Origin: Thiogranum sp.
Lineage (GTDB): Bacteria; Pseudomonadota; Gammaproteobacteria; DSM-19610
Assembly (NCBI GenBank): GCA_030148915.1
Contig: JASBSN010000017.1
Span: 1-64,000, forward strand
DNA length: 64,000 nt
Direction of reading: 5' to 3'
Positions within the stretch are counted from its first letter, which is position 1, and each line of letters opens with the position of its first letter. The notes beneath the pieces are model-generated. The model ran no database searches and was not told the DNA's origin. It saw only the letters and a program-made list of their open reading frames with translations. Positions 1 to 64,000 of the stretch are shown here, one piece after another. A program made the position numbers and the translations under genes.

Positions 1-138
1 GGACGCAGGATCGGCAATGACGTGCTCGTCACCAGCGGTATCCGGCCCGGCGACATGGTCGTGACCGAGGGGCAATTGCGCGTCCAGCCTGGCGCCGAGG
101 TCAAGGTCGCCGCGCCGGCGACGAAAGGGGCACGCTGA
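1..138 (+). CDS. C-terminal end of RND efflux periplasmic adaptor (MFP), partial
   Basis: The window opens inside an open frame that ends in TGA at 136-138, leaving 45 residues. They read as the last beta strands of a membrane-fusion adaptor (a GIRPGDMVV segment followed by EGQLRVQPG). Such adaptors link an inner-membrane RND pump to an outer-membrane channel. The stop lies one base before the ATG of the pump gene, so the two are co-translated. Codon choice matches the first part of the pump gene rather than the rest of the window. The call rests on the short tail plus context. Confidence 0.75.
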   Translation, partial: GRRIGNDVLVTSGIRPGDMVVTEGQLRVQPGAEVKVAAPATKGAR

Positions 139-139
139 C

Positions 140-3100
140 ATGAACGCCGACAGGGCCTTCACCGATATTTTCATCCGCCGTCCGATATTGTCGGTGGTGG
201 TCAGTCTCCTCATTTTGCTGGTTGGACTGGCTGCGCTGTTCAGCCTGCCGGTCCGGCAATATCCGAAGATGGAAAGCGCGACGATCACCATCGACACGGC
301 ACTGCCGGGCGCGACGCAGGATGTGATGCAGGGCTTCGTCACCACACCGATCGCGCAGGCGATCGCGACGGCGAACGGCATCGAATATCTGACCTCCACC
401 TCCAGCCAGGGCAAGAGCCATATCGCCGCAAAGCTGGTGTTGAACGCCAATGCCGACCGGTCCATGACCGAAATTCTGGCCAAGGTGCAGCAGGTCAAAT
501 ATCGCCTGCCCAGCGGCGTCACCGACCCCGTCATCAGCAAGATCACCGACGGCGCGTCGGCGATCCAATATGTCGCCTTCACCAGTGATCGGTTGCAACC
601 TTCGCAGATCGCCGATTTCGCGACCCGCGTGGCGCAGCCGCTCATCACCTCCATTTCCGGCGTCGCGTCGGCGGAAATCAGCGGCGGCGCGCCGCTTGCC
701 ATGCGCATCTGGGTTGATCCGGTGAAATTGACCGCGCGGGGCCTGACGGCGGGCGATGTCGCCAACGCCCTGCGCGCCAACAACGTCCAGGCGTCGCCGG
801 GGCAGCTGAAGGGCGCCAGCACCGCGATCAACATCACCGCCGCGACCGACCTGCGCGATGTGGCGGCTTTTCGCGACATGACCCTCAAGAGCGGTGACGG
901 CGGCCTGGTGAAGCTGGGGGATGTCGCGACCGTAGAGATGGGTGGCCAGAATTACGATGTCGGCACGATCTCCTCGGGCAAGCGGGCGGTGTTCATCGCC
1001 ATTTCGCCCACGCCCGACGGCAATCCGTTGGAAATCGTGAAGGCGGTGCAGGATCTGCTGCCCGGCATCCAGCGGGTCGCGCCGCCCAGCATCCATGTGA
1101 GCAACCAGTTCGACGTGGCCCATTTCGTCAATGCGTCGATCGAGGAAGTCGAACATACGCTGGTCGAGGCTATCCTGATCGTCGTGATCGTGATCTTCCT
1201 GTTCCTGGGGTCGCTTCGCGCCGTCGTCATTCCCATCGTCACCATTCCGCTGTCGCTGCTGGGCACGGCGGCGCTGATGCTGGCCTTCGGCTTTTCCTTC
1301 AACCTGCTGACCTTGCTCGCCATGGTGCTGGCCATCGGGCTGGTGGTCGATGACGCGATTATTATCGTCGAGAATGTGCACCGGCATATCGAGGCGGGCG
1401 AGAGCCGCGCCCGGGCGGCGCTGATCGGCGCTCGCGAGCTGGCGTTGCCGGTCATCGCCATGACCACCACCCTGATCGCGGTGTACGCGCCGATCGGTTT
1501 CATGGGCGGACTGGTAGGCACGCTATTCACCGAATTCGCCTTCACCCTGGCCGGTGCGGTGCTGGTCTCGGGGGTTGTCGCGCTGACCCTCTCGCCGATG
1601 CTCTCTGGCAGGGTCCTCAAGCCGCACGGCCAGCAGGGGCGTTTCGAGCAGTGGCTGGAAGTGCGCTTTGAGCGTCTGGCGGCGGCTTATCAGCGCCGCT
1701 TGCACGGTACCCTTGAGGCGCTGCCGGTAACGCTGCTGTTTGCCGCGGCGATATTGGTGTCGATCTTTTTCATGTTCGTTACCAGTAAAAGCGAACTGGC
1801 GCCGGTGGAGGACCAGAGCATTCTGTTTTTTCAGGCGACAGCGCCGCAGACGGCGACTTTGGAGTACAACGAGGCGTATACGCGACAGATACAGCAGGCG
1901 TTCAGCAGCGTGCCCGAATACCATGAAAGTTTTTTCCTGCTGGGGCGCGGCGAGCCGACCACCACTTTCGGCGGTTTCAAAATGGAGCAGCCCGCGCAGC
2001 GCTCGCGCTCGCAGATGGAGGTGCAACCGGAGATTCAGGCCAAGCTGGCGAACATCGCCGGCTTCCAGATAGCGGTGTTCCCGCGGCCCAGTCTGCCCGG
2101 CTCCGGCGGCGGTTTCCCGGTGCAGTTCGTGATGACCGGCGATGCCGACTACAAACAGCTCGATACCCTGGCCGATCAGTTGATCGGCAAGGCCATGGGC
2201 AGCGGACGGTTCATGTTCCTGATGAAAGATCTGCAGTATTCCCGCCCGCGCACCACGTTGGAAATCGACCGCGACCGGGCCGGTGATCTGGGGATCAGTA
2301 TGGCCGATATCGGGCGCAACCTGGCGACTTTGCTCGGTGGCAATTACGTCAACCGCTTCAGCCTGGAAGGGCGCAGCTACAAGGTGATCCCCCAGGTGGG
2401 ACGTGAATTCCGTCTGCAGCCCGAAGCCCTGAAAGATTACTACATCCGCCCGGGATCCGCCGATCTGATCAAGCTCGACGCTAGTGCGGGCGAGTCGCGT
2501 TCAGGCGCTCAGAGTAGCCTGGTACCGCTGGCCTCGTTCATCCATTTCAAGAATACAGTCGAGCCCAACCAACGCACGCAGTTTCAACAGTTGAACTCCC
2601 TGACCCTGCAGGGCGTGATGGCGCCGGGTGTGACGCTGGGCGATGCGCTCGGCTTCCTGGAAAACAGCGCCCGCGATCTGTTCCCGCGCGGTTACACCTG
2701 GGATTACTCGGGTCAGTCGCGGCAGTTTGCCCGCCAGGGCAGTGCGCTGGTGGTGACCTTTTTTCTGTCGATCCTGGTCATCTATCTGGTGCTCGCCGCG
2801 CAATTCGAGAGTTGGCGCGATCCACTGACCATTCTGGTGTCCGTGCCGATGTCGATAGCCGGCGCGCTGGCCTTCATTACCTTGGGCTTCGCCACCATTA
2901 ATATCTATACCCAAGTCGGATTGATCACGCTGATAGGACTGATCGCCAAAAACGGCATTCTGATAGTGGAGTTTGCCAACCAGTTGCAGATCAGCGAGGG
3001 GCTGAGCAAGCGCCAGGCCGTGGAACGGGCCGCAGCCATTCGTCTGCGACCGATTCTGATGACCACCGTATCGATGATTGTCGCCATGGTGCCGCTGCTG

Positions 3101-3289
3101 TTGGCGAGCGGCCCGGGTGCGGTAAGCCGTTTTCACATCGGCCTGACCATTGCCACCGGCCTGGGCATCGGCACGTTGTTCACTTTGTTTGTGGTGCCCG
3201 CGGTATACCTGCTGCTGGGACGCGACCACCGCCGCGATGAAGCGACCGAAGACCCGTCGCCGTTACCAGATCGCGCCGAGCCCATCTGA
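140..3289 (+). CDS. RND-family multidrug efflux permease (AcrB/MexB/MuxB type)
   Basis: Inner-membrane proton-driven pump of 1049 residues, full length for hydrophobe/amphiphile exporters. A first transmembrane segment lies near residues 13-32, then a large periplasmic porter domain, TM2-7 (about 335-540) with the paired acidic residues D404 and D405 in TM4 (GLVVDDAIIIVENV) expected for proton relay, a second porter domain, and TM8-12 from about 870. Start is the ATG one base after the adaptor stop. Oddity: up to about base 1400-1480, Gly is almost never GGT and Tyr is mostly TAT. Downstream GGT is common and Tyr is mostly TAC, as in the rest of the window. The protein reads through the join without a break. 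Drug specificity cannot be predicted. Confidence 0.93.
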   Translation: MNADRAFTDIFIRRPILSVVVSLLILLVGLAALFSLPVRQYPKMESATITIDTALPGATQDVMQGFVTTPIAQAIATANGIEYLTSTSSQGKSHIAAKLVLNANADRSMTEILAKVQQVKYRLPSGVTDPVISKITDGASAIQYVAFTSDRLQPSQIADFATRVAQPLITSISGVASAEISGGAPLAMRIWVDPVKLTARGLTAGDVANALRANNVQASPGQLKGASTAINITAATDLRDVAAFRDMTLKSGDGGLVKLGDVATVEMGGQNYDVGTISSGKRAVFIAISPTPDGNPLEIVKAVQDLLPGIQRVAPPSIHVSNQFDVAHFVNASIEEVEHTLVEAILIVVIVIFLFLGSLRAVVIPIVTIPLSLLGTAALMLAFGFSFNLLTLLAMVLAIGLVVDDAIIIVENVHRHIEAGESRARAALIGARELALPVIAMTTTLIAVYAPIGFMGGLVGTLFTEFAFTLAGAVLVSGVVALTLSPMLSGRVLKPHGQQGRFEQWLEVRFERLAAAYQRRLHGTLEALPVTLLFAAAILVSIFFMFVTSKSELAPVEDQSILFFQATAPQTATLEYNEAYTRQIQQAFSSVPEYHESFFLLGRGEPTTTFGGFKMEQPAQRSRSQMEVQPEIQAKLANIAGFQIAVFPRPSLPGSGGGFPVQFVMTGDADYKQLDTLADQLIGKAMGSGRFMFLMKDLQYSRPRTTLEIDRDRAGDLGISMADIGRNLATLLGGNYVNRFSLEGRSYKVIPQVGREFRLQPEALKDYYIRPGSADLIKLDASAGESRSGAQSSLVPLASFIHFKNTVEPNQRTQFQQLNSLTLQGVMAPGVTLGDALGFLENSARDLFPRGYTWDYSGQSRQFARQGSALVVTFFLSILVIYLVLAAQFESWRDPLTILVSVPMSIAGALAFITLGFATINIYTQVGLITLIGLIAKNGILIVEFANQLQISEGLSKRQAVERAAAIRLRPILMTTVSMIVAMVPLLLASGPGAVSRFHIGLTIATGLGIGTLFTLFVVPAVYLLLGRDHRRDEATEDPSPLPDRAEPI

Positions 3290-3357
3290 GATGAACCGGC
3301 TGCGGTCCGCCTCGACCTCGGTGCAGGCGGGTACCCGCGGTATTCTCCGTTTTCCCC

Positions 3358-4719
3358 TCAGTTGGAGAAAAAGCTGGTACGTTTTGTATCTTGATTTTGT
3401 TCCATGAAGAGAATATAGGCCGCACCGGCGTCGGTCTGATCGTCGTCATCGAACGGCGCACCGACGGCGATATCCTCGCTTCGGTCACCGTTGAGATTAC
3501 CCAATCCGGCGAGGGCTGCGCCGAAGTGGTCGCCGTCGTTCAGGTTTTCTTTGAACTTACCGTTTTGCTGGGAAATTTTTGCCTCGCCGTTCACTTTACC
3601 GTTGACCTTCAGGAACAGGATCCAGAGCGCGCCGCGATCGGCGCCGCCGTCGTCGTCGAGCGGCGTGCCCACACCCAGATCGACAACACCGTCGCCGTCC
3701 AGGTCGCTCACTTGGGCCAGTGCGCTGCCGAAACGTCCGTCGTCGCTCAGCGTGCCCTCGAAACCGCTTTCGCCCTGGGCGATGCGCCGTTGGTCTCTGA
3801 CTGTGCCGTCACGGTTCATGAGCAGGATCCACACTGCGCCGCGGTTGCTGCCGCCGCTGTCGTCCTGGGGCGCGCCCACGGCCAGGTCGGGGATACCGTC
3901 GGCGTCCAGATCACCGATGCCGGCCACGGCAGCGCCGAACCGATCGTCGGCGTTCAGATCGGCCTTGAAGCCACCGTCGCCGTCACCGATTCTGACGGCG
4001 CGGCGCGAGGTACCGTCGCTGTTCATGAACAGTATCCATACCGCGCCCTTGGCGACGCCGTTGTGCTGGGTGAGCGGCGCGCCCACCGCCAGATCGCGGA
4101 TGCCGTCGCCGTCTAGGTCGCCGAGATCGGCTACCGCGGCGCCAAATTGCTCGCCGTCGTTGAGGTTGCCGGCGAAACCGCCGCTCTGGTCGGAAATCTT
4201 GGCGCTGCTCGCCAGCGTGCCATCCGCTTTCAGCAACAGGATCCACAGCGCGCCGCGGTCATCGCCGCCGTCGTCGTCCAGTGGAGCGCCGGCCGCCAGA
4301 TCGCGCACGCCGTCGCCGTTCAAATCGCCGATACCCGCCAAGGCGCTGCCGAACTGGTCGTTATTGTCCAGGTCACCCGTGAAGCCGCCGGTGCCGTCAG
4401 CGATTTTCGTGGCGATATCGACGCTGCCGTTGCTGTTCATGAACAGGATCCACAACGCGCCGCGGTTCTCACCCTGGTCGTCATCGCCGGGGGCGCCTAC
4501 TGCCAGGTCGATGACCCCATCGCCTTCCAGGTCGCCAAGATTGGCCAGCGCCGCACCCCAGTTGTCGGTGTCCTTGAGGCGGCCGTTGAAATTGCCTTTC
4601 TTGGCGGAGACTTTTTGCGCCGCCTCCACCTGCGTGGTTGTGGTAACTTCCGTACACTGAGACCCGCCGAGCAGCAGGTACAGGACGGGGATGGATGTCA
4701 GGGTGAGAGAACGTTTCAT
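3358..4719 (-). CDS. Exported FG-GAP (integrin-like) beta-propeller protein
   Basis: A 453-residue protein made almost entirely of six tandem repeats, five of 69 residues and a shorter sixth. Each has an FG-GAP core (for example FGSALAGIGDLNGDG) and a DxxGDGxxD calcium loop, followed by VGAP and a GALWILF strand. This arrangement builds an alpha-integrin-like propeller. The N-terminus has a basic start and hydrophobic core (residues 5-19). C22 follows, but Gln at -1 does not fit a lipobox, so it may be a plain secreted protein. The sixth repeat has a degenerate calcium loop (NLNGDRSED). The high regularity of the repeats also produces long open frames on the opposite strand. Role unknown; adhesion or calcium-dependent surface binding is a guess from the fold. 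Confidence 0.85.
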   Translation of the reverse strand: MKRSLTLTSIPVLYLLLGGSQCTEVTTTTQVEAAQKVSAKKGNFNGRLKDTDNWGAALANLGDLEGDGVIDLAVGAPGDDDQGENRGALWILFMNSNGSVDIATKIADGTGGFTGDLDNNDQFGSALAGIGDLNGDGVRDLAAGAPLDDDGGDDRGALWILLLKADGTLASSAKISDQSGGFAGNLNDGEQFGAAVADLGDLDGDGIRDLAVGAPLTQHNGVAKGAVWILFMNSDGTSRRAVRIGDGDGGFKADLNADDRFGAAVAGIGDLDADGIPDLAVGAPQDDSGGSNRGAVWILLMNRDGTVRDQRRIAQGESGFEGTLSDDGRFGSALAQVSDLDGDGVVDLGVGTPLDDDGGADRGALWILFLKVNGKVNGEAKISQQNGKFKENLNDGDHFGAALAGLGNLNGDRSEDIAVGAPFDDDDQTDAGAAYILFMEQNQDTKRTSFFSN

Positions 4720-4841
4720 ACAGCAGCGCGCCGTGGATTAAACGGCCGGATACCGGCCTGGAGGGTGCCAGCTTAGCGCGCCTCAGAGCGCATTTCCATT
4801 GCTGTGCGCCGGATGTCACGAGAGGAGGAGGGAGGACAAGA

Positions 4842-6299
4842 GTGAGCGAACATATGATTAGGATTGCCGGAGCGCCCGGGGCTGGATTGGGGCTGTTGGC
4901 GCGTATGGCTAACCGTCATGGCCTGGTGGCCGGCGCCACCGGCACCGGCAAGACCGTTACCCTGCAGGTGATGGCCGAGCAGTTTTCCACTCTGGGGGTA
5001 CCGGTATTTCTGGCCGACGTCAAAGGCGATTTGTCGGGTCTCGCCACGCCGGGGGCGATCAATGACAAGATCCGCTCACGCGTCGATCAGTTGGGCCTCA
5101 GCGCTTACGCCAACCGGCCGTTTCCGGTTGTGTTCTGGGATCTGTACGGTAAGCAGGGCCACCCCATGCGCACCACCATATCCGACATGGGGCCGCTGCT
5201 GCTCAGTGCCCTGCTCGGTCTGAACGACACCCAGACCGGGGTGCTCTACGCCGCTTTCCGCCTCGCCGATGAGCAGGGTATGTTGTTGCTCGATATGAAG
5301 GATCTGCGCAGCTTGCTTGTTTGGGTGCGCGAAAACCGCCGCGAGTTGGGGCGCGATTACGGCAACCTGGCCACCTCGAGTATCGACGCTATCCAGCGTC
5401 GTTTGCTGATGCTCGAGGACCAGGGCGGTTCGATGTTTTTCGGCGAACCCGCGCTCGGCCTCAGCGATTTGATGCAGGTCGATTTTTCCGGTAACGGCGT
5501 GATCAGTATTCTGGATGCAACGCAGTTGATGCGTGAGCCACGTCTGTATGCCATGTTCCTGCTGTGGCTGATCGCCGAGTTGTTCGAGAATCTGCCCGAA
5601 GTCGGTGATCCGGACAAACCGCGACTGATATTTTTTTTCGACGAGGCGCATTTGCTTTTTGACGATGCCAACGAGGCGCTGATCGAAAAAATTGAACAGG
5701 TCGTGCGGTTGATCCGCTCCAAGGGCGTGGGGATCTATTTTGTCACACAGAACCCGGCCGACCTGCCGGATTCCGTACTCGGTCAGCTCGGCAACCGCGT
5801 ACAGCATGCGTTGCGCGCTTTTACGCCTAAAGACCAGAAGGCCGTGAGGGCTGCGGCGCAGACTTTCCGCCCCAATCCGGCACTGGACACCGCGCAGGTG
5901 ATCACTGAACTCGGTGTCGGGGAGGCGTTGGTGTCTTTTCTCGATGCCAAGGGGCGGCCGCTGCCGGTGGAAAGAGCGCTGGTGCACCCGCCCCTGTCGC
6001 AGATCGGCCCGATCACCGAGGCGCAGCGCCGCGAACAGCTCGGACGTTCACCGTTCAAGGGCCGCTACGATCAGCCCGTCGATCGCGAATCGGCCTACGA
6101 GAAGTTGCAGCAGCGCGCCGAGCGGGCCGCGGCGAAGAAGGCCGAACAGGCCGAGGTGCCCGCGGCGCGGCGATCGAGCGGACGCACGCGCCAGTCGGGC
6201 TTCGAGGCGTTCACCAAAAGTGCCTTGCGCAGTATCGGCAGCCAGTTGGGACGGCGCATCGCCCGCGGCCTGCTCGGTTCGTTGTTCGGTAAGGGCTGA
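4842..6299 (+). CDS. yjgR: YjgR/DUF853 family HerA-like P-loop ATPase
   Basis: A 485-residue member of the helicase HerA-like C-terminal (DUF853, E. coli YjgR) family. Walker A is GATGTGKT at residues 31-38 and Walker B is the FFFDEAH stretch with D267-H270. A basic, low-complexity tail (about 410-485) is typical. The start is GTG at 4842, preceded by a purine-rich GGAGGGAGGA ribosome site; the ATG four codons later is the alternative. It is divergent from the FG-GAP gene across 122 bp. The cellular role of the family is not settled; DNA translocation is suggested by similarity to HerA/FtsK ATPases. Confidence 0.9.
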   Translation: MSEHMIRIAGAPGAGLGLLARMANRHGLVAGATGTGKTVTLQVMAEQFSTLGVPVFLADVKGDLSGLATPGAINDKIRSRVDQLGLSAYANRPFPVVFWDLYGKQGHPMRTTISDMGPLLLSALLGLNDTQTGVLYAAFRLADEQGMLLLDMKDLRSLLVWVRENRRELGRDYGNLATSSIDAIQRRLLMLEDQGGSMFFGEPALGLSDLMQVDFSGNGVISILDATQLMREPRLYAMFLLWLIAELFENLPEVGDPDKPRLIFFFDEAHLLFDDANEALIEKIEQVVRLIRSKGVGIYFVTQNPADLPDSVLGQLGNRVQHALRAFTPKDQKAVRAAAQTFRPNPALDTAQVITELGVGEALVSFLDAKGRPLPVERALVHPPLSQIGPITEAQRREQLGRSPFKGRYDQPVDRESAYEKLQQRAERAAAKKAEQAEVPAARRSSGRTRQSGFEAFTKSALRSIGSQLGRRIARGLLGSLFGKG

Positions 6300-6335
6300 G
6301 GCCGGCGCCGGGCGGCAATAACCGGTGCTCTATCC

Positions 6336-7229
6336 TCAGCGCAAGCCGTTATCGCGCTGGGCCTGACGCGATTCCTGCAACTTTTTCTTTAGCAGATTCA
6401 GGCCTTCGAGGTATGGCACCGTGCCGTTGGCGCGAATCACGTTGCGTCCTTCCGGGCTGTCGGTGTATTTTATGAAGTCCTTGACGATTTCCGCGTGCGG
6501 ACTTTTTGCATTGTAGGCCAGATACAAGGGCCGGTAGAGGAGATAGTTGCCCGTCTTGACGTTTTCGTAGCTGGGCGACTTGTCATTCAGATCAAGAATT
6601 TTTACTTTGCGCTTGCGCGCGCTGCTGACACCGGTGATGCTGATGGCGCTCGCATCCACCTCGATTTCCTGTTCCAGGGGTCCGGATGAGGGAAACAATC
6701 GGCTGGCGGCGAACTCCTGATCGTAATTGTCGAACAGCAGCTTGCGGGTGGTGCGCCCGACGCCCGATATTTTGCCTTCGCGGGCGAACAATTTGATCGG
6801 TCGATCGGCGCCGCCGACTTCTTTCCAGTTGCTGATTTCACCGAGATAGATCTTGCGCAGATCCTCGATGGAGATGTTGTCGACGGGATTATCCGGGTTC
6901 ACAATCACCACCAGCGCATCCCAGGCCACTGGAATCATGGTCACGCCTTTTTCTTCTTTGACGCCCCACATGTGGCGGCGGCAACTGCCGCCAATATCCG
7001 CGGTTTGCGTGGCCACCTCGCGAATGCCGCGCGTCGCCCCCCCTCCCTGAATATCGATCTTGACGCCGGTTTTGGCCGTATAAGCCTTGGCCAGCGACGA
7101 CATATAGGCCTTTTTTGAAATACCGCAGCCGACCCAGCGCAGGGTCACCGATTCGGCGGCCAGCAGCGGCTGTATGACCAGCGACAGTATCGCCAGCAGG
7201 GGCAGTGTGCATGTGATTCTGTTCACCAT
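6336..7229 (-). CDS. PstS-like phosphate-type periplasmic binding protein (orphan)
   Basis: A 297-residue exported class-II periplasmic binding protein. The signal peptide runs to about LAAES, then come WVGCG and a GGGATRGIRE anion-binding segment as in PstS-like proteins. The start chosen is the ATG at 7227-7229 because AAGGAG sits four bases upstream; an in-frame ATG ten codons earlier has no such site. No pstCAB, phoU or other transporter genes lie nearby, so it may feed a distant transporter or act in sensing. No convincing Pho box was found upstream. Phosphate is the best guess for the ligand; another oxyanion is possible. Confidence 0.82.
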   Translation of the reverse strand: MVNRITCTLPLLAILSLVIQPLLAAESVTLRWVGCGISKKAYMSSLAKAYTAKTGVKIDIQGGGATRGIREVATQTADIGGSCRRHMWGVKEEKGVTMIPVAWDALVVIVNPDNPVDNISIEDLRKIYLGEISNWKEVGGADRPIKLFAREGKISGVGRTTRKLLFDNYDQEFAASRLFPSSGPLEQEIEVDASAISITGVSSARKRKVKILDLNDKSPSYENVKTGNYLLYRPLYLAYNAKSPHAEIVKDFIKYTDSPEGRNVIRANGTVPYLEGLNLLKKKLQESRQAQRDNGLR

Positions 7230-7457
7230 CCATCTCCTTAAATTAAACCGTGCGCCCACTGCAAAAACCGCGACCGACGATATCCTGCGTGAAAGATCGG
7301 CCGGGCGCGCCGAACCTTTAAGGCGAGTAAGGCGATATGGAAAACCTCAAAGGGGGTGTACGCGGCGTCATCCCTGACCGGCAGAAGTAGCCGAAAACGC
7401 GCTAGGCATACGGCGGTTCCGTCCGCTGTGGTAAACTGCTCCGGTGGAAAGGGGCGA
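7230..7457. other. Divergent intergenic region between PstS-like and DUF454 genes
   Basis: This 228-bp stretch must hold promoters for both divergent genes. I looked for Pho-box half-sites on both strands and found none convincing, which is notable because the leftward gene is PstS-like. No small ORF with a ribosome site and no terminator-like hairpin was seen. Confidence 0.5.
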
Positions 7458-7829
7458 ATGAAAGCGGTTTATTTAATTCTCGGTTTCTTGTTTTTTGGCT
7501 TGGGTGCTGTGGGGGTAGTGGTGCCCGGCTTGCCCACCACCGTGTTCATGCTGCTGGCGCTGTGGGCTTTTGCACGCAGTTCGCAGCGCTTCCATCAGTG
7601 GTTGTATCACCATCGCCTGTTCGGACCGCCCCTGCAGGAGTGGCAGCGCTACCGCGTTATTCCGCTGCGCGCCAAGGTGCTCGCGGTGAGCATGATGGCC
7701 GCCAGCCTCAGCTATCTGGTGTTATTCACGCGAACGCCTCTGTGGATTGACCTGGTCACCTTGCTGGTGATGCTCTACGGTGCCTGGTTCATTCTCAGTA
7801 AACCCTCGGCGCGACCGCTCGGCGAATAG
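7458..7829 (+). CDS. DUF454 (YbaN-like) small inner-membrane protein
   Basis: A 123-residue membrane protein with the DUF454 signature GVVVPGLPTTVFMLLALWAFARSS. Hydrophobic segments lie at about residues 4-20, 24-38, 75-92 and 95-113. The start is the ATG at 7458 behind a GGAAAGGGG purine run; the frame is open further upstream but without a ribosome site. It ends 11 bases before hrpB and probably shares its transcript. The family is conserved in proteobacteria without an established function. Confidence 0.88.
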   Translation: MKAVYLILGFLFFGLGAVGVVVPGLPTTVFMLLALWAFARSSQRFHQWLYHHRLFGPPLQEWQRYRVIPLRAKVLAVSMMAASLSYLVLFTRTPLWIDLVTLLVMLYGAWFILSKPSARPLGE

Positions 7830-7840
7830 CGGCGACAACC

Positions 7841-10345
7841 ATGCCCCGTGTTCCGATCGAGGCCCTGCTGGAGCCGATCCGCGAGGCGCTGGCCGAGCAT
7901 ACCGGTCTGGTCCTGCAGGCCGCCCCCGGCGCGGGCAAAACCACGCGCGTGCCGCTGGCGCTACTGGGCTGCGAATGGCTCGCCGGGCGCCGTATCCTGA
8001 TGCTCGAACCGCGCCGCCTGGCGGCGCGCGCCGCAGCGCGCTTTATGGCCGCAAGTCTCGGTGAGCGGGTGGGCGAGACGGTCGGCTACCGCGTGCGTCA
8101 GGACTGCCATGTCGGGCCGCGCACCCGGGTTGAGGTGCTCACTGAAGGCATTCTGGGGCGACTGTTGCAGGACGATCCGGCGCTCGAAGGCGTCGGTGCG
8201 GTGATTTTCGATGAGTTCCACGAACGCAGCCTGCAGGCCGAGTTGGGACTGGCGCTGTGCCTCGACAGTCAAAGCGCGCTGCGCGAGGATTTACGTCTAG
8301 TGGTGATGTCGGCCACTCTGGACGGCCAGGCCGTGGCCAGCCTCATGGGGGGTGTGCCGCTGTTGAGCAGCGAGGGACGCAGCTATCCGGTGGCGTTGCG
8401 TTACCGGGCGCTGCAGACGCCGTTCGAGCGCCAGCGCCGCGCCTGGTGCGCGGAGGTCGCCGCGGTAGTGAGCGAGATCTGCTCCAGTGAAAGTGGCAGC
8501 CTGCTGGTTTTTCTACCCGGATCGGGCGAAATCCGCCAGGTGCACAGCGCCCTCCAGCGGCAGGGTCTGGCGCCGGACATCCAGGTGGTGGCGCTCTACG
8601 GTCAGCTCGATGCACGCGCTCAGGATGCGGCTATCCGGCCCGCGGCCGATGGGTGCCGCAAATTGGTGTTGTCCACTGCCGTTGCCGAGACCAGCCTGAC
8701 CATCGAAGGTATTCGCATCGTTGTCGACGCCGGGCTGTCGAGGCAGTTGCGCTTTGATGCCAACAGCGGGCTGGATCGGCTGGTGACTCTGCCGGTGTCG
8801 GGCGCGGCGGCGACACAACGCGCCGGACGCGCCGGGCGCTTGAGTGCGGGTATCTGTTACCGCCTGTGGCCCGAACAGCGCCCCCTGGTGGCGCACGCGG
8901 CGCCGGAAATGCTCGAAGCGGACCTGGCACCGCTGTTGCTGGAGCTGGCCAACTGGGGGGTCGACGACTATCGCCGCCTGCGCTGGTTGGATGCACCGCC
9001 AGCGGCGCATATCGCTCAGGCGCGGGAACTGCTGCAACGTCTGCAGGCACTCAACCACCACGGTGGTGTTTCCGCGCACGGACGAGAGATGGGCCGGTTG
9101 GGTGTCCACCCGCGCCTGGCGCATATGATGTTACGCGCACACCGGCATGGCCAGGCCGTGCTGGCGTGCGAACTGGCGGCGCTGTTGAGCGCGGCCGACC
9201 CGCTGCGCGGGGACGACAGCGACATTCAGTCGCGTCTCGAGTGGCTGCGCTGTTCGTCCGGGGGGGCGGCACCGCTCGCTGCCCAACGCCGTCACACCCG
9301 CGAGCTGGCGGCTCAGTGGTGTCGCCAGCTCGGCGTGGTCTACGGCCGCGGGCAAGACGCTGTAGATCCGGCTCTGTGCGGCGCGGTGCTGGCGTTCGCC
9401 TACCCCGACCGGATTGCGCAGCGCCGGCACGGTACGCAGCTGCGCTTTGTGCTGAGCAATGGCCGCGGTGCCTGTTTCCGCCGACCCGAACCGCTCGCCG
9501 CGCAAGACCTGATTGTGGCCGCCCATCTCGATGGCGGCCAGGAGGCGCGGATCTTCCTGGCCGCGTCGCTGCGCGTAGAGCACTTGAATGACTGGCACCA
9601 GGAACTACTCAGTAATACCGACCTTATCGCCTGGGACGACAAGGCGCGGGGAGTTTTGGCGCGGCGCCAGCAGCGGCTTGGAGAACTGGTGCTCGCCGAG
9701 CGGACGCTGGAGGAGGTTGACGATCAGCGTGTACTTGAGGCGATGTTGGAGGGTGTAGGTCGCTGCGGTCCGCAGTGCCTGCCCTGGAGCGAGCAAGCGA
9801 GGCGCTTGCAGGCGCGGGTGAATTTTCTGCGCGGCCTTGAGGGGGTCGTGGAGAGCGCCGAATGGCCGGATTTTTCCGACTCGGCGCTGTGGGCGGACAG
9901 AGAGCGCTGGCTGGCGCCTGCGCTCCACGGCGTGAGGCGTCTGTCACAGCTAGAACGCCTCGATCTGCACGCCCTCCTGCTGGCCCGTCTCGACTGGCCA
10001 CAACAACAACAGCTCCAGACCCTGGCGCCGACCCATCTGCAAGTGCCTAGCGGATCGCGACTGCGCGTCGATTACGCCAATCAGACGGCGACCTTGGCGG
10101 TGCGGTTGCAGGAAATGTTCGGTGCCGCCGAGACGCCACGGGTGGCAGCGGGCAGGGTGCCGGTGGTACTCCACTTGCTATCACCCGCACAGCGTCCGGT
10201 GCAGGTAACGCAGGATCTGGCCGCTTTCTGGGCCGGTAGCTACCAACAGGTAAGAAAAGAACTCCGCGGCCGTTATCCCCGTCATCACTGGCCCGAAGAT
10301 CCGCTGCAGGCATCACCCAGAGCGAGGTGCAAGCCACGCCGGTAG
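7841..10345 (+). CDS. hrpB: ATP-dependent helicase HrpB (DEAH-box)
   Basis: An 834-residue DExH helicase. Walker A is APGAGKTT at 28-35, the DExH box is DEFH at 124-127, motif III is MSATL, and QRAGRAGR marks motif VI. Together with the HrpB-specific C-terminal half ending KELRGRYPRHHWPEDP this identifies HrpB rather than HrpA. Length matches the family (about 810-850). It is a predicted RNA/DNA helicase whose exact substrate is not established. It follows the DUF454 gene by 11 bp and is followed by the GST gene. Confidence 0.95.
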   Translation: MPRVPIEALLEPIREALAEHTGLVLQAAPGAGKTTRVPLALLGCEWLAGRRILMLEPRRLAARAAARFMAASLGERVGETVGYRVRQDCHVGPRTRVEVLTEGILGRLLQDDPALEGVGAVIFDEFHERSLQAELGLALCLDSQSALREDLRLVVMSATLDGQAVASLMGGVPLLSSEGRSYPVALRYRALQTPFERQRRAWCAEVAAVVSEICSSESGSLLVFLPGSGEIRQVHSALQRQGLAPDIQVVALYGQLDARAQDAAIRPAADGCRKLVLSTAVAETSLTIEGIRIVVDAGLSRQLRFDANSGLDRLVTLPVSGAAATQRAGRAGRLSAGICYRLWPEQRPLVAHAAPEMLEADLAPLLLELANWGVDDYRRLRWLDAPPAAHIAQARELLQRLQALNHHGGVSAHGREMGRLGVHPRLAHMMLRAHRHGQAVLACELAALLSAADPLRGDDSDIQSRLEWLRCSSGGAAPLAAQRRHTRELAAQWCRQLGVVYGRGQDAVDPALCGAVLAFAYPDRIAQRRHGTQLRFVLSNGRGACFRRPEPLAAQDLIVAAHLDGGQEARIFLAASLRVEHLNDWHQELLSNTDLIAWDDKARGVLARRQQRLGELVLAERTLEEVDDQRVLEAMLEGVGRCGPQCLPWSEQARRLQARVNFLRGLEGVVESAEWPDFSDSALWADRERWLAPALHGVRRLSQLERLDLHALLLARLDWPQQQQLQTLAPTHLQVPSGSRLRVDYANQTATLAVRLQEMFGAAETPRVAAGRVPVVLHLLSPAQRPVQVTQDLAAFWAGSYQQVRKELRGRYPRHHWPEDPLQASPRARCKPRR

Positions 10346-10407
10346 TCGCGGTGACCGCAACTGAATGCGAGGTGGAAAATTTTAGTATGATGTCCGAGGA
10401 GAGCCCC

Positions 10408-11100
10408 GTGGAGAAGATTATGCTGACGGACAAGCCGCGCTCGGTGCCGATACTCTACAGCTTCCGGCGTTGTCCCTACGCCATGCGCGCGCGTATGGGT
10501 CTGTATTATGGGGGGCACTGTGTAGAACTGCGCGAAGTCGATCTGGCGGCTATACCGCAGAGTCTGCGCGCACTGGTGCCGGATTCTCCCAGGGTGCCGG
10601 TGTTGCAGTTGAGCGACGGTCGGGTCCTGGACGAAAGCTGGGATATCCTGCTGTGGGCGGTGAGCAGCCATGATCCCGAGTGCTGGCTGGGCGAGGGCGG
10701 CGCCGATGTTCAAGCTGCCGAACGCTGGATCGAGATGAACGATTTTTCCTTTAAGAGCGATCTCGATCACTACAAATACGCAGCCCGTTATCCCGAATAC
10801 CCGGCCGAGCACTATCGCAGTGAAGGGGAAGTCTTTTTGCAGGATATCGAGACGCAGCTCGGCATCACGCGTTTTTTGTTGGGTGAACGCCCGAGCGTGG
10901 CCGATATCGGTGTCTTCCCCTTTGTGCGCCAGTTCGCCCATGTCGACCCGGCGTGGTTCGCGCAGACGCCCTATCCTTTATTACGGGCTTGGCTCGCCGG
11001 GCTGCTGGCCAGCCCGTTGTTCAACGCCGTTATGCACAAACACCCCGTGTGGCAGCCAGGTCAGCGGCCGCTTATAGTCGGGGCTGCTGCAGACACATGA
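10408..11100 (+). CDS. Glutathione S-transferase family protein
   Basis: An N-terminal thioredoxin-like fold carries the motif RRCPYAMRAR, placing Cys22 (numbered from this start) at the omega/beta-class active-site position. An all-alpha C-terminal domain follows, with FLLGERPSVADIGVFPFVRQF, the usual N-capping box region. A GTG start at 10408 is chosen for a GAGGAG site six bases upstream. ATGs at 10387 and 10390 in the same frame are alternatives that would add six or seven residues. Glutathione-dependent thiol transfer or dehalogenase activity is expected from the fold; the substrate is unknown. Confidence 0.88.
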   Translation: MEKIMLTDKPRSVPILYSFRRCPYAMRARMGLYYGGHCVELREVDLAAIPQSLRALVPDSPRVPVLQLSDGRVLDESWDILLWAVSSHDPECWLGEGGADVQAAERWIEMNDFSFKSDLDHYKYAARYPEYPAEHYRSEGEVFLQDIETQLGITRFLLGERPSVADIGVFPFVRQFAHVDPAWFAQTPYPLLRAWLAGLLASPLFNAVMHKHPVWQPGQRPLIVGAAADT

Positions 11101-11118
11101 CGACAGGGAGGAGGACAG

Positions 11119-11379
11119 ATGCAAGAAAAACGACAGCACCTGCGTACGGCTTTCGGGGCCGAAGTCACACTCACCCATCCTGCGTTGGGAGAACGCCGCG
11201 TCGCTATGCGCGATATGTCCGATGGCGGGATCTTTATCCTCATCGGTGATCAGAGCGGGCTGGAGATGGGTGACGTGGTCCAGGTTCAGGCGGTTGATCT
11301 GGAGGATGCACCGCTGCTCTCGGCGCGGGTAGTGCGCATTGAGTCGAGCGGTGTTGGACTGATGTTCATCGATCTGTGA
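11119..11379 (+). CDS. Single-domain PilZ protein, predicted c-di-GMP receptor
   Basis: An 86-residue protein consisting of one PilZ domain. The c-di-GMP signature is present as R5xxxR9 (KRQHLR) and D32MSDGG37, the expected [D/N]xSxxG. Start is ATG behind GGGAGGAGGACAG, a strong ribosome site. It lies 18 bases after the GST gene and ends just before the convergent selO gene. Binding of the second messenger is likely from the intact motif; the controlled process (motility, exopolysaccharide) is not indicated by neighbours. Confidence 0.9.
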   Translation: MQEKRQHLRTAFGAEVTLTHPALGERRVAMRDMSDGGIFILIGDQSGLEMGDVVQVQAVDLEDAPLLSARVVRIESSGVGLMFIDL

Positions 11380-11406
11380 GGTGTGCGGCCGTGACCGGCG
11401 TAGCGC

Positions 11407-12876
11407 TCAGGATGAGCAGCTGACCTGAACGCCGCCGGCCCAGTCAGGCGGTGCTTCGGCATAGTCCTGCATGTCCGGGTGTTCGTCAAAAGGACGTTGT
11501 AGCACGCGAAACAGGTCTTCGATCGTACTGTAGTCATGCTCGTCTTGGGCTTTTTCAATGGCTATCTGCGCCATATAGTTGCGCAAGATATACTTGGGAT
11601 TGACTGCCAGCATAGCGGCCCGGCGCTGCGCGGGGTCGCGCCCGAGCGCCCGCAGGCGCGTGTGGTAATCGTGCAGCCAGCGGTCAAATCGCTCGCGCTC
11701 GATGAACCCGTCGCGTAGTGACGCCGGGTCGGTTGCGCCGGCCAGCGAACGGAACATGCGGGTGTAGTCGCTCGCGCTTTGCTGCATCTGCGCCAGTAGC
11801 TCGTGAACCAATTGAGCACCGTGCTGATCTTCCTCTCCCAGTCCGAGCTTGGCGGCCATCAGTTTCTGGTAGTGGCGGTTGAATTCATCTTGGTAGGTTT
11901 CCAGTGTCGCTTTGGCGGCTTCGACTTCCATCAACGGCAGCAGCGCCTGCGCCAGGCAGCTGAGGTTCCACAAGCCGATCTGCGGCTGCTGGTCGAAGGC
12001 GTAGCGCCCGTGATAGTCGGAGTGGTTGCAGATAAATCCCGGGTCATAGCTTTCCATGAACCCGTAAGGCCCGTAGTCGAGCGTCAGGCCGAGGATTGAC
12101 ATGTTATCCGTGTTCAATACGCCATGGGCGAACCCGACAGCCTGCCATTGCGCCACCAGATGCGCTGTGCGCTTGACCACCGCGGCAAGCCACTCAACAT
12201 AACGCCGGGGGGAAGGCAGCTGCGCCAGATCCGGGTAATGGTGGCCGATGACATAGTCGGCCAGGACGGCGATCGCCTCGTGCCGCTCGCGGTAGAAGAG
12301 CACCTCAAAAGAGCCGAAACGCACGTGACTGGGGGCGACGCGGGTGAGCATGGCGCCCGGCTCGATGCGCTCGCGATACACTTCGTCCTCGCTGCCGATC
12401 AGGCACAGCGCGCGGGTGGTGGGAATGCCCAGCCCGTGCATGGCCTCACTGCACAGGTACTCGCGGATGCTCGAGCGCAATACCGCGCGCCCGTCGCCGT
12501 CGCGCGAATAAGGCGTCAGACCGCTGCCCTTGAGCTGCAGCTCCCAGCGTTCTCCGCGCGGGTTGGTGGTCTCACCGAGCAGCACCGCGCGTCCATCGCC
12601 GAGCTGCGCCACGTAGTGCCCGAACTGGTGTCCGGCGTAGAGCATCGCCAGAGGATCGAAGCCGGGCAGGGCGGTGCGGGCGCTGAACGCATCGATGAAC
12701 AACCGCTGGTGCCGGCAGCTCGGGTCGAGGTGCAACAGCTCCGCCACGGCGCTGTTGAAATGAATCAGCTCCGGGGTGCTGGCAAAGGGTGTAGGGGCAA
12801 CGCGGGAATAGAAACCGTCCGGTAAAGTGGCAAAGCTGTTGCTGAACGGCAGTTGCTCGAGGTGATATAACGGCAT
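11407..12876 (-). CDS. selO: Protein adenylyltransferase SelO (YdiU, UPF0061)
   Basis: A 489-residue pseudokinase-fold enzyme that transfers AMP from ATP to Ser/Thr/Tyr hydroxyls of target proteins, linked in E. coli to redox stress. Visible family motifs are GDGRAVLLGE near residue 98, KGSGLTPYSRDGDGRAVLRSS, and HGVLNTDNMSI with the catalytic-loop Asp near 250, then LDYGPYGFMESYDP. The protein ends VSCSS, keeping the Cys three residues from the end (C487) that is selenocysteine in animal SelO. Length and motifs are complete. It heads a minus-strand pair with the DUF3581 gene upstream. Confidence 0.95.
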   Translation of the reverse strand: MPLYHLEQLPFSNSFATLPDGFYSRVAPTPFASTPELIHFNSAVAELLHLDPSCRHQRLFIDAFSARTALPGFDPLAMLYAGHQFGHYVAQLGDGRAVLLGETTNPRGERWELQLKGSGLTPYSRDGDGRAVLRSSIREYLCSEAMHGLGIPTTRALCLIGSEDEVYRERIEPGAMLTRVAPSHVRFGSFEVLFYRERHEAIAVLADYVIGHHYPDLAQLPSPRRYVEWLAAVVKRTAHLVAQWQAVGFAHGVLNTDNMSILGLTLDYGPYGFMESYDPGFICNHSDYHGRYAFDQQPQIGLWNLSCLAQALLPLMEVEAAKATLETYQDEFNRHYQKLMAAKLGLGEEDQHGAQLVHELLAQMQQSASDYTRMFRSLAGATDPASLRDGFIERERFDRWLHDYHTRLRALGRDPAQRRAAMLAVNPKYILRNYMAQIAIEKAQDEHDYSTIEDLFRVLQRPFDEHPDMQDYAEAPPDWAGGVQVSCSS

Positions 12877-12900
12877 GCGCTGACTCGGCTGCGGGGCGGC

Positions 12901-13614
12901 CTATGCGCCCGCCATGAAACCGTTTTTACGCGCCATGTAGTCATTGACCAGGGTTTCGATTTCCTCCGGCACGAACGGGCGCAGGCCGCTCAGCAGCATC
13001 GTCTTGGCGCCGCGCCCGATCACCCGGTCCTCGGATTTGACCGCGAACTGCAGGCGTGTGTCACCGCGTTTGCCGAGAATCTCAAGGCGCGCGTCGGTCA
13101 GCTCCAGACGTGGCGAGCGGAAGCTCAGGCTGTCGAGTTCAATACTCATGCTTTCATAAATAATCAGCGGGCGCTCCGGGTTGACCATCAGGCCGTGCTC
13201 AGACATCAGCGGTACCAGGATATGCGGAAACGCCTGGCCGGAAAACTGTACATAACATTGGGTAATGCCGCGCACCACAGCCGGATCGGTGGTGTTTGGG
13301 CCCGATCGCTTCAGGTTGAGGCAGGCTTTGCCGTGAGAATCGCATACCGACAGCGACGCGTTGTCGCTGTGCGGAAAGTCCAGTGTGACGCCGTCGCCGA
13401 CCATACCGGCAAAGGACACGTGCATCTTGTGGCTGAGGCCGTAGCGCTGCAGGGCTACCGAGAACAGCAGATCGCCGGGGACGCAGAAACGCTTGGCGTC
13501 GACGTTATGGATGGGGTTGAAGTCGCCGGCGATAGCCTTGGCGAAGTCGCTGGCCTGTTGGCGGCTGAAGCGGATGCGAGTGCCCTCGAGGTCATAATAA
13601 TCTTCAAGTCGCAT
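12901..13614 (-). CDS. DUF3581 family protein
   Basis: A 237-residue cytoplasmic protein starting MRLEDYYDLEGTRIRFSRQQASDFAKAIAGDFNPIHN. The DFNPIH stretch resembles MaoC-like hotdog dehydratase motifs, and the whole matches the DUF3581 family of gammaproteobacteria as I recall it. The start at 13614 is chosen because conservation begins there; the frame stays open 63 codons further upstream into rluA, which is not credible as coding. Lipid or thioester chemistry is only suggested by the hotdog-like motif. Confidence 0.8.
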   Translation of the reverse strand: MRLEDYYDLEGTRIRFSRQQASDFAKAIAGDFNPIHNVDAKRFCVPGDLLFSVALQRYGLSHKMHVSFAGMVGDGVTLDFPHSDNASLSVCDSHGKACLNLKRSGPNTTDPAVVRGITQCYVQFSGQAFPHILVPLMSEHGLMVNPERPLIIYESMSIELDSLSFRSPRLELTDARLEILGKRGDTRLQFAVKSEDRVIGRGAKTMLLSGLRPFVPEEIETLVNDYMARKNGFMAGA

Positions 13615-13636
13615 GGTTTCTGTCCCGGCCCCGTGC

Positions 13637-14293
13637 TCAGAATGGCGCGTGGCTATGAAAATGACTGAGACGCCCGTTCTCCGGGTGCCGGAAAGTGAGT
13701 GCGCTGGCGTGCAGCAACAGTCGGGGCGCCAGCGCTCCGGCACCGCCCGGCGCATACAGGCGGTCACCGAGAATGCTATGACCGAGACTTTGCAGGTGGA
13801 CACGCAACTGGTGACTGCGCCCGGTGACCGGCTGCAGGGCGAGGCGTGTGGTGTCGCGCCGCGGATCGTGGTGCAGGACCTGATAGCGGGTGCTGCTGGG
13901 CTTTCCTCGCGCCTGGTCGACTTTCTGCCGCGGCCGGTTCGGCCAATCGCAGATCAACGGCAGGTGGATTTCCCCCTCCTGCGTAGTCAGGCGGCCGCAT
14001 ACCAGCGCGATATACTGTTTTTTCACCTGCCGTTGAGCAAACAGACGATTGAGTGCGCGTTGTGCGGTTTTGCCGCGCGCCAGCACCATCAGGCCAGAGG
14101 TCTCCATATCCAGCCGGTGGACGCACTGGGCATCGGCAAAGCGCTGTTGCGCCCGGCGCAGCAACGAGTCCTGTTTGCGGGGGCCCCGACCGGGAACCGA
14201 AAGCAGCCCGCAGGGTTTGTCGAGCACCAGCAGCGAGCGATCCTGGTAGATCACTGCCAGCCCGTTGTCGGGCGGTGGGTCATAGGGCTGCAC
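13637..14293 (-). CDS. rluA: RluA-family pseudouridine synthase
   Basis: A 218-residue enzyme that isomerises uridine to pseudouridine in RNA. The catalytic motif HRLDMETSGLM places the nucleophile at D62. KKQYIALVCG and GRSHQLRVHL are the other conserved blocks. There is no S4 domain, and length fits RluA (dual 23S rRNA/tRNA anticodon-stem activity) or a related single-domain member. It lies 22 bp upstream of the DUF3581 gene on the same strand and is divergent from the ABC-F gene. Confidence 0.88.
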   Translation of the reverse strand: MQPYDPPPDNGLAVIYQDRSLLVLDKPCGLLSVPGRGPRKQDSLLRRAQQRFADAQCVHRLDMETSGLMVLARGKTAQRALNRLFAQRQVKKQYIALVCGRLTTQEGEIHLPLICDWPNRPRQKVDQARGKPSSTRYQVLHHDPRRDTTRLALQPVTGRSHQLRVHLQSLGHSILGDRLYAPGGAGALAPRLLLHASALTFRHPENGRLSHFHSHAPF

Positions 14294-14404
14294 GTAAGGC
14301 GTTCCCGGCCGAGTAAAGAATCAGTTTAGCCTTCCCATGGCAGTTTCTCCAGTCGCGAATGTACGCCATAGGCCTCGGGCAAAGCTGCATGTACACTAAG
14401 GCGC

Positions 14405-16303
14405 ATGTTGCAATTCGTCGATGTCAGCCTGCGCCGCGGCAGCCGCCTGTTGTTCGGCCACGCCAGCGTGCAGATTCACCCGGGTGATAAAATTGGCATT
14501 ACCGGCGCCAACGGCGTCGGTAAATCGAGTCTGTTCGCGCTATTGCTCGGAGAAATCCACTGCGACGGCGGTGAACTGCTGCTGCCAGCCCACTGGCGTC
14601 TGGCGCATGTCGCCCAGCAACTGGCCGGCGGCGCGCAGCCGGCGCTTGAGTTTGTGATTGACGGCGATCGCGATCTGCGCGAACTGCAACGCCAGCTGGC
14701 GAGCGCCGAGCGCCATGACGAAGGCGGGCGGGTCGGCGAATTGCATGCCCAGCTCGAGGCGATCGGCGGCTACTCAGCGCCCAGCCGTGCGGCCAGACTG
14801 TTGCACGGCTTGGGTTTCGCCAGCGCCGATCTGCAACGTCCGGTGAGCGCGTTCTCCGGCGGCTGGCGGATGCGACTGAATCTGGCGCAGGCTTTGATGT
14901 GTCGCTCCGATCTGTTGCTGCTCGATGAGCCCACCAACCACCTCGACCTGGATGCCATCATCTGGCTGGAGAGCTGGCTGCGCAGTTACCCCGGCACGCT
15001 GTTGCTGATTTCTCACGACCGCGAGTTTCTGGATCGCGTCGCCGCCCAGATACTGCACCTGGAGCACCAGTCGGTGACGCTTTATAGCGGCAATTATTCA
15101 GCCTTTGAGCGATTGCGGCGCGAGCGCCTGGCGGGACAGCAGGCGGACTACCGCAAACAACAGCGCGAGATTGCGCATGTGCAGTCGTATATCGACCGCT
15201 TCCGTGCCAAAGCCAGCAAGGCCAAACAGGCGCAGAGCCGGCTCAAGGCGCTGCGGCGTATGCAGGAGATCGCGCCGGCCCATGTCGACTCGCCGTTTCA
15301 TTTCCGTCTGCGGGAGCCGGCGCGCCTGCCGCAGCAGTTGCTGCGCCTGGAGCACGCCGGTGCCGGCTACGGCGACAGCCGGGTGCTGGACAATATCCGC
15401 CTGAGCCTGTCGCCGGGCGACCGGATAGGTCTGCTCGGCAGAAACGGCGCCGGCAAATCCACGCTGATAAAGCTGCTGGCCGGTGCGCTTGCGCCCATCA
15501 CCGGTGACTACGCGCCGGCGCGGGATCTGAACATCGGTTATTTCGCCCAGCACCAGGTGGAACAGCTGGATCCGGACAGTTCCGCCCTGGAACATCTGCA
15601 GCGCCTGGACAGGCTGGCACGCGAACAGGATCTGCGTGATTATCTGGGCGGCTTCGGCTTTAGCGGCGACGCGGCGCAGATGCCTACCGGCCCGTTTTCC
15701 GGGGGTGAAAAATCGCGGCTGGCACTGGCTCTGCTGGTCTACGCCAAACCCAATCTGCTGTTGCTCGACGAGCCCACCAATCATCTCGACTTGGAGATGC
15801 GACAGGCCTTGGCGCAGGCGTTGCAGGAGTTCAGCGGCGCCATGGTGCTGGTCTCACACGACCGGCATCTGCTGCAGGTGTGCTGTGACGAGCTGTGGTT
15901 GGTACACGACCAGTGTGTGGAAGCGTTTCCCCTGTCGCTGGAAGAGTATCCTCAATGGTTGGCGGCGCAGAACCGTCAAGCAGATGATGCCCAGACACCG
16001 CAGAGTCCACAACGCGCCGTGGCACGCAAGCAGCAAAAGCGTGAACAGGCCGAGCAACGCAAGCGCCAGCAACCGCTGCGCAACGCCATCAGCCGCGCCG
16101 AACGGGCGCTCGAGCGCGCCGAGAGCGAACGCGCACGCCTGGAGCAACAGTTGGCCGACAGCGGACTCTACAGCGCGGACAACAAGCTGCGCCTGCAGAC
16201 GCTGTTGCTGGAAAAGTCGCAACTGGACAGTCGTTGCCGGGCGCTTGAAAGCGAGTGGCTGGAAGCCAGCGAGAAGTTGGAGTCGATGCAGGTGCCCGAT
16301 TGA
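14405..16303 (+). CDS. yheS: ABC-F ATPase, YheS type
   Basis: A 632-residue soluble protein with two ABC domains and no membrane segment. The first has GANGVGKS (34-41), FSGGWRMRL and LLLDEPTNHLD; the second has GRNGAGKS, FSGGEKSRL and LLLDEPTNHLD. The inter-domain linker is long and basic (around residues 240-310), and a charged coiled-coil tail lies at about 540-632. This layout and length fit YheS, one of the ribosome-binding translation-factor ABC-F proteins. The ATG follows only a few bases after a TACACT hexamer (14392-14397), so the mRNA leader may be very short. Confidence 0.9.
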   Translation: MLQFVDVSLRRGSRLLFGHASVQIHPGDKIGITGANGVGKSSLFALLLGEIHCDGGELLLPAHWRLAHVAQQLAGGAQPALEFVIDGDRDLRELQRQLASAERHDEGGRVGELHAQLEAIGGYSAPSRAARLLHGLGFASADLQRPVSAFSGGWRMRLNLAQALMCRSDLLLLDEPTNHLDLDAIIWLESWLRSYPGTLLLISHDREFLDRVAAQILHLEHQSVTLYSGNYSAFERLRRERLAGQQADYRKQQREIAHVQSYIDRFRAKASKAKQAQSRLKALRRMQEIAPAHVDSPFHFRLREPARLPQQLLRLEHAGAGYGDSRVLDNIRLSLSPGDRIGLLGRNGAGKSTLIKLLAGALAPITGDYAPARDLNIGYFAQHQVEQLDPDSSALEHLQRLDRLAREQDLRDYLGGFGFSGDAAQMPTGPFSGGEKSRLALALLVYAKPNLLLLDEPTNHLDLEMRQALAQALQEFSGAMVLVSHDRHLLQVCCDELWLVHDQCVEAFPLSLEEYPQWLAAQNRQADDAQTPQSPQRAVARKQQKREQAEQRKRQQPLRNAISRAERALERAESERARLEQQLADSGLYSADNKLRLQTLLLEKSQLDSRCRALESEWLEASEKLESMQVPD

Positions 16304-16328
16304 GTGGCCGCGCCCTGGGGTTTGGGGG

Positions 16329-16742
16329 TTACTCGGGCACTTTGCCGCGCAGCAGTTTGGTGCGGCCACGACGGATTTTGCTGTCGAGCCGTTTTTTGCG
16401 TGCGTTGCGGGTTGGCTTAGTGGCGATGCGCGTCTTGCGGATGACGGCCCCGGCGCGGACGAATTCCACCAGGCGCTGTAGCGCCGCTTCACGGTTTTTT
16501 TCCTGGCTGCGGAACTGGCCGGCCTTGATGACCAGAACGCCGTCTTTGTTGACGCGTCGGTCGGCCAGCGCCAGCAGGCGTTGTTGCAGCGCCGGCGGCA
16601 GTGACGAGGCGCGTATATCAAAGCGCAGGTGAATGGCGCTGGCGACTTTGTTGACGTTCTGACCCCCCGGCCCCTGCGCGCGGACCGGCGTAATTTGGAT
16701 CTCGTCGTCGGCAATGCTGAGCTGAGAGTTAACGCGAGGCAT
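16329..16742 (-). CDS. arfB: Peptidyl-tRNA hydrolase ArfB (YaeJ), ribosome rescue
   Basis: A 137-residue GGQ-domain protein that releases nascent chains from ribosomes stalled on truncated mRNA. The catalytic GGQ is at residues 26-28 (RAQGPGGQNVNKVAS). The C-terminal tail rich in Lys/Arg (about 110-137), which enters the mRNA channel, is present. The start is the ATG at 16740-16742, where conservation begins; the longer frame would run into the cold-shock gene's terminator hairpin. It sits directly downstream of that hairpin, so expression needs read-through or an internal promoter. Confidence 0.93.
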   Translation of the reverse strand: MPRVNSQLSIADDEIQITPVRAQGPGGQNVNKVASAIHLRFDIRASSLPPALQQRLLALADRRVNKDGVLVIKAGQFRSQEKNREAALQRLVEFVRAGAVIRKTRIATKPTRNARKKRLDSKIRRGRTKLLRGKVPE

Positions 16743-16746
16743 GTCT

Positions 16747-16774
16747 AAAAAAGAACCCCGCGCGAGGCGGGGTT
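16747..16774 (-). terminator. Rho-independent terminator of the cold-shock gene
   Basis: On the minus strand an 8-bp perfect stem (AACCCCGC paired with GCGGGGTT, five-base loop) is followed by C and a run of six T. It lies 31 bases after the cold-shock stop codon, and its T tract ends four bases before the arfB start codon. Confidence 0.88.
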
Positions 16775-16805
16775 GCACATAAATCGGTTGTTTCCAGGCG
16801 CCCGC

Positions 16806-17009
16806 TTACTGCGGGTTGACCTTGGCGGCCTGTAGGCCCTTGGGGCCCTGTTCGATTTCAAATTCAACCGTCTGGCCTTCGGCCAGGGTCTTGAAACCGT
16901 TGCCCTCAATGGCAGAGAAGTGGACGAACACATCATCGCCGCCGTCAGAGGGAGCAATAAAACCGAAACCTTTGGATTCGTTAAACCATTTGACGGTACC
17001 AGTTGTCAT
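16806..17009 (-). CDS. CspA-family cold-shock protein
   Basis: A 67-residue single cold-shock domain, full length. RNP1 is KGFGFI at 13-18 and RNP2 is VFVHF at 27-31. It binds single-stranded RNA/DNA as an RNA chaperone. The start is ATG with GAGGT upstream. About 250 bp of non-coding sequence precede it, leaving room for the long leader typical of cold-regulated csp genes. An efficient terminator follows. Which csp paralogue it is, and whether it is cold-induced, cannot be read from the sequence. Confidence 0.95.
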
Positions 17010-17263
17010 GAAAATTACCTCAATTCAAGTAGTAAAAAGTGCGTGTTCAATTGCCGATCGTTAAAGGTAATGTTCAGGAGTTACCAAGAGGTTCTTCTGA
17101 GGCGACCTAAATAGAACGTGCAACTAAATTTCCGCATTATCCGGCCAGCGCGGCCCTCACAGTGATTACCGGTTGGACAGAGTAACGCCGATAGTATATA
17201 TGAAATTTCAAAAAAAACACGGTTGTGAAGCTTAATTGACCAATGTGAAGTCGCCCGGTCGGT
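17010..17263 (-). promoter_or_regulatory. Leader/promoter region of the cold-shock gene
   Basis: A 254-bp AT-richer stretch between the rapA stop and the csp start, both on the minus strand. A TATACT hexamer (plus-strand 17193-17198) next to an A/T tract (eight T, then GAAATTTCATA on the minus strand) is a possible -10 with an upstream AT-rich element. That would give a leader of roughly 175 nt. No good -35 match and no clear cold box were found. The call is an inference from composition and from the known long leaders of csp mRNAs. Confidence 0.4.
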
Positions 17264-20137
17264 TCAGATCGCCACCACCACCCGCAGAGCGTCGAGCCGT
17301 GGACGGACCGATTGCAACACCTCCTCGAGCAGCTGCGACTGCCGCTGGAAATACACCACCTCCTCATCGCGCACCGCCGGGTTGACCTGTGAGAGCGCAG
17401 CCAGTCGCGCGATTTCGCTCTGCAGGGCGTTGCGTTTGCGTTTGCTCGCCGTGCTCAGCAGCGCGGGGGCCTGCTCGAGTGCCTGCGCGTCACAGCACTG
17501 CAACAGTTCGCGCAATACCTGCTCGCGCGCCTGCACAATCTGTCCCGCGGTGCGCGCGTCCAGGCCGGTGGCCTGCGCGGTCATCTGTTCGCCGCTCAAG
17601 TCCTGATGGCGCCAAGTTCGCTGTTCGTCCACCACCAGGCGTAGCAGCAACGGCTCCAGATGGAACTGGCGGCTCAGTTGACGGTGGCCGCCCTCCAGGA
17701 CGTACAGGCATTCCAGTAACAGAGTCCCCGGCCGGACCCGCGGATATTTGCCTGCGCAGATGCTGCAATTGCCCAGTTCGCTGGTTAACAGCAGGTCCAT
17801 GGTGTCGCGCAGCAGCGGATGCTCCCAACTGAAGTAATGTACGTCCTCGAACGCCAGCGCTGTGTCCCGATCGCAGGTGAAGGTCAAACCGTCCTCCGGC
17901 AGGCCCGGCACCGGGTGCAACAGGTGCTCGCCGGGCCTGGCCAGCAGACAGCCTTCGCTATGCGGGCTGGTGTCCACACCGAAGGCATCGAGCAGAGTTT
18001 CGGTGTACGCGGTGAGCGCGGCCGGCTCCTCCATCCGTTGCGCTTGTTCGCATAACTGATCCGCCTGCGGTTGTCGGCAGGAATTGTATTCCAACAGGCG
18101 GTCACGGCCCTGTTGCAAGGCCTGCTCGAGTTCGTCGCGCCTTGCCACGGCTTGGTCGATCAGCTCGGTCGCCGGGCGTTGCGGTTGCCGACACCACGCC
18201 AGCAGGGGCGACTCGAGTTCGGCATGAAGCTGCGCCGCTGAGGGACGGGGGTGCTCAAAGGCATCCAGTCCCTGCTGGTACCAGCAATACAGCACGGCCT
18301 GGGCATCGTCCTCCAGGTAGGGGACATGAATCCGCACTGTCTGCTGCTGACCGATGCGATCCAGGCGTCCGATACGTTGTTCCAACAAGTCCGGGTTCCA
18401 GGGCAGATCGAACAGCACCAGGTGGTGGGCGAACTGAAAGTTACGACCTTCGCTGCCGATTTCCGAGCAGATCAGCACCTGCGTGCCGATGTCGCGATCG
18501 GCGAAAAATGCCGCCGCCCGGTCGCGTTCGATCAGACTGAGGCCCTCGTGGAAAACCGCGGCGTGCACACCGTGACGTTGGTAGAGCGCCTCGGCCAGTT
18601 CGATCGCGGTCTGCGCCCGAGCGGCGATGACCAGAACTTTTTCCGGCTTCAAGGTCCGCAAAGTGACTGCCAGCCAGCTGACGCGGGGGTCGAATTCCGT
18701 CCACGCAGGGGCCTGCCCACTTTCAGCATAGAGGCGCTCGGGCGTCAGCAGGTTGTCGGCGCCGGTGCTGTCGGTGATGCTAATACACGCCGCGTAGGCC
18801 GGGGGCAGGGGAAGCGGATAAGCCATCACCCTGCGTACCGGGAAACCCTGTACGGCGGCGCGCGTGTTGCGGAACAAAATACGGCCGGTGCCGTGTCGGT
18901 CGAGCAGGCGGTTGACCAGAGTTTGTCGCGTGTTCTGCGCTGTTTGGTTGTCCTCCGGGCCGCTACGCAGCTGCTCAAGCAACCGGTCTGTGTCATCGTC
19001 GCGCAGCACCTGCTTCAAGGTATTCTGGCGTGCGGTTTCCAGCGGCTGGTCAGTGAGCAGCAGTTCGACCGCCCGGGCCACCGGTGCATAGCGGTCTTGT
19101 TCGTCGATAAAGCCCTCGAGGTCCGGGAAACGGTCCGGGTCCAGCAGCCGCAGGCGGGCGAAATGGCCGGCCCGGCCCAGCTGTTCCGGAGTGGCGGTGA
19201 GCAGCAACACGCCGGGGGTGAGGGCGGCGAGTCGGGCGACCAGTTGGTACTCCGGGCTGGCCTGCTGCGGTGACCAGTGCAGGTGATGGGCTTCATCGAC
19301 CACCAGCAGATCCCAGTCACCGTTACAGGCCAGTTCTGCATACGCCGGTGAGTCCAGCAGAAATCCCAGACTGCACAGCACCAGCTGCTCGCTGTGAAAG
19401 GGATTGGCGTGCGGATGCTGTTCCTGCAGGGCCTCACAGCGCGAGCGATCGAAAATACTGAACATCAGGTTGAAGCGGCGCAGCATTTCCAGCAGCCACT
19501 GGTGCAACAGGCTGTCCGGCACCAGGATCAGCACCCGCCGCGCGCGCTCGGTGAGCAGTTGCTGGTGCACAACCAACCCGGCCTCGATGGTTTTTCCCAA
19601 CCCGACTTCATCGGCCAGCAGTACCCGCGGCGCGTAGCGGCCGGCGACTTCGTGAGCGATATATAACTGGTGCGGCAGCAGACTGGTGCGACAACCGGTC
19701 AGACCGTAGAGTGGTGATTGCGCCAGCCGCTGACGCTGCAGCCAGGAGCGCTGGCGCAGCTCAAACAGCCTGAGGGCGTCGAACTGATGACTGAACAAGC
19801 GCTCGCCGGGGCGGTTGAGCTGCATGGCGGCGTTCAGATCGCGTTCTTCGAGACACCGCAGCCGGCCACGAGCATCGCTGCCCTGGTAGCGCAGCAAGCC
19901 GTCGTGTTCGCTGACCGAGTCTACTATCAGGCTGTTGTCGTCGCCATCGAGAATGTTGTCTCCCGGCGCAAAGCGCACCCGCGACAGAGGAGCGCCCTGG
20001 CGCGCGTAGGTGCGGGTTTCGCCACTGGCGGGGAAGGCCAGGGTCACGGTGCGCTGTTGCACCTCGAGTACCGTACCGAGTCCCAGGTCGGGTTCGGCGC
20101 CGCTGACCCAGCGCTGTCCGGGGAGGAAGTCCTGCAA
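17264..20137 (-). CDS. rapA: RNA polymerase-associated ATPase RapA (HepA)
   Basis: A 957-residue Swi2/Snf2 ATPase that binds core RNA polymerase and promotes its recycling. The N-terminal KOW/tudor-like region starts at FLPGQRWVSGAEPDLGLGTV. Walker A is ADEVGLGKT at 175-183 and the DEAH box is D281-H284 (VVDEAHHLHW). LLTATPEQLG and the helicase C motif FDLPWNPDLLEQRIGRLDRIGQ follow. Length matches E. coli RapA (968). It is divergent from efpL across 126 bp. Confidence 0.96.
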   Translation of the reverse strand: MQDFLPGQRWVSGAEPDLGLGTVLEVQQRTVTLAFPASGETRTYARQGAPLSRVRFAPGDNILDGDDNSLIVDSVSEHDGLLRYQGSDARGRLRCLEERDLNAAMQLNRPGERLFSHQFDALRLFELRQRSWLQRQRLAQSPLYGLTGCRTSLLPHQLYIAHEVAGRYAPRVLLADEVGLGKTIEAGLVVHQQLLTERARRVLILVPDSLLHQWLLEMLRRFNLMFSIFDRSRCEALQEQHPHANPFHSEQLVLCSLGFLLDSPAYAELACNGDWDLLVVDEAHHLHWSPQQASPEYQLVARLAALTPGVLLLTATPEQLGRAGHFARLRLLDPDRFPDLEGFIDEQDRYAPVARAVELLLTDQPLETARQNTLKQVLRDDDTDRLLEQLRSGPEDNQTAQNTRQTLVNRLLDRHGTGRILFRNTRAAVQGFPVRRVMAYPLPLPPAYAACISITDSTGADNLLTPERLYAESGQAPAWTEFDPRVSWLAVTLRTLKPEKVLVIAARAQTAIELAEALYQRHGVHAAVFHEGLSLIERDRAAAFFADRDIGTQVLICSEIGSEGRNFQFAHHLVLFDLPWNPDLLEQRIGRLDRIGQQQTVRIHVPYLEDDAQAVLYCWYQQGLDAFEHPRPSAAQLHAELESPLLAWCRQPQRPATELIDQAVARRDELEQALQQGRDRLLEYNSCRQPQADQLCEQAQRMEEPAALTAYTETLLDAFGVDTSPHSEGCLLARPGEHLLHPVPGLPEDGLTFTCDRDTALAFEDVHYFSWEHPLLRDTMDLLLTSELGNCSICAGKYPRVRPGTLLLECLYVLEGGHRQLSRQFHLEPLLLRLVVDEQRTWRHQDLSGEQMTAQATGLDARTAGQIVQAREQVLRELLQCCDAQALEQAPALLSTASKRKRNALQSEIARLAALSQVNPAVRDEEVVYFQRQSQLLEEVLQSVRPRLDALRVVVAI

Positions 20138-20263
20138 ACGGTGTCTCCATAACGGGGTAAAGGCCCGTCATGGTAGTGCAAAGCGTGGGCGCAGGAAATG
20201 ATTGTTGTTAGAATTTGCGCCACCAGCCGGTACTTTGCGGCCTACAGGAGAGCCGAAGCGAGA

Positions 20264-20827
20264 ATGAAAGCGAACGAAATGAAAAAAGGCATGGTCTTCG
20301 ATAATGACGGCCAGAATATTATTGTCAGGCAGGTGCAGGTACAGGCGCCATCGTCCCGCAGCGGCAATACACTCTATAAAGTCAGAGGCTCCGATGTCGC
20401 CACCGGTCAGAAGTTCGAGCGCAGCTTCAAGGGCGAAGAGACCGTCAGCCCGGTGGATATTGCCCGGCGCGCCGTACAACTGCTGTACCGTGATGCCGAC
20501 GGCTGCACTTTTATGGACGGCGAAAGTTATGAGCAGTACACGCTCTCCGATGAGGCCGTTGCCGATGAACTGGCCTTTCTCAGCGACGGCCTGGAAGGTA
20601 TCACCGCCCTGGTTAGCGAGGGCAGTTTACTTGCAATCGAGCTGCCCACCGTCGTTACGCTCGAAATCGAGGATACGGCACCGGGCATGAAAGCCGCTTC
20701 GTCTTCGGCGCGCACCAAGCCGGCAACGCTCAGTACCGGGCTGGTGGTGCAGGTGCCCGAGTATCTGGCGCCGGGCGAGAAGATTCGGGTAAACACGGAG
20801 ACGCGTGAATTTATTTCGCGGGCTTGA
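20264..20827 (+). CDS. efpL: Elongation factor P-like protein EfpL (YeiP)
   Basis: A 187-residue three-domain OB-fold paralogue of EF-P that relieves ribosome stalling. It starts MKANEMKKGMVFDNDG. The tip loop reads APSSRSGN, so an Arg (R32) occupies the position where EF-P carries its modified Lys, as in YeiP/EfpL. The start at 20264 matches the family N-terminus; the upstream in-frame extension is not conserved. It stands alone, divergent from rapA. Confidence 0.92.
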   Translation: MKANEMKKGMVFDNDGQNIIVRQVQVQAPSSRSGNTLYKVRGSDVATGQKFERSFKGEETVSPVDIARRAVQLLYRDADGCTFMDGESYEQYTLSDEAVADELAFLSDGLEGITALVSEGSLLAIELPTVVTLEIEDTAPGMKAASSSARTKPATLSTGLVVQVPEYLAPGEKIRVNTETREFISRA

Positions 20828-20979
20828 GGCTGTTCGGGCCGTCGGGGTATGTGCCTGGTCGCCACAAGTGTGTAACACAGCTCTGCTAGAGTCGTTGTTG
20901 AAGATCCCGGTATCGTCGCGTGACGCAGCGCAATCAGTCGGTTGCCTTGGGGGATAACGCTTGGGTTGAGTGAGAGGCC

Positions 20980-21768
20980 ATGCGGGCTGAAGCACTGGTA
21001 AGCACCTGGTCGGTGCGGGGCATGGCGGATAGTGGGTTGCTGTTCACCACCGTGCTATCCGTTGCCTTGCACGCGCTGATGCTGGGGCAGTTTGCGCCCC
21101 CGTCAGCGGTGCCGCTATCGGCTTCCGGCGATGCCCGCCGTGGCGTATTGCAGGTCGCCGTCACGACCGGGTCCTCGGCATCCGCCAGACCGCCACCGAC
21201 CGCGAAACGCCGGTCCGCCGAACCCGCCACGCGCCACGCCGTTTTGGCCGGCCGGAAACCTTCTCATCCGTCGACGCGCAGTCAAGCCCAGGGGAACCTC
21301 CCAGCGTCAGTGTCCAGCCTTGAGCAGAGGGTACCGCCGCCGGCGGAATTGCCGCATCCGGCCGACCAGGGAATATCGGCAAGCCTCAATCCCGATCCTC
21401 CCCCGGGTGCCCGCGAAGCGCTGCCACCACGGAAAGCGGACACCTCGCCCACCGCCGGATCCACCCCAAGCGCTACCTCGGCTACTCACGCCGAACAACC
21501 GCAACCACTCGATTGGACGCCTAAATTCGCACCGCCCCCGGAGTACCCGGAAGAAGCGCGCTGGGAAGAGCGCGTCGGCTCGGTGGCGCTGGCATTCGCA
21601 ATCACGACCGACGGCGGCGTAGAGGGTGTGCGGGTGCTTGCATCATCCGGGCATCGCGATCTGGACCTGGCGGCGGTGCACGCCCTGCAGCGCTGGCGCT
21701 TCGATTCCGATCACCCTGTGGATCGCCTGCGCCGTTACAAATATACCTTTCACTTTCGATTGTACTGA
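20980..21768 (+). CDS. TonB-like energy transducer
   Basis: A 262-residue protein with one N-terminal transmembrane helix (about 19-38), a long Pro-rich periplasmic linker (about 40-180) and a C-terminal TonB domain. That domain contains the PPEYPEEARWEERVGSVALAF block and ends HALQRWRFDS...YTFHFRL. TonB couples inner-membrane proton motive force through ExbB/ExbD to outer-membrane receptors. No exbB or exbD gene is adjacent. A TonB-dependent receptor lies 3.4 kb downstream on the same strand, past one phosphoesterase gene, so it may serve that receptor. An internal ATG at residue 15 is an alternative start. Confidence 0.88.
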   Translation: MRAEALVSTWSVRGMADSGLLFTTVLSVALHALMLGQFAPPSAVPLSASGDARRGVLQVAVTTGSSASARPPPTAKRRSAEPATRHAVLAGRKPSHPSTRSQAQGNLPASVSSLEQRVPPPAELPHPADQGISASLNPDPPPGAREALPPRKADTSPTAGSTPSATSATHAEQPQPLDWTPKFAPPPEYPEEARWEERVGSVALAFAITTDGGVEGVRVLASSGHRDLDLAAVHALQRWRFDSDHPVDRLRRYKYTFHFRLY

Positions 21769-21848
21769 GCGCTTCGGGTTAAACCGGTAGCGTACGGCGG
21801 CCTGCTGACAGGTTTTCGAAAACTGCACCGCGTGGAGTCTTCGCGAAA

Positions 21849-21877
21849 CTGTCATCCTCTCTTCATCACGCGGTCAA
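21849..21877 (+). promoter_or_regulatory. Pho-box-like array upstream of the phosphoesterase gene
   Basis: Three heptamers spaced exactly 11 bp apart: CTGTCAT (21849, perfect match to the PhoB half-site), TCTTCAT (21860, 4 of 7) and CGGTCAA (21871, 5 of 7). A CATGAT hexamer (21891-21896), a plausible weak -10, follows 13 bp after the last unit, and the gene starts about 100 bp further on. PhoB boxes are known to be such 11-bp-phased repeats standing in for a -35. The adjoining genes encode phosphatases, which supports the call. Confidence 0.65.
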
Positions 21878-21994
21878 CTGCTCTGGAGAACATGATCACT
21901 CTGTTGGCAGGTGCCTGGCGCGCTACGAAACCCGGGGCTGGGGATCTCTCAGGGTATTCGTCCGGCCGGGCACCGATTCACTAGGGAGATAACG

Positions 21995-24900
21995 ATGAGT
22001 AAAAGCAGTACACCCAAGCGCTGCGTCTTGGCAGCGATGATCGCCGGGATTCTGGTGTCCGCGAGCAGCGGCTACGCCGGCGCGCCCGACAATTCGGCTC
22101 GCCCCCATGCGCGCGGCGTAAATGCAGCGCAAAGCGGAGAGATGCTACCCACCGGGATGCGCATCACCCCGACCGCCGCCCCCGGAGCCGTATTCGAGCA
22201 TCTCAACCCGGACCTGGCAGATAATCCGGATTATCTCGCCGATCATGCGGTGTCGACTGCGATCAGCCCGAACGGGGCGACCATGCTGGTGCTCACCAGT
22301 GGCTACAATCGAAACAATGGCGCTGATGGTTCGCGCATCGCCGAGCAGTCAAACGAATACGTTTTCGTGTATGACATCAGCCAAGGGCGACCGCAAAAGA
22401 CACAGGTATTGCAAGTAGCGAATACGTTTAACGGTATCGCGTGGAACGCCGAGGGCAGCGAATTCTATGTTTCCGGTGGCGTCGACGATAGCGTTCATAT
22501 ATACGCCAACCTTGGAGGTGTATGGCAGGCGACCGGCGAGATCGCTTTGGGTCACGCCGCCGGTGAAGGCTTGCGAGTCGGGCCGATGGCCGCCGGGGTG
22601 GCGGTCAATGCCAGCGGTACGCAGTTGTTGGCCGCCAATTTTGAAAACGATTCAGTCAGTCTGGTGGATCTGGAAACGCGCACCGTGCTCGCCGAGCAGG
22701 ATCTGCGTCCGGGGAAAATCGACCCGGCACTCAGTGGCACGCCGGGCGGTACTTATCCCTTTGCGGTGGCTTTCAAGGGCGATGATATCGCTTATGTGAG
22801 CAGCCAGCGCGACCGCGAGATCGATGTTATCAAGGTCGGCGATGGCGCGCTGTCTGTAATTGCACGCATCAAGGTCCAGGGTCAGCCCAATAAAATGATC
22901 CTGAACCGCGCACAGAATCGGCTCTACGTCGCCAGTGACAACGCCGACACCGTGGTGGTGATTGATACCGCCAGCAACCAGGTGGTCGAGAACATTGCGG
23001 TGCTGGCGCCGCGTGCTGTATTCCCGCACCCGGAAACCTTCAAGGGTGCCAACCCGAACAATCTGGCATTGTCGCCTGACCAGGGGACTTTGTTTGTCAG
23101 CAACGGTGGCGCTAACTCGGTAGCGGTGGTGCAACTCGCACAGGCCGCCGCTGCCAACGATGATCAAGAGCAGGGCGAGCGCGACGAAGATGACCGCGAA
23201 GACCGGCGCGACACCGAGAGCCGGGTTATCGGCCTGATCCCCACCGGCTGGTACCCCAACGCGGTGAGCGTGAGCGCCGATGGCACGATGCTGTATGTGG
23301 TTAACGGCAAGAGCAACGCCGGGCCCAACCCGCAAGGCTGCCGCGACACGGTTTCCATTGAGCCGGGAGCCCTCGACGAGTGTCGTGCCGCCAATCAGTA
23401 CGTCTGGCAACTGGAAAAGGCGGGGCTGCTGTCCCTGCCCATGCCCAGCGCCCGTCAGCTCGCTGCGATGACCTGGCAGGTTGCCTACAACAACCGTTTC
23501 CCGGTAGCTCAGGATCATCAGAAGTGGAAGTCCACCATGGCCTTCCTGCGCCAGCGCATCCAGCACGTGATATACGTCGTGAAAGAGAACCGCACCTACG
23601 ATCAGGTGCTCGGCGATCTGGAGCGTGGCAACGGCGACCCCAGTCTGGCTATCCTCGGGCCTTACAGCCCCAACCATCAACAGCTTGCCCGCCAGTTCGT
23701 GACGCTGGATAATTTCTACGACAGTGGCGAGACATCCAATACCGGCTGGAACTGGACCACCGCCGCGCGCAGCACGGACTTCACTGAAAAGACCGCCCCG
23801 GTGAACTACGCCGGTCGCGGCCTGACCTATGATTGGGAAGGCAACAACCGCAACATCAACGTCGGTCACGCCACGGTGGCCGAACGCCAGGCGGCCAATC
23901 CCTACAGCCCCGGTGATCCGGATATTCTGGCCGGTACGGCCGATGTTGCAGCTCCTGACTCGCCCGAGGGAGAGGCTGGTGCCGGCTATCTCTGGGATGC
24001 GGCGCTCAATGCCGGTCTGTCGGTGCGCAACTACGGATTTTACGGTGATCTCAGTCGCTATTTTCTGCCCGCCAGCGACCCGGCGTTCATCGCTCTGTCA
24101 CCCACCCCCCATGCCGACAACTCGGTGCAGTTCTTCCCGACCAAGCAGTCGTTGATGGAAGTCTCCGACCCGTATTTCCGCGGCTACGACCAGAAGTACG
24201 CCGATTACTGGCGTTTCAAGGAATGGGAGCGTGAGTTCGATCAGTACGCCGCCCGCGAAGAACTGCCCAACCTGAGCCTGGTGCGGATACCGCACGATCA
24301 CTTTGGCAGCTACTCCTCGGCGATGGATGGCGTCGGTACCGTGGAGACGCAAATGGCGGACAACGATTACGCCCTGGGACTGATCGTCGAAAAAGTCGCC
24401 AACAGCCCGTTCAAGGATAATACCCTCATCTTTGTCCTCGAAGACGACGCGCAGAACGGCGGCGATCACGTCGATCCGCACCGTTCCATCGGCTATATCG
24501 TCGGACCCTATGTCAAGCAGGATGCACTGATCTCCAAGCACTACACCACGGTGAGTATGCTGCGCACCCTGGAGGAAGTCCTGGGCATCGAGCCGATGGG
24601 TATCAATGACGGTCTCGCCGCGCCGATGGCGGAACTTTTCGATATCCGCCAAAAGAGCTGGGATTACACCGCCCTGGTACCGGAAGTGCTGTATTCGACC
24701 TCTCTGCCGCTGCCGCCGCGCAGTGAGGCTCAGGTGGCGAGCAGCGCCACGGCGGTTGACTGCGATTCCCAGTCCCGGCATACGCCCGCCTACTGGCAGC
24801 AGGCGATGGCGGGACAGGACTTCACTGCCGAGGACAAGTTGGATACGCCGAAATTCAACCAGGCACTGTGGGCCGGGCTCAAAGGTAAGGAGGTGCCGGC

Positions 24901-25009
24901 TCCGACTGTGCGTCATGGCGACGATCTGCGCCGGCAACGCCAACAGTTAATTGCCAAGGTGCGTGCTGAACGCGAGAAGGCCTGCTCGGTAAGGCTGACT
25001 CAGCGCTAA
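21995..25009 (+). CDS. Exported YncE-like propeller / phosphoesterase-domain protein
   Basis: A 1004-residue secreted protein. The signal peptide ends near SSGYAGA. An N-terminal seven-bladed YVTN/YncE-like propeller spans about 60-470, with repeats such as RLYVASDNADTVVVID. It is interrupted by a strongly acidic, charged stretch near 388-412 (DDQEQGERDEDDREDRRD). From about 515 there is a phosphoesterase/phospholipase C-like domain, with ENRTYDQ at 531-537 and EDDAQNGGDHVD at 816-827 supplying expected metal ligands. Start is ATG after AGGGAGATAACG. The upstream Pho-box-like array and the nearby PhoD gene suggest organic-phosphate hydrolysis under phosphate limitation. The actual substrate (phospholipid or phosphomonoester) is open. 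Confidence 0.87.
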   Translation: MSKSSTPKRCVLAAMIAGILVSASSGYAGAPDNSARPHARGVNAAQSGEMLPTGMRITPTAAPGAVFEHLNPDLADNPDYLADHAVSTAISPNGATMLVLTSGYNRNNGADGSRIAEQSNEYVFVYDISQGRPQKTQVLQVANTFNGIAWNAEGSEFYVSGGVDDSVHIYANLGGVWQATGEIALGHAAGEGLRVGPMAAGVAVNASGTQLLAANFENDSVSLVDLETRTVLAEQDLRPGKIDPALSGTPGGTYPFAVAFKGDDIAYVSSQRDREIDVIKVGDGALSVIARIKVQGQPNKMILNRAQNRLYVASDNADTVVVIDTASNQVVENIAVLAPRAVFPHPETFKGANPNNLALSPDQGTLFVSNGGANSVAVVQLAQAAAANDDQEQGERDEDDREDRRDTESRVIGLIPTGWYPNAVSVSADGTMLYVVNGKSNAGPNPQGCRDTVSIEPGALDECRAANQYVWQLEKAGLLSLPMPSARQLAAMTWQVAYNNRFPVAQDHQKWKSTMAFLRQRIQHVIYVVKENRTYDQVLGDLERGNGDPSLAILGPYSPNHQQLARQFVTLDNFYDSGETSNTGWNWTTAARSTDFTEKTAPVNYAGRGLTYDWEGNNRNINVGHATVAERQAANPYSPGDPDILAGTADVAAPDSPEGEAGAGYLWDAALNAGLSVRNYGFYGDLSRYFLPASDPAFIALSPTPHADNSVQFFPTKQSLMEVSDPYFRGYDQKYADYWRFKEWEREFDQYAAREELPNLSLVRIPHDHFGSYSSAMDGVGTVETQMADNDYALGLIVEKVANSPFKDNTLIFVLEDDAQNGGDHVDPHRSIGYIVGPYVKQDALISKHYTTVSMLRTLEEVLGIEPMGINDGLAAPMAELFDIRQKSWDYTALVPEVLYSTSLPLPPRSEAQVASSATAVDCDSQSRHTPAYWQQAMAGQDFTAEDKLDTPKFNQALWAGLKGKEVPAPTVRHGDDLRRQRQQLIAKVRAEREKACSVRLTQR

Positions 25010-25022
25010 CAGTGTAGCGCTA

Positions 25023-25056
25023 AACGCCGGAGGGCATGCCCTTCCGGCGTTTTTTT
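25023..25056 (+). terminator. Rho-independent terminator after the phosphoesterase gene
   Basis: AACGCCGGA pairs with TCCGGCGTT, extended by GGGC/GCCC around a short loop, and is followed by a run of T. It starts 14 bases after the stop codon. It separates the phosphoesterase transcript from the receptor gene. Confidence 0.92.
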
Positions 25057-25151
25057 ATTCCCTGATTTGTTTAACGCTGGCGCGCATGTGCGGGCGCGAA
25101 ATTTTCGTGTCGGTGGCAAATGTACGCGTGACTTGATTCGCGGAGGCGAAA

Positions 25152-27176
25152 GTGAATTGCAACAAGGTAGTGACGGTAATGGTTCTGTTGTGCGGGTCGT
25201 GGGCAGCCGAGGTTAGCGCACAGCCGGGTGACGCGCCGGCGGCGGAAATGGTGGTGACCGCTGCGCGAGTGGAGCGCGACGTCTTTGCGACCCCGCAAGC
25301 GGTGACCTTGATCACCGATCAGGAGGTGGAGCAGGCAAACGTCACCAGCACGCCGGATTTGTTCCGTTACGCCGAAGGCGTTTATATGCAAAAGACCAAC
25401 CTCGGAGGGGGCTCACCGTTTATGCGCGGGCTCACCGGCAAGCAGGTGCTGATCCTGGTCGACGGCGTGCGTCTGAATAATTCCTATTTCCGCTTTGGCC
25501 CCCATCAATATCTCAACACCGTCGACCCGGAACTGATCGAACGGATCGAAGTGGTTCGCGGACCGATGTCAGTGCTCTACGGCAGTGATGCGCTGGGCGG
25601 TACCATCAACATCATCACCCGCCGTCCCGACCCGACGCTGGCCGATGGCGCACTGGACGGTCTGGTGCATGCCTCCTACGATACCGCTGTCGACGGCGGC
25701 TCGGTCCGGGCGCAGATCGGTGGGCGGCGCGGCGACGCGGGGTTCCTGGCGGGAATTACCGCCAAGCGCCTGGATGACTTGAAAGGCGGCGGTAGCGTTG
25801 GGGCCCAGCGACCCAGTGGTTACGATGAATGGGACGCCGACCTGCAGAGCGACTGGCGGATCGATCGCCGCCACAGTGTACGCGTTGCCTTGCAGCACAC
25901 CGATCAGGACGCGGTGCCCAAGACCAGCGAAGTGACCCTCGGCAGCAAGCTCAAATACGATTATCAACCGCAGGAGCGAACACTGGCTTATTTGGAATAC
26001 AGCGGCAAAGACCTACAGCTGTTCGATGAGGTTACGGCGAGAGTTTCCTTTAGCCGCCAAAAGGAGGGCGAGCAAATCATAGCTCGCGCCACGCCCTCGC
26101 AGGAATCCGCAGAAGTGACTGACGTCGCCACCTGGGGCGCGTCGCTGCAGTTGGCAAACCGCTTGGGCAGTCGCCAGCGTTTCACTTATGGTTTCGAGTA
26201 CTACCGCGACGACTACAATACCCGCAAGCATCTGCTGGACCTCGGCAGCGGCGCCGTGACTCCGGTGGCGCCCGGCAGTCCGGACGGCGCACGCTATGAG
26301 ACCCTCGGTCTGTACCTGCAAGATGAATTGCGCCTGAGCCGCAAACTGGATCTGACCGGTGGTGTGCGCTGGAGTCGTATCGAGACCGACGGGCAGGTGG
26401 GCGATCAGCGTCTGAGTCTGGCGGTTGACCAGCTTACCGGCAGCCTCAACGGCCTCTACCGCCTCGCCCCGCACTTAAACCTGGTCGGTGGAGTGGCGCA
26501 AGGCTTTCGTGCGCCCAATATGGAGGACTTTTTCGGCCGGGTGGATTTTTACAGCGAGATTCCCAATACACAGCTTAAGCCCGAAGAGTCGTTCAGCCAG
26601 GAGATCGGGTTGAAATATTACACCCGGGCCACCACGGCGGACCTGTATCTTTACCAGAGCGACTACGATGGCTTGATCGAACGGGTTACGGTCGGCACCC
26701 GGCCGGACGGCCAACCGATCAAGCAGCGGCGCAATATCCGCAACGCCAGAATTCGCGGCGTGGAAGCCGGTGCCAGCCATCGCATCAGCCGGCACTGGCT
26801 GATGGCCGGCACCTTGATGTGGACCCGCGGAGAGGATCGCGACACCGGTGCGCCGCTGCGGCGTATACCGCCTCTGAACGGCACGCTGCGGCTGCGTTAT
26901 GACTACAATGCGCGCCTCTGGACCGAGCTGGGTACAGTATTGGCTGCTCGGCAGGACCGTCTGTCCAACGGTGACATCGACGATCCCCGCATTCCCGACG
27001 GCGGCACCCCCGGTTACGCCGTTTATCATATCAAGGCAGGCTGGCATCCCACGCGTCATCAGCAGTGGCTGGTGACTTTGGAGAACTTGGCAGACAAACG
27101 CTACAAGACCCACGGCTCCGGCCTGTACGCCCCCGGACGCAGTCTGGTAGTGTCATACCGGCTGGATTTGGAATAG
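25152..27176 (+). CDS. TonB-dependent outer-membrane receptor
   Basis: A 674-residue receptor. The signal peptide ends near EVSAQ. A TonB-box-like EMVVTA lies at 32-37, a plug domain with FMRGLTGKQVLILVDGVRLNN and VVRGPMSVLYGSDALGG follows, then a 22-strand barrel ending in an aromatic-rich strand. The start is GTG at 25152 behind CGGAGGCGAAA. The plug resembles haem/haemoglobin and siderophore receptors. Position between two phosphatase genes suggests uptake of a phosphate-related compound, or a metal used by the phosphatases, but the ligand cannot be deduced. Confidence 0.9.
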   Translation: MNCNKVVTVMVLLCGSWAAEVSAQPGDAPAAEMVVTAARVERDVFATPQAVTLITDQEVEQANVTSTPDLFRYAEGVYMQKTNLGGGSPFMRGLTGKQVLILVDGVRLNNSYFRFGPHQYLNTVDPELIERIEVVRGPMSVLYGSDALGGTINIITRRPDPTLADGALDGLVHASYDTAVDGGSVRAQIGGRRGDAGFLAGITAKRLDDLKGGGSVGAQRPSGYDEWDADLQSDWRIDRRHSVRVALQHTDQDAVPKTSEVTLGSKLKYDYQPQERTLAYLEYSGKDLQLFDEVTARVSFSRQKEGEQIIARATPSQESAEVTDVATWGASLQLANRLGSRQRFTYGFEYYRDDYNTRKHLLDLGSGAVTPVAPGSPDGARYETLGLYLQDELRLSRKLDLTGGVRWSRIETDGQVGDQRLSLAVDQLTGSLNGLYRLAPHLNLVGGVAQGFRAPNMEDFFGRVDFYSEIPNTQLKPEESFSQEIGLKYYTRATTADLYLYQSDYDGLIERVTVGTRPDGQPIKQRRNIRNARIRGVEAGASHRISRHWLMAGTLMWTRGEDRDTGAPLRRIPPLNGTLRLRYDYNARLWTELGTVLAARQDRLSNGDIDDPRIPDGGTPGYAVYHIKAGWHPTRHQQWLVTLENLADKRYKTHGSGLYAPGRSLVVSYRLDLE

Positions 27177-27297
27177 AGCCAAGAGGCGGTGCGAGCATGC
27201 CATCGCCGAGCTCCGGCCGCCGTCATCTTCAGGTAATGCTGATCAGCTAGCCTACCGTCTTGGTAACTTGCATTACAGGCTAAATCCAGGGGGTGGC

Positions 27298-29049
27298 ATG
27301 AAGCGTCGTCAGTTTTTACAGACCGGTCTCGGCTCGGTGGCCGCTTGGATGGTCAGTAGGCAGGCGAGTGGGGCTTGGTTGGATGCCGAGGCTGCGGTAG
27401 AGGTCTCGGCGACATACAGTAATCCGGTAACGTTTATCGAGCCCGAAGGGGCGGAGAATCTGTACGCGGATGATTTCGAAACCGATTCGGAACTGGACCC
27501 CACGGCAGTCTTTACGCTAGGCGTAGCCGCGGGCGACCCTCGAGCGAACGGTATCGTCCTCTGGACGCGCGTCGATCCGGCAGCGATTGCTGACCCATCG
27601 CACCCCGCTGCGCTGGGATTGGAGATCGCCACCAACCTCCAATTTACCGCCGCTTCAGTGCTGATACGCGCCACAGCGAAACTCTCGGCGCAGAGCGACT
27701 ATACAGCGAAGCTTCCTATCGCCGCCCCCGTGCTGGGTGCCGGGCAAACGTATTATTATCGGTTCATCTATAATCAATGTGCCAGCCGCACAGGACGTTT
27801 CAACACACTTCCCGCCGCCGATAGTCTCCCTGACAGTATTCAGCTGGCCTATCTGTCGTGTCAGGACTATTCCAATGGCTACTACACGGCGCTGGCGCAT
27901 CTTGCGGATGAAGATGTCGATTATCTGGTGTTCCTTGGAGACTATATTTACGAGACTGTCAGCGATCCCAGCTTTCAGAATCAGCAGGTTCGCAGTGTGC
28001 CGCCGCTACCCAGCGGCGCCAGCGTAGCGGCCGGGCTGGAAGATTATCGCCATCTTTATCGAGTCTACAGATCGGACCCAAACCTGCAGCGCTTGCATGA
28101 GCGTTTTGCGTTTATACAAATTTGGGATGATCACGAATTTGCCAACGACGGCTGGCAGGACTACCACCCCGACAACAACCCAACACCTGATCAGCCTACC
28201 CCTGTCCTGCGCCAGGCGGCCACCCAAGCTTGGGTGGAATACGGCCTCGCGGACGTGCCCTATGAATCGACCTCGTCGCCCATCGACGCGGTGCGGAACT
28301 ACCGCAGCTTTGCGTTTGGCCGGTTGTTTGATTTGATCGTTACTGACCAACGGCTCTACCGCGATGGACCGCCGTGTGGCAATGACACGACGGACCGCTA
28401 TTTCACACAACGCTGTGCGGCTGCCGAAAGCACCGCCCGGACCATGCTCGGCGCTACTCAGCGCGACTGGTTGATGAATTCGCTGCGCGACAGCGAAGCG
28501 GTGTGGAAGTTGTGGGCCAACGAAGTGACCTTGATGCAGATGCGTGTGGCGACGCAGTTTGTCACCCTGGATCAGTGGGACGGCTTTCCGGCCGAACGAG
28601 CCAGCATTCTGAGTAACGCAGAGCAAGCCGGCGTCAAGAATCTGGTGGCAATAACCGGCGACATCCACAGTTTCATCGCCGGGTACTTGCAAACCGATTA
28701 CGATTTGCCGACTCTCCCGGTCGGTGTAGAGCTGGTGGTGGGCTCGGTGAGTTCCGCTAATTTTCAGGAACTTGTTACCTCCCAGGTGCCCTTACCCAAT
28801 GCCCCGGTACCTCTGCCGCCTTATTTACCCGCAGGGCTCGGCGTCGAGGGCGCCCTCATTGCCTCGAATCCTCACATGGTCTATTTCAATTCATCTGCTC
28901 ACGGTTATTGCCTGCTAAAAATTACGCCGGACACGCTGGTATGTACTATGAAGGCGGTGGATACGATACGCCAACCGACCGGGACCAGTGTGCGTACGCT
29001 ACGGCAATTTCTTGTCGAGCAGGATCAAATCGTCCTGCATACACTCTGA
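27298..29049 (+). CDS. phoD: PhoD-family alkaline phosphatase, Tat-exported
   Basis: A 583-residue extracytoplasmic phosphodiesterase/phosphomonoesterase of the PhoD type, usually Fe/Ca-dependent. The twin-arginine signal begins MKRRQFLQTG. The N-terminal domain has TLGVAAGDPRANGIVLWTRV (73-92). Metal-site motifs are SCQD (187-190), GDYIYE (214-219), DDHE (277-280) and ITGDIHSF. The start at 27298 is supported by GGGGGTGG upstream and the Tat motif. A weak Pho-like pair (CCGTCAT at 27220, then AGGTAAT 11 bp on) lies upstream. It closes the phosphate-related gene group. Confidence 0.92.
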   Translation: MKRRQFLQTGLGSVAAWMVSRQASGAWLDAEAAVEVSATYSNPVTFIEPEGAENLYADDFETDSELDPTAVFTLGVAAGDPRANGIVLWTRVDPAAIADPSHPAALGLEIATNLQFTAASVLIRATAKLSAQSDYTAKLPIAAPVLGAGQTYYYRFIYNQCASRTGRFNTLPAADSLPDSIQLAYLSCQDYSNGYYTALAHLADEDVDYLVFLGDYIYETVSDPSFQNQQVRSVPPLPSGASVAAGLEDYRHLYRVYRSDPNLQRLHERFAFIQIWDDHEFANDGWQDYHPDNNPTPDQPTPVLRQAATQAWVEYGLADVPYESTSSPIDAVRNYRSFAFGRLFDLIVTDQRLYRDGPPCGNDTTDRYFTQRCAAAESTARTMLGATQRDWLMNSLRDSEAVWKLWANEVTLMQMRVATQFVTLDQWDGFPAERASILSNAEQAGVKNLVAITGDIHSFIAGYLQTDYDLPTLPVGVELVVGSVSSANFQELVTSQVPLPNAPVPLPPYLPAGLGVEGALIASNPHMVYFNSSAHGYCLLKITPDTLVCTMKAVDTIRQPTGTSVRTLRQFLVEQDQIVLHTL

Positions 29050-29147
29050 CGGCGGGCCGAGCGAGGCCGGTCGGTACATCCGGCAGCGCGGCTAAAACCC
29101 TGTCCATATCGACGATCCCCGCATTCCCGGCACCCGATCGATCGGGG

Positions 29148-29849
29148 TTATGGCAAAGCGGACGACGAGCTACCCAGTTGGGTCAGTACCTTGTCCATAA
29201 TCGCTTCGGCCTGACTGAAGCCGTAAAGAGACATGGGCTTTTCGATCGCGCCCTGCAGCCCGACAGGATGATATTGCGTATCGGCTTTTTTCCCGACACG
29301 CATGTACGCCAGCAGCTGGCGGATCTGATCGGCGCTAAAGCCGGTGGCGGCCGGGGCGCTAATCGCCAAATGGTCGTCGACGCGCAGCAGGAGTTGCGAA
29401 TCCGCGCGGTGATTTTCGCCGATGGCCAGTTTCACTGCGCCGTCGCTGCCTTTTTGCACGCGCAAGTCGCCCTTGCTGAGGGTGCAGTGATACCGGCCGG
29501 TGCCGGCCTGCGGACAGCGCAGCCGCCAGTTGCTGCGCGCATCGGGGTTCCACGGCTGCTCGTCGCGGTTGCCCTGGATCACGGCGCTGCCGTCGGCGTA
29601 CTGCACTTGATAGGCGACACCGTCCAGTGTTCCCTGTTCGAATCTCGCCAGTACGTTCAAACGATTTTCGGGGTCTGGCAGGAATTTGCAACCGACGTGG
29701 CCTCCGGGCTCGATGGCCTGCTGGATGCGTTCGACCGAGCGCGCCTCTTTCCAGCCGCTGTTATAGTGTTCGCGATCGGTCTGCGTGCATTCGTTTGCGG
29801 CGTTGGCGCCGCTGCTGGCCAGCAGGGCGGTGCAAAGCAGTAATTTCAT
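29148..29849 (-). CDS. Exported protein of unknown function
   Basis: A 233-residue protein with a clear signal peptide (MKLLLCTALLASSGANA) and cysteines near the mature N-terminus and centre that could form disulfides. I do not recognise a family. The mature part reads as a small beta-rich domain followed by a C-terminal helical segment with FSADQIRQLLAYMRVG. The start is taken at the signal peptide; the upstream in-frame extension looks non-coding. It is the last gene of the minus-strand run, 148 bp downstream of bufC, so co-expression with the bufferin genes is possible but unproven. Confidence 0.7.
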   Translation of the reverse strand: MKLLLCTALLASSGANAANECTQTDREHYNSGWKEARSVERIQQAIEPGGHVGCKFLPDPENRLNVLARFEQGTLDGVAYQVQYADGSAVIQGNRDEQPWNPDARSNWRLRCPQAGTGRYHCTLSKGDLRVQKGSDGAVKLAIGENHRADSQLLLRVDDHLAISAPAATGFSADQIRQLLAYMRVGKKADTQYHPVGLQGAIEKPMSLYGFSQAEAIMDKVLTQLGSSSSALP

Positions 29850-29997
29850 CGTCTGTCCCTGGAAGATCCGCAACGCGTATAAGTGTACACGGCTGGCGCA
29901 TCGCCGAAAGTGGTTGGCGGCGAATTTTTTTCCGCCACTTCGTAACGCTGTCGGTAACATCGACTCGGTTTGTCGTAGCGCGGATGCCCGAGGCTAT

Positions 29998-30777
29998 TCA
30001 ATCGCTTCGCAGCGCGGTCACCAGGCCGGCATTGACCCAGCCTTTCAGTAACCCGGCGGCGTGCGCGGGTACCCGTTCGGGCTCCAGCCACTCGCACAGC
30101 CCTTCACAGAGTTCGCTGAAGCTTGCGGCGTTGCGCCAGGCGTCGAGCGCCCAGCGCTCGTCGACACTCAGTGAACGCCAATGAATGTCCAGGTTCTGGC
30201 GCCACAGCAGCCAGCTCTGGGTCGGTGCGCCGCAGTGGCGTTCGCACGGTTCGTCCCCGTCTTCCAATGCCTGCCAGATGGCGGGCACATTGCACGACAG
30301 ATCGAGGCGGCGCAGCGACGGGTGGGCCTGGAGGCGCAGCTGCGGCCAGGATTCGGGCGCGATGGCGGCTAAGGCGGCCGGGCCGAGGGCGGTGGCGTCG
30401 GGTGCATCAAAGACTTCGCCCTGCGCCCACTCGAAGGCGGCCATTTCGCTCAGCAGCGGCTGCCCGGACCAGGGCGGCGTGGCGGCCAGAAAGGCCGCCA
30501 TGTGCCGGCCCAGCCAGCGCAGCGAAGGGTGTCGCGAGGGATGCGCGGCGATATAGCTGTGGCCCAGCGATTCGAACTGCGCCTCGCCGAGGAGAATGGC
30601 CAGCTTGGTGTAGTCGCCTGCCAGCGCTTCCAGCAGGCGCAAGCGGTACGCCTGGGCGTAGATGTCGATGCGACACTCGGCACTGGCTGTTGCGGTGTTC
30701 ACCACCTGCGCGACGAAATGCGCCGGGTCGTCGAGGACGGCGGCCTGGAAATCCTCTTGCAGGGTGCGCAGGGCCAT
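29998..30777 (-). CDS. bufC: BufC/HvfC-type RiPP maturation partner (DUF2063)
   Basis: A 259-residue protein with the N-terminal DUF2063 domain (about residues 5-95: LQEDFQAAVLDDP, RIDIYAQAYRLRLLEALAGDYTKLAILLG) and a variable C-terminal domain. DUF2063 proteins pair with DUF692 enzymes and are thought to help present the precursor peptide; the Pfam label 'putative DNA-binding' is not supported by this context. Its ATG overlaps the bufB stop (TGATG), showing translational coupling. Full length for the family. Confidence 0.9.
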   Translation of the reverse strand: MALRTLQEDFQAAVLDDPAHFVAQVVNTATASAECRIDIYAQAYRLRLLEALAGDYTKLAILLGEAQFESLGHSYIAAHPSRHPSLRWLGRHMAAFLAATPPWSGQPLLSEMAAFEWAQGEVFDAPDATALGPAALAAIAPESWPQLRLQAHPSLRRLDLSCNVPAIWQALEDGDEPCERHCGAPTQSWLLWRQNLDIHWRSLSVDERWALDAWRNAASFSELCEGLCEWLEPERVPAHAAGLLKGWVNAGLVTALRSD

Positions 30778-31631
30778 CAGGCGGCAGGGGCCTTCAGGAT
30801 CGGCGCGGCAATGCGCCGCGCCTGCTCCAGTTCGTCCAACAATTCGCTCAGCGGCGGAATATTGTCATCGCGTTCAATCATGGTCGAGACGGCGCCGAAA
30901 CGGCGTACTGCCGCGGCATACAACGCCCACACCGGGTCGATTACCGGTTGGTCATGGGTGTCAACAATAATGTTGCCCTGGTGCGTATGTCCGGCGAGAT
31001 GAAATTGCATGACCCGCTGCGGCGCCACGGCGTGCAGATAATCGAGCGGATCGAACTGGTGGTTGTGGCTACTTACATAAATATTATTGATGTCGAGCAG
31101 GATCAGACAATCGGCCTGTTCCGCCACTGAATCGAGGAACTCCCACTCGGGCATCTCCGAACTTTGATAGGTCAAGTAGCTGGAGACATTCTCCAGCAGA
31201 ATCTGTCGACCGAGGTAATCCTGGACCTGTCTGACCCGCTCGGCGACGTGGCGCACGGCCGCCTCGGTGTAGGGCAACGGCAGCAGATCGTGCAGGTTTT
31301 GCCCCTTGACCCCGGTCCAGCACAGGTGGTCGGACACCCATTGCGGTTCCACGCGTTCGATCAGAGTCTTCAATTCGCGCAGATAGTCGGCGTTGAGGGG
31401 GTCGGTGCCGCCGATCGACAGCGAAACGCCGTGCATCGCCATGGGGTAGTCGAGGCGAATGCGGTCGAGGAAATGCAGCGGTTTGCCACCGCCGACCATA
31501 TAATTTTCGCTAAGAATCTCGAACCAATCGACCGCCGGGCGTTGCTCCAGCACGCTGTGGTAGTGGTCGGTCCTGAGTCCCAGCCCGAAGCCGAGAAACG
31601 GGCGCTGGGGAATCGGTCTAGTGTCCGGCAT
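30777..31631 (-). CDS. bufB: MNIO-family bufferin maturase BufB (DUF692/UPF0276)
   Basis: A 284-residue TIM-barrel enzyme of the multinuclear non-haem iron oxidase family. It is expected to convert precursor cysteines into copper-binding heterocycles (oxazolone/thioamide or thiooxazole in studied relatives). Conserved metal-ligand segments are [44 protein letters not shown] and [17 protein letters not shown]. The start is the ATG at 31629-31631. A GTG 11 codons upstream (31664) lies inside a perfect stem-loop and is unlikely. The order bufA-bufB-bufC is that of known bufferin operons. Confidence 0.93.
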
Positions 31632-31656
31632 GCGGGCATCCGTCAACAAGGTTATG

Positions 31657-31682
31657 ACCGGCACCCCTCATGGGGTGCCGGT
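31657..31682 (-). promoter_or_regulatory. Perfect 11-bp stem-loop between bufA and bufB
   Basis: An inverted repeat with arms ACCGGCACCCC and GGGGTGCCGGT around a TCAT loop, with no mismatch. It begins 29 bases after the bufA stop and ends 25 bases before the bufB start. No T run follows on either strand, so it is not a classic terminator. A 3'-end protector or processing barrier that keeps bufA mRNA in excess over bufBC mRNA is the likeliest role (inference). Confidence 0.75.
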
Positions 31683-31711
31683 ACCTTTAGGCATGTTGAA
31701 AGCTGTTCGCG

Positions 31712-31972
31712 CTACTTTCCGCTTTCGAACTTACCACCGAGTTGATTGCAGGTGGACTTGTCCACGGCGACGAAGCCCTTGCCTTTGCAGGAGTTCTGAC
31801 CCTTGCACTTGTTCTCGGCCGAGGCGCAGCTGCTCTTGCCTTTACAGGCGTTGACGCCGACGCAATGGCCCTGGGTGGAACTACCCGCCGAGGCCATCAT
31901 GGGGGTGGCGGCAAACATGGCCGCGGCGGCTGTCGCCAAGGCAACGCCGGTGAGTTTGTTTGCAGTTCTCAT
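31712..31972 (-). CDS. bufA: Bufferin-type metallophore precursor peptide (BufA-like)
   Basis: An 86-residue exported peptide. The signal peptide runs to about A29 (MRTANKLTGVALATAAAAMF...MMASA). The mature part holds six Cys (37, 43, 49, 56, 62, 75) in two related blocks, NACKGKSSC and NSCKGKG, rich in Lys, Gly and Ser. This cysteine-rich periplasmic peptide next to DUF692 and DUF2063 genes is the layout of bufferins, copper-binding RiPPs. The CKGxxxC repeat differs from the more familiar DUF2282 (GKNDC) type, so it may belong to the BufA2-like group. AAGGAG precedes the ATG. The modified residues cannot be told from sequence. Confidence 0.88.
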   Translation of the reverse strand: MRTANKLTGVALATAAAAMFAATPMMASAGSSTQGHCVGVNACKGKSSCASAENKCKGQNSCKGKGFVAVDKSTCNQLGGKFESGK

Positions 31973-32039
31973 AGATTACTCCTTTTATTGGTGGGTATCG
32001 GTGGGTGGCCCGTGACGGGCGCCACCGGGTAGCGGGGGT

Positions 32040-32708
32040 TCACTCGGCGCGTTGGATGACGACCTTGGCCACCGGGTTGCGCCAATCACGCTCGGCCGGC
32101 ACTAAATCGCCTATACCGTGAATACCGGAATGGATATGCACGAAACCTTCTCCTCCTGTTCCCGGCGAACCGCCGGTGCCCTGACATACAGGGCCCGGAA
32201 TTGAGACACACAATTCGTCGTTAGGTTCGCTGCCGGCGTCATAGGCCGGGGCATAAAATGTTCTCACGGCGTGTCCGCGCGGCAGAGCGACGTTCTGCAG
32301 CGCCACAAAAGCGTCGTTGGTCGGGATCAGCATTGCCGCCAGTGATAGACGGCTGCGTCCGGGGAGCGCCCGAATGGTGAGGCTGACGGTATGGCCGGGA
32401 TCGAGCAGGCCGGAGGACGTGCCGGTGGCCTGCACCCGTGGATCAGCATCCAGAAGCGTCTGCAGCGCAGCGGTGTCGCCGCCTTCGGCCAGGGCGGCCA
32501 GCGCGGTGCTGGCGGCATCGCCGGCGGCAAACAACAGCGCCGGCGCGTAGCTGTGGCTGGTCAGCAGCAACGGGGTAAAACTTTCGCCGGCGGTTAGATT
32601 GGTGATGGTCACCTGATAGGTCCGGCCTTGGTTGTCGTCGGCCGTGGCGGCGGCGGCAGCGCTCGCCAGGACGGATGCAAAGAGCAACGAGATGAGTCTG
32701 GTGGACAT
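32040..32708 (-). CDS. Exported spondin-N domain protein
   Basis: A 222-residue secreted protein. The signal peptide ends near AAATADD. The rest is one Spondin_N-like beta-sandwich domain, recognisable from YQVTITNLTAGESFTPLLL at the start, the TNDAFVALQNVALP block and the end HIHSGIHGIGDL...DWRNPVAKVVIQ. H191, H193 and H197 form a possible metal site. Start is ATG behind AAGGAGGAGAATC, a very strong ribosome site. It lies 67 bp upstream of bufA on the same strand, so the bufferin genes probably share its transcript. The biological role of bacterial spondin-domain proteins is not established. Confidence 0.85.
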   Translation of the reverse strand: MSTRLISLLFASVLASAAAAATADDNQGRTYQVTITNLTAGESFTPLLLTSHSYAPALLFAAGDAASTALAALAEGGDTAALQTLLDADPRVQATGTSSGLLDPGHTVSLTIRALPGRSRLSLAAMLIPTNDAFVALQNVALPRGHAVRTFYAPAYDAGSEPNDELCVSIPGPVCQGTGGSPGTGGEGFVHIHSGIHGIGDLVPAERDWRNPVAKVVIQRAE

Positions 32709-32749
32709 GTGATTCTCCTCCTTTGGAGATTTCGCGATTACCGAGCAGT

Positions 32750-32763
32750 CAGTCATCTGACTG
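32750..32763 (-). promoter_or_regulatory. Inverted repeat upstream of the spondin gene (site 1)
   Basis: CAGTCA-TC-TGACTG, a perfect 6-bp inverted repeat 41 bp upstream of the spondin start codon. Another CAGTCA precedes it directly, giving CAGTCAGTCA. It is placed where an operator for the adjacent response regulator could act. Binding is inferred from position only. Confidence 0.45.
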
Positions 32764-32784
32764 TGGCCTAGCATGCCCCGGTGG

Positions 32785-32797
32785 TTTCACGGTGAAA
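32785..32797 (-). promoter_or_regulatory. Inverted repeat upstream of the spondin gene (site 2)
   Basis: TTTCAC-G-GTGAAA, a perfect 6-bp inverted repeat 76 bp upstream of the spondin start and 40 bp past the histidine kinase stop. It is a second candidate operator. Its half-site differs from that of the first repeat, so the two need not bind the same protein. Confidence 0.42.
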
Positions 32798-32837
32798 TCC
32801 CGAAAAGATCACATTTTTGTCCCATTGTCGCTTGTGC

Positions 32838-34340
32838 TCAGGCGCTGGCCGGCAGGCAGAAATCAAAGCAGGTTCCGGTTTGCGGCGTGCTGTCCACGGC
32901 AATTGGGCTGGCGTGCAGATCGAGAATACGCTTGGCGATGGCCAGCCCCAGACCGATCCCGCTGCCCGCTTCGCCCTGGCTTTTCTTCACCTGATAAAAG
33001 CGATCGAAGACGTGCGCCAGTTCCTCGGCCGGTATGCCGCAACCGGTGTCCGCCACCCGCACCCAGACCTGGCCGTCTTCGACCGTCAGGGTAACCGCCA
33101 CCCGGCCGCCCTCCGGCGTATGGCGTATGGCGTTGTCGAGCAAATTTTCCAACACCCGTTCGATTAAGCCGATATCGGCGTTTACAAACGGCAGGTCGGG
33201 CGGAATGTCGGTGTCGATGCGCACCCCTTGTTCGCTGGCCGCCAGCCGGTACTTGAGCGCTACGTCCTGCACCAGTTCGCCCGGGGCGAAGGCTTCACGG
33301 TGCAACTCGGCGTGTCCGGAGTCGAGCTTGGCCAGCTCGAACAGTTCGGCCACCAATGTACCCAGGCGCTGGCTGTGACGCAGCGCGATCTGCAGGTACT
33401 GGCGGTGTTCCTCGGCGCTCAGGGTATCGGCTTTCATTAGCAGCGTTTCCAGATACCCCTGCAGGGAGGCGATCGGCGTGCGCAGATCGTGCGAGACGTT
33501 GGCCACCAACTCTCGGCGCAAGGCATCGGTTTGCGTCAGCGCACCCACCTGCGCGGTCATGCGTTCGGCCATGCGGGTGAAGGTACGCCCGAGCCGACCG
33601 AGCTCGTCACGCGAGCCGGTGTCGATCTGCTGCAACGGTGGCAGCCGGGCGAAATCGGCGGCTTCGAACGCGGTCATGGCGCGATCCAGGCGTTGCAGCC
33701 GCCGGGTGAGCCGGCGCAACAGCCACAGGGCGCCGATCACACCGGCCAGTGCCGCGCCACCGAGGATGTACAAGGCCAGGCGCAGGACGTAACTTTGCTG
33801 CAGCATGGCCGCGATCGAGTTCCGTTGTTCACCGGCCAGCACCACATACAGGTAACCCTCGGGGTGTGCGGGCGCGCCGACGGGGGCGGCGGAAAACACC
33901 TCGCGCGCGCTGAGATGGCGCGGATCGTCGCCAACGATCGGTGTGCGCCCGCCGCCCTGCAGGAAGGTGCGTATCGGTGCCAGGTCGATCCGCTTGCGCT
34001 TGACTTTTCCGGGTGGCGCCGAGAACGCAAGAATGCGTCCCTGGTCGTCCAGCAAATAGACCTCGATGCTGGGGTTGATGATCATGTAGGTGTGAAAAAT
34101 GGGTTCCAGCGCACCGGGGTCGAAGCGCCCGTCTTGCACCTGCAGGCGGTTCTCGGCGATCAGGTTGGCCGCCAGTGTCCGGTTCAGCTGCTGATTGAGC
34201 TCCTGCAGGTACAGCCGGCCCGCCTGCAAGGTGATCAGCAGATATAGGCCGCCCAGCAAAGTCACCAGTAGCACCAGGCCGAGTGCCAGACGCGTGTAGA
34301 GGCTGTGCAGGGAGTGTTGCCGTGGCGCGAGCTCAGGCAT
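32838..34340 (-). CDS. Two-component sensor histidine kinase
   Basis: A 500-residue inner-membrane kinase. TM1 lies at about 16-38, a periplasmic sensor region of about 145 residues follows, TM2 lies at about 184-208, then a HAMP domain. The H-box NVSHDLRTP has phospho-acceptor H284, the N-box is ENLLDNAIRHT (N403), G1 is DTGCGIP (431-437) and G2 is GSGIGLGLAI. The start at 34340 overlaps the response regulator stop by 8 bp; the longer open frame upstream is the regulator's shadow. The sensor region has no Met- or His-rich copper motif, so the signal is unknown. It precedes the spondin-bufferin genes. Confidence 0.93.
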   Translation of the reverse strand: MPELAPRQHSLHSLYTRLALGLVLLVTLLGGLYLLITLQAGRLYLQELNQQLNRTLAANLIAENRLQVQDGRFDPGALEPIFHTYMIINPSIEVYLLDDQGRILAFSAPPGKVKRKRIDLAPIRTFLQGGGRTPIVGDDPRHLSAREVFSAAPVGAPAHPEGYLYVVLAGEQRNSIAAMLQQSYVLRLALYILGGAALAGVIGALWLLRRLTRRLQRLDRAMTAFEAADFARLPPLQQIDTGSRDELGRLGRTFTRMAERMTAQVGALTQTDALRRELVANVSHDLRTPIASLQGYLETLLMKADTLSAEEHRQYLQIALRHSQRLGTLVAELFELAKLDSGHAELHREAFAPGELVQDVALKYRLAASEQGVRIDTDIPPDLPFVNADIGLIERVLENLLDNAIRHTPEGGRVAVTLTVEDGQVWVRVADTGCGIPAEELAHVFDRFYQVKKSQGEAGSGIGLGLAIAKRILDLHASPIAVDSTPQTGTCFDFCLPASA

Positions 34341-35040
34341 CCCGGTGCTCGGCGAATTTGTAACCGATGCCCCAGACGGTGAGGATATAGTGCGGTTGCG
34401 CCGGTTGTTGTTCGATTTTGGCGCGCAGGCGGTTGATGTGCGAGTTGACGGTGTGTTCGTAACCGTCATGGCCGTAGCCCCAGACCAGATCCAACAGTTG
34501 GGCGCGGCTGTAGACCCGCCCCGGATGCCGGGCGAAATGCAGCAACAGGTCGAACTCCCGCCCGGTGAGGTGCACTTCACGGTCCTCGAGCAGCACGCGC
34601 CGGCGCGAGGTGTCGATGGTCAGCGCCCCGAGATGCAGCGGCTCATCGGTCTCGGCGCCCGGTTCGGTCATTGCCTCGGCGCGCCGGAACAGCGCTTTGA
34701 CCCGCGCCAGCAGTTCGCGGATGCTGAACGGTTTAGTGACATAATCATCGGCCCCGACTTCCAGGCCCAGCACCCGGTCGAACTCGGTGGACTTGGCGGT
34801 CAGCATCAGAATCGGCAGGTAATCCGGCCGGGCGCGCAGGCGCCGGCAGATCTCCAGACCGTCCAGACCCGGCAGCATCAGGTCCAGAATGACCAGGTCG
34901 GCCTGGGTGTCGGCGAGCCGCTGCAGCGCGCTGTTGCCGTCGCCGGCTTGCAGCACCTCATAGCCGGCGTCGCGCAAATGCAGGCTCAGCAGTTGCGCCA
35001 GGTCCAGGTTGTCTTCCACCACCAGAATGCGGCGTGTCAC
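34333..35040 (-). CDS. OmpR/PhoB-family response regulator
   Basis: A 235-residue regulator. In the receiver domain the phospho-acceptor is D53 (LVILDLMLP), with T81 and K103 as the other conserved residues. The C-terminal winged helix runs from about 135 to 230 (LTGREFDLLLHFARHPGRVYSRAQLLDLVWGYG, then TVNSHINRLRAKIE). It overlaps its kinase gene. Orientation and adjacency suggest the spondin-bufA-bufB-bufC genes downstream as a possible target set. It is not recognisable as CusR, CopR or PhoB from these motifs alone. Confidence 0.93.
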   Translation of the reverse strand: MTRRILVVEDNLDLAQLLSLHLRDAGYEVLQAGDGNSALQRLADTQADLVILDLMLPGLDGLEICRRLRARPDYLPILMLTAKSTEFDRVLGLEVGADDYVTKPFSIRELLARVKALFRRAEAMTEPGAETDEPLHLGALTIDTSRRRVLLEDREVHLTGREFDLLLHFARHPGRVYSRAQLLDLVWGYGHDGYEHTVNSHINRLRAKIEQQPAQPHYILTVWGIGYKFAEHRDA

Positions 35041-35146
35041 GGGGGTGCCTCCAAAAGCGGCTTCAGCATTGGACAGGAAACCATGCGAAAGTCACGAAAT
35101 CATCCCGAGCCGCAGCCCCGGACGTGCCACGCGTCCCGGGGACGGG

Positions 35147-36688
35147 TCAGTGCAGCGGTTGTCCGGCCTGCCTGGGGCGGGGCGACAGAGGCGGGTGCTG
35201 TTCTCGCTGACGCAGTGCGCGGGCGTAGTCAGCGAGATCACCGTGCAGCAGTGCCGCGTACAGCTCGCTGTAGCGTGTCGCGCTGTCGGTCCAGGAGAAG
35301 TCGCGCTGCATGCCGGCAATCACCAGTTTCCACCAGTCGACGCGGTGATTGCGGTACAGCGACAGCGCGCTCAGACAGGTCGCGAGCAGAGCCTCGGGGC
35401 TGTCATCGTCGAAACACAGGCCGGTGGCGCTGCGACCGTCCAGCGTCGCCTGATTGAAATCAACAATGGTGTCGGCCAAGCCGCCGGTGCGCCGGGCGAT
35501 CGGCACCGTGCCGTAAAACTGGGCGTACATCTGATTGAGGCCGCAGGGTTCGTAGCGCGAGGGTATCAGCAGCGCGTCGGCGCCGGCCTGCAGGCGATGG
35601 GCGAGCTGTTCGTCGTAGCCGGCGTATATCGAGACCTGACGGGGATAGCGCCGCGCGGCCTCGCGCAGTTGGAGTTCCAACGCCTGCTCGCCCGCACCCA
35701 GGGCCACCACCTGCACCGGATGTGCGGCCAGCTGATCGAGTATTTCGACAATCAGATCGACGCCTTTTTGTTCCACCAACCGCCCGACGTAGCCGAGCAC
35801 CAGCGGTTGCGAGCTTACCGGCAGGCCGTGATCGCGCTGCAGGGTGAATTTATTGAACAGCTTGTGCTGCAGCGTGTGTACATCGTAGCGCCGCGCAATG
35901 CGGGGGTCGGTGCCCGGATTCCAGGTGTCGGGGTCGATGCCGTTGAGAATACCGCTGAGATCCGCCGAGCGGTGTTCCAGCAGACCCTCCAGCCCATAGC
36001 CGAAGGCCTCGGAGCGGATCTCGCGGGCATAGGTGGGGCTGACGGTGGTGATGTGGTCGGCGTTGGCGATGCCGCCCTTGATGAAAGACAGCTGGTTGTG
36101 AAATTCCAGCCCGTCGATGGACCACAGGGCGTGGGGTAGTTGCAGCGCCTCGAACGTCGAGGCCGGGAACAAGCCCTGGTAAGACAGATTGTGAATGGTG
36201 AACAGGGTGGCCGGACGCTCTGCGCGTTGTGACAGCAACGCCGGCACCAGCCCGGTCTGCCAGTCGTTGCAGTGCACCAGCTTGGCGCGCCAGGTGGGGT
36301 CGCCTTCGCCGAGGCTGAGGCTGACACAGGCGCGCGCGAACAGCGCAAAGCGCGCGGCGTTGTCCGGCCAGTCGCGCCCGTCGGCCTGCAGGTAAGGGTT
36401 ACCGCGGCGGTCGAAATACTCCGGTGCGTCGACCAGGTAGAGCGCAACTTCGCTGTCGGGCAGGCGCCCGCGCAGGATGCGCACCGGCGTGTCGCTGCCG
36501 GCGAGCTTCAGACACGAGACCTCGCTGAGTGCGCCGGCCCGCTCCAGCGCCGCCGGATACGCCGGCATCGCCAGCCGAATGTCGTGTTCGAGCTGCAACA
36601 GCGCTTTGGGCAGACTGCCACTGACATCCGCCAGGCCGCCGGTTTTGATCAGCGGATAGGCTTCACTGGTGCAGAACAGGATATTCAT
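35147..36688 (-). CDS. glgA: Glycogen synthase (ADP-glucose type) GlgA
   Basis: A 513-residue GT5 glycosyltransferase adding glucose from ADP-glucose to alpha-1,4-glucan. The N-terminal KTGGLADV motif lies at 15-22 (AYPLIKTGGLADVSGSLP). The C-terminal GT-B half has LVEQKGVDLIVEIL and LIPSRYEPCGLNQMYAQFYGTVPIARRTGGL, with the conserved Glu and nucleotide-binding loop. Length is slightly above E. coli GlgA (477). No glgB, glgC or glgP is adjacent. It is divergent from ygiQ. Confidence 0.95.
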   Translation of the reverse strand: MNILFCTSEAYPLIKTGGLADVSGSLPKALLQLEHDIRLAMPAYPAALERAGALSEVSCLKLAGSDTPVRILRGRLPDSEVALYLVDAPEYFDRRGNPYLQADGRDWPDNAARFALFARACVSLSLGEGDPTWRAKLVHCNDWQTGLVPALLSQRAERPATLFTIHNLSYQGLFPASTFEALQLPHALWSIDGLEFHNQLSFIKGGIANADHITTVSPTYAREIRSEAFGYGLEGLLEHRSADLSGILNGIDPDTWNPGTDPRIARRYDVHTLQHKLFNKFTLQRDHGLPVSSQPLVLGYVGRLVEQKGVDLIVEILDQLAAHPVQVVALGAGEQALELQLREAARRYPRQVSIYAGYDEQLAHRLQAGADALLIPSRYEPCGLNQMYAQFYGTVPIARRTGGLADTIVDFNQATLDGRSATGLCFDDDSPEALLATCLSALSLYRNHRVDWWKLVIAGMQRDFSWTDSATRYSELYAALLHGDLADYARALRQREQHPPLSPRPRQAGQPLH

Positions 36689-36810
36689 TAGCGTCCTCCA
36701 GCGGTTGCCTGATAATACACACGCAATGGCTCGCTTGGCCAGTTGGGTCCGCTTCGCGCAGGCATCGGACGCTCACCCGGCGTGGCCCGGAAACGGGGCA
36801 CACATACTGT

Positions 36811-36816
36811 TATAAT
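36811..36816 (+). promoter_or_regulatory. Candidate -10 element of the ygiQ-ccm transcript
   Basis: A perfect TATAAT hexamer lies 35 bp before the ygiQ ATG in the glgA-ygiQ divergent region. No good -35 is found at 16-18 bp upstream, so activity would depend on other contacts. It may drive the whole ygiQ-ccm gene run. Confidence 0.45.
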
Positions 36817-36851
36817 AAGCGCCCCTAATTCCTGATGGGTAAAAGGTTTTT

Positions 36852-39002
36852 ATGTCGCCGGCGGCCAATTCGTTATTTTCCTATCGCCCTTACTGGGCGA
36901 AGCGCTTCGGTACCGCTCCGGTGCTGCCGATGTCGCGGGCCGAAATGGACGCGCTCGGCTGGGACGCCTGCGACATCATTCTGGTGACCGGCGATGCCTA
37001 TGTCGATCACCCCAGCTTTGGCATGGCGGTGATCGGGCGAGTGCTGGAGGCCCAGGGATTCCGGGTAGGTATCATCGCCCAGCCGGATTGGACGTCGGTG
37101 GACGCCTTTACCGCCCTTGGCCGGCCGCGTCTGTTTTTCGGTGTCACGGCCGGAAACATGGACTCGATGGTCAACCGCTACACAGCGGACCGCAAAATCC
37201 GCTCCGATGATGCTTATACCCCCGGCGGCCAGGGCGGCAGCCGGCCCGATCGCTCGCTGCTGGTGTACGCGCAGCGTTGTCGGGAAGCCTGGCGTGATGT
37301 GCCGTTGATTCTTGGCGGCATCGAAGCCAGCCTGCGGCGCATTGCCCACTACGACTACTGGTCGGATAAGGTGCGGCGCAGCGTACTGCTCGATGCCAAA
37401 GCCGATTTGCTGGTCTATGGCAACGGTGAAAGGCAGATCGTTGAAATCGCCCACCGTCTGGCCGGCGGCGAAGCGCTCGAGACTATCACCGATGTGCGCG
37501 GCACGGCGTTCATCGCCACCCAGGCGCGCGACGGCTGGACCGAGATAGACTCCCAGCTCATCGACGAGCCGGGCGAGCTGCAAACGCCGGTCGATCCCTA
37601 CGCCGCCCAGAGTGCGCCCGAGTGCAGCGGCAAGGCCGGAGACCGGGCCGAGAGCGTGGTGGCGTTCCCGCGCCGCGCGCGCCCCACGCGCGAACGCAGT
37701 GTCATCCGCATGCCGGCGTTCGAGGTGCTGAAAAACGATCCGGTATTGTATGCGCACGCCTCGCGGGTGCTGCACCTGGAGACCAACCCCGGTAACGCGC
37801 GGGCGCTGGTGCAGCGTCACGGCAAGCGCGATGTGTGGCTCAATCCGCCGCCACTGCCGTTGAGTACCCGCGAACTGGATCGGGTGTTTGAATTGCCCTA
37901 TACGCGTATGCCGCATGGCACCTACGGCGGCGCGCGCATCCCGGCTTACGAAATGATCCGCTTCTCGGTCAATATCATGCGCGGCTGTTTTGGCGGCTGT
38001 ACTTTCTGTTCGATCACCGAACATGAAGGGCGCATCATCCAGAGCCGCTCGGAAGACTCCATCGTGCGCGAGATCGAAACCATTCGTGATACCACACCCG
38101 GTTTCACCGGGGTGATTTCCGATGTCGGCGGGCCCACGGCGAATATGTACCGGCTCGCCTGCAAGAGCCCGACAATAGAAGCCGCCTGCCGCCGGCCTTC
38201 TTGCGTCTACCCCGGCATTTGCTCCAATCTCAACACTGACCACGCGCCGTTGATTCGTCTCTACCGCCGTTTGCGCGAACTGCCCGGGGTAAAAAAAGTA
38301 CTGGTTGCCTCGGGCTTGCGTTATGACCTGGCGGTCAAATCCCCGGAGTATGTCAAAGAGCTGGTCACGCACCATGTCGGCGGTTACCTGAAGATCGCTC
38401 CGGAGCACACCGAAGACGGCCCGCTGTCGAAAATGATGAAACCGGGCATGGGAGCCTACGACGAGTTCAAAGCGCTGTTCGACAAGTTTTCGCAGCAGGC
38501 GGGCAAGGAGCAGTACCTGATCCCCTATTTTATCGCCGCGCATCCCGGCACCACCCAAGAGGATATGATGAACCTGGCCTTATGGTTGAAGCGCAATGGT
38601 TTTCGTGCCGACCAGGTACAGACCTTTCTGCCCTCGCCGATGGCCACCGCCACCGCCATGTACCATTCCGGGCGCAATCCGTTGCGTCGTATCAGGCGCA
38701 CCGGCGAACAGCTGGCCATCCCCCGTGGGCTGAAGATGCGCCGGCTGCACAAGGCCTTTCTCCGTTATCACGACGCCGATAACTGGCCGTTGCTGCGCGA
38801 GGCGCTAAAACGCATGGGCCGCGCGGACCTGATCGGCAACGGCAAGCGCCACCTGGTGCCGGCCTGGCAGCCGCGGGGTACCGGCGGCGCGGCACACCGC
38901 GCCGGGCGGGGGAAAGCTTTTCGCACTCAGCATACTGGCCTGCCGGATGCGCTGACCAAGAAACCCGCGGCGCGCCGGGCGGGCGCCGCCAGGCGGCGTT
39001 AA
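36852..39002 (+). CDS. ygiQ: YgiQ-family radical SAM protein
   Basis: A 716-residue UPF0313 protein. An N-terminal B12-binding-like region ([24 protein letters not shown]) is followed by a radical SAM core whose 4Fe-4S motif is C379xxxC383xxC386 ([19 protein letters not shown]). The C-terminal tail is basic. The reaction is not known for the family. The stop codon is followed without a gap by the ccmA start (TAAATG), so the two are translationally adjacent although YgiQ has no recognised part in cytochrome c maturation. Confidence 0.94.
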
Positions 39003-39641
39003 ATGAGCGCTGTGCCGGCGGCGCGTGGCCTGGAGGCCAGAAGTCTGGGTTGTATGCGCAATGATCGCAGCCTGTTCGAGGCCTTGTCGTTTCGCCTGGC
39101 CCCCGGTCAGGCGCTGTTGCTGGAAGGTCGCAACGGCAGCGGCAAAACCTCGTTGTTGCGGATTCTCTGCGGGTTACGCCGCCCGGACGACGGCGCCCTG
39201 CACTGGGACGGCGAGGATGTTTTCCGCCTGGGGCCGGAGTACCACGCGCAGATCGCCTACGTCGGTCACCGCGACGGCGTCAAGCACGATCTGACCGCCG
39301 GCGAGAACCTGAAGGTGGCGCGCGGTCTGGGTCGGCCCAATCCGGCGCTCAGTCTCGAACAGGCGCTCGATCAGGTCGAGCTCTGGGACCACGAAGATGT
39401 CCCGGCGAGAAACCTCTCGGCGGGACAGCAGCGGCGTCTGGCGCTGGCGCGGCTGTTGGTCACCCGGGCAAAGTTGTGGATTCTGGATGAACCTTTTACC
39501 TCGCTGGACAGTCATGGTATCGGTATTGTCGAAAGTCTGTTCGCCCAACACGTGGCCGACGGTGGTATGCTTGCGGTTACTTCGCACCACGCCGTCAGTT
39601 GGAATGACACTGATATTATTCGTATAAATCTGTCGCCATGA
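39003..39641 (+). CDS. ccmA: Haem exporter ATP-binding subunit CcmA
   Basis: A 212-residue ABC ATPase. Walker A is GRNGSGKT (42-49), the signature is LSAGQQRRLALARL and Walker B is LWILDEPF. With CcmB, CcmC and CcmD it forms the complex whose ATP hydrolysis releases holo-CcmE in system I cytochrome c maturation. It opens an unbroken ccmABCDEFGHI run and overlaps ccmB by four bases. Confidence 0.95.
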   Translation: MSAVPAARGLEARSLGCMRNDRSLFEALSFRLAPGQALLLEGRNGSGKTSLLRILCGLRRPDDGALHWDGEDVFRLGPEYHAQIAYVGHRDGVKHDLTAGENLKVARGLGRPNPALSLEQALDQVELWDHEDVPARNLSAGQQRRLALARLLVTRAKLWILDEPFTSLDSHGIGIVESLFAQHVADGGMLAVTSHHAVSWNDTDIIRINLSP

Positions 39642-40321
39642 CTACCGCGTCCCTTAACCGCGCCTTCGCACTGCTGCTGTGGCGAGACTTGCTGCTGGCC
39701 TTCCGGCGGCGTACCGAGTTGCTCAACCCGCTGCTGTTTTTTGTGCTGGTGACGACCCTGTTTCCGCTCGGTATCGGTGCCGATCCGGCGCTGCTGCGCC
39801 AGATCGCCCCCGGTATTATCTGGGTGGCGGCGCTACTGGCGGCGATGTTGTCGCTGGACAGTGTGTTTCGCTCGGATTTCGAGGACGGCTCGCTGGAGCA
39901 GTTTCTACTCAGCGCCCAACCGCTATCGGTGCTGGTGCTGGCCAAGGTCATCGTGCACTGGTTGATTACCGGTTTGCCGCTGCTGATAGTCGCCCCGTTG
40001 CTGGGCCTGTTGCTCAATCTGCCGGGCGAGAGTATTGCCACGCTGATGCTGACGCTGTTATTGGGGACACCGGTGCTGAGCCTGGTCGGCGCCATCGGCG
40101 TGGCCTTGACCGTGGGTCTGCGCCGCGGCGGTATGATCCTCTCGCTGCTGGTGTTGCCGTTGTATATTCCGGTGCTGATTTTTGCCGCCGACGCGGTGCA
40201 GAGCGCCGGCGCCGGCTTGTCGATTTCGGCGCATCTGTCGCTGCTCGCCGCGTTGCTGATGCTCTCGGTGAGTCTGTCACCGCTGGCGACAGCCGCCGCG
40301 CTTAAAATAAGCCTGGGTTGA
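39638..40321 (+). CDS. ccmB: Haem exporter membrane subunit CcmB
   Basis: A 227-residue protein with six predicted membrane helices and the CcmB hallmark N-terminus (LLLWRDLLLAFRRRTELLNPLLFFVLV), then FEDGSLEQ. It pairs with CcmA. ATG overlaps the ccmA stop (ATGA); three bases separate its stop from ccmC. Confidence 0.95.
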   Translation: MTTASLNRAFALLLWRDLLLAFRRRTELLNPLLFFVLVTTLFPLGIGADPALLRQIAPGIIWVAALLAAMLSLDSVFRSDFEDGSLEQFLLSAQPLSVLVLAKVIVHWLITGLPLLIVAPLLGLLLNLPGESIATLMLTLLLGTPVLSLVGAIGVALTVGLRRGGMILSLLVLPLYIPVLIFAADAVQSAGAGLSISAHLSLLAALLMLSVSLSPLATAAALKISLG

Positions 40322-40324
40322 ATT

Positions 40325-41062
40325 ATGCTGCGTTTTTTCCACCAACTGGGTTCACCGAAACATTTTTACCGCATCGCCGGGGCGTGGATCCCGTGGCTGG
40401 CGGCGGCCTGTGGAGTGCTGGTGCTCTACGGTCTCTACCAGGGTATGGTGGTGGCGCCGACCGATTACCAGCAGGGCGACAGCTACCGCATTATGTTCAT
40501 TCACGTGCCCAGTGCCTGGATGTCGCTATTTATTTATGTCGTCATGGCGGCGGCCGGCGCCATCGGACTTATCTGGCACATGAAACTGGCCGAAGTGATT
40601 GCTATCAGCAGCGCGCCGATCGGCGCCTCGTTTACTTTTTTGGCGTTGATTACCGGTTCCATTTGGGGGAAACCGATGTGGGGCACCTGGTGGGTGTGGG
40701 ACGCGCGACTGACCTCGGAACTGATCCTGCTGTTTCTCTACCTGGGCGTGATGGCGTTGTACAGCGCCGTCGATGATAAGCGCACCGCGGCGCGCGCCGC
40801 CGCTATCCTGGCCATTGTCGGCGTGGTGAACATTCCCATCATTCATTACTCGGTGGAATGGTGGAACACCCTTCATCAGGGACCGACGGTGACTAAATTC
40901 GGCGCACCCTCGATCGATCTGCGCATGTTGATACCGTTGTTGGTGATGGCGGTCGCCTTCAAGCTGTTTTATCTGCTGGTGGTGCTGATGCGCGCGCGCG
41001 TCGAGGTGCTGGAGCGCGAGCGCAACGCCCGCTGGGTGCGGGAGCTGGTGGAGCGATCATGA
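40325..41062 (+). CDS. ccmC: Haem transporter/interaction protein CcmC
   Basis: A 245-residue membrane protein of the haem handling protein family with six helices. The tryptophan-rich periplasmic motif is [14 protein letters not shown], and conserved His residues lie in [10 protein letters not shown] and [13 protein letters not shown]. CcmC loads haem onto the His of CcmE. The stop overlaps the ccmD start. Confidence 0.96.
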
Positions 41063-41229
41063 ACCTGCAAGCGTTTTTTCATATGGGCGGCTACGCCGTC
41101 TACGTCTGGAGTTCCTATGCCATCGCGCTGGTGGTTCTGGTGGCCAATATCCTGGCCCCCCTGCGCCAGCGCCGCCGGTTGTTAAGACAACTGGCGCGGC
41201 GTCAACGACGCGAAAGGAGACAACCGTGA
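41059..41229 (+). CDS. ccmD: Haem exporter small subunit CcmD
   Basis: A 56-residue protein with one membrane helix (about residues 12-34, containing [15 protein letters not shown], typical of CcmD) and a strongly basic cytoplasmic tail. Both ends overlap neighbours: the ATG overlaps the ccmC stop and the TGA overlaps the GTG start of ccmE. It stabilises the CcmC-CcmE interaction and release of holo-CcmE. Confidence 0.93.
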
Positions 41230-41690
41230 GAGCGGCACGCAAGAAACGGCTCTATCTGATACTGCTGATCGTCGCCGGTGTGGGTGTGGCCGCCGCATTG
41301 GCGCTGAACGCCTTCAACCAAAACCTGATGTTCTTTTACTCGCCGAGCGAAGTGAGCTCGGGCAAGGCGCCGCCCGGGCATGCTTTCCGGCTCGGCGGCC
41401 TGGTTACCGAGGGTAGCGTCAAGCGCCTGAGCAATGGTCTGACCACCCGCTTCGAGGTGACCGACATGGACAAGACGGTGAGTATCGAGTACACCGGGAT
41501 TCTGCCGGATCTGTTTCGCGAAGGGCAGGGCATAGTCGCGCACGGCAAACTGCGCGGCGACGGGGTGTTCGTCGCCGATGAAGTACTGGCCAAACACGAT
41601 GAGAAATACATGCCTCCGGAGGTGGCCGCGGCGCTGAAAGACTCCCACGACAAGGGTGTCGCCGCCGGCGCTAAGGAGGCAGGCTTATGA
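41226..41690 (+). CDS. ccmE: Periplasmic haem chaperone CcmE
   Basis: A 154-residue OB-fold haem chaperone with a single N-terminal anchor (about 9-28). The haem-attachment motif [12 protein letters not shown] carries the covalent-haem His at H124 and the axial-ligand Tyr at Y128. The start is GTG at 41226, behind AAAGGAGACAACC. It transfers haem from CcmC to CcmF/H. Coupled to ccmF by a 4-bp overlap. Confidence 0.95.
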
Positions 41691-43672
41691 TCCCCGAACT
41701 CGGTCATTTCGCGCTGATCCTGGCGCTGTGCATGGCGCTGTTGCTGGCCAGCGTGCCACTGCTCGGCACCTTCACGCGCACGCCGGCCTGGGTAGCGCTG
41801 GCCCGGCCGTTGGCGTGGGCGCAGTTCGTGTTTCTGGCCGTGGCCTTTGCGGTGTTGACGCACGCTTTCCTGGTAGACGATTTCTCGGTGCTGTATGTGG
41901 CCAACCACGGCAACACCAAGCTCCCGGAAATTTATAAAATATCCGCGGTCTGGGGCGCGCACGAAGGCTCGCTGCTGCTCTGGGCGCTGATTCTCGGCGG
42001 CTGGACCATGGCCGTGTCGCTGTTCGCGCGTAACCTGTCCGAGGAGATGCAGGCGCGGGTGCTCTCGGTGATGGGTATGGTCAGTATCGGTTTTCTGTCT
42101 TTCCTGCTCTTTACCTCCAATCCCTTCGAGCGGATATTCCCGGTGCCGGTGGAGGGCGGGGAGCTCAATCCCTTGTTGCAGGACCCCGGCCTGGCGATTC
42201 ATCCGCCGATGCTCTATATGGGCTACGTCGGTATGTCGGTGGCCTTTTCCTTTGCCATCGCCGCGTTGATCGGTGGCCGTCTGGACGCGGCCTGGGCGCG
42301 TTGGTCACGGCCCTGGACGCTGGTCGCCTGGATGTTTCTGACCGTCGGTATTGTGCTCGGCAGCTGGTGGGCCTATAACGAACTGGGCTGGGGTGGCTGG
42401 TGGTTCTGGGATCCGGTGGAGAACGCCTCGTTGATGCCGTGGCTGGCCGGCACGGCGCTGGTGCACTCGCTGGCGGTCACGGAAAAACGCGGCGCATTCA
42501 AGCGCTGGACGGTGCTGCTGGCACTGCTGGCTTTTTCGCTCAGCCTGCTGGGGACCTTCCTGGTGCGCTCAGGGGTGTTGACTTCGGTGCACGCCTTTGC
42601 CTCCGATCCGGCGCGCGGTCTGTTTATCCTGATGTTCCTGATGCTGGTGATCGGCGGTTCACTGTTGCTCTACGCGGTGCGCGCGCCGGAAATCTCGCGC
42701 GGCGGTGGTTTCGCCGGCGTGTCGCGCGAAAGCCTGTTGCTGAGTAACAATGTGCTGCTGGTGCTGATGACCGCGCTGGTGCTGATCGGTACGCTGGCGC
42801 CGCTGCTCTATGACGCCCTGGGATGGGGCAAGATTTCTGTGGGCTTTCCCTGGTTCAACAGTATGCTGGTGACCTTCATGCCGCTGATGGTGGTGCTGAT
42901 GGGCGTCGGCCCGCTGACCCGCTGGAAGCAACAGGAGCCGGGCGAGTTGGTGCGTCGTCTGCGTGTCGCGCTGGCCGTCAGTATTATCGCGGGATTGGCC
43001 GTAGCGCTGCCGTTGCTCGGTGATTCCTGGTCACTGGGTCTGGCGCTCGGCCTGTCGTTATGGCTGCTGACCACGCTGCTCATCGGCCTACGCCTGCGCC
43101 TGCGCGCCAAGGGCGGAATCGGGGGTATCTGGCAGGACTTTGCCGGGCGCGGTGGGCGCAGCTACTACGGCATGTGGCTGGCGCATCTGGGCGTGGCGTT
43201 TTTTATTCTCGGTATCACGGTCGCTACGCAGTTCGATATCGAGAAGGATGAACGTATGAGCCCGGGTCAGAGCGTGGAACTGGCCGGTTACGATATCCGT
43301 TTCGAGGGCGTCAGTGTGGTTCAGGGGCCGAACTATCAGGCCGAACGCGGCACGCTGCACCTGTCGCGCGACGGTGTCGAGTTCGCCGTGCTGCATCCGG
43401 AAAAACGCGTCTATCAGGTGCAGCGCAAACCGATGACCGAATCCGGCGTCGACGCCGGATTCATGCGCGATATCTATGTTTCGCTGGGCGAGCCGCTGCC
43501 CAACGGTGACTGGAGTCTGCGGGTGTATTACAAGCCGCTGATTCGCTGGATCTGGTTCGGCGGTTTACTGATCGCCGCCGGAGGCCTGCTGGCGGCCAGT
43601 GATCCGCGCTACCGCTTGCGCCATCGGCGCGGCGCAAGCGAGGGCGTGGTGCCGGCCGGGGGTGTCGCCTGA
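41687..43672 (+). CDS. ccmF: Cytochrome c haem lyase subunit CcmF
   Basis: A 661-residue polytopic membrane protein. The WWD haem-binding domain reads [18 protein letters not shown], and conserved His-containing segments include [15 protein letters not shown] and [12 protein letters not shown]. It forms the haem lyase with CcmH and CcmI. Length matches E. coli CcmF (647). The stop overlaps the ccmG start (TGATG). Confidence 0.96.
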
Positions 43673-44214
43673 TGCCGCGTTTTGTCCGCTATTTGCTGCC
43701 ATTGGCGCTGTTTCTCGCCATGGCCGCATTGCTCTACCGCGGGCTGAGTATCGATCCGCATCTGGTGCCCTCGCCGCTGATCGGTAAACCGGCGCCGGCG
43801 TTCTCGCTGCAGCGACTGGAAGACCCGGCGGTCACGCTCAGCAATGCCGATTTCAAAGGGCAGGTGTCGTTGCTCAATGTCTGGGCCACCTGGTGCGTGT
43901 CTTGTCGCGCCGAACACGCCGTGCTGATGCAGTTGGCGCAAAGCGGCGCGGTACCGATCTACGGGCTCAATTACAAAGACGAACGCCCGGCGGCGAAGCG
44001 CTGGTTGCAGCAGTTCGGCGATCCCTACCGCGCCAACGCGTTTGACGCCGACGGCCGGGTGGGAATCGACTGGGGCGTGTACGGCACGCCCGAAACCTTT
44101 GTTATCGATAAGCGTGGCGTGATCCGCCACAAATACACCGGCCCGCTGACCCACGATATCGTGCGGCGTGAAATTCTGCCGTTGGTGCAACAACTCAAAG
44201 CCGAACAGGGGTGA
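43672..44214 (+). CDS. ccmG: Thiol:disulfide interchange protein CcmG (DsbE)
   Basis: A 180-residue membrane-anchored thioredoxin (helix about 8-22). The active site WATWCVSCRAEH has C75 and C78, and the cis-Pro loop lies at YGTPETFVID. It keeps apocytochrome CxxCH and CcmH thiols reduced. It sits between ccmF and ccmH as in other system I operons. Confidence 0.95.
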   Translation: MPRFVRYLLPLALFLAMAALLYRGLSIDPHLVPSPLIGKPAPAFSLQRLEDPAVTLSNADFKGQVSLLNVWATWCVSCRAEHAVLMQLAQSGAVPIYGLNYKDERPAAKRWLQQFGDPYRANAFDADGRVGIDWGVYGTPETFVIDKRGVIRHKYTGPLTHDIVRREILPLVQQLKAEQG

Positions 44215-44216
44215 AA

Positions 44217-44690
44217 ATGCCACGTCTTTTTCTCGCCGGCTGCCTGTGTCTGCAGTTGCTGCCGGCGCTGGCCGGAACCGAAATGTTTGATTTTAGCGGC
44301 AAGGTGGGCGAGCAGCGCTACATGGCGTTGATCGGCCAGTTGCGCTGCCTGGTGTGTCAGAATCAGTCGCTCGCCGACTCCGACGCCGAATTGGCGCACG
44401 ATTTGCGCGTCGAGGTCTACGAACATATGCAGCAGGGCCAGAGCGACCAGCAGGTGATCGATTTTCTGGTCGCGCGTTACGGCGATTTCGTCCTCTATAA
44501 ACCGCCGGTGAAGCCCTCCACCTACCTGCTTTGGTACGGACCTTTTGTGTTGCTGGTGCTTGGCCTGATAGTGCTGCTGATAAATATCCGTCGGCGCGGC
44601 CGCCAGGCGCAGGAACATTTTTCAGCCGATGAACAGGCGCGCATCGATGCCTTGCTGACGGATAAAAACCGCCAGGAGAACGGCTCATGA
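44217..44690 (+). CDS. ccmH: Cytochrome c maturation thioredoxin-like protein CcmH
   Basis: A 157-residue protein with a signal peptide (about 1-20), the redox motif LRCLVCQNQSLADS (C44, C47), and a C-terminal membrane helix near 103-122. The ATG at 44217 is chosen for an AGGGG site six bases upstream; a GTG at 44211 overlapping the ccmG stop is an alternative. It is the short CcmH form, with the TPR part encoded separately by ccmI. Confidence 0.93.
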   Translation: MPRLFLAGCLCLQLLPALAGTEMFDFSGKVGEQRYMALIGQLRCLVCQNQSLADSDAELAHDLRVEVYEHMQQGQSDQQVIDFLVARYGDFVLYKPPVKPSTYLLWYGPFVLLVLGLIVLLINIRRRGRQAQEHFSADEQARIDALLTDKNRQENGS

Positions 44691-45937
44691 CGCTGTTCTG
44701 GATACTTGCCGGGCTGCTGGTGCTGGTGGCGCTGGCCTTTGTGCTGCCGCCGCTGTTGCGCGCGCCACGCCTCGGCGGAGTGCAGCGCGATGCACTTAAT
44801 GTTCAGGTGATCAAGGATCAACTGGACGAGCTGGGCGCCGATCTGCACGCCGGGCGCTTGGACCAGGCCGCCTATGCGGCAGCCCGTCACGATCTGGAGC
44901 GCAGTCTGCTTGAGGATGTGGAACAGGCGCCCGCGCCGGCACCGGGGGGCGTGCGCAGCGGGCGCTGGCTGGCGGCGCTGCTGGTACTGGTGGTGCCCCT
45001 GGTGTCGGTGGTTATTTACCAGCGCCTCGGCGCCGAGCCGACACTGGAGCGCATCGCCGCCGGCAAGGCCGCGTTGCAGGCGGCCGGCGGTGGCCCGCAG
45101 GCGCTCGAAGCCATGGTCGAAAAGCTCGCCGAGCATATGCGCCAGGAGCCCGGCAACGTCGAAGGCTGGGCACTGCTGGGGCGCACCTATGCCGCGCTGA
45201 GTCGCTATCCGGATGCGGTGCAAGCCTACCGTCATGCAGTGGAACTGTCGCCCGATAACGCGGATCTGCTCAGCGATTACGCCGATGCCCTTGTCGCGGC
45301 CGGCAACGGGTCATTTACCGACGAAGTCGGCCAACTGCTGGAGCGCGCCTTGGCGGCCGACCCGCGCAACCTGAAAGCACTCTGGCTGCGTGGCCATTGG
45401 CGCTACCGGCACGGCAACGTACCGGGTGCTATCGAGGATTGGCAGACGGTGCTGGCGGCGTTGCCGCCCGGTGACGAGAATGCGGTCAGCATTCAGCAAC
45501 AGATCACTCTGGCGCAGAGCCGGCTGGGGCAATCCGCCGAGGCGCAGGCGCCCGCGGGTGCGCCGGGTACCGGCGGCCCCGCTGCCACGCCCAAGGGGCG
45601 CATCCAGGTGCAGGTGGCCCTGGCCCCCGCGCTGCAGGGCAAGGTGTCACCGGACGATACGCTGTTCATTTTTGCCCGCGCCGTACAGGGGCCGCGCATG
45701 CCCCTGGCCATTGTGCGCAAGCGCGTGGCCGATCTGCCGCTGACGGTGACGCTGGACGATTCGCAGGCAATGGCGCCAACCATGAGGCTGTCGAAATTTC
45801 CCCAAGTCAGTGTCGGTGCGCGGGTATCCCGCAGCGGCCAGGCGATGCCATCGAGCGGCGATCTGCAGGGCAGCGTTTCGCCTGTGAGCAGCGCCGACGG
45901 TGAGGTGAAAGTCACCATCGATCAGGTCGTCCCGTAA
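44687..45937 (+). CDS. ccmI: Cytochrome c biogenesis TPR protein CcmI
   Basis: A 416-residue protein with two membrane helices (about 4-24 and 90-110), a TPR region (about 150-265, such as GWALLGRTYAALSRYPDAVQAYRHAV), and a beta-rich periplasmic C-terminal domain with VSPDDTLFIFARAVQGPRMPLAIVRK. It chaperones apocytochrome c to CcmF/H. ATG overlaps the ccmH stop, and it closes the ccm operon, convergent with greB. Confidence 0.93.
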   Translation: MTLFWILAGLLVLVALAFVLPPLLRAPRLGGVQRDALNVQVIKDQLDELGADLHAGRLDQAAYAAARHDLERSLLEDVEQAPAPAPGGVRSGRWLAALLVLVVPLVSVVIYQRLGAEPTLERIAAGKAALQAAGGGPQALEAMVEKLAEHMRQEPGNVEGWALLGRTYAALSRYPDAVQAYRHAVELSPDNADLLSDYADALVAAGNGSFTDEVGQLLERALAADPRNLKALWLRGHWRYRHGNVPGAIEDWQTVLAALPPGDENAVSIQQQITLAQSRLGQSAEAQAPAGAPGTGGPAATPKGRIQVQVALAPALQGKVSPDDTLFIFARAVQGPRMPLAIVRKRVADLPLTVTLDDSQAMAPTMRLSKFPQVSVGARVSRSGQAMPSSGDLQGSVSPVSSADGEVKVTIDQVVP

Positions 45938-45962
45938 CCGCCCGGGTCCTCTCTGAAGCGGT

Positions 45963-46466
45963 TTAGGCCTCGTTCCGGTATTGCACCTGCGTGATCAGGT
46001 AACACCGGACGGTCTCGGCGCTCTGTACGGTCACCTCGTCGTCGACGCTTTTTTTCAGCAGGGCGCGGGCCATCGGTGAATCGACGCTGATCCAGCCCTT
46101 GGCCGGTTCGAGTTCATCCGCGCCGACAATGCGGTAGCAGTGCGTCGCACCGTGCTCGTCCTCGACGCTGACACGGGCGCCGAAGTAGATCTGCCGCGGA
46201 TTGGCGGGCGTGGTGTCCACCACCTTGAGTTCGGGCAGGCGCGTTTGCAGATAGCGGATGCGCCGGTCGATTTCGCGCAATTCCTTTTTACGGTAAATGT
46301 ATTCGGCGTTCTCCGAGCGGTCGCCTTCAGCGGCCGCCGCACTCAACGCACGGGTAACCCCCGCGCGGCGCTTCCAGATAGCGTCGAGTTCCTGTTGCAG
46401 AGCAATAAAACCGGCCCTGGTAATATAAGGTGAGGCTTTGGCTGGCGGCTCGCGGTAGCGTCCCAT
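45963..46466 (-). CDS. greB: Transcript cleavage factor GreB
   Basis: A 167-residue factor with an N-terminal coiled coil (about 10-80) and a C-terminal FKBP-like domain. It stimulates cleavage of backtracked RNA by RNA polymerase. The acidic coiled-coil tip is EGDRSENAEYIYRKKELREIDRRI, and FGARVSVEDEHG and GWISVDSPMARALL follow. The tip sequence and TPANPRQIYFGA favour GreB over GreA. Divergent from sprT across 107 bp. Confidence 0.94.
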   Translation of the reverse strand: MGRYREPPAKASPYITRAGFIALQQELDAIWKRRAGVTRALSAAAAEGDRSENAEYIYRKKELREIDRRIRYLQTRLPELKVVDTTPANPRQIYFGARVSVEDEHGATHCYRIVGADELEPAKGWISVDSPMARALLKKSVDDEVTVQSAETVRCYLITQVQYRNEA

Positions 46467-46573
46467 GATTGTCGGTACTGTAGTTGTGGCTTGGACGGAT
46501 GCGTCCTGGCGCGGGTTGCTGTTAAACTGTTCTCAACAAACCCTGCGGGTTATGGGCAAAGGGTAGCACCCTC

Positions 46574-47101
46574 ATGAGTCAGGTGACAGTCATCGCAATT
46601 GACGCACAGCAGCGCCAACAGGTGTGCGCTGAAACCTTGGCCTGCCTGCAGCGCGCCGAGCGGCTGTTCAGCCTGGCGCATCGCCCGATACCGGTCCTGT
46701 TCGATCTGAGCGGGCGCGCCGCGGGCATGTACCGCGTCGCCCGGGGGCGCGCCGTGATTCGTTATAACCCGTATATTTTTGCGCGCCACTTCGACCACGG
46801 CCTGGGAACCACCGTGGCGCACGAAGTGGCGCATTACATCACTGATCGATTGTACGGACTGCGCCGCGTGCGTCCGCACGGCCGCGAGTGGCGCGCCATT
46901 ATGCAGGCGCTCGGCGTTGAGGCGCGCGCCACCAGCCGCTTCGATCTCAGCGGCGTGCCCTTGCGCCGCCAACGCCGCTTCAGCTACCGCTGCGATTGCA
47001 CGACCCACCAACTGAGCAGCTGCCGCCACAACCGCGTAACGGCGGGAAGGGCCCGCTACCATTGCCGTGCGTGCGGGCGCGAACTGGTGGCCTTGGCGTG
47101 A
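46574..47101 (+). CDS. sprT: SprT-family zinc metallopeptidase-like protein
   Basis: A 175-residue protein with the zincin motif HEVAHY (H83, E84, H87), the third-ligand region RVRPHGREWRAIMQALG, and a C-terminal zinc ribbon (YRCDC...YHCRACGREL). The family is related to the eukaryotic DNA-protein crosslink protease SPRTN, but bacterial function is not established. Five bases separate it from the GIY-YIG gene. Confidence 0.92.
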   Translation: MSQVTVIAIDAQQRQQVCAETLACLQRAERLFSLAHRPIPVLFDLSGRAAGMYRVARGRAVIRYNPYIFARHFDHGLGTTVAHEVAHYITDRLYGLRRVRPHGREWRAIMQALGVEARATSRFDLSGVPLRRQRRFSYRCDCTTHQLSSCRHNRVTAGRARYHCRACGRELVALA

Positions 47102-47105
47102 CGGC

Positions 47106-47402
47106 ATGAACTGGCTGGTCTACATCATCCGCTGCAGCGACGCCACGCTCTATACGGGCATCACCAATGACATCGAACGGCGTTGCCGGCAACACGCACG
47201 ACAGCAGGGCGCCAAGTACTTCCGCAGCCGCCGTCCTGTCGCCGTCGTTTACCTGGAACCAGGGCACGACCGCAGCAGTGCCAGCCGGCGCGAAGCGGTG
47301 ATTAAAAAGTTACAACGGGCGGAAAAAGAACGCCTGATCGGTTCGTCGTGCAACCGACTGCTCGGCGCCAACCCCGTGGAGGTGAAACATGTTCACGCGT
47401 AA
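47106..47402 (+). CDS. GIY-YIG domain protein (UPF0213/YhbQ type)
   Basis: A 98-residue single-domain member of the GIY-YIG superfamily. The core strand VYIIRCSDATLYTGITND contains the VYI and YTG variants of the motif, and a conserved Arg (ERRCRQH) and a Glu in SRREAVIKKL complete the site. Start is the ATG at 47106, where conservation begins. It overlaps the next gene by 14 bases. Nuclease activity is likely from the fold. Confidence 0.9.
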   Translation: MNWLVYIIRCSDATLYTGITNDIERRCRQHARQQGAKYFRSRRPVAVVYLEPGHDRSSASRREAVIKKLQRAEKERLIGSSCNRLLGANPVEVKHVHA

Positions 47403-47895
47403 ATCTGTCGCCGGCCTTTTAACCGCCGCCCTGTTCGCCGCGAGCCAGCCGGCGCTGGCCGATGACACCGTGGAGACCCGGCTGATGACGCTGCCGCTGG
47501 CCGCCGACATTGCTCGTGCCGCCGTCGCGGCCTGCGCCAAGGCGGGCTATCAGGTGAGCGCGGTGGTGGTGGATCGCAGTGGCGCGCCGCAGGTGGTGAT
47601 GCGCGATGTTTACGCCAGCCGCCACACTATCGACATCGCCTCGGGCAAGGCCAATGCGGTGGTGCTGTCCGGGGTCAGCTCGGCCGAATTCCGCAGCAAC
47701 CGCGCGGACATCGTGCCGGAGATGAACGAAATCGACGGCGTGCTGGTGCTGGACGGCGGTCTGCCGATACGCGCCGCCGGCGCGCTGCTCGGCGCCGTCG
47801 GTGTCAGCGGCGCCCCGGGCGGCGACAAAGACGAAGTCTGCGCACGCGCCGGGATCGAGCAGGTCCAGGATCGGCTGGATTTTGTCGGTGACTGA
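47389..47895 (+). CDS. Exported GlcG/HbpS-like haem-binding family protein (DUF336)
   Basis: A 168-residue protein with a signal peptide ending at ALADD and a GlcG/HbpS domain. Diagnostic segments are YQVSAVVVDRSGAPQVVMRD and the C-terminal GGLPIRAAGALLGAVGVSGAPGGDKDEVCARAGI. Some relatives bind haem or sense redox state; the substrate here is unknown. Its start overlaps the GIY-YIG gene end. Convergent with hspQ. Confidence 0.88.
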   Translation: MFTRKSVAGLLTAALFAASQPALADDTVETRLMTLPLAADIARAAVAACAKAGYQVSAVVVDRSGAPQVVMRDVYASRHTIDIASGKANAVVLSGVSSAEFRSNRADIVPEMNEIDGVLVLDGGLPIRAAGALLGAVGVSGAPGGDKDEVCARAGIEQVQDRLDFVGD

Positions 47896-47913
47896 GTCGG
47901 TTCGGTTGCGGTG

Positions 47914-48228
47914 TCAATTCATCCGCTCGCGGCGGTGGTAGGCGCCGTTGCTGAAACTACCGAACACCTGTTCGATATAGGGGTGGTTGACGGGTAACTG
48001 CGAGTCGTCGGCTTCCAGGTTGCGTTCCGCCACGTAGGTGACGTTGTCCGAATCATCCACCAGGACGTGGTACCACGGACGGTCCTTGGGCGGCCGGCTG
48101 CGGGCCACCTGTTGATACCAGTCGTCGGTCCCCTGGAAGTCGGCGTCGACATCGACAATCACGCCACGGTAGTCGAATTTGACGTGGTGGACCAACTGAC
48201 CGACATTAAAGCGTGCTTGTTCCGACAT
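47914..48228 (-). CDS. hspQ: Heat shock protein HspQ
   Basis: A 104-residue protein of the YccV/HspQ family. In E. coli it hemimethylated-DNA-binds in vitro and acts as a specificity factor for the Lon protease. Conserved stretches are FNVGQLVHHVKFDYRGVIVDVDADFQGTDDWY and DRPWYHVLVDDSDNVTYVAERNLEAD. The start is the ATG at 48226-48228; a 76-codon upstream extension of the frame is not conserved. Divergent from the peptide transporter gene. Confidence 0.94.
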   Translation of the reverse strand: MSEQARFNVGQLVHHVKFDYRGVIVDVDADFQGTDDWYQQVARSRPPKDRPWYHVLVDDSDNVTYVAERNLEADDSQLPVNHPYIEQVFGSFSNGAYHRRERMN

Positions 48229-48426
48229 GATAGATTTTCCGCGCAGAAGGTGGAGGGCGCCGCTATCGGTTAAGACAGCGCCACCGCCGGTGAAGTTCTT
48301 GTCCTCAGTGTAGCGCATCTCTCTATTGGCGGTAGGCTGGACCGATAGAGGGTCGCCGGAGGGGGCACCCGGTGGCCGTGCACGATCAGGGTGCGCGACC
48401 GCTAGTGAACGGCCTGTTATTTGCAT

Positions 48427-49797
48427 ATGATGCCGGGTATGCCCGGCTATCGTCACGCCCCCCTGTCATCGCCCCGCCTGCCCGCCGGTATTCCTTATAT
48501 CATCGCCAACGAAGCCGCCGAACGCTTCAGTTTTTACGGTATGCGGGCTATTTTGGTGGTGTTCATGACCGGCTCCCTATTGGATGCCCAGGGTCAAGTG
48601 GCGCCGATGCCCGACGCCGAGGCGCGCGGCTGGTATCACCTGTTTATTTCGGCGGTCTATATCACGCCCCTGTTGGGCGCGGTACTGGCCGACACGCTGC
48701 TGGGCAAATACCGCACCATTATTGTTTTGTCGCTCGTCTATGTCGCCGGCCACCTGGCGCTGGCATTGGATCACACCCGCCTCGGACTGGCGCTCGGACT
48801 GGGGCTGATCGCCCTGGGTTCCGGCGGCATTAAACCCTGTGTGGCGGCGCATCTCGGCGATCAGTTTGGCGCCCGGAACCGTCATCTACTGTCGACGGTG
48901 TTCGGGTGGTTCTATTTTGCCGTCAATCTGGGCGCATTTGTTTCCATGCTGATGACGCCCTGGTTAATGCAAGAGCAGGGCGCGGCGGCGGCGTTTGCCT
49001 TGCCCGGGGTGCTGATGGCGGTGGCCACCCTGGTGTTTTTCGCCGGGCGTTACCGGTTTGTGCATATTCCGCCGGCCGGCGGACATTTTGTGCGCCAGTT
49101 GCTCAGTCGCGACGGTTTGCAGGTGCTGGCCCGGCTGGGGATGATTTATCTGTGTGTGGCGGTGTTTTGGGCGCTGTTCGATCAGACCGGTTCGGCTTGG
49201 GTGTTACAGGCGCAGCACATGGATCGGCGGTTGTGGGGGGTGGAGATTTTGCCGGCGCAAATCCAGGCGGCCAACCCGCTGTTGGTGTTATTGCTGATAC
49301 CCCTGTTCGCCTATTTTGTCTATCCGGCTATCGAGCGTGTCTGGCGCTTGACGGCGCTACGCAAAATCGCTCTGGGGATGTTTGTCACGGTAGCGGCTTT
49401 CGCTATCCCGACCTGGGTTCAGGTGCAGGTCGACCAGGGTCTGGCACCCTCTATCGGCTGGCAGCTGGTGGCTTACGTGCTACTGACCGGCGCGGAGGTG
49501 ATGGTGTCGATCACCTGCCTGGAATTCTCCTACACGCAGGCGCCGCGCGCGATGAAGTCCTTTGTCATGGCATTTTTCATGATGTCGATCGCCGCCGGCA
49601 ATCTGTTTACCAGCGCGATCAACTTTTTTGTCGTCGGCGGCGACGGCGACCAGCGTCTGGCCGGTGCCGATTACTACCTGTTTTTTACCGGCCTGATGCT
49701 GCTGACAGCGGTTCTGTTCACCCTGCTGGCGCGACGCTACCGGGGGCGGACCTGCCTGCAGGAAGACGTTGGGCCGGTGCCCGCGGGTGTGGATTAA
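48427..49797 (+). CDS. Proton-dependent oligopeptide (POT/PTR2) transporter
   Basis: A 456-residue MFS-type membrane protein. The POT proton-coupling motif appears as EAAERFSFYGMRAIL near residues 29-43, followed by GAVLADTLLGKYRTI and about 12-14 hydrophobic helices; the conserved C-terminal ACLEFSYTQAP-like helix reads TCLEFSYTQAP. It imports di-/tripeptides with protons. ATGs at 48427, 48430 and 48439 are equally possible starts; none has a clear ribosome site. Confidence 0.9.
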   Translation: MMPGMPGYRHAPLSSPRLPAGIPYIIANEAAERFSFYGMRAILVVFMTGSLLDAQGQVAPMPDAEARGWYHLFISAVYITPLLGAVLADTLLGKYRTIIVLSLVYVAGHLALALDHTRLGLALGLGLIALGSGGIKPCVAAHLGDQFGARNRHLLSTVFGWFYFAVNLGAFVSMLMTPWLMQEQGAAAAFALPGVLMAVATLVFFAGRYRFVHIPPAGGHFVRQLLSRDGLQVLARLGMIYLCVAVFWALFDQTGSAWVLQAQHMDRRLWGVEILPAQIQAANPLLVLLLIPLFAYFVYPAIERVWRLTALRKIALGMFVTVAAFAIPTWVQVQVDQGLAPSIGWQLVAYVLLTGAEVMVSITCLEFSYTQAPRAMKSFVMAFFMMSIAAGNLFTSAINFFVVGGDGDQRLAGADYYLFFTGLMLLTAVLFTLLARRYRGRTCLQEDVGPVPAGVD

Positions 49798-49842
49798 CCC
49801 CGCGGGTGTTTCAGGCCGGCACCGGGGCCGGCTCCAACTCGC

Positions 49843-50325
49843 TCAGTGGTCGTGGCCGCCAGCGCCGTGCACGTGACCGTGATCCAGCTCTTCGGCCGAA
49901 GCTTCGCGGACTTCTACCACTTCCACGGCGAAATTCAGTTGCTCGCCGGCGAGCGGGTGGTTGCCGTCGACGGTGACGGTCTCGCCTTCCACGCTGACCA
50001 CGGTGACGACCAGGGTTTCGCCGTTGGGGCCCTGGGCGTGAAACTGCATGCCGACTTCGATTTCCGCGTCTTCCGGAAACATTTCCCGCGGCACCGACTG
50101 GGTTTTGGCCGGATCGCGCTCGCCATAGCCCTCGGCCGGCTCGACCGAGACGTTCAGCGCATCGCCGGAGGTTTTGCCGGCGAGGGCATTTTCCAGGCCG
50201 GGAATGATATTGCTGGCGCCATGGAGATAGGCGAAGCTGCCATCGTTTGACTGGTCGATAACCTTGCCGCTACTGTCGGTCAGGGTGTAATTCAGGGTGA
50301 CGACTTTCTGTGCTTCGATCTGCAT
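49843..50325 (-). CDS. slyD: FKBP-type peptidyl-prolyl isomerase SlyD
   Basis: A 160-residue protein. The FKBP core (LNYTLTDSSGKVID, then IIPGLENALAGKTSGD) is interrupted by the insert-in-flap chaperone domain (VSVEPAEGYGERDPAKTQSVPREMFP...). The His-rich C-terminus (DHGHVHGAGGHDH) is a short version of the SlyD metal-binding tail that delivers nickel. The start at 50325 is where the conserved MQIEAQKVV begins. Convergent with the POT gene and divergent from the P-loop gene. Confidence 0.93.
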   Translation of the reverse strand: MQIEAQKVVTLNYTLTDSSGKVIDQSNDGSFAYLHGASNIIPGLENALAGKTSGDALNVSVEPAEGYGERDPAKTQSVPREMFPEDAEIEVGMQFHAQGPNGETLVVTVVSVEGETVTVDGNHPLAGEQLNFAVEVVEVREASAEELDHGHVHGAGGHDH

Positions 50326-50501
50326 GGGAAACCTCGGGGCGGCGCTGAGATAAATCGGGAGGGCAGCACCATACAGCATAATGGCACACGCTGAAAAGGG
50401 CGATTCCCGTCGCGGCGGCGGGTTATTTTTTCACCAGCGGTTCCAGCAAGCGATTATATCCTGCATAATCAAATGCTTTTAGCTAACCTGGAGCGGTTGC
50501 C

Positions 50502-51353
50502 GTGAAATTCAGTATCGACGAATTCCGTGCCTGGAAAAACAAGAATGTCACCCTGCTGGGGATGTCGGGCGTTGGCAAGACCCATTTGTCGACACTGCTG
50601 TGTGGGCACCACTGGTTTCATTACTCGGGCGATTACCGCATCGGTACCCGCTACCTCGACGAGCCGATTCTGGATCTCATTAAGCAGCAGGCCATGCAGG
50701 TGCCGTTTCTGCGCGATCTGTTACGCCGGGACTGGATCTATATACGCAATAATATCAAAGTGGATGATCTGGGTCCGGTGCTGAGTTTTGTCGGTAAGTT
50801 GGGCAACCCGGAGCTGGGCGGCGTCGGCCTGGAAGCATTTTCACAGCGCCAGGCGCAGTACCGCGACGCTGAAATCGCCGCCATGCGCGACGTGCCGGAA
50901 TTTATCCGCAAGGCCAAGGAAATTTACGGCTACCAGCATTTCGTCAACGATGTCGGCGGTAGCTTGTGCGAGCTGGACGAACCGTCGGTGATCGATCTGC
51001 TGGTGGCGCACACGCTGATACTCTACATCAAGGTGACCGACCGGGAAGAGGAGCAGAAACTCATCGACCGTGCCCTGAGCGACCCGAAGCCGCTTTACTA
51101 TCGCGCCGATTTTTTACGCGAACAGCTGGGCATTTACTTACAGGAAAACGACCTGGGGTATGCCGCTGAAATGGACCCGGACGCCTTTACCCGCTGGGTG
51201 TTCCCACGGCTGTTTCGTTCGCGGCTGCCGCGTTATGAAGCCATTGCCGGGCCTCACGGTTACACGGTCACTGCGAAGGAAGTCGCCGCCGTGCGCGACG
51301 AAGCGGATTTTCTCGAACTGCTGGAGACGGCGATCGGGCGCAGTCCCGCCTGA
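50502..51353 (+). CDS. Uncharacterised P-loop ATPase/GTPase-like protein
   Basis: A 283-residue cytoplasmic protein with Walker A GMSGVGKT at residues 20-27 and a hydrophobic strand LLVAHTLILYIKVTD near 165-180 that may carry the beta strand after Walker B; the latter motif is not clear. No membrane segment. I do not recognise a named family; it looks like a conserved proteobacterial nucleotide-binding protein. It lies 23 bases upstream of metA on the same strand, so the two may be co-transcribed, but no link to methionine synthesis is evident. Confidence 0.8.
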   Translation: MKFSIDEFRAWKNKNVTLLGMSGVGKTHLSTLLCGHHWFHYSGDYRIGTRYLDEPILDLIKQQAMQVPFLRDLLRRDWIYIRNNIKVDDLGPVLSFVGKLGNPELGGVGLEAFSQRQAQYRDAEIAAMRDVPEFIRKAKEIYGYQHFVNDVGGSLCELDEPSVIDLLVAHTLILYIKVTDREEEQKLIDRALSDPKPLYYRADFLREQLGIYLQENDLGYAAEMDPDAFTRWVFPRLFRSRLPRYEAIAGPHGYTVTAKEVAAVRDEADFLELLETAIGRSPA

Positions 51354-51376
51354 CGTTGTCCGTAACCGGAGCCTAT

Positions 51377-52465
51377 ATGCCACTGGTCGCCCACAACAAC
51401 CTGCCCGCTTTCGAGCGCCTGCGCGCCGAGGGCATCCGCGTGTTGCGTTCGGACCGTGCCGCCGAGCAGGATATCCGCGAGCTGCACGTGGGGCTGCTGA
51501 ATATGATGCCGGATGCCGCGCTGGAGGCCACCGAACGGCAATTTTTCCGTCTGGTGGGAGAGAGCAATCCGATAGCGCAGTTTTACGTGCACCCTTTTAC
51601 CCTGCCGGAGCTGGTGCGTAGCACCTCGGCGCAGGCCTATATAGATCGCTACTACGAACCGGTGGACAAGGTTATGGCCGAAGGCCTCGATGCGCTGATT
51701 GTCACCGGCGCCAATGTGCTCGGGCCGGCACTGGCCGATCAGCCGTTCTGGGAGCCGCTGCGTAACGTAGTCGACTGGGCGATGGAGAACGTGACCTCCA
51801 CACTGTGCTCCTGCCTGGCCACGCACGCTGTATTGCAGTTCAGGTACGGGCGCACCCGGGTGCCACGGGCGGAGAAAATCTGGGGGGTGTTCGCGCACCG
51901 CGTGGTGGACAAGACCCACCCGCTGGTCAACGACGTCAATACCCGTTTCGATGTGCCGCATTCACGCTGGAATGCCATCACCCGCGAGCAGTTCGATGCC
52001 GCTGGCCTGCGCGTGCTGGTGGAAAGCGCCGAAGTCGGTGTGCATCTGGCCACCAGTGCCGATGGCCTGCGCGCGGTGTTTTTTCAAGGGCACCCGGAAT
52101 ACGACACCATCTCGCTACTGAAAGAATACAAGCGTGAAGTGGCGCTGTACGCGGCGGGCAAACGCGCTGACTATCCGCCGTTCCCGCAAAACTATTTTCA
52201 CACCCTGGAGCAGGCGGCATTGCAGGAATACCGTCTGCGGCTGGAGGCGGCGCGGGCGGCCGGCGGCGCGCTACCGGAATTTCCCGAGGAGCTGGTGGCC
52301 CGGCGTATCGACAACACCTGGCACGATTCCGCCGAAGCGGTGGTCGGTAACTGGATGGGTGCGGTTTACCAGGTAACCCACAGCGACCGGCGCATTCCCT
52401 TCATGGCCGGTATCGATGCGCTGGATCCCCTGGGGCTTGGCAACTTTCGCCCCAATGCCGATTGA
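51377..52465 (+). CDS. metA: Homoserine O-acyltransferase MetA type
   Basis: A 362-residue enzyme that acylates homoserine in the first committed step of methionine synthesis. The acyl-enzyme Cys is C146 (CLATH), and the catalytic His-Glu pair is H239/E241 (FFQGHPEYDT). The ATG at 51377 begins MPLVAHNNLPAFERLRAEGI; a TTG seven codons earlier is unlikely. The TGANVLGPAL loop near the acyl-pocket differs from E. coli, so succinyl versus acetyl use cannot be decided here. Confidence 0.9.
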   Translation: MPLVAHNNLPAFERLRAEGIRVLRSDRAAEQDIRELHVGLLNMMPDAALEATERQFFRLVGESNPIAQFYVHPFTLPELVRSTSAQAYIDRYYEPVDKVMAEGLDALIVTGANVLGPALADQPFWEPLRNVVDWAMENVTSTLCSCLATHAVLQFRYGRTRVPRAEKIWGVFAHRVVDKTHPLVNDVNTRFDVPHSRWNAITREQFDAAGLRVLVESAEVGVHLATSADGLRAVFFQGHPEYDTISLLKEYKREVALYAAGKRADYPPFPQNYFHTLEQAALQEYRLRLEAARAAGGALPEFPEELVARRIDNTWHDSAEAVVGNWMGAVYQVTHSDRRIPFMAGIDALDPLGLGNFRPNAD

Positions 52466-52484
52466 ACGCCCGCGATACCGGGGA

Positions 52485-53075
52485 TCAGAAGTCGCCGCTG
52501 GCGCCGCGCTTCATGATATCCAGAATAATATCCTTGACGCGGGTGGCTTCCTCGGTCAGTTCCGGCGTCAGCGGCTCGCCGCCGTGGATCATCAGGTCCA
52601 TGTTCAGGGTATACAGCCACAGCTTGCCCTGCGGATCCTCGACCAGGCTGATACGACACGGCAGATAGGCTGAAAAGGCATCGCTCATTTCGACCATCTT
52701 GGCCGCCGTCATGGCGTTGCAGAACATGTAGATTTTGAGAAAGCGGAACGGCTTGCCGCTGATCGCCTCGACTTCCTTGTAGAGGGGCAACTCGCCAACA
52801 TTCTTGATGTTGTGCTCATTGGCGACAAAGCGCATGGTCTGTTCGACCTCTTCGGGTTTCAGGCCGGCGGTGACGGGGACTTTCCAGACGGTGGCCTCTG
52901 CCGCGCTGCCGGTCTGCAGCAGCGTTTTGCCGATAGTGGCATAGGTGGCCCCCGCCGCGGGGTCGAATTTGGCCAGCTTGCCCACGGCTGAAGGGCCGAG
53001 CTTCACCAGCACAATAATCATCAGGACAAGCACCGCGAGACCCAGCAGGGCCAGCAGATTCCAGATAACCTTCAT
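52485..53075 (-). CDS. Membrane-anchored DUF302 protein
   Basis: A 196-residue protein with one N-terminal membrane helix (about 4-26, LLALLGLAVLVLMIIVLVKL) and a DUF302 domain downstream, recognisable from FRFLKIYMFCNAMTAAKM and LPCRISLVEDPQGKLWLYTLNMD. The start is the ATG at 53075, since AAGGAG lies seven bases upstream; an ATG two codons earlier would be too close to that site. Function unknown. It follows cfa by 15 bases and probably shares its transcript. Confidence 0.87.
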   Translation of the reverse strand: MKVIWNLLALLGLAVLVLMIIVLVKLGPSAVGKLAKFDPAAGATYATIGKTLLQTGSAAEATVWKVPVTAGLKPEEVEQTMRFVANEHNIKNVGELPLYKEVEAISGKPFRFLKIYMFCNAMTAAKMVEMSDAFSAYLPCRISLVEDPQGKLWLYTLNMDLMIHGGEPLTPELTEEATRVKDIILDIMKRGASGDF

Positions 53076-53090
53076 GAACATACTCCTTTT

Positions 53091-54209
53091 CTATCGAATC
53101 GAGTCGTAACCGCCGTCAAGACCGTGCTTGCTGTAGACGATCTGCCATAACTGGTTGCGCCGCGCGCGCGCGGAGCCGGCCGAGGAGAGCAGAAAATAAC
53201 GCCACATGCGGTAGAAGCGTTCATCATACCCCAAGGCGTGCAATTGCTCCCGGTTGGCATCGACATTGGCCATCCAGGCCATCAGCGTGGGGTCGTAATC
53301 GGCGCCGAAATTGTGCCAGTCTTCCATGATGAAAAGCCCGCTGCTGGCGGCATCGATCTGCTCGGCCACCGGCAGCACGCCGCCGGGAAAAATATACTTG
53401 TTGGTCCAGGGGTCGACGCTGGTTTTGCGCGTGTTGGTACCGATGGTGTGCAGCAGAAACAGGCCGTCGTCTTGCAGGCAGGCGTTCACCACCTGCATGT
53501 AGGTACGGTAATTGCGCGGCCCGACGTGCTCGAACATACCGAGCGATACGATGCGCTCGAAGCTGTCTTTGACTTCGCGGTAATCCTGGAAACGCAGATC
53601 GACGTTGAGATCGCGGTAGCGCTCGCGACCGAGCGCGATCTGTTCGCGCGAAACGGTGACACCGACCACCTCCACCGCGTAGCGTTCGGCGGCGTATCCG
53701 GCAAAACTGCCCCAGCCGCAGCCAATATCCAGAACGCGCATCCCGGGTTGCAGGTCCAGCTTGCGGCACACCAGGTCCAGTTTTGCCTCCTGGGCATCGT
53801 CCAGATTATCGGCCGTGCGCCAATAGCCGCAGGTGTAGGTCATACGCCGGTCGAGCATGAGGGCATAGAGATCGTTGCCGAGATCGTAGTGTTGCTCGCC
53901 GATGCGAAACGCGCGCCGTTTGCTTTGCGGGTTGAGCAGCTTCGAGTAGAGGACCGGCCACAGCAGTTTCAGCGGCGAGATGCTGTTTTCCAGATCGGCG
54001 CGCAGCAGCCGGTAGATCAAATCGTCCAGGCGCTCGCAGTCCCATAGGCCGTCCATATAGGTTTCGCCGAAGCCCAGCGCGCCGCCGGCCATCAGGTGCG
54101 GGTAGAAGCGCGGGTCGTTGACCTGGATGTCCCAGGGATGGGCGCCGTTGAGTTCGATCCCGGCCAGTTCCAGCAGACCGCGTATAGTGCTTTCGTCATT
54201 GCTTGCCAT
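53091..54209 (-). CDS. cfa: Cyclopropane-fatty-acyl-phospholipid synthase
   Basis: A 372-residue SAM-dependent methyltransferase that adds a methylene bridge to cis double bonds of membrane phospholipids. The N-terminal lipid-binding domain has FGETYMDGLWDCERLDDLI. The SAM motif is VLDIGCGWGSFAGYAAERY, then YTCGYW, LGMFEHVGPRNY and the PGGVLP loop. Length matches E. coli Cfa (382). The start at 54209 is chosen because upstream residues overlap the promoter region shared with sucA. Confidence 0.95.
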   Translation of the reverse strand: MASNDESTIRGLLELAGIELNGAHPWDIQVNDPRFYPHLMAGGALGFGETYMDGLWDCERLDDLIYRLLRADLENSISPLKLLWPVLYSKLLNPQSKRRAFRIGEQHYDLGNDLYALMLDRRMTYTCGYWRTADNLDDAQEAKLDLVCRKLDLQPGMRVLDIGCGWGSFAGYAAERYAVEVVGVTVSREQIALGRERYRDLNVDLRFQDYREVKDSFERIVSLGMFEHVGPRNYRTYMQVVNACLQDDGLFLLHTIGTNTRKTSVDPWTNKYIFPGGVLPVAEQIDAASSGLFIMEDWHNFGADYDPTLMAWMANVDANREQLHALGYDERFYRMWRYFLLSSAGSARARRNQLWQIVYSKHGLDGGYDSIR

Positions 54210-54435
54210 AGGGCTCGGTTGGCTCTGTGCAGGTTCGAAGGAGGCGCTATCATAATAAAAAACGTCCGCTGTGACGAAAAGTTGTCGCAAAGCGGTCTAT
54301 AAAATAGAAGGGCGTCAACGGGAAGTCGCTGAGCGTGGCGCCGCCGAGCGCTGTGGCGGCGGTTTCAAGGCGTTCAACGCCGTATTGCAGAGTTGGCGCA
54401 ACATTTGCCTGCTATTGTTTAAAAAAGGCCAGCGA

Positions 54436-57291
54436 ATGGATGATCTCACCCGGGAAAAAGGTTTGCAGGAACTGTGGCGCAGCTCGCAGCTGGCGGGCGA
54501 GAATGGCGCCTACCTCGACGCGCTCTACGAACAGTATCTGAGCGACCCTGCTTCGGTCGCCGAGGGTTGGCGGACGTTTTTCGCCACCTTGCCGAGCTTT
54601 AGCGCGCCGACGACGGAAACCCGTCATTCCACCGTCCGCGAGACCATGCGGCAACTCACCGCCACGCCGGCGCGCCGGAGCGCCGTAAATTCCCTCTTGC
54701 CCGGTTCGGCTCACGAGCATAAACAGGTGCGGGTGCTGCAGCTGATCAATGCCTATCGTTTTCGCGGCCACCAGGTGGCTGCCATCGATCCGCTGGGTTT
54801 GCGTGCCCGCCCGGCGCTGGCCGAACTGGAGCTCTCCCAACACGGGCTGGGTACGAACGATCTCGATACCCTGTTTGAAACCGGCTCGCTGGCCCGGGAC
54901 GGCAGCGCCACGCTGGGGCAAATCCTCGATCATCTGCGCGCCACTTACTGCGGCAGCATCGGTGCCGAATACATGCACATCACCGAAACCGCCGAGAAAC
55001 GCTGGTTGCAGGAACAGCTCGAGCGGGCGCGCGGTCGGGCACAGTTGAGCGCGGCCAGCCGCTTGCGTATTTTGCGTCGCCTGACAGCGGCCGAGGGGCT
55101 GGAGCGCTATCTGCACACCCGCTATGTGGGACAGAAGCGTTTTTCGCTGGAAGGCGGTGACAGCCTGATCCCGCTGCTCGATGAACTCATCCAGCGCGGT
55201 GGCAGCCATGGTGTCAAGGAAGTGGTGATCGGCATGGCGCACCGCGGGCGTCTGAATGTGTTGATTAATATTGTCGGCAAGACCCCGGCGGAGCTGTTTC
55301 AGGAGTTCGAAGGTACCGCGGGGCCGACCGGAAATGGCTCCGGCGATGTTAAATATCACCAGGGGTTTTCCGCCGATCTGAACACCGAGAAGGGTCTGGT
55401 GCACGTCAATCTCGCTTTTAACCCCTCGCACCTGGAGATCGTCAGTCCGGTGGTGGAGGGCTCGGTGCGTGCCCGTCAGCAACGTTGCGGTGATGAGGCC
55501 GGCACTCGGGTGGTGCCCATCCTGGTCCACGGCGATGCCGCGTTTGCCGGTCAGGGCGTGGTGATGGAAACCTTCAATATGTCGCAGTCGCGGGGGTTTT
55601 CCACCAAGGGTACGGTGCACGTGGTGGTCAACAACCAGATCGGCTTCACCACCAGCCATCATCGCGACGCCCGCTCCTCGCAGTATTGCACCGACATCGC
55701 CAAGATGGTCGATGCGCCCATTTTGCACGTCAACGGCGATGACCCCGAGGCGGTGCTGCACGTCACCCGCCTGGCGCTCGATTACCGCATGAATTTTCAC
55801 AAAGACGTGGTCATCGACCTGGTGTGTTACCGCCGCCACGGCCATAGCGAAGCCGACGAGCCGACGGCGACCCAGCCGGTCATGTATCGGGCTATCGGTG
55901 AGCGACCGACAACCCGCGCCCTGTACGCTGACAAGCTGGTGAGCGCCGGGCACTGCGATGAGTCGCTACCGCAGCAACTGTTGGACGAGTATCGCGCACG
56001 CCTCGACGCCGGCCTGCCGGTGGTCGAAGAACTGGTGCCGGCCGAGCAGGCCAAATACCCCTACGCGGTGGATTGGGCGCCGTACCTGGCCCAGGCCTGT
56101 ACCGCGTTTCTGAATACCTCCATCCCGCAGGAGCGTTTACGCGAGCTTTGGCAGCGACTCGGACAGCTGCCGGAGGGCTTCGAGCTGAATAACTCGGTGG
56201 CCAAAGTAATGGACAACCGCCGCAAAATGGCCGCCGGCGCCCTGCCCATCGATTGGGGCTTCGCCGAGACCAGCGCTTACGCCGCGCTGGTGAGTGAAGG
56301 CCACGGCGTGCGACTGTCGGGCCAGGATTCCGGGCGCGGTACTTTTTTCCACCGTCACGCGGTGCTGCACTGTCAGCAGGACGGTTCGCTGTACGTGCCG
56401 CTACGCAACCTCGCCGCCGAGCAGGGCAATTTTCTGGTGATCAATTCGCTGCTCTCGGAAGAGGCGGTGCTGGCGTTCGAATACGGCTATTCGACCACCG
56501 ACCCGCGCACGCTGGTGATCTGGGAAGCGCAGTTCGGCGATTTTGCCAACAACGCCCAGGTGGTGATTGATCAGTTCATCAGTGCCGGCGAACAAAAATG
56601 GAATCGTCTCAGCGGTCTGGTGATGTTTTTGCCCCACGGGATGGAGGGCCAGGGCCCCGAGCATTCCTCGGCGCGTCTGGAGCGCTTCTTGCAGTTATGC
56701 GCCCAGCAGAATATGCAGGTTTGTATGCCCACGACACCGGCGCAGATGTTCCACCTGTTGCGCCGCCAGCAGTTGCTGGAGTGTCGAAAACCCCTGATTG
56801 TGATGACACCGAAAAGCCTGTTGCGCCACCGCCTGGCGGTCAGTTCGCTCGAGGATCTGACCGCTGGAGAGTTTCAGCCGGTGATCGCCGAGTGCGACCC
56901 CCTGGATGGAGCCGCGGTTAGCCGCGTGGTGATGTGCAGTGGCAAGGTCTACTATGACTTGCTGGAAAAGCGGCGTCAGGAATCACTGGCGCACGTCGCC
57001 ATCGTGCGCATTGAGCGCCTTTACCCCTTCCCCAGGGTCCAGCTGCGCGCTCTGCTGAAGAGCTACCCGCGGGCCGAGACTTTTGTCTGGTGCCAGGAAG
57101 AAGCAAAAAATCAGGGCGCCTGGTTTTCCACCCAGCATCACCTGCGCGCCGTACTGTCGCAGCCTGAACGTTTAGCGTATGCCGGCCGGCGTTTTTCGGC
57201 CGCGCCGGCGGCCGGCTACGGCTGGCTGCACGTAAAGCAGCAACACGCGCTGGTCGACGAAGCGCTGGGGCTGAAAACCTCTGGCGACTGA
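54436..57291 (+). CDS. sucA: 2-oxoglutarate dehydrogenase E1 component SucA
   Basis: A 951-residue thiamine diphosphate-dependent decarboxylase of the TCA cycle. The N-terminal E2-binding segment is YLDALYEQYLSDPASVAEGWRTFF. Active-site blocks include VVIGMAHRGRLNVL, HGDAAFAGQGVVMET and VVNNQIGFTT, and the C-terminal transketolase part has the LPHGMEGQGPEHSSARLERFL stretch. ATG at 54436 is the family start. It is followed by sucB after 13 bases; no sdh genes precede it, and cfa is divergent. Confidence 0.96.
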   Translation: MDDLTREKGLQELWRSSQLAGENGAYLDALYEQYLSDPASVAEGWRTFFATLPSFSAPTTETRHSTVRETMRQLTATPARRSAVNSLLPGSAHEHKQVRVLQLINAYRFRGHQVAAIDPLGLRARPALAELELSQHGLGTNDLDTLFETGSLARDGSATLGQILDHLRATYCGSIGAEYMHITETAEKRWLQEQLERARGRAQLSAASRLRILRRLTAAEGLERYLHTRYVGQKRFSLEGGDSLIPLLDELIQRGGSHGVKEVVIGMAHRGRLNVLINIVGKTPAELFQEFEGTAGPTGNGSGDVKYHQGFSADLNTEKGLVHVNLAFNPSHLEIVSPVVEGSVRARQQRCGDEAGTRVVPILVHGDAAFAGQGVVMETFNMSQSRGFSTKGTVHVVVNNQIGFTTSHHRDARSSQYCTDIAKMVDAPILHVNGDDPEAVLHVTRLALDYRMNFHKDVVIDLVCYRRHGHSEADEPTATQPVMYRAIGERPTTRALYADKLVSAGHCDESLPQQLLDEYRARLDAGLPVVEELVPAEQAKYPYAVDWAPYLAQACTAFLNTSIPQERLRELWQRLGQLPEGFELNNSVAKVMDNRRKMAAGALPIDWGFAETSAYAALVSEGHGVRLSGQDSGRGTFFHRHAVLHCQQDGSLYVPLRNLAAEQGNFLVINSLLSEEAVLAFEYGYSTTDPRTLVIWEAQFGDFANNAQVVIDQFISAGEQKWNRLSGLVMFLPHGMEGQGPEHSSARLERFLQLCAQQNMQVCMPTTPAQMFHLLRRQQLLECRKPLIVMTPKSLLRHRLAVSSLEDLTAGEFQPVIAECDPLDGAAVSRVVMCSGKVYYDLLEKRRQESLAHVAIVRIERLYPFPRVQLRALLKSYPRAETFVWCQEEAKNQGAWFSTQHHLRAVLSQPERLAYAGRRFSAAPAAGYGWLHVKQQHALVDEALGLKTSGD

Positions 57292-57304
57292 ATAAAGGAT
57301 CATT

Positions 57305-58534
57305 ATGTCTATTGAGCTTAAAGTGCCGGTTTTCCCGGAATCGGTCTCCGATGGCACTATCCTTACCTGGAACAAACAGCCCGGCGAGGCGGTAAAGCGC
57401 GACGAATCGCTGGTCGATATCGAAACCGACAAAGTGGTTTTCGAGGTGCCGGCGCCGCACGACGGCGTGCTGGAAGCGATTCTGGAACAGGCCGGAAGCG
57501 TGGTCGTTTCCGGGCAATTGATCGGGCGCATGCAGGAGGCGCAGACGACAGAACCGGTGGCCTCTGCCTCGGCGGACAACGATACCGCGCCCCGCACCAC
57601 CGGCGGCGTGGCGCCGTTTGCGACCCCGTCCGCACAACGGTTAATCAGCGAGAACGGGCTGGATGTTCGCCAGGTTCCTGCCAGCGGCAGCGGCAACCGC
57701 GTGCTCAAGGAGGATGTGCTGAGCGTTCTGGCCGAACGTCGGCAGACCGAGCAGAGCGAGGCCGTGCCGGCAGCACCACCGGCGCCGGCGCCAAAGCTGG
57801 TCGAGGTTGCGACGGCGGCGCCGAGCGACGCCGACCGACCCGAAAAACGCGTGCCCATGACCCGGTTGCGCGCGCGCATCGCCGAGCGTCTGCTCGATGC
57901 ACAGCAGAATGCGGCCATTCTCACTACCTTTAACGAAGTGAATATGCAGCCGGTCAAAGAGCTGCGTCAACGCTACCGCGAAATCTTCGAGAAGACACAC
58001 GGGGTCAAGCTCGGCTTCATGTCGTTTTTTGTCCTTGCGGTCATCGAGGGATTGCGTCGTTTTCCAGAGTTGAACGCCTCTATCGACGGCAAGGACATTG
58101 TCTATCACGGCTTTTTCGATATCGGCATCGCGGTGTCCTCGCCACGGGGACTGGTAGTGCCGATTGTGCGTGACGCCGACCAGTTGTCCATGGCCGCCGT
58201 TGAAGCACGGATCAACGATTACGCGGGCCGGGCCCGGGAAGGCACGCTGGGAATGGACGACATCACCGGTGGAACCTTCACTATCACCAATGGCGGCGTG
58301 TTCGGCTCGTTGTTATCGACGCCGATTCTCAACCCGCCGCAGTCGGGTATCCTCGGCATGCACAGCATCCAGGAGCGCCCGGTGGCCGAAAACGGCAAGG
58401 TGGTGATCAGGCCGATGATGAATCTGGCGCTGTCCTATGATCATCGCCTGGTCGACGGTCGCGAAGCGGTGCAGTTTCTTGTCAGCATCAAACAGACGCT
58501 GGAGGACCCGGCACGCATGCTGCTGGGTATCTGA
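57305..58534 (+). CDS. sucB: Dihydrolipoyl succinyltransferase E2 SucB
   Basis: A 409-residue E2 core. The lipoyl domain covers about 2-76 with the lipoylated Lys at K43 ([12 protein letters not shown]). An E1/E3-binding segment lies near 105-140 ([24 protein letters not shown]) and the catalytic domain carries H380 and D384 ([12 protein letters not shown]). A Pro/Ala linker separates domains. It lies between sucA and lpd in one operon. Confidence 0.96.
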
Positions 58535-58540
58535 GGGCGT

Positions 58541-59983
58541 ATGAGCGCAAAAGCTGACGTTATCGTCATCGGCGCCGGGCCGGCCGGTTATGTCGCCGCG
58601 ATACGCTGTGCGCAGCTGGGGCTGAACACCGTGTGTGTGGACGATTGGGTCGATCCGCAAGGCCAACCGGTGCCGGGGGGCACCTGTCTCAATGTCGGCT
58701 GTATTCCTTCGAAATCGTTGCTGGAATCATCCGAGCGCTATGTGCAGGCGTTGCACGAACTCGGCGATCACGGCGTCATCGCCAGTAGTGTCAGTCTCGA
58801 TCTTGAGCGCATGCAGGCGCGCAAACAACGCATAGTGGGCGAGCTGACCCAGGGCATCGCCCAGCTGTTCAAAGCCAACCGTATCGACTGGGTGCCGGGG
58901 CGCGGACAATTGCTGGCGGAGCGGTGCGTCCGGGTTACCGACAGCGCCGGCGGCACGCGGGAGTTATCGGCCGATCACATCATACTGGCGCCCGGTTCGT
59001 TGCCGGTGCAGCTCGACGCTGTACCGCTGGCGGCACCGCAGGTAGTCGACTCCAGCGGGGCCTTGGCGTTCACCGAAGTACCGCGGCATCTGGGCATCAT
59101 CGGCGCCGGCGTCATCGGTCTGGAACTGGGCAGTGTCTGGCGACGGCTGGGTGCCGAGAGCGTCACGCTGTTGGAGGCGCAGGCGGAGTTTCTGCCCATG
59201 GCCGATACCCAGACGGCGCGCGAGGCGCAGCGGCTGTTGCGCGCGCAGGGGTTGGATATCCGCCTGGCCAGCCGGGTGGTGTCCAGCCAGAGTGTCGGCG
59301 CCAAGGTGGAGATCCGCTACCAGGAGGGCGAAGCGGAACATAGCGCGGTATTCGACAAACTGATCGTTGCCGTCGGGCGGCGACCCAACACCGAGAGTCT
59401 CGCCGCCGATGCGGCGACCCTGCTGTTCGACGAATGGGGTCTGATTCATGTCGACGAGCAGTGTCGCACCAATCTACCCGGCGTCTATGCTATCGGCGAT
59501 GCCGTGCGCGGCCCGATGCTGGCGCATAAGGGCTCGGAAGAAGGCGTCATGGTGGCCGAGCTGATCGCCGGTAAGGCCGCCAAGGTCAATTACGAGACGG
59601 TGCCTTCGGTTATCTATACGCGTCCAGAGGTGGCCTGGGTAGGGCAGACCGAGCAGGCGCTGCAGGCGGTGGGCGCCGACTACCGCGCCGGCGTCTTTCC
59701 ATTGGCGGCTTCCGGTCGCGCGCGGGCCATGGGTGAGCGCGATGGCTTTATCAAGCTGCTGGCCGATCGCGCGACCGATCGACTGCTCGGCGCACACATG
59801 ATTGGCCCGCACTGCTCGGAGCTCATTGCCGAAGCGGTGATAGCGATGCAGCTGGGTGGCAGCAGCGAGGATCTGGCGCTGACGATGTTCGCCCACCCCA
59901 GTCTGTCGGAAAGCGTTCACGAAGCCGCGCTGGCCGTCGACGGGCGCGCGCTGCACAGCATGGCAAAGCGTCGACCCAGGTAG
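58541..59983 (+). CDS. lpd: Dihydrolipoyl dehydrogenase E3
   Basis: A 480-residue flavoprotein that reoxidises dihydrolipoamide with NAD+. FAD site GAGPAGYVAA (11-20), redox-active disulfide C49-C54 (GGTCLNVGCIPSK), NAD site GIIGAGVIGLELGS and the His-Glu pair in HPSLSESVHEAAL are all present. It lies six bases after sucB, so it is the dedicated E3 of this complex, though it may also serve others. Confidence 0.96.
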   Translation: MSAKADVIVIGAGPAGYVAAIRCAQLGLNTVCVDDWVDPQGQPVPGGTCLNVGCIPSKSLLESSERYVQALHELGDHGVIASSVSLDLERMQARKQRIVGELTQGIAQLFKANRIDWVPGRGQLLAERCVRVTDSAGGTRELSADHIILAPGSLPVQLDAVPLAAPQVVDSSGALAFTEVPRHLGIIGAGVIGLELGSVWRRLGAESVTLLEAQAEFLPMADTQTAREAQRLLRAQGLDIRLASRVVSSQSVGAKVEIRYQEGEAEHSAVFDKLIVAVGRRPNTESLAADAATLLFDEWGLIHVDEQCRTNLPGVYAIGDAVRGPMLAHKGSEEGVMVAELIAGKAAKVNYETVPSVIYTRPEVAWVGQTEQALQAVGADYRAGVFPLAASGRARAMGERDGFIKLLADRATDRLLGAHMIGPHCSELIAEAVIAMQLGGSSEDLALTMFAHPSLSESVHEAALAVDGRALHSMAKRRPR

Positions 59984-60134
59984 CGGTATTAAATTTCATT
60001 GTCGATAAACTATTGTTATTTCGCCGCTGCAACCGGCACGGTATCCTCTCCCATTTGCTGAAAACGGCTGACGCCGGGCGATTTGACCCTAATGGCGTTA
60101 CTTGGTAGTTTAAAAATCAGTCAATGGATAGCTG

Positions 60135-62291
60135 ATGTCCGAATCCAACACACCGCCTCTTTATCTGCTTTTGATCAGTATTCACGGACTGATTCGCGCT
60201 CAGGACCTCGAACTGGGGCGCGATGCCGACACCGGCGGTCAGACTAAATACGTGATCGACCTGTTACGGGCGCTCTCGGAGTCTACTCACGTTCGTCAGG
60301 TGGACTTGGTGACACGCCAGGTGATAGCCAACGATATCAGCCCGGAGTATCGCCAGGAGCAGGAAACCCTGTCGGACAAAGCGCGTATTGTCAGAATCCA
60401 GGCCGGCCCCGACGCCTACATCCCCAAGGAACAGCTCTGGGACCATCTGGATGCGTTTACCGACAACCTCCTTGAATGGCTCAACCAGCAACCACGCCTG
60501 CCGGATGTGATACATGCCCACTACGCCGATGCCGGTTATGTCGGCGTTCGGTTGAGCAATATCACCGGCATTCCCCTGGTTTTCACCGGACACTCGCTCG
60601 GGCGCGACAAACGGCGCCGGTTGCTCGCCGCCGGTCTGCAGCGCGAGGAGATCGAAGAGCGCTACAACATGTCGCGGCGTATCAAGGCCGAAGAGGAAGT
60701 GCTGGCCAATGCCAGCCTGGTTGTCACCAGTACCCACAATGAAGTGGAAGATCAGTACGAGCTGTATGATTTTTACGATCCACAGTGTATGGCGGTGATT
60801 CCTCCGGGCACTGATCTGGAGATGTTTCATCCACCGGTCGAAGGCGAGCAATATTCCTTTTCACGCAATCTGGCGCGTTTTCTCAACAAGCCGGACAAAC
60901 CCTTTGTGCTGGCGCTCTCACGCCCGGATGAGCGCAAAAATATCGTGACCCTGCTGGAAGCCTATGGCGAGTCGCCGAAACTGCAGAAGGCGGCCAATCT
61001 GGTGATCGTCGCCGGCAACCGCGAAGACATTCGCGAAATGGACAGCGGCGCCCAGGCGGTGTTGAAGGAACTTCTGCTGCTGATCGATTTCTACGACTTA
61101 TATGGCAAAGTGGCACTGCCCAAGCACCATAAACCGCGCCAGGTGCCGGAGATCTACCGCCTGGCCGCGTCGCTGGGCGGTGTCTTTATCAATCCCGCGC
61201 TGACCGAGCCCTTCGGGCTGACCTTGCTGGAAGCCGCCGCCAGCGGTTTGCCGGTGGTGGCCACCGAAAACGGCGGTCCGACCGATATTATCGGCAATTG
61301 TCACAACGGCATACTGATCAACCCCCTGGATAAAGAGGCGATCACCGGCGCGCTGTTGCAGCTGTTGCGCAGTGCCGAAGACTGGCAGACCTATGCCGAT
61401 AACGGTATCAAGGGCGTACGCCGACACTACTCCTGGCCGGCGCATGCCGAGGGCTACCTGTGCCGGCTGCGACCGCTGTTGAAGCAAGGCAGCCCGTTGC
61501 AGAAAAAGCCCGCCGGACGGCGCCCGATGCTGTACCACGATCGGGCCATATTCACCGATCTGGATCAGAGTCTGCTAGGGGATCCGTTGGGTCTGAAGCA
61601 ATTCGTCGAGTTGGTGCGCGGCAACCGCAAGTGCGCCAGCTTCGGAGTGGCCACCGGCCGACGGCTGGATTCAGCGCTGGGGGTGATGCGTAAGTTCAAT
61701 ATTCCGCTACCGGATATCCTCTTTACCAGTTTGGGCACCGAAATCTATTACGCACCGCAGCTGGTCGCCGACTCGGCCTGGAGCGTGCATGTAGACTACC
61801 ACTGGAACCCGCAGGGCGTGCGCCGTGTGTTGCAGGAAATGCCGGGTCTGGTACTGCAGGATAAAGGGGAACAGAGTCGCTTCAAGGTGTCTTATCACTA
61901 CGACCCGACCATCGCCCCCTCGATCGAGGAAGTCAATGCCGCACTGCGCCACGAAGAGATTGCCGCCAATGTGGTACATGCGTTTGGCCAGTTTCTGGAT
62001 ATCATTCCGGTGCGTGCGTCCAAAGGCTTGGCCATCCGTTATTTTGCGCATAAATGGGGCATTCCCGTCGAGCATATTCTGGTGGCGGGCGGGTCCGGCG
62101 CCGACGAGGATATGATCCGCGGCAACACCCTCGCCGTGGTGGTCGCCAACCGTCATCACGAGGAGCTTTCCGGGCTGGTCGATCTTGAGCGCGTGTATTT
62201 TGCCCAAAAACCTTACGCGGCCGGCATACTGGAGGCCATCGATCACTATGACTTCTATCGATCCTGCGGCGTGCCAGAGGATGCTGCGTGA
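60135..62291 (+). CDS. sps: Sucrose-phosphate synthase with HAD phosphatase-like C-terminus
   Basis: A 718-residue GT4 enzyme forming sucrose 6-phosphate from a nucleotide-glucose and fructose 6-phosphate. The GT-B N-terminus begins LLLISIHGLIRAQDLELGRDADTGGQTKYVIDLLRAL; the C-terminal GT half has SRPDERKNIVTLLEAY and PALTEPFGLTLLEAAASGLPVVAT with the conserved ExxxxxxxE. From about 468 a HAD (SPP-like) domain starts; its DxD motif is D475LDQS with both Asp present. The stop overlaps the spp start, and spp and fructokinase follow, so the pathway is self-contained. Confidence 0.94.
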   Translation: MSESNTPPLYLLLISIHGLIRAQDLELGRDADTGGQTKYVIDLLRALSESTHVRQVDLVTRQVIANDISPEYRQEQETLSDKARIVRIQAGPDAYIPKEQLWDHLDAFTDNLLEWLNQQPRLPDVIHAHYADAGYVGVRLSNITGIPLVFTGHSLGRDKRRRLLAAGLQREEIEERYNMSRRIKAEEEVLANASLVVTSTHNEVEDQYELYDFYDPQCMAVIPPGTDLEMFHPPVEGEQYSFSRNLARFLNKPDKPFVLALSRPDERKNIVTLLEAYGESPKLQKAANLVIVAGNREDIREMDSGAQAVLKELLLLIDFYDLYGKVALPKHHKPRQVPEIYRLAASLGGVFINPALTEPFGLTLLEAAASGLPVVATENGGPTDIIGNCHNGILINPLDKEAITGALLQLLRSAEDWQTYADNGIKGVRRHYSWPAHAEGYLCRLRPLLKQGSPLQKKPAGRRPMLYHDRAIFTDLDQSLLGDPLGLKQFVELVRGNRKCASFGVATGRRLDSALGVMRKFNIPLPDILFTSLGTEIYYAPQLVADSAWSVHVDYHWNPQGVRRVLQEMPGLVLQDKGEQSRFKVSYHYDPTIAPSIEEVNAALRHEEIAANVVHAFGQFLDIIPVRASKGLAIRYFAHKWGIPVEHILVAGGSGADEDMIRGNTLAVVVANRHHEELSGLVDLERVYFAQKPYAAGILEAIDHYDFYRSCGVPEDAA

Positions 62292-63142
62292 GCGAGCCCC
62301 TTCTTGTCTGTACCGATCTGGATCGCACCCTCCTGCCCAACGGCAAGCAGGCCGAGTCGCCCGGAGCGCGACAAGCGTTCGCCAGACTGGCAGCGCATGA
62401 GGGGGTGAGCCTCACCTATGTCAGTGGCCGGCATTTGGCGCTGGTGGAGAAGGCCATCACCAACTATGTACTGCCGCATCCGGACTATGTCATCGCCGAT
62501 GTCGGCACCAGTCTGTATGAGTTCAGCGACGACTGCTGGCGGCGGCGCTGCGACTGGGACGAACAGTTTTCCCCCGACTGGGGCAATATGGACCACGCCT
62601 CGATCCGCCTGCTGTTCGCCGATATCATCGATCTGCAGCTGCAGGAAGCCACCAAGCAGAGTCGCTACAAGCTGAGTTTTTATGTGCCGATGTACACCGA
62701 CAAGCACGCGCTGCTGCCGGTGATGCGCCAGCGTCTGCAGCAACACCAGGTCAATGCCAGCCTCATCTGGAGTATCGACGAACCGGCCGGTATCGCCCTG
62801 CTGGACGTGGTGCCGGCCAGTGCGACTAAGTTTCACGCCGTCGAATTTCTCATGCACAGCCAGGGCGTCGCCCCGGAACACATGGTTTTCGCCGGCGACA
62901 GCGGCAACGATCTGCCGGTGCTCACCAGCGGTTTGCAGGCGGTTCTGGTGGCGAACGCGACCGAGGAGGTGCGCGAGGAAGCCCTGCAACTGGCGCGCTC
63001 GCGCGGCGTGGCGGAACGCCTTTATCTCGCGCGCGGCGGGTTCATGGGAATGAACGGCAACTACAGCGCCGGTATTGTTGAGGGCGTGGTGCATTTTCTG
63101 CCGCACACCGGAGCCTGGATCGAGACCGGGAGCGACCGATGA
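62288..63142 (+). CDS. spp: Sucrose-phosphate phosphatase (HAD-IIB)
   Basis: A 284-residue HAD hydrolase expected to release sucrose from sucrose 6-phosphate. The nucleophile/acid pair is D10-L-D12-RT (VCTDLDRTLL). The SPP-type cap and the HAD motif FAGDSGNDLPVL follow. GTG start overlapping the sps stop (GTGA), and its own stop overlaps the fructokinase ATG. This stand-alone enzyme accompanies an sps that already carries a HAD domain. Confidence 0.93.
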   Translation: MSEPLLVCTDLDRTLLPNGKQAESPGARQAFARLAAHEGVSLTYVSGRHLALVEKAITNYVLPHPDYVIADVGTSLYEFSDDCWRRRCDWDEQFSPDWGNMDHASIRLLFADIIDLQLQEATKQSRYKLSFYVPMYTDKHALLPVMRQRLQQHQVNASLIWSIDEPAGIALLDVVPASATKFHAVEFLMHSQGVAPEHMVFAGDSGNDLPVLTSGLQAVLVANATEEVREEALQLARSRGVAERLYLARGGFMGMNGNYSAGIVEGVVHFLPHTGAWIETGSDR

Positions 63143-64000
63143 CAGCCTCCGGCTTGTGTCTGTTCGGCGAAGTTCTCTACGACTGTTTTCCCGACGGACA
63201 GCAGGTGCTCGGTGGCGCGCCGTTCAATGTGGCCTGGCACGCCCAGGCGTTCGGGTTGGTGCCACGACTCATCAGCCGGGTGGGTAACGACGCCGCCGGG
63301 GAGCGGATTCTGGCCGCCATGCATAACTGGGGTTTGTCGCTGGCCGGTATGCAGCAAGACACCGAGCACCCGACCGGCAGAGTCCAGGTAAGTCTATCGG
63401 AAGACCACGAACCCTCTTACGATATCGTGCCCGACAGCGCCTGGGACTTTATCGATGCGCCGGGCGGTTCGCCCGCCCTCGACTGCCAGCTGCTCTATCA
63501 CGGCACCTTGGCATTGCGCAGCCCGGTCTCGCGCAGCGCCGCCGGCGCGCTGCGCGGGCAGTTAAAAGAGGGCGTCTTCGTCGATATCAATCTGCGCACG
63601 CCCTGGTGGGACATCGAGCATGTGCGAGCACAACTGGACAGCGTCCGTGGCGTCAAACTCAACCGTGATGAACTGGCGCTGATAGTGCCACAGGCGCCCT
63701 CGGAAGAGGAAGCTGTGCAGGAATTCATGACGCGGTATGCGCCGCAACTGCTCATTGTCACACTGGGTTCCGCCGGAGCCCTGGCGGTGACCGACCAGGG
63801 CGAGCGCGCGCGGATCGAGCCGCGCCCCGGTCTGCGCGTGGTCGATACGGTCGGCGCCGGTGATGCCTTTATGGCCGTGGTGCTGCTGGGTGTGATCCGA
63901 CAGTGGCCGCTACTGGATATACTACAACGGGCCCAGGCCTTTGCCTCGGCCGTCGTCGGTGTGCGCGGCGCTACCGTGGCCGACGCCGCTTTCTACCAAA
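63139..64000 (+). CDS. PfkB-family fructokinase, 3' end outside window
   Basis: The first 287 residues of a ribokinase-family sugar kinase, nearly complete. The N-terminal LCLFGEVLYDCFPDGQ and GGAPFNVAWH are the PfkB substrate-side motifs; the C-terminal signature DTVGAGDAF places the catalytic base at D242. In sps-spp operons this position encodes a fructokinase that phosphorylates fructose and can recycle sucrose breakdown products. Coupled to spp by an ATGA overlap. Sugar specificity is inferred from context. Confidence 0.9.
   Translation, partial: MTASGLCLFGEVLYDCFPDGQQVLGGAPFNVAWHAQAFGLVPRLISRVGNDAAGERILAAMHNWGLSLAGMQQDTEHPTGRVQVSLSEDHEPSYDIVPDSAWDFIDAPGGSPALDCQLLYHGTLALRSPVSRSAAGALRGQLKEGVFVDINLRTPWWDIEHVRAQLDSVRGVKLNRDELALIVPQAPSEEEAVQEFMTRYAPQLLIVTLGSAGALAVTDQGERARIEPRPGLRVVDTVGAGDAFMAVVLLGVIRQWPLLDILQRAQAFASAVVGVRGATVADAAFYQ

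Follow-up and report, generated by a model that had tools for sequence, protein, structure and literature searches.

An RND efflux pump gene at a contig end of a draft genome is very probably an assembly chimera

Introduction

Two described systems come closest to the locus reported here. In short-read metagenome assembly, chimeric contigs arise where the graphs of related species share k-mers, as set out in one review (PMC7299287). In Neisseria gonorrhoeae, mosaic mtrD alleles are RND pump genes pieced together from more than one species; the exchange there was between species of a single genus, and transformation was used to test it (PMC6083905).

We analysed a window of 64,000 bases, the first part of the 80,071-base contig C27 of draft assembly G000, in which base 1 of the window is the end of the contig. 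The first complete gene of the window encodes an RND pump, and a preliminary description of this DNA had reported a codon-usage break inside it and had offered two possible causes, a chimeric contig or recombination of one pump gene with another. The break is real, both by a codon model and by homology. Judged from sequence comparison, the pump gene at 140-3289 is very probably an assembly chimera and not one gene in the organism. The locus is like the chimeric contigs of the review in that sequence of different species stands joined in one contig, perhaps where their assembly graphs share k-mers, but the review speaks of related species and here the sources are distant lineages with a common conserved gene segment (PMC7299287). 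It also differs from them in that one native gene is split, with two foreign sources joined in frame, giving two plausible full-length hybrids. In contrast to mtrD, the exchanged halves agree in only about half of their residues, and neither native half has been lost, the two lying at the ends of two contigs.

The G000 assembly comprises 135 contigs and 3.22 Mb, and its contig number suggests a metagenome bin. Its completeness of 99.0% and contamination of 0.7% raise no alarm, although foreign tails of 1-2 kb are hardly detectable by such figures.

Results

Two origins within one pump gene

The features at the start of the window are collected in Table 1. When the two parts of the pump were compared separately with other pumps (loci L116, L118 and L127-L130 being partial in this comparison), the part before 1319 was 88.7% identical in protein and 85.1% in DNA to the sphingobial locus L127 and at most 49.4% identical in protein to 11 pumps of the host's own genus. 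The part from 1358 onward was 86.9% identical in protein to the same-genus locus L009, at most 47.5% to eight sphingomonad pumps and at most 53.0% to a third group of pumps. A sliding identity comparison gave the same swap of origin across one point. The sphingomonad-like source that the preliminary description had proposed for the first part is thus confirmed by homology.

Table 1. Features at the start of the window (positions in the window).
Feature	Position	Strand	Basis or remark
Sphingobial periplasmic adaptor gene, 3' end (last 45 codons and stop)	1..138	+	foreign tail; starts at contig base 1
Pump gene 5' part, of sphingomonad (Sphingobium-like) origin	140..1318	+	foreign tail; identity comparison
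Junction interval, conserved segment FSFNLLTLLAMVLAIGLVVDDAI	1289..1360, most likely 1319-1360	+	site-by-site base counts
Host's own pump gene, 3' part (AcrB-type RND permease)	1361..3289	+	identity and downstream gene order
FG-GAP repeat protein gene	3358..4719	-	Pfam FG-GAP; adjoins the pump in G004 and G014 too

Separate searches with the two halves, a check that the preliminary description had proposed, led to sphingomonads for the first and to the host genus for the second. Genome contigs searched with the first half gave at least 581 confirmed candidates among 591 candidate stretches; among the best 80 of these, which we used as loci L020-L099, sphingomonads ranked top, with a Sphingobium sp. 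66-54 MAG at 81%. When 99 loci were ranked against the first 440 residues, the four top matches after the window itself came from Novosphingobium, Sphingobium and Sphingopyxis (77-81%). At the DNA level, positions 10-1356 were 84% identical to genome G843. The 594 residues from residue 456 onward placed the 11 same-genus loci (L009-L019) as the top 11, at 78-88%, in a ranking over 99 loci of which L020-L099 had been picked with the first half and the others came from other searches. That the second half comes from the host genus is also supported by the same-genus pump comparison and by gene order.

The adaptor remnant is foreign in the same way. Over its 45 residues it is 84% identical to L127 and 51-76% identical to eight further sphingomonad entries, which are seven distinct loci since L126 and L020 are the same place. 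It has no significant match on positions 1-20,000 of contig C2, which carries the host's own adaptor, and it is too short to give a Pfam match.

The missing native half lies at the end of another contig

An own-genome search located the host's 5' half elsewhere. On the minus strand of contig C2, positions 1544-3301 encode 588 residues that match the N-terminal side of the pump of G004, a relative, at 82%, and before its junction the C2 pump is 92.0% identical in protein to L009. Its C-terminal part has a different nearest relative, with 69.5% identity in protein to locus L116 of the third group, 54.5% to the host genus and 48.5% to sphingomonads; the members of the third group nearest to it are pumps from the same class as the host. 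This foreign tail is about 2.1 kb long (C2:1-2120) and reaches base 1 of C2. On C2, then, the adaptor and the 5' half of the pump are native and its 3' half is foreign; on C27 the adaptor end and the 5' half are foreign and the 3' half is native. The C2 switch is less sharp than that on C27: in window numbering, C2 is host-type until 1269 and third-type at 1340-1342, and a host-type base reappears at 1376 (11 of 11 same-genus loci, 0 of 4 third-type loci).

Two other readings of the C2 pump were tried and dropped. An unrelated paralogue had been suggested by a 54% match, and the N-terminal part then proved to be native. A sphingobial C-terminal part, as expected from a simple swap by a single reciprocal crossover, does not agree with the third group being nearest and with the 48.5% identity to sphingomonads.

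Several observations concern the contig ends themselves. The C2 end (C2:1-2120) appears as a second chimera in the same genome, with a pump 3' half from a third lineage. Bases 2-115 of C2 hold 37 codons and a stop that resemble a transposase end; positions 1-211 of C2 occur nowhere else in G000 and matched none of the plasmid records. Searches of the genome gave 14 RND pump matches, some of which are pieces of one gene. One of the RND pieces (G000:C71:1745-3508, locus L131) is a 588-codon C-terminal part of another pump, cut off where contig C71, 3.5 kb in length, ends. This piece is CusA-like by eye, and its contig apparently ends just after the same conserved segment; the assembly may have broken at the segment there too, and no foreign tail was seen.

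Relatives place both contigs around one pump

We compared the genes next to both contig ends with those of relatives. On contig C5 of G004, 12 of the 13 ORFs from the first 20 kb of C27, the pump included, match in one unbroken order from 36,897 down to 16,297. The same contig has matches for 15 of the 17 ORFs in C2:1-20000. Fourteen of these run in order from 36,897 up to 55,497, with the pump and the adaptor among them; one weak match is out of place, and two ORFs have no match. A single pump of host type therefore stands between the C27-type and the C2-type genes in G004, and G014 has the same arrangement on its contig C106, as far as that 21-kb contig goes. The FG-GAP gene downstream of the pump is 75% identical in protein to G004:C5:35478-36836 and 73% identical to its counterpart in G014. 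In the stretches examined from G008, G013 and G018, only the pump and the adaptor were matched, so that the gene order is common to two of the five relatives examined; the FG-GAP gene has no match in those three stretches.

Because G004 and G014 place both gene sets around one pump, C2 and C27 are most likely neighbours that were broken inside one pump gene.

The junction falls in a conserved segment

Base counts at individual sites set the limits of the C27 junction. Bases up to 1288 are of the sphingomonad type, 1288 itself being shared by all 8 sphingomonads and by none of the 11 same-genus loci. From 1361 on they are host-type, base 1361 being found in 0 of 8 sphingomonads and 10 of 11 same-genus loci, which gives firm limits of 1289-1360. 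The inner limit at 1318 is a single synonymous base, found in 4 of 8 sphingomonads and in 0 of 11 same-genus loci. The break had previously been put at about 1480; the true site lies some 120-160 bases upstream, within 1289-1360 and most likely from 1319 on. Its location inside a conserved pump segment held, as the whole interval is within the segment of Table 1. In terms of AcrB, this segment would be TM4 and its DD the proton-relay motif.

The longest exact match between positions 1251-1450 of C27 and the C2 pump is a 20-mer at 1319-1338, inside both junction intervals. It is present in 18 of 132 loci, or in 12 loci once six copies from C27 and C2 are left out. Among the 12 are L127 and L128, which are the sphingobial loci closest to the window, and three of the 11 loci from the host genus. 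It is missing from the third-group loci L115-L119 (0 of 5), and of the 8 sphingomonad loci compared 6 lack it. The best matches to the two parents are at 84% (in DNA) and 71%, and the stretch that the parents themselves have in common may be of another length.

Exact stretches of this length are frequent at the site even between distant pumps. Among 89 full-length pumps, 3002 pairs are less than 65% identical in protein; 1284 of these share an aligned exact stretch of at least 20 bases, and in 581 of the 1284 one such stretch is centred at 1290-1400. When aligned exact matches of at least 20 bases were counted over all 3002 pairs in bins of 60 bases, 547 fell at 1320-1379 and 224 in the next bin; the count is somewhat biased in favour of pumps that are similar at this site, in that one of the six peptide patterns used to pick loci lies at 1370-1393.

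The reading frame is intact over both joins, on C27 and on C2. This is as in a real recombinant, but joins at homologous k-mers keep the frame too.

A living hybrid is improbable

Real homologous recombination would have replaced the host adaptor and pump 5' half by a Sphingobium copy, creating a working hybrid pump. Such an event would account for an in-frame join at a conserved motif and for the sphingobial adaptor end that accompanies the sphingobial pump half, and natural mosaic RND genes are known, Neisseria mtrD being one (PMC6083905). Yet the original allele was not replaced: the native adaptor and native 5' half remain on C2, with neighbours ordered as in G004. Nor is the foreign segment flanked by host sequence on both sides, as that of a natural mosaic would be; it has no far boundary, runs to contig base 1 and there leaves the contig. 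The exchanged halves are moreover about 49% identical in protein, unlike the known case within one genus. We consider recombination very improbable. The same holds, to the same degree, for a broader version in which the conserved DD segment would be a real recombination hot spot and the species would carry two true hybrid pumps, one with a Sphingobium front and one with a third-lineage back. There is a small probability that one hybrid is genuine.

A rearrangement in the living genome, by inversion or by integration through crossing-over between two resident pumps, would leave reciprocal hybrids on C2 and C27. There are indeed two hybrids, each with one native half and each broken near the same motif, in a genome with several RND pump genes. 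A single crossover, however, gives the halves of one partner, and the two tails differ, one being sphingobial and the other from the third group, so that two partners are needed. Neither partner was found in the family search of 20 genomes, and both tails stop at contig ends. Rearrangement is for us more improbable still than recombination.

In that family search, which covered 20 genomes with the host's own among them, nothing besides the locus itself matched the sphingobial N-terminal part at more than 49% (limit 1e-100), and for the C2-type C-terminal part the highest identity elsewhere was 55% (limit 1e-150); short fragments would be missed at these limits. Searches for the parents themselves reached further. 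For the sphingobial parent, 19 of 397 genomes of the G056 family matched at 1e-100, with a best identity of 80%, and 12 of 94 genomes of the G056 genus matched, with a best identity of 84%; no near-identical sequence was found in either set. For the parent of the C2 end, 51 of 369 host-class genomes (the host's own included) matched at 1e-50, the best outside itself at 71%. Plasmid records matched positions 1-1500 of the window at 76% in the best long match, with 16 of 460 records having their best piece at 80-90%, and none covers 80% of window positions 1485-3289 or of the C2 end.

Codon usage agrees with the switch and locates it poorly

The codon counts that first drew attention to the gene proved to be correct. 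Exact counting gave GGT for 2 of 29 Gly and TAT for 4 of 5 Tyr at 140-1399, and GGT for 11 of 53 Gly and TAC for 11 of 16 Tyr (TAT for 5 of 16) at 1481-3286. Taken singly, the GGT and the TAT contrast are both weak (Fisher p = 0.12 in either case). The adaptor remnant had been said to share the first pattern; with GGT for 1 of 7 Gly and no Tyr in frame 1, its codons are too few to carry this, and its sphingobial nature is established by homology instead.

When all synonymous codons were scored by log-likelihood ratio against a Sphingobium codon model, built from 11 genes of one 20-kb stretch with the pump excluded, positions 140-1318 scored +0.020 per codon towards Sphingobium. This exceeds every one of 237 overlapping 393-codon stretches from 33 other genes of the window, for which the maximum was -0.013, and positions 1358-3286 scored -0.067 per codon. 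The contrast is small, in that the 11 Sphingobium genes, each left out in turn, themselves score -0.011 to +0.068. Codon usage, for which the preliminary description had recommended a sliding-window check, places the break poorly: the best changepoint was at 1651, as against 1289-1360 by homology. As a detector of the second chimera codon usage also failed, the C2 tail scoring -0.058 and being indistinguishable from host genes (median -0.055). Ordinary codon variation inside one native gene without any join, to which the two singly non-significant codon counts (Fisher p = 0.12 each) would be congenial, has a negligible probability and is already refuted by the change across one point of the host-genus identity from 49.4% to 86.9% and of the sphingomonad identity from 88.7% to 47.5%.

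Both hybrids look like ordinary pumps

Profile scores are of no use as a chimera detector here, as hybrids and uniform pumps score alike. Both hybrids are full-length on Pfam ACR_tran (PF00873), with 851.5 bits for C27 (residues 8-1026) and 901.8 bits for C2 against a cut-off of 28, and this profile is blind to the join. For NCBIfam RND_permease_2 the scores are 1137.9 (C27 hybrid), 1194.9 (C2 hybrid) and 1159.8-1199.5 (four uniform pumps), all below the cut-off of 1250; the C27 hybrid lies just 22 bits below the lowest uniform pump.

Discussion

Of the two causes first offered for the break, the contig chimera is favoured, since the native 5' half persists at the C2 end with a different foreign tail. 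What carries this reading is that a native gene is split in two and that each half has a different foreign tail, in frame, running to a contig end. As in a chimeric contig, two taxonomic origins meet in a sharp switch within 1289-1360, and the displaced native part is found at the C2 end, among genes arranged as they are in G004 and G014.

An assembly chimera could have formed as follows. The sample would have contained several bacteria whose RND pumps are homologous and have short runs of identical sequence in common within the conserved DD segment, and both foreign donors were presumably among them. One assembler path would have gone from a Sphingobium-like 5' half into the host 3' half, giving contig C27, and another from the host 5' half into the 3' half of a third lineage, giving contig C2. 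Both paths would have halted soon past the wrong join, so that the foreign tails, of about 1.3 kb and about 2.1 kb, end at contig ends. The assembler is thereby presumed to be the cause of the hybrids. The true host gene would be an ordinary AcrB-type pump between the C2 genes and the C27 genes, as in G004 and G014.

The main value of the case is that it illustrates clearly how chimeric efflux genes can look in a draft genome. Such hybrid genes pass as full-length, well-scoring efflux proteins in draft genomes and could be misread as resistance genes that had been transferred horizontally or had recombined. A simple test is to ask whether the end of some other contig carries the missing native half next to conserved neighbouring genes. 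Among the 89 pumps compared, exact 20-mers were shared most often in the conserved DD segment, which suggests itself as the place in RND pump genes where such hybrids are to be expected.

Follow-up and report, generated by a model that had tools for sequence, protein, structure and literature searches.

The locus examined here raises the question of why a TonB-dependent receptor should be encoded between two phosphatases, and whether it serves the acquisition of phosphorus or of something else. It lies on contig JASBSN010000017.1 of assembly GCA_030148915.1, from Thiogranum sp. (Gammaproteobacteria, DSM-19610), of which we analysed positions 1 to 64,000 on the forward strand, a 64,000-base stretch that we refer to as the window. 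A preliminary description had placed four genes here in one direction, and open reading frames together with Pfam and NCBIfam searches confirm it: a tonB-like gene, a propeller-phosphoesterase, a TonB-dependent receptor and PhoD all lie on the plus strand, at the coordinates given in Table 1. While the genes themselves are real, the starts of the phosphoesterase and of PhoD had been listed too far upstream; the likely start of the former is the ATG at 21995, which has an AGGGAG-type site ahead of it, and that of the latter is the ATG at 27300, where the Tat signal MKRRQFLQ begins. The TonB-family protein is a possible dedicated energiser.

Table 1 Features of the phosphoesterase-receptor locus, in window coordinates
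Feature	Position	Strand	Evidence
TonB-family protein, 262 aa, TonB_C at residues 185-261	20980..21768	+	PF03544 57.9 bits, cut-off 24.6
Tandem PhoB-box-like array, four 11-bp units TCTTCGCGAAA-CTGTCATCCTC-TCTTCATCACG-CGGTCAACTGC	21838..21881	+	matrix score
Exported 1004-aa protein (Sec signal) with a YncE-like seven-bladed propeller and a fused PF04185 phosphoesterase domain	21995..25009	+	Pfam/NCBIfam, model
Intrinsic terminator in the phosphoesterase/receptor gap	25022..25058	+	stem 25022-25052, 13 pairs, 8 GC, T-run
TonB-dependent receptor, 674 aa, TonB box near EMVVTA	25152..27176	+	plug 99.1 bits, barrel 177.8 bits
PhoD-family phosphatase with Tat signal	27300..29049	+	PF09423 301.8 bits, PhoD_N 66.8 bits

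The phosphoesterase combines YVTN/YncE propeller repeats with a PF04185 domain that scores 27.6 bits against a gathering score of 23. In an AlphaFold model built with 25 homologues (mean pLDDT 82.6), residues 63-483 superimpose on E. coli YncE with Z 34.0 and 2.8 Å over 315 residues, and other seven-bladed propellers score nearly equal to YncE against this N-terminal half. All fold-search matches of the whole model were taken by the propeller half, which masked the C-terminal domain. The residues E531, N532, S581, D768, H769, D817, D818, D824 and H825 (numbered from ATG 21995) are unchanged in the 25 homologues; they are of metal-binding or catalytic type, and E531, N532, S581, D817, D818, D824 and H825 may correspond to the metal and nucleophile residues of AcpA. 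Among solved structures, sequence comparison gave one plausible relative, the phospholipase C 8k3g, a weak match that spans the ENR and D..DH motifs. One alignment scan of genome contigs returned several hundred relatives, the family being annotated as 'bifunctional YncE family protein/alkaline phosphatase family protein', and our literature search, in a limited collection, found no study of its function. E. coli YncE, which adjoins the TonB-dependent receptor YncD/PqqU, resembles the present case in that a YncE-type propeller stands beside such a receptor, but differs in that it carries no phosphoesterase domain.

The region upstream of this gene provides the link to phosphate. With a matrix for seven bases of each unit, based on what is generally known of PhoB boxes, we found that the array in Table 1 has the top three- and four-unit scores on both strands of the window (21.5 and 21.6 bits), as compared to 18.5 and 16.5 bits, respectively, for the best control spacing, and that it is exceptional with respect to 4000 random 460-base windows (p=0.0002). 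The genome encodes a PhoB above the TIGR02154 cut-off, adjoining phoR and pstS-like genes on a different contig from the window, and this contig served as a positive control: the array just before pstS ranks first there with 22.6 bits over three units, a strength that the phosphoesterase array nearly matches, and the array before phoB is the third-best three-unit match by the same matrix. Among the 54 homologues that share 40% identity or more, a spacing of 11 gives the highest mean score of the spacings 8-14, and 11 of them carry arrays at p<0.01, as opposed to none of the 28 homologues below 40%. The arrays before the homologues in the loci L067, L068, L069 and L083 reach three-unit p values of 0.0027 to 0.0082, although the arrays in homologues are not all independent, since L067 and L068 are close relatives. 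Searching the genome for a strict KTCA pattern of three units gave 8 matches, as against 3 for its reversed form, and the bare pattern is therefore not decisive by itself. The array is likely a promoter element of the phosphoesterase gene, as judged from the sequence.

In the same matrix scan of the window neither tonB nor the receptor is preceded by a Pho array, and PhoD has no more than a weak half-site upstream; a PhoB box upstream, taken here as a sequence sign of the Pho regulon, was found for the phosphoesterase alone. A further Pho-box-like pair, CGTTCATCGCT-CTGTCACCCAC, lies at 24084-24112 (+) within the phosphoesterase gene; intragenic PhoB sites occur in E. coli (PMC10294691). Elsewhere in the window, at 6336-7259 (-), a solute-binding protein of the PstS family (140 bits to TIGR02136, under the cut-off) is encoded on its own, with no adjacent Pst permease genes.

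The preliminary description had called the genes an island. They are indeed co-directional, but a reading as one operon did not survive: a strong terminator hairpin follows the phosphoesterase stop, and with no Pho box before the receptor we rejected a single operon. Hairpins stand in the matching position in L108 (12951-12978) and, reading the sequence by eye, in L084 and L067. The terminator between the genes therefore makes the enzyme and the receptor neighbours with separate dosage, and the receptor would be expressed either by partial read-through or from a promoter not found in the sequence.

Besides the window, the phosphoesterase-receptor pair occurs in identical order and strand in five loci: L067 and L068, which are MAGs from a different family within the class, and L083 (Methylocaldum sp. 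14B), L108 (a Thiobacillus MAG) and L084 (a Pyrinomonadaceae MAG), which came from the genome-contig scan with the phosphoesterase alignment. In L067 and L068 the receptor is about 60% and the phosphoesterase 62-64% identical to that of the window. Receptor orthologues beside phosphoesterase genes are generally 54-60% identical, and the receptor of L084 only 32%. The gene order in L108 is TonB, phosphoesterase, receptor and a second propeller-phosphoesterase, whose gene shares 4 bases with that of the receptor; the TonB of L108, directly upstream of the phosphoesterase, is 34% identical to that of the window. In L083 the order is phosphoesterase, second propeller-phosphoesterase, receptor. L070, which holds a 44% homologue, has receptor-ExbB-ExbD-phosphoesterase-receptor on one strand, and L069 and L122, with phosphoesterases of at least 58% identity, have no receptor nearby. 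The link between receptor and phosphoesterase that had been proposed at the outset is thus supported by a gene order kept in several lineages. Within 38 related genomes no phosphoesterase relative was found at E<=1e-20, and the receptors and PhoDs there are only distant; the set is therefore either recent to the species or lost elsewhere.

Three observations on these loci may be added. The receptor gene of L068 is interrupted (9232-11338), its pieces lying in two frames, either as a pseudogene or through an assembly error; relatives carry intact copies. The second propeller-phosphoesterase in the receptor modules of L108 (15098-17692) and L083 (13228-15783) is 851-864 aa long and matches PF04185 more strongly. 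The homologue in L069 (8693-11707) has a Pho array and no adjacent receptor, and may be a lipoprotein, since it starts with a lipobox-like LLAGC.

PhoD was placed in its family by PF09423, PhoD_N and the active-site motifs of B. subtilis PhoD (2yeq), with which it aligns at SCQ-Y, LGDYIYE, WDDHE and GD-H; the two share family and motifs but are distant in sequence. Against the NCBIfam equivalog AlkPhosPhoDBac it scores 259.9 bits, below 1000, which places it in the PhoD family and outside the narrow equivalog. Its grouping with the receptor, whose conservation the preliminary description had suggested as a check, was not borne out: no PhoD was found near the paired phosphoesterase-receptor loci, and among the loci examined it adjoins the receptor in the window alone. 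Orthologues 52-63% identical lie at other loci, those in L181, L182 and L184 with no receptor nearby and that in L183 with a distant TonB-dependent receptor about 6 kb off, and we therefore rejected the idea that PhoD and the receptor are fixed partners. It is best seen as a putative local addition beside a conserved receptor-phosphoesterase unit, a further exported phosphatase; where the window has PhoD, L108 and L083 carry the second propeller-phosphoesterase as an extra enzyme. In L182 a Pho box stands just upstream of PhoD, beside a divergent gene resembling a 5'-nucleotidase, and in L184 one stands within about 0.6 kb of PhoD. The phosphate role given in the preliminary description thus draws support from these boxes before PhoD relatives as well as from the phosphoesterase array and its pstS control. 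L184 has two strong Pho-box pairs, at 6870 and 8606; one precedes an MFS-like transporter, the other separates this gene from PhoD, and transporter and PhoD are a possible organophosphate operon.

An exported enzyme that is probably induced by phosphate starvation, together with a gate that recurs beside it in unrelated bacteria, makes the pair look like a kit for organic phosphorus. On balance, we lean towards a phosphate-starvation module for organic phosphorus, with a PhoB-induced phosphoesterase and a receptor that imports a phosphoester or a complex of it. At low phosphate, PhoB would bind the array observed at 21838-21881 and switch on the exported propeller-phosphoesterase. The receptor, with TonB, would bring into the periplasm a phosphorylated compound, or a metal complex of it, that may be too large or too scarce for porins. 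There the phosphoesterase would free phosphate, as PhoD, after Tat export, probably also would, and the freed phosphate would be taken up by the Pst system, whose genes lie outside this locus, in another part of the genome. Against this count the missing Pho box before the receptor and tonB, the weak half-site before PhoD, the terminator, the haem-type solved relatives of the receptor, and the fact that PhoD is not a conserved neighbour.

A more specific form of this idea, which we advance tentatively and think somewhat less probable than its opposite, is that of a proteobacterial system dedicated to phosphoester uptake, where one receptor and one TonB would have the propeller-phosphoesterase as their cognate enzyme under PhoB control, the propeller possibly docking the enzyme to receptor or substrate, as a non-SusCD counterpart, across phyla, of the Flavobacterium PUS loci. 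In Flavobacterium johnsoniae these loci combine PusCD with a periplasmic PDE/PME, and their induction by phosphate starvation has been measured (PMC8115612, 2020). The window shares with them an outer-membrane TonB receptor beside secreted phosphatases and a tie to phosphate starvation, here from the Pho array, but it has a single proteobacterial receptor known from sequence, in contrast to a SusC/SusD-type system of Bacteroidetes with measured induction; no SusD gene lies beside the receptor, whose immediate neighbours are the phosphoesterase and PhoD. In Xanthomonas, the TonB-dependent transporter XanT is likewise encoded with a phosphoester-cleaving enzyme, the phosphodiesterase XanP, which cleaves an imported sugar phosphodiester (PMC12807533, 2025). 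Unlike the window enzyme, however, XanP is a 2H-phosphoesterase, and its substrate, which a bacterial enzyme produces inside the plant, is described as serving nutrition, not phosphate starvation (PMC12807533). Furthermore, Sphingobium has a phosphotriesterase that binds the Ton complex (PMC7142613), and a TonB receptor is paired with a phosphate-starvation lipoprotein in Caulobacter (PMC2996285). Given these precedents, and that of the acidophiles discussed below, the kind of system is already known, and what is specific and testable is the pairing. The PhoB boxes and TonB-dependent import give the propeller-phosphoesterase family a testable role, and suggest a further way in which Proteobacteria may take up organic phosphorus.

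The main alternative is metal import: the receptor would take up iron, haem or a calcium chelate, needed by the phosphatases or set free as metal-phosphate or metal-phytate complexes are cleaved, so that phosphate and iron uptake would be coupled. PhoD enzymes use iron and calcium, which counts in its favour, as does the sequence alignment of the receptor, in which the nearest solved relatives are the haem receptors PhuR and ShuA. Its score of 292.4 bits against the haem-receptor model TIGR01785 is substantial but below the cut-off of 316.85. The plug histidine (GPHQY) aligns with the ShuA histidine and is kept in close orthologues, whereas the loop histidine between the FRAP and NPNL-like motifs is absent from the window receptor (FRAPNMEDFFGRVDFYSEIPNTQLKPE) and from L067, L083 and L108, four close orthologues; the receptor of L076 has both. 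At the position that we take to be the tyrosine ligand of PhuR, the aligned residue in the window receptor appears to be Phe, and as haem-ligand criterion we used histidine alone, not this tyrosine. The plug and loop histidines (His461-type, in the FRAP-NPNL loop) are features linked to haem binding (PMC6449446). The best Fur match before the receptor is 9/19, not above the shuffled background, and Fur control was accordingly rejected. A structure model of the receptor, based on four sequences and with pLDDT 47, was too poor and was left out, and the score against the PqqU model is 51.8 bits (cut-off 1200).

Metal import also has a precedent in acidophiles, where clusters of FecA3, ExbBD-TonB, surface layer protein (SLP) and PhoD in Acidithiobacillus, and of FecA9, ExbBD-TonB, PhoB and SLP in Leptospirillum, were interpreted as phosphate-assisted ferric iron uptake under Fur (PMC2631029, 2008). 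The window resembles them in receptor, TonB machinery and PhoD, and, comparing by name alone, four ingredients would be shared if SLP is a YVTN/YncE propeller, as is hinted by a PDB match, 1l0q, titled 'surface layer protein'. It differs in lacking ExbBD beside its TonB, in carrying a Pho-box array and in that no Fur box was found. The preliminary description had named membership of a haem or siderophore clade, together with a response to iron and not to phosphate, as the outcome that would speak against a phosphate role. The nearest relatives by sequence do point that way, while the sub-threshold score, the missing loop histidine and the lack of a Fur box point away from it; the receptor resembles the haem-receptor side of the superfamily and, given these three features, is probably not a classical haem receptor. 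We regard metal import as unlikely, though the strongest of the alternatives to a phosphate-starvation module.

That the receptor is an ordinary iron-type receptor, next to the phosphatases by accident, would agree with the haem-receptor-like sequence, the terminator and the lack of evidence for a shared promoter, but the pair keeps its order and strand across six genomes, which span several families and phyla, against 8 receptor matches in the 3.2 Mb genome of the window, and this conserved pairing largely refutes it and leaves it very improbable. It is scarcely credible that the receptor belongs instead to a copper bufferin cluster at 29998-31972, whose MNIO bufferin genes are found on the opposite strand at a distance of no more than 3 kb, given the convergent orientation, 81.9 bits against the copper-receptor model TIGR01778 (cut-off 472.45) and, from gene lists inspected by eye, orthologous receptors without recognised bufferin neighbours.

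The bufferin cluster (-) comprises a Cys-rich precursor at 31712-31972 (VGVNACKGKSSC...), an MNIO maturase BufB above cut-off at 30777-31664 and a BufC/HvfC-like protein at 29998-30777, and an exported protein of unrecognised family lies at 29148-29960. Further along, 32040-35040 (-) encodes a spondin-domain protein, a histidine kinase and a PhoB/MtrA-like response regulator. This regulator (34333-35040) was rejected as PhoB, being below the TIGR02154 cut-off while the true PhoB lies on another contig, and possibly regulates the bufferin or spondin genes.
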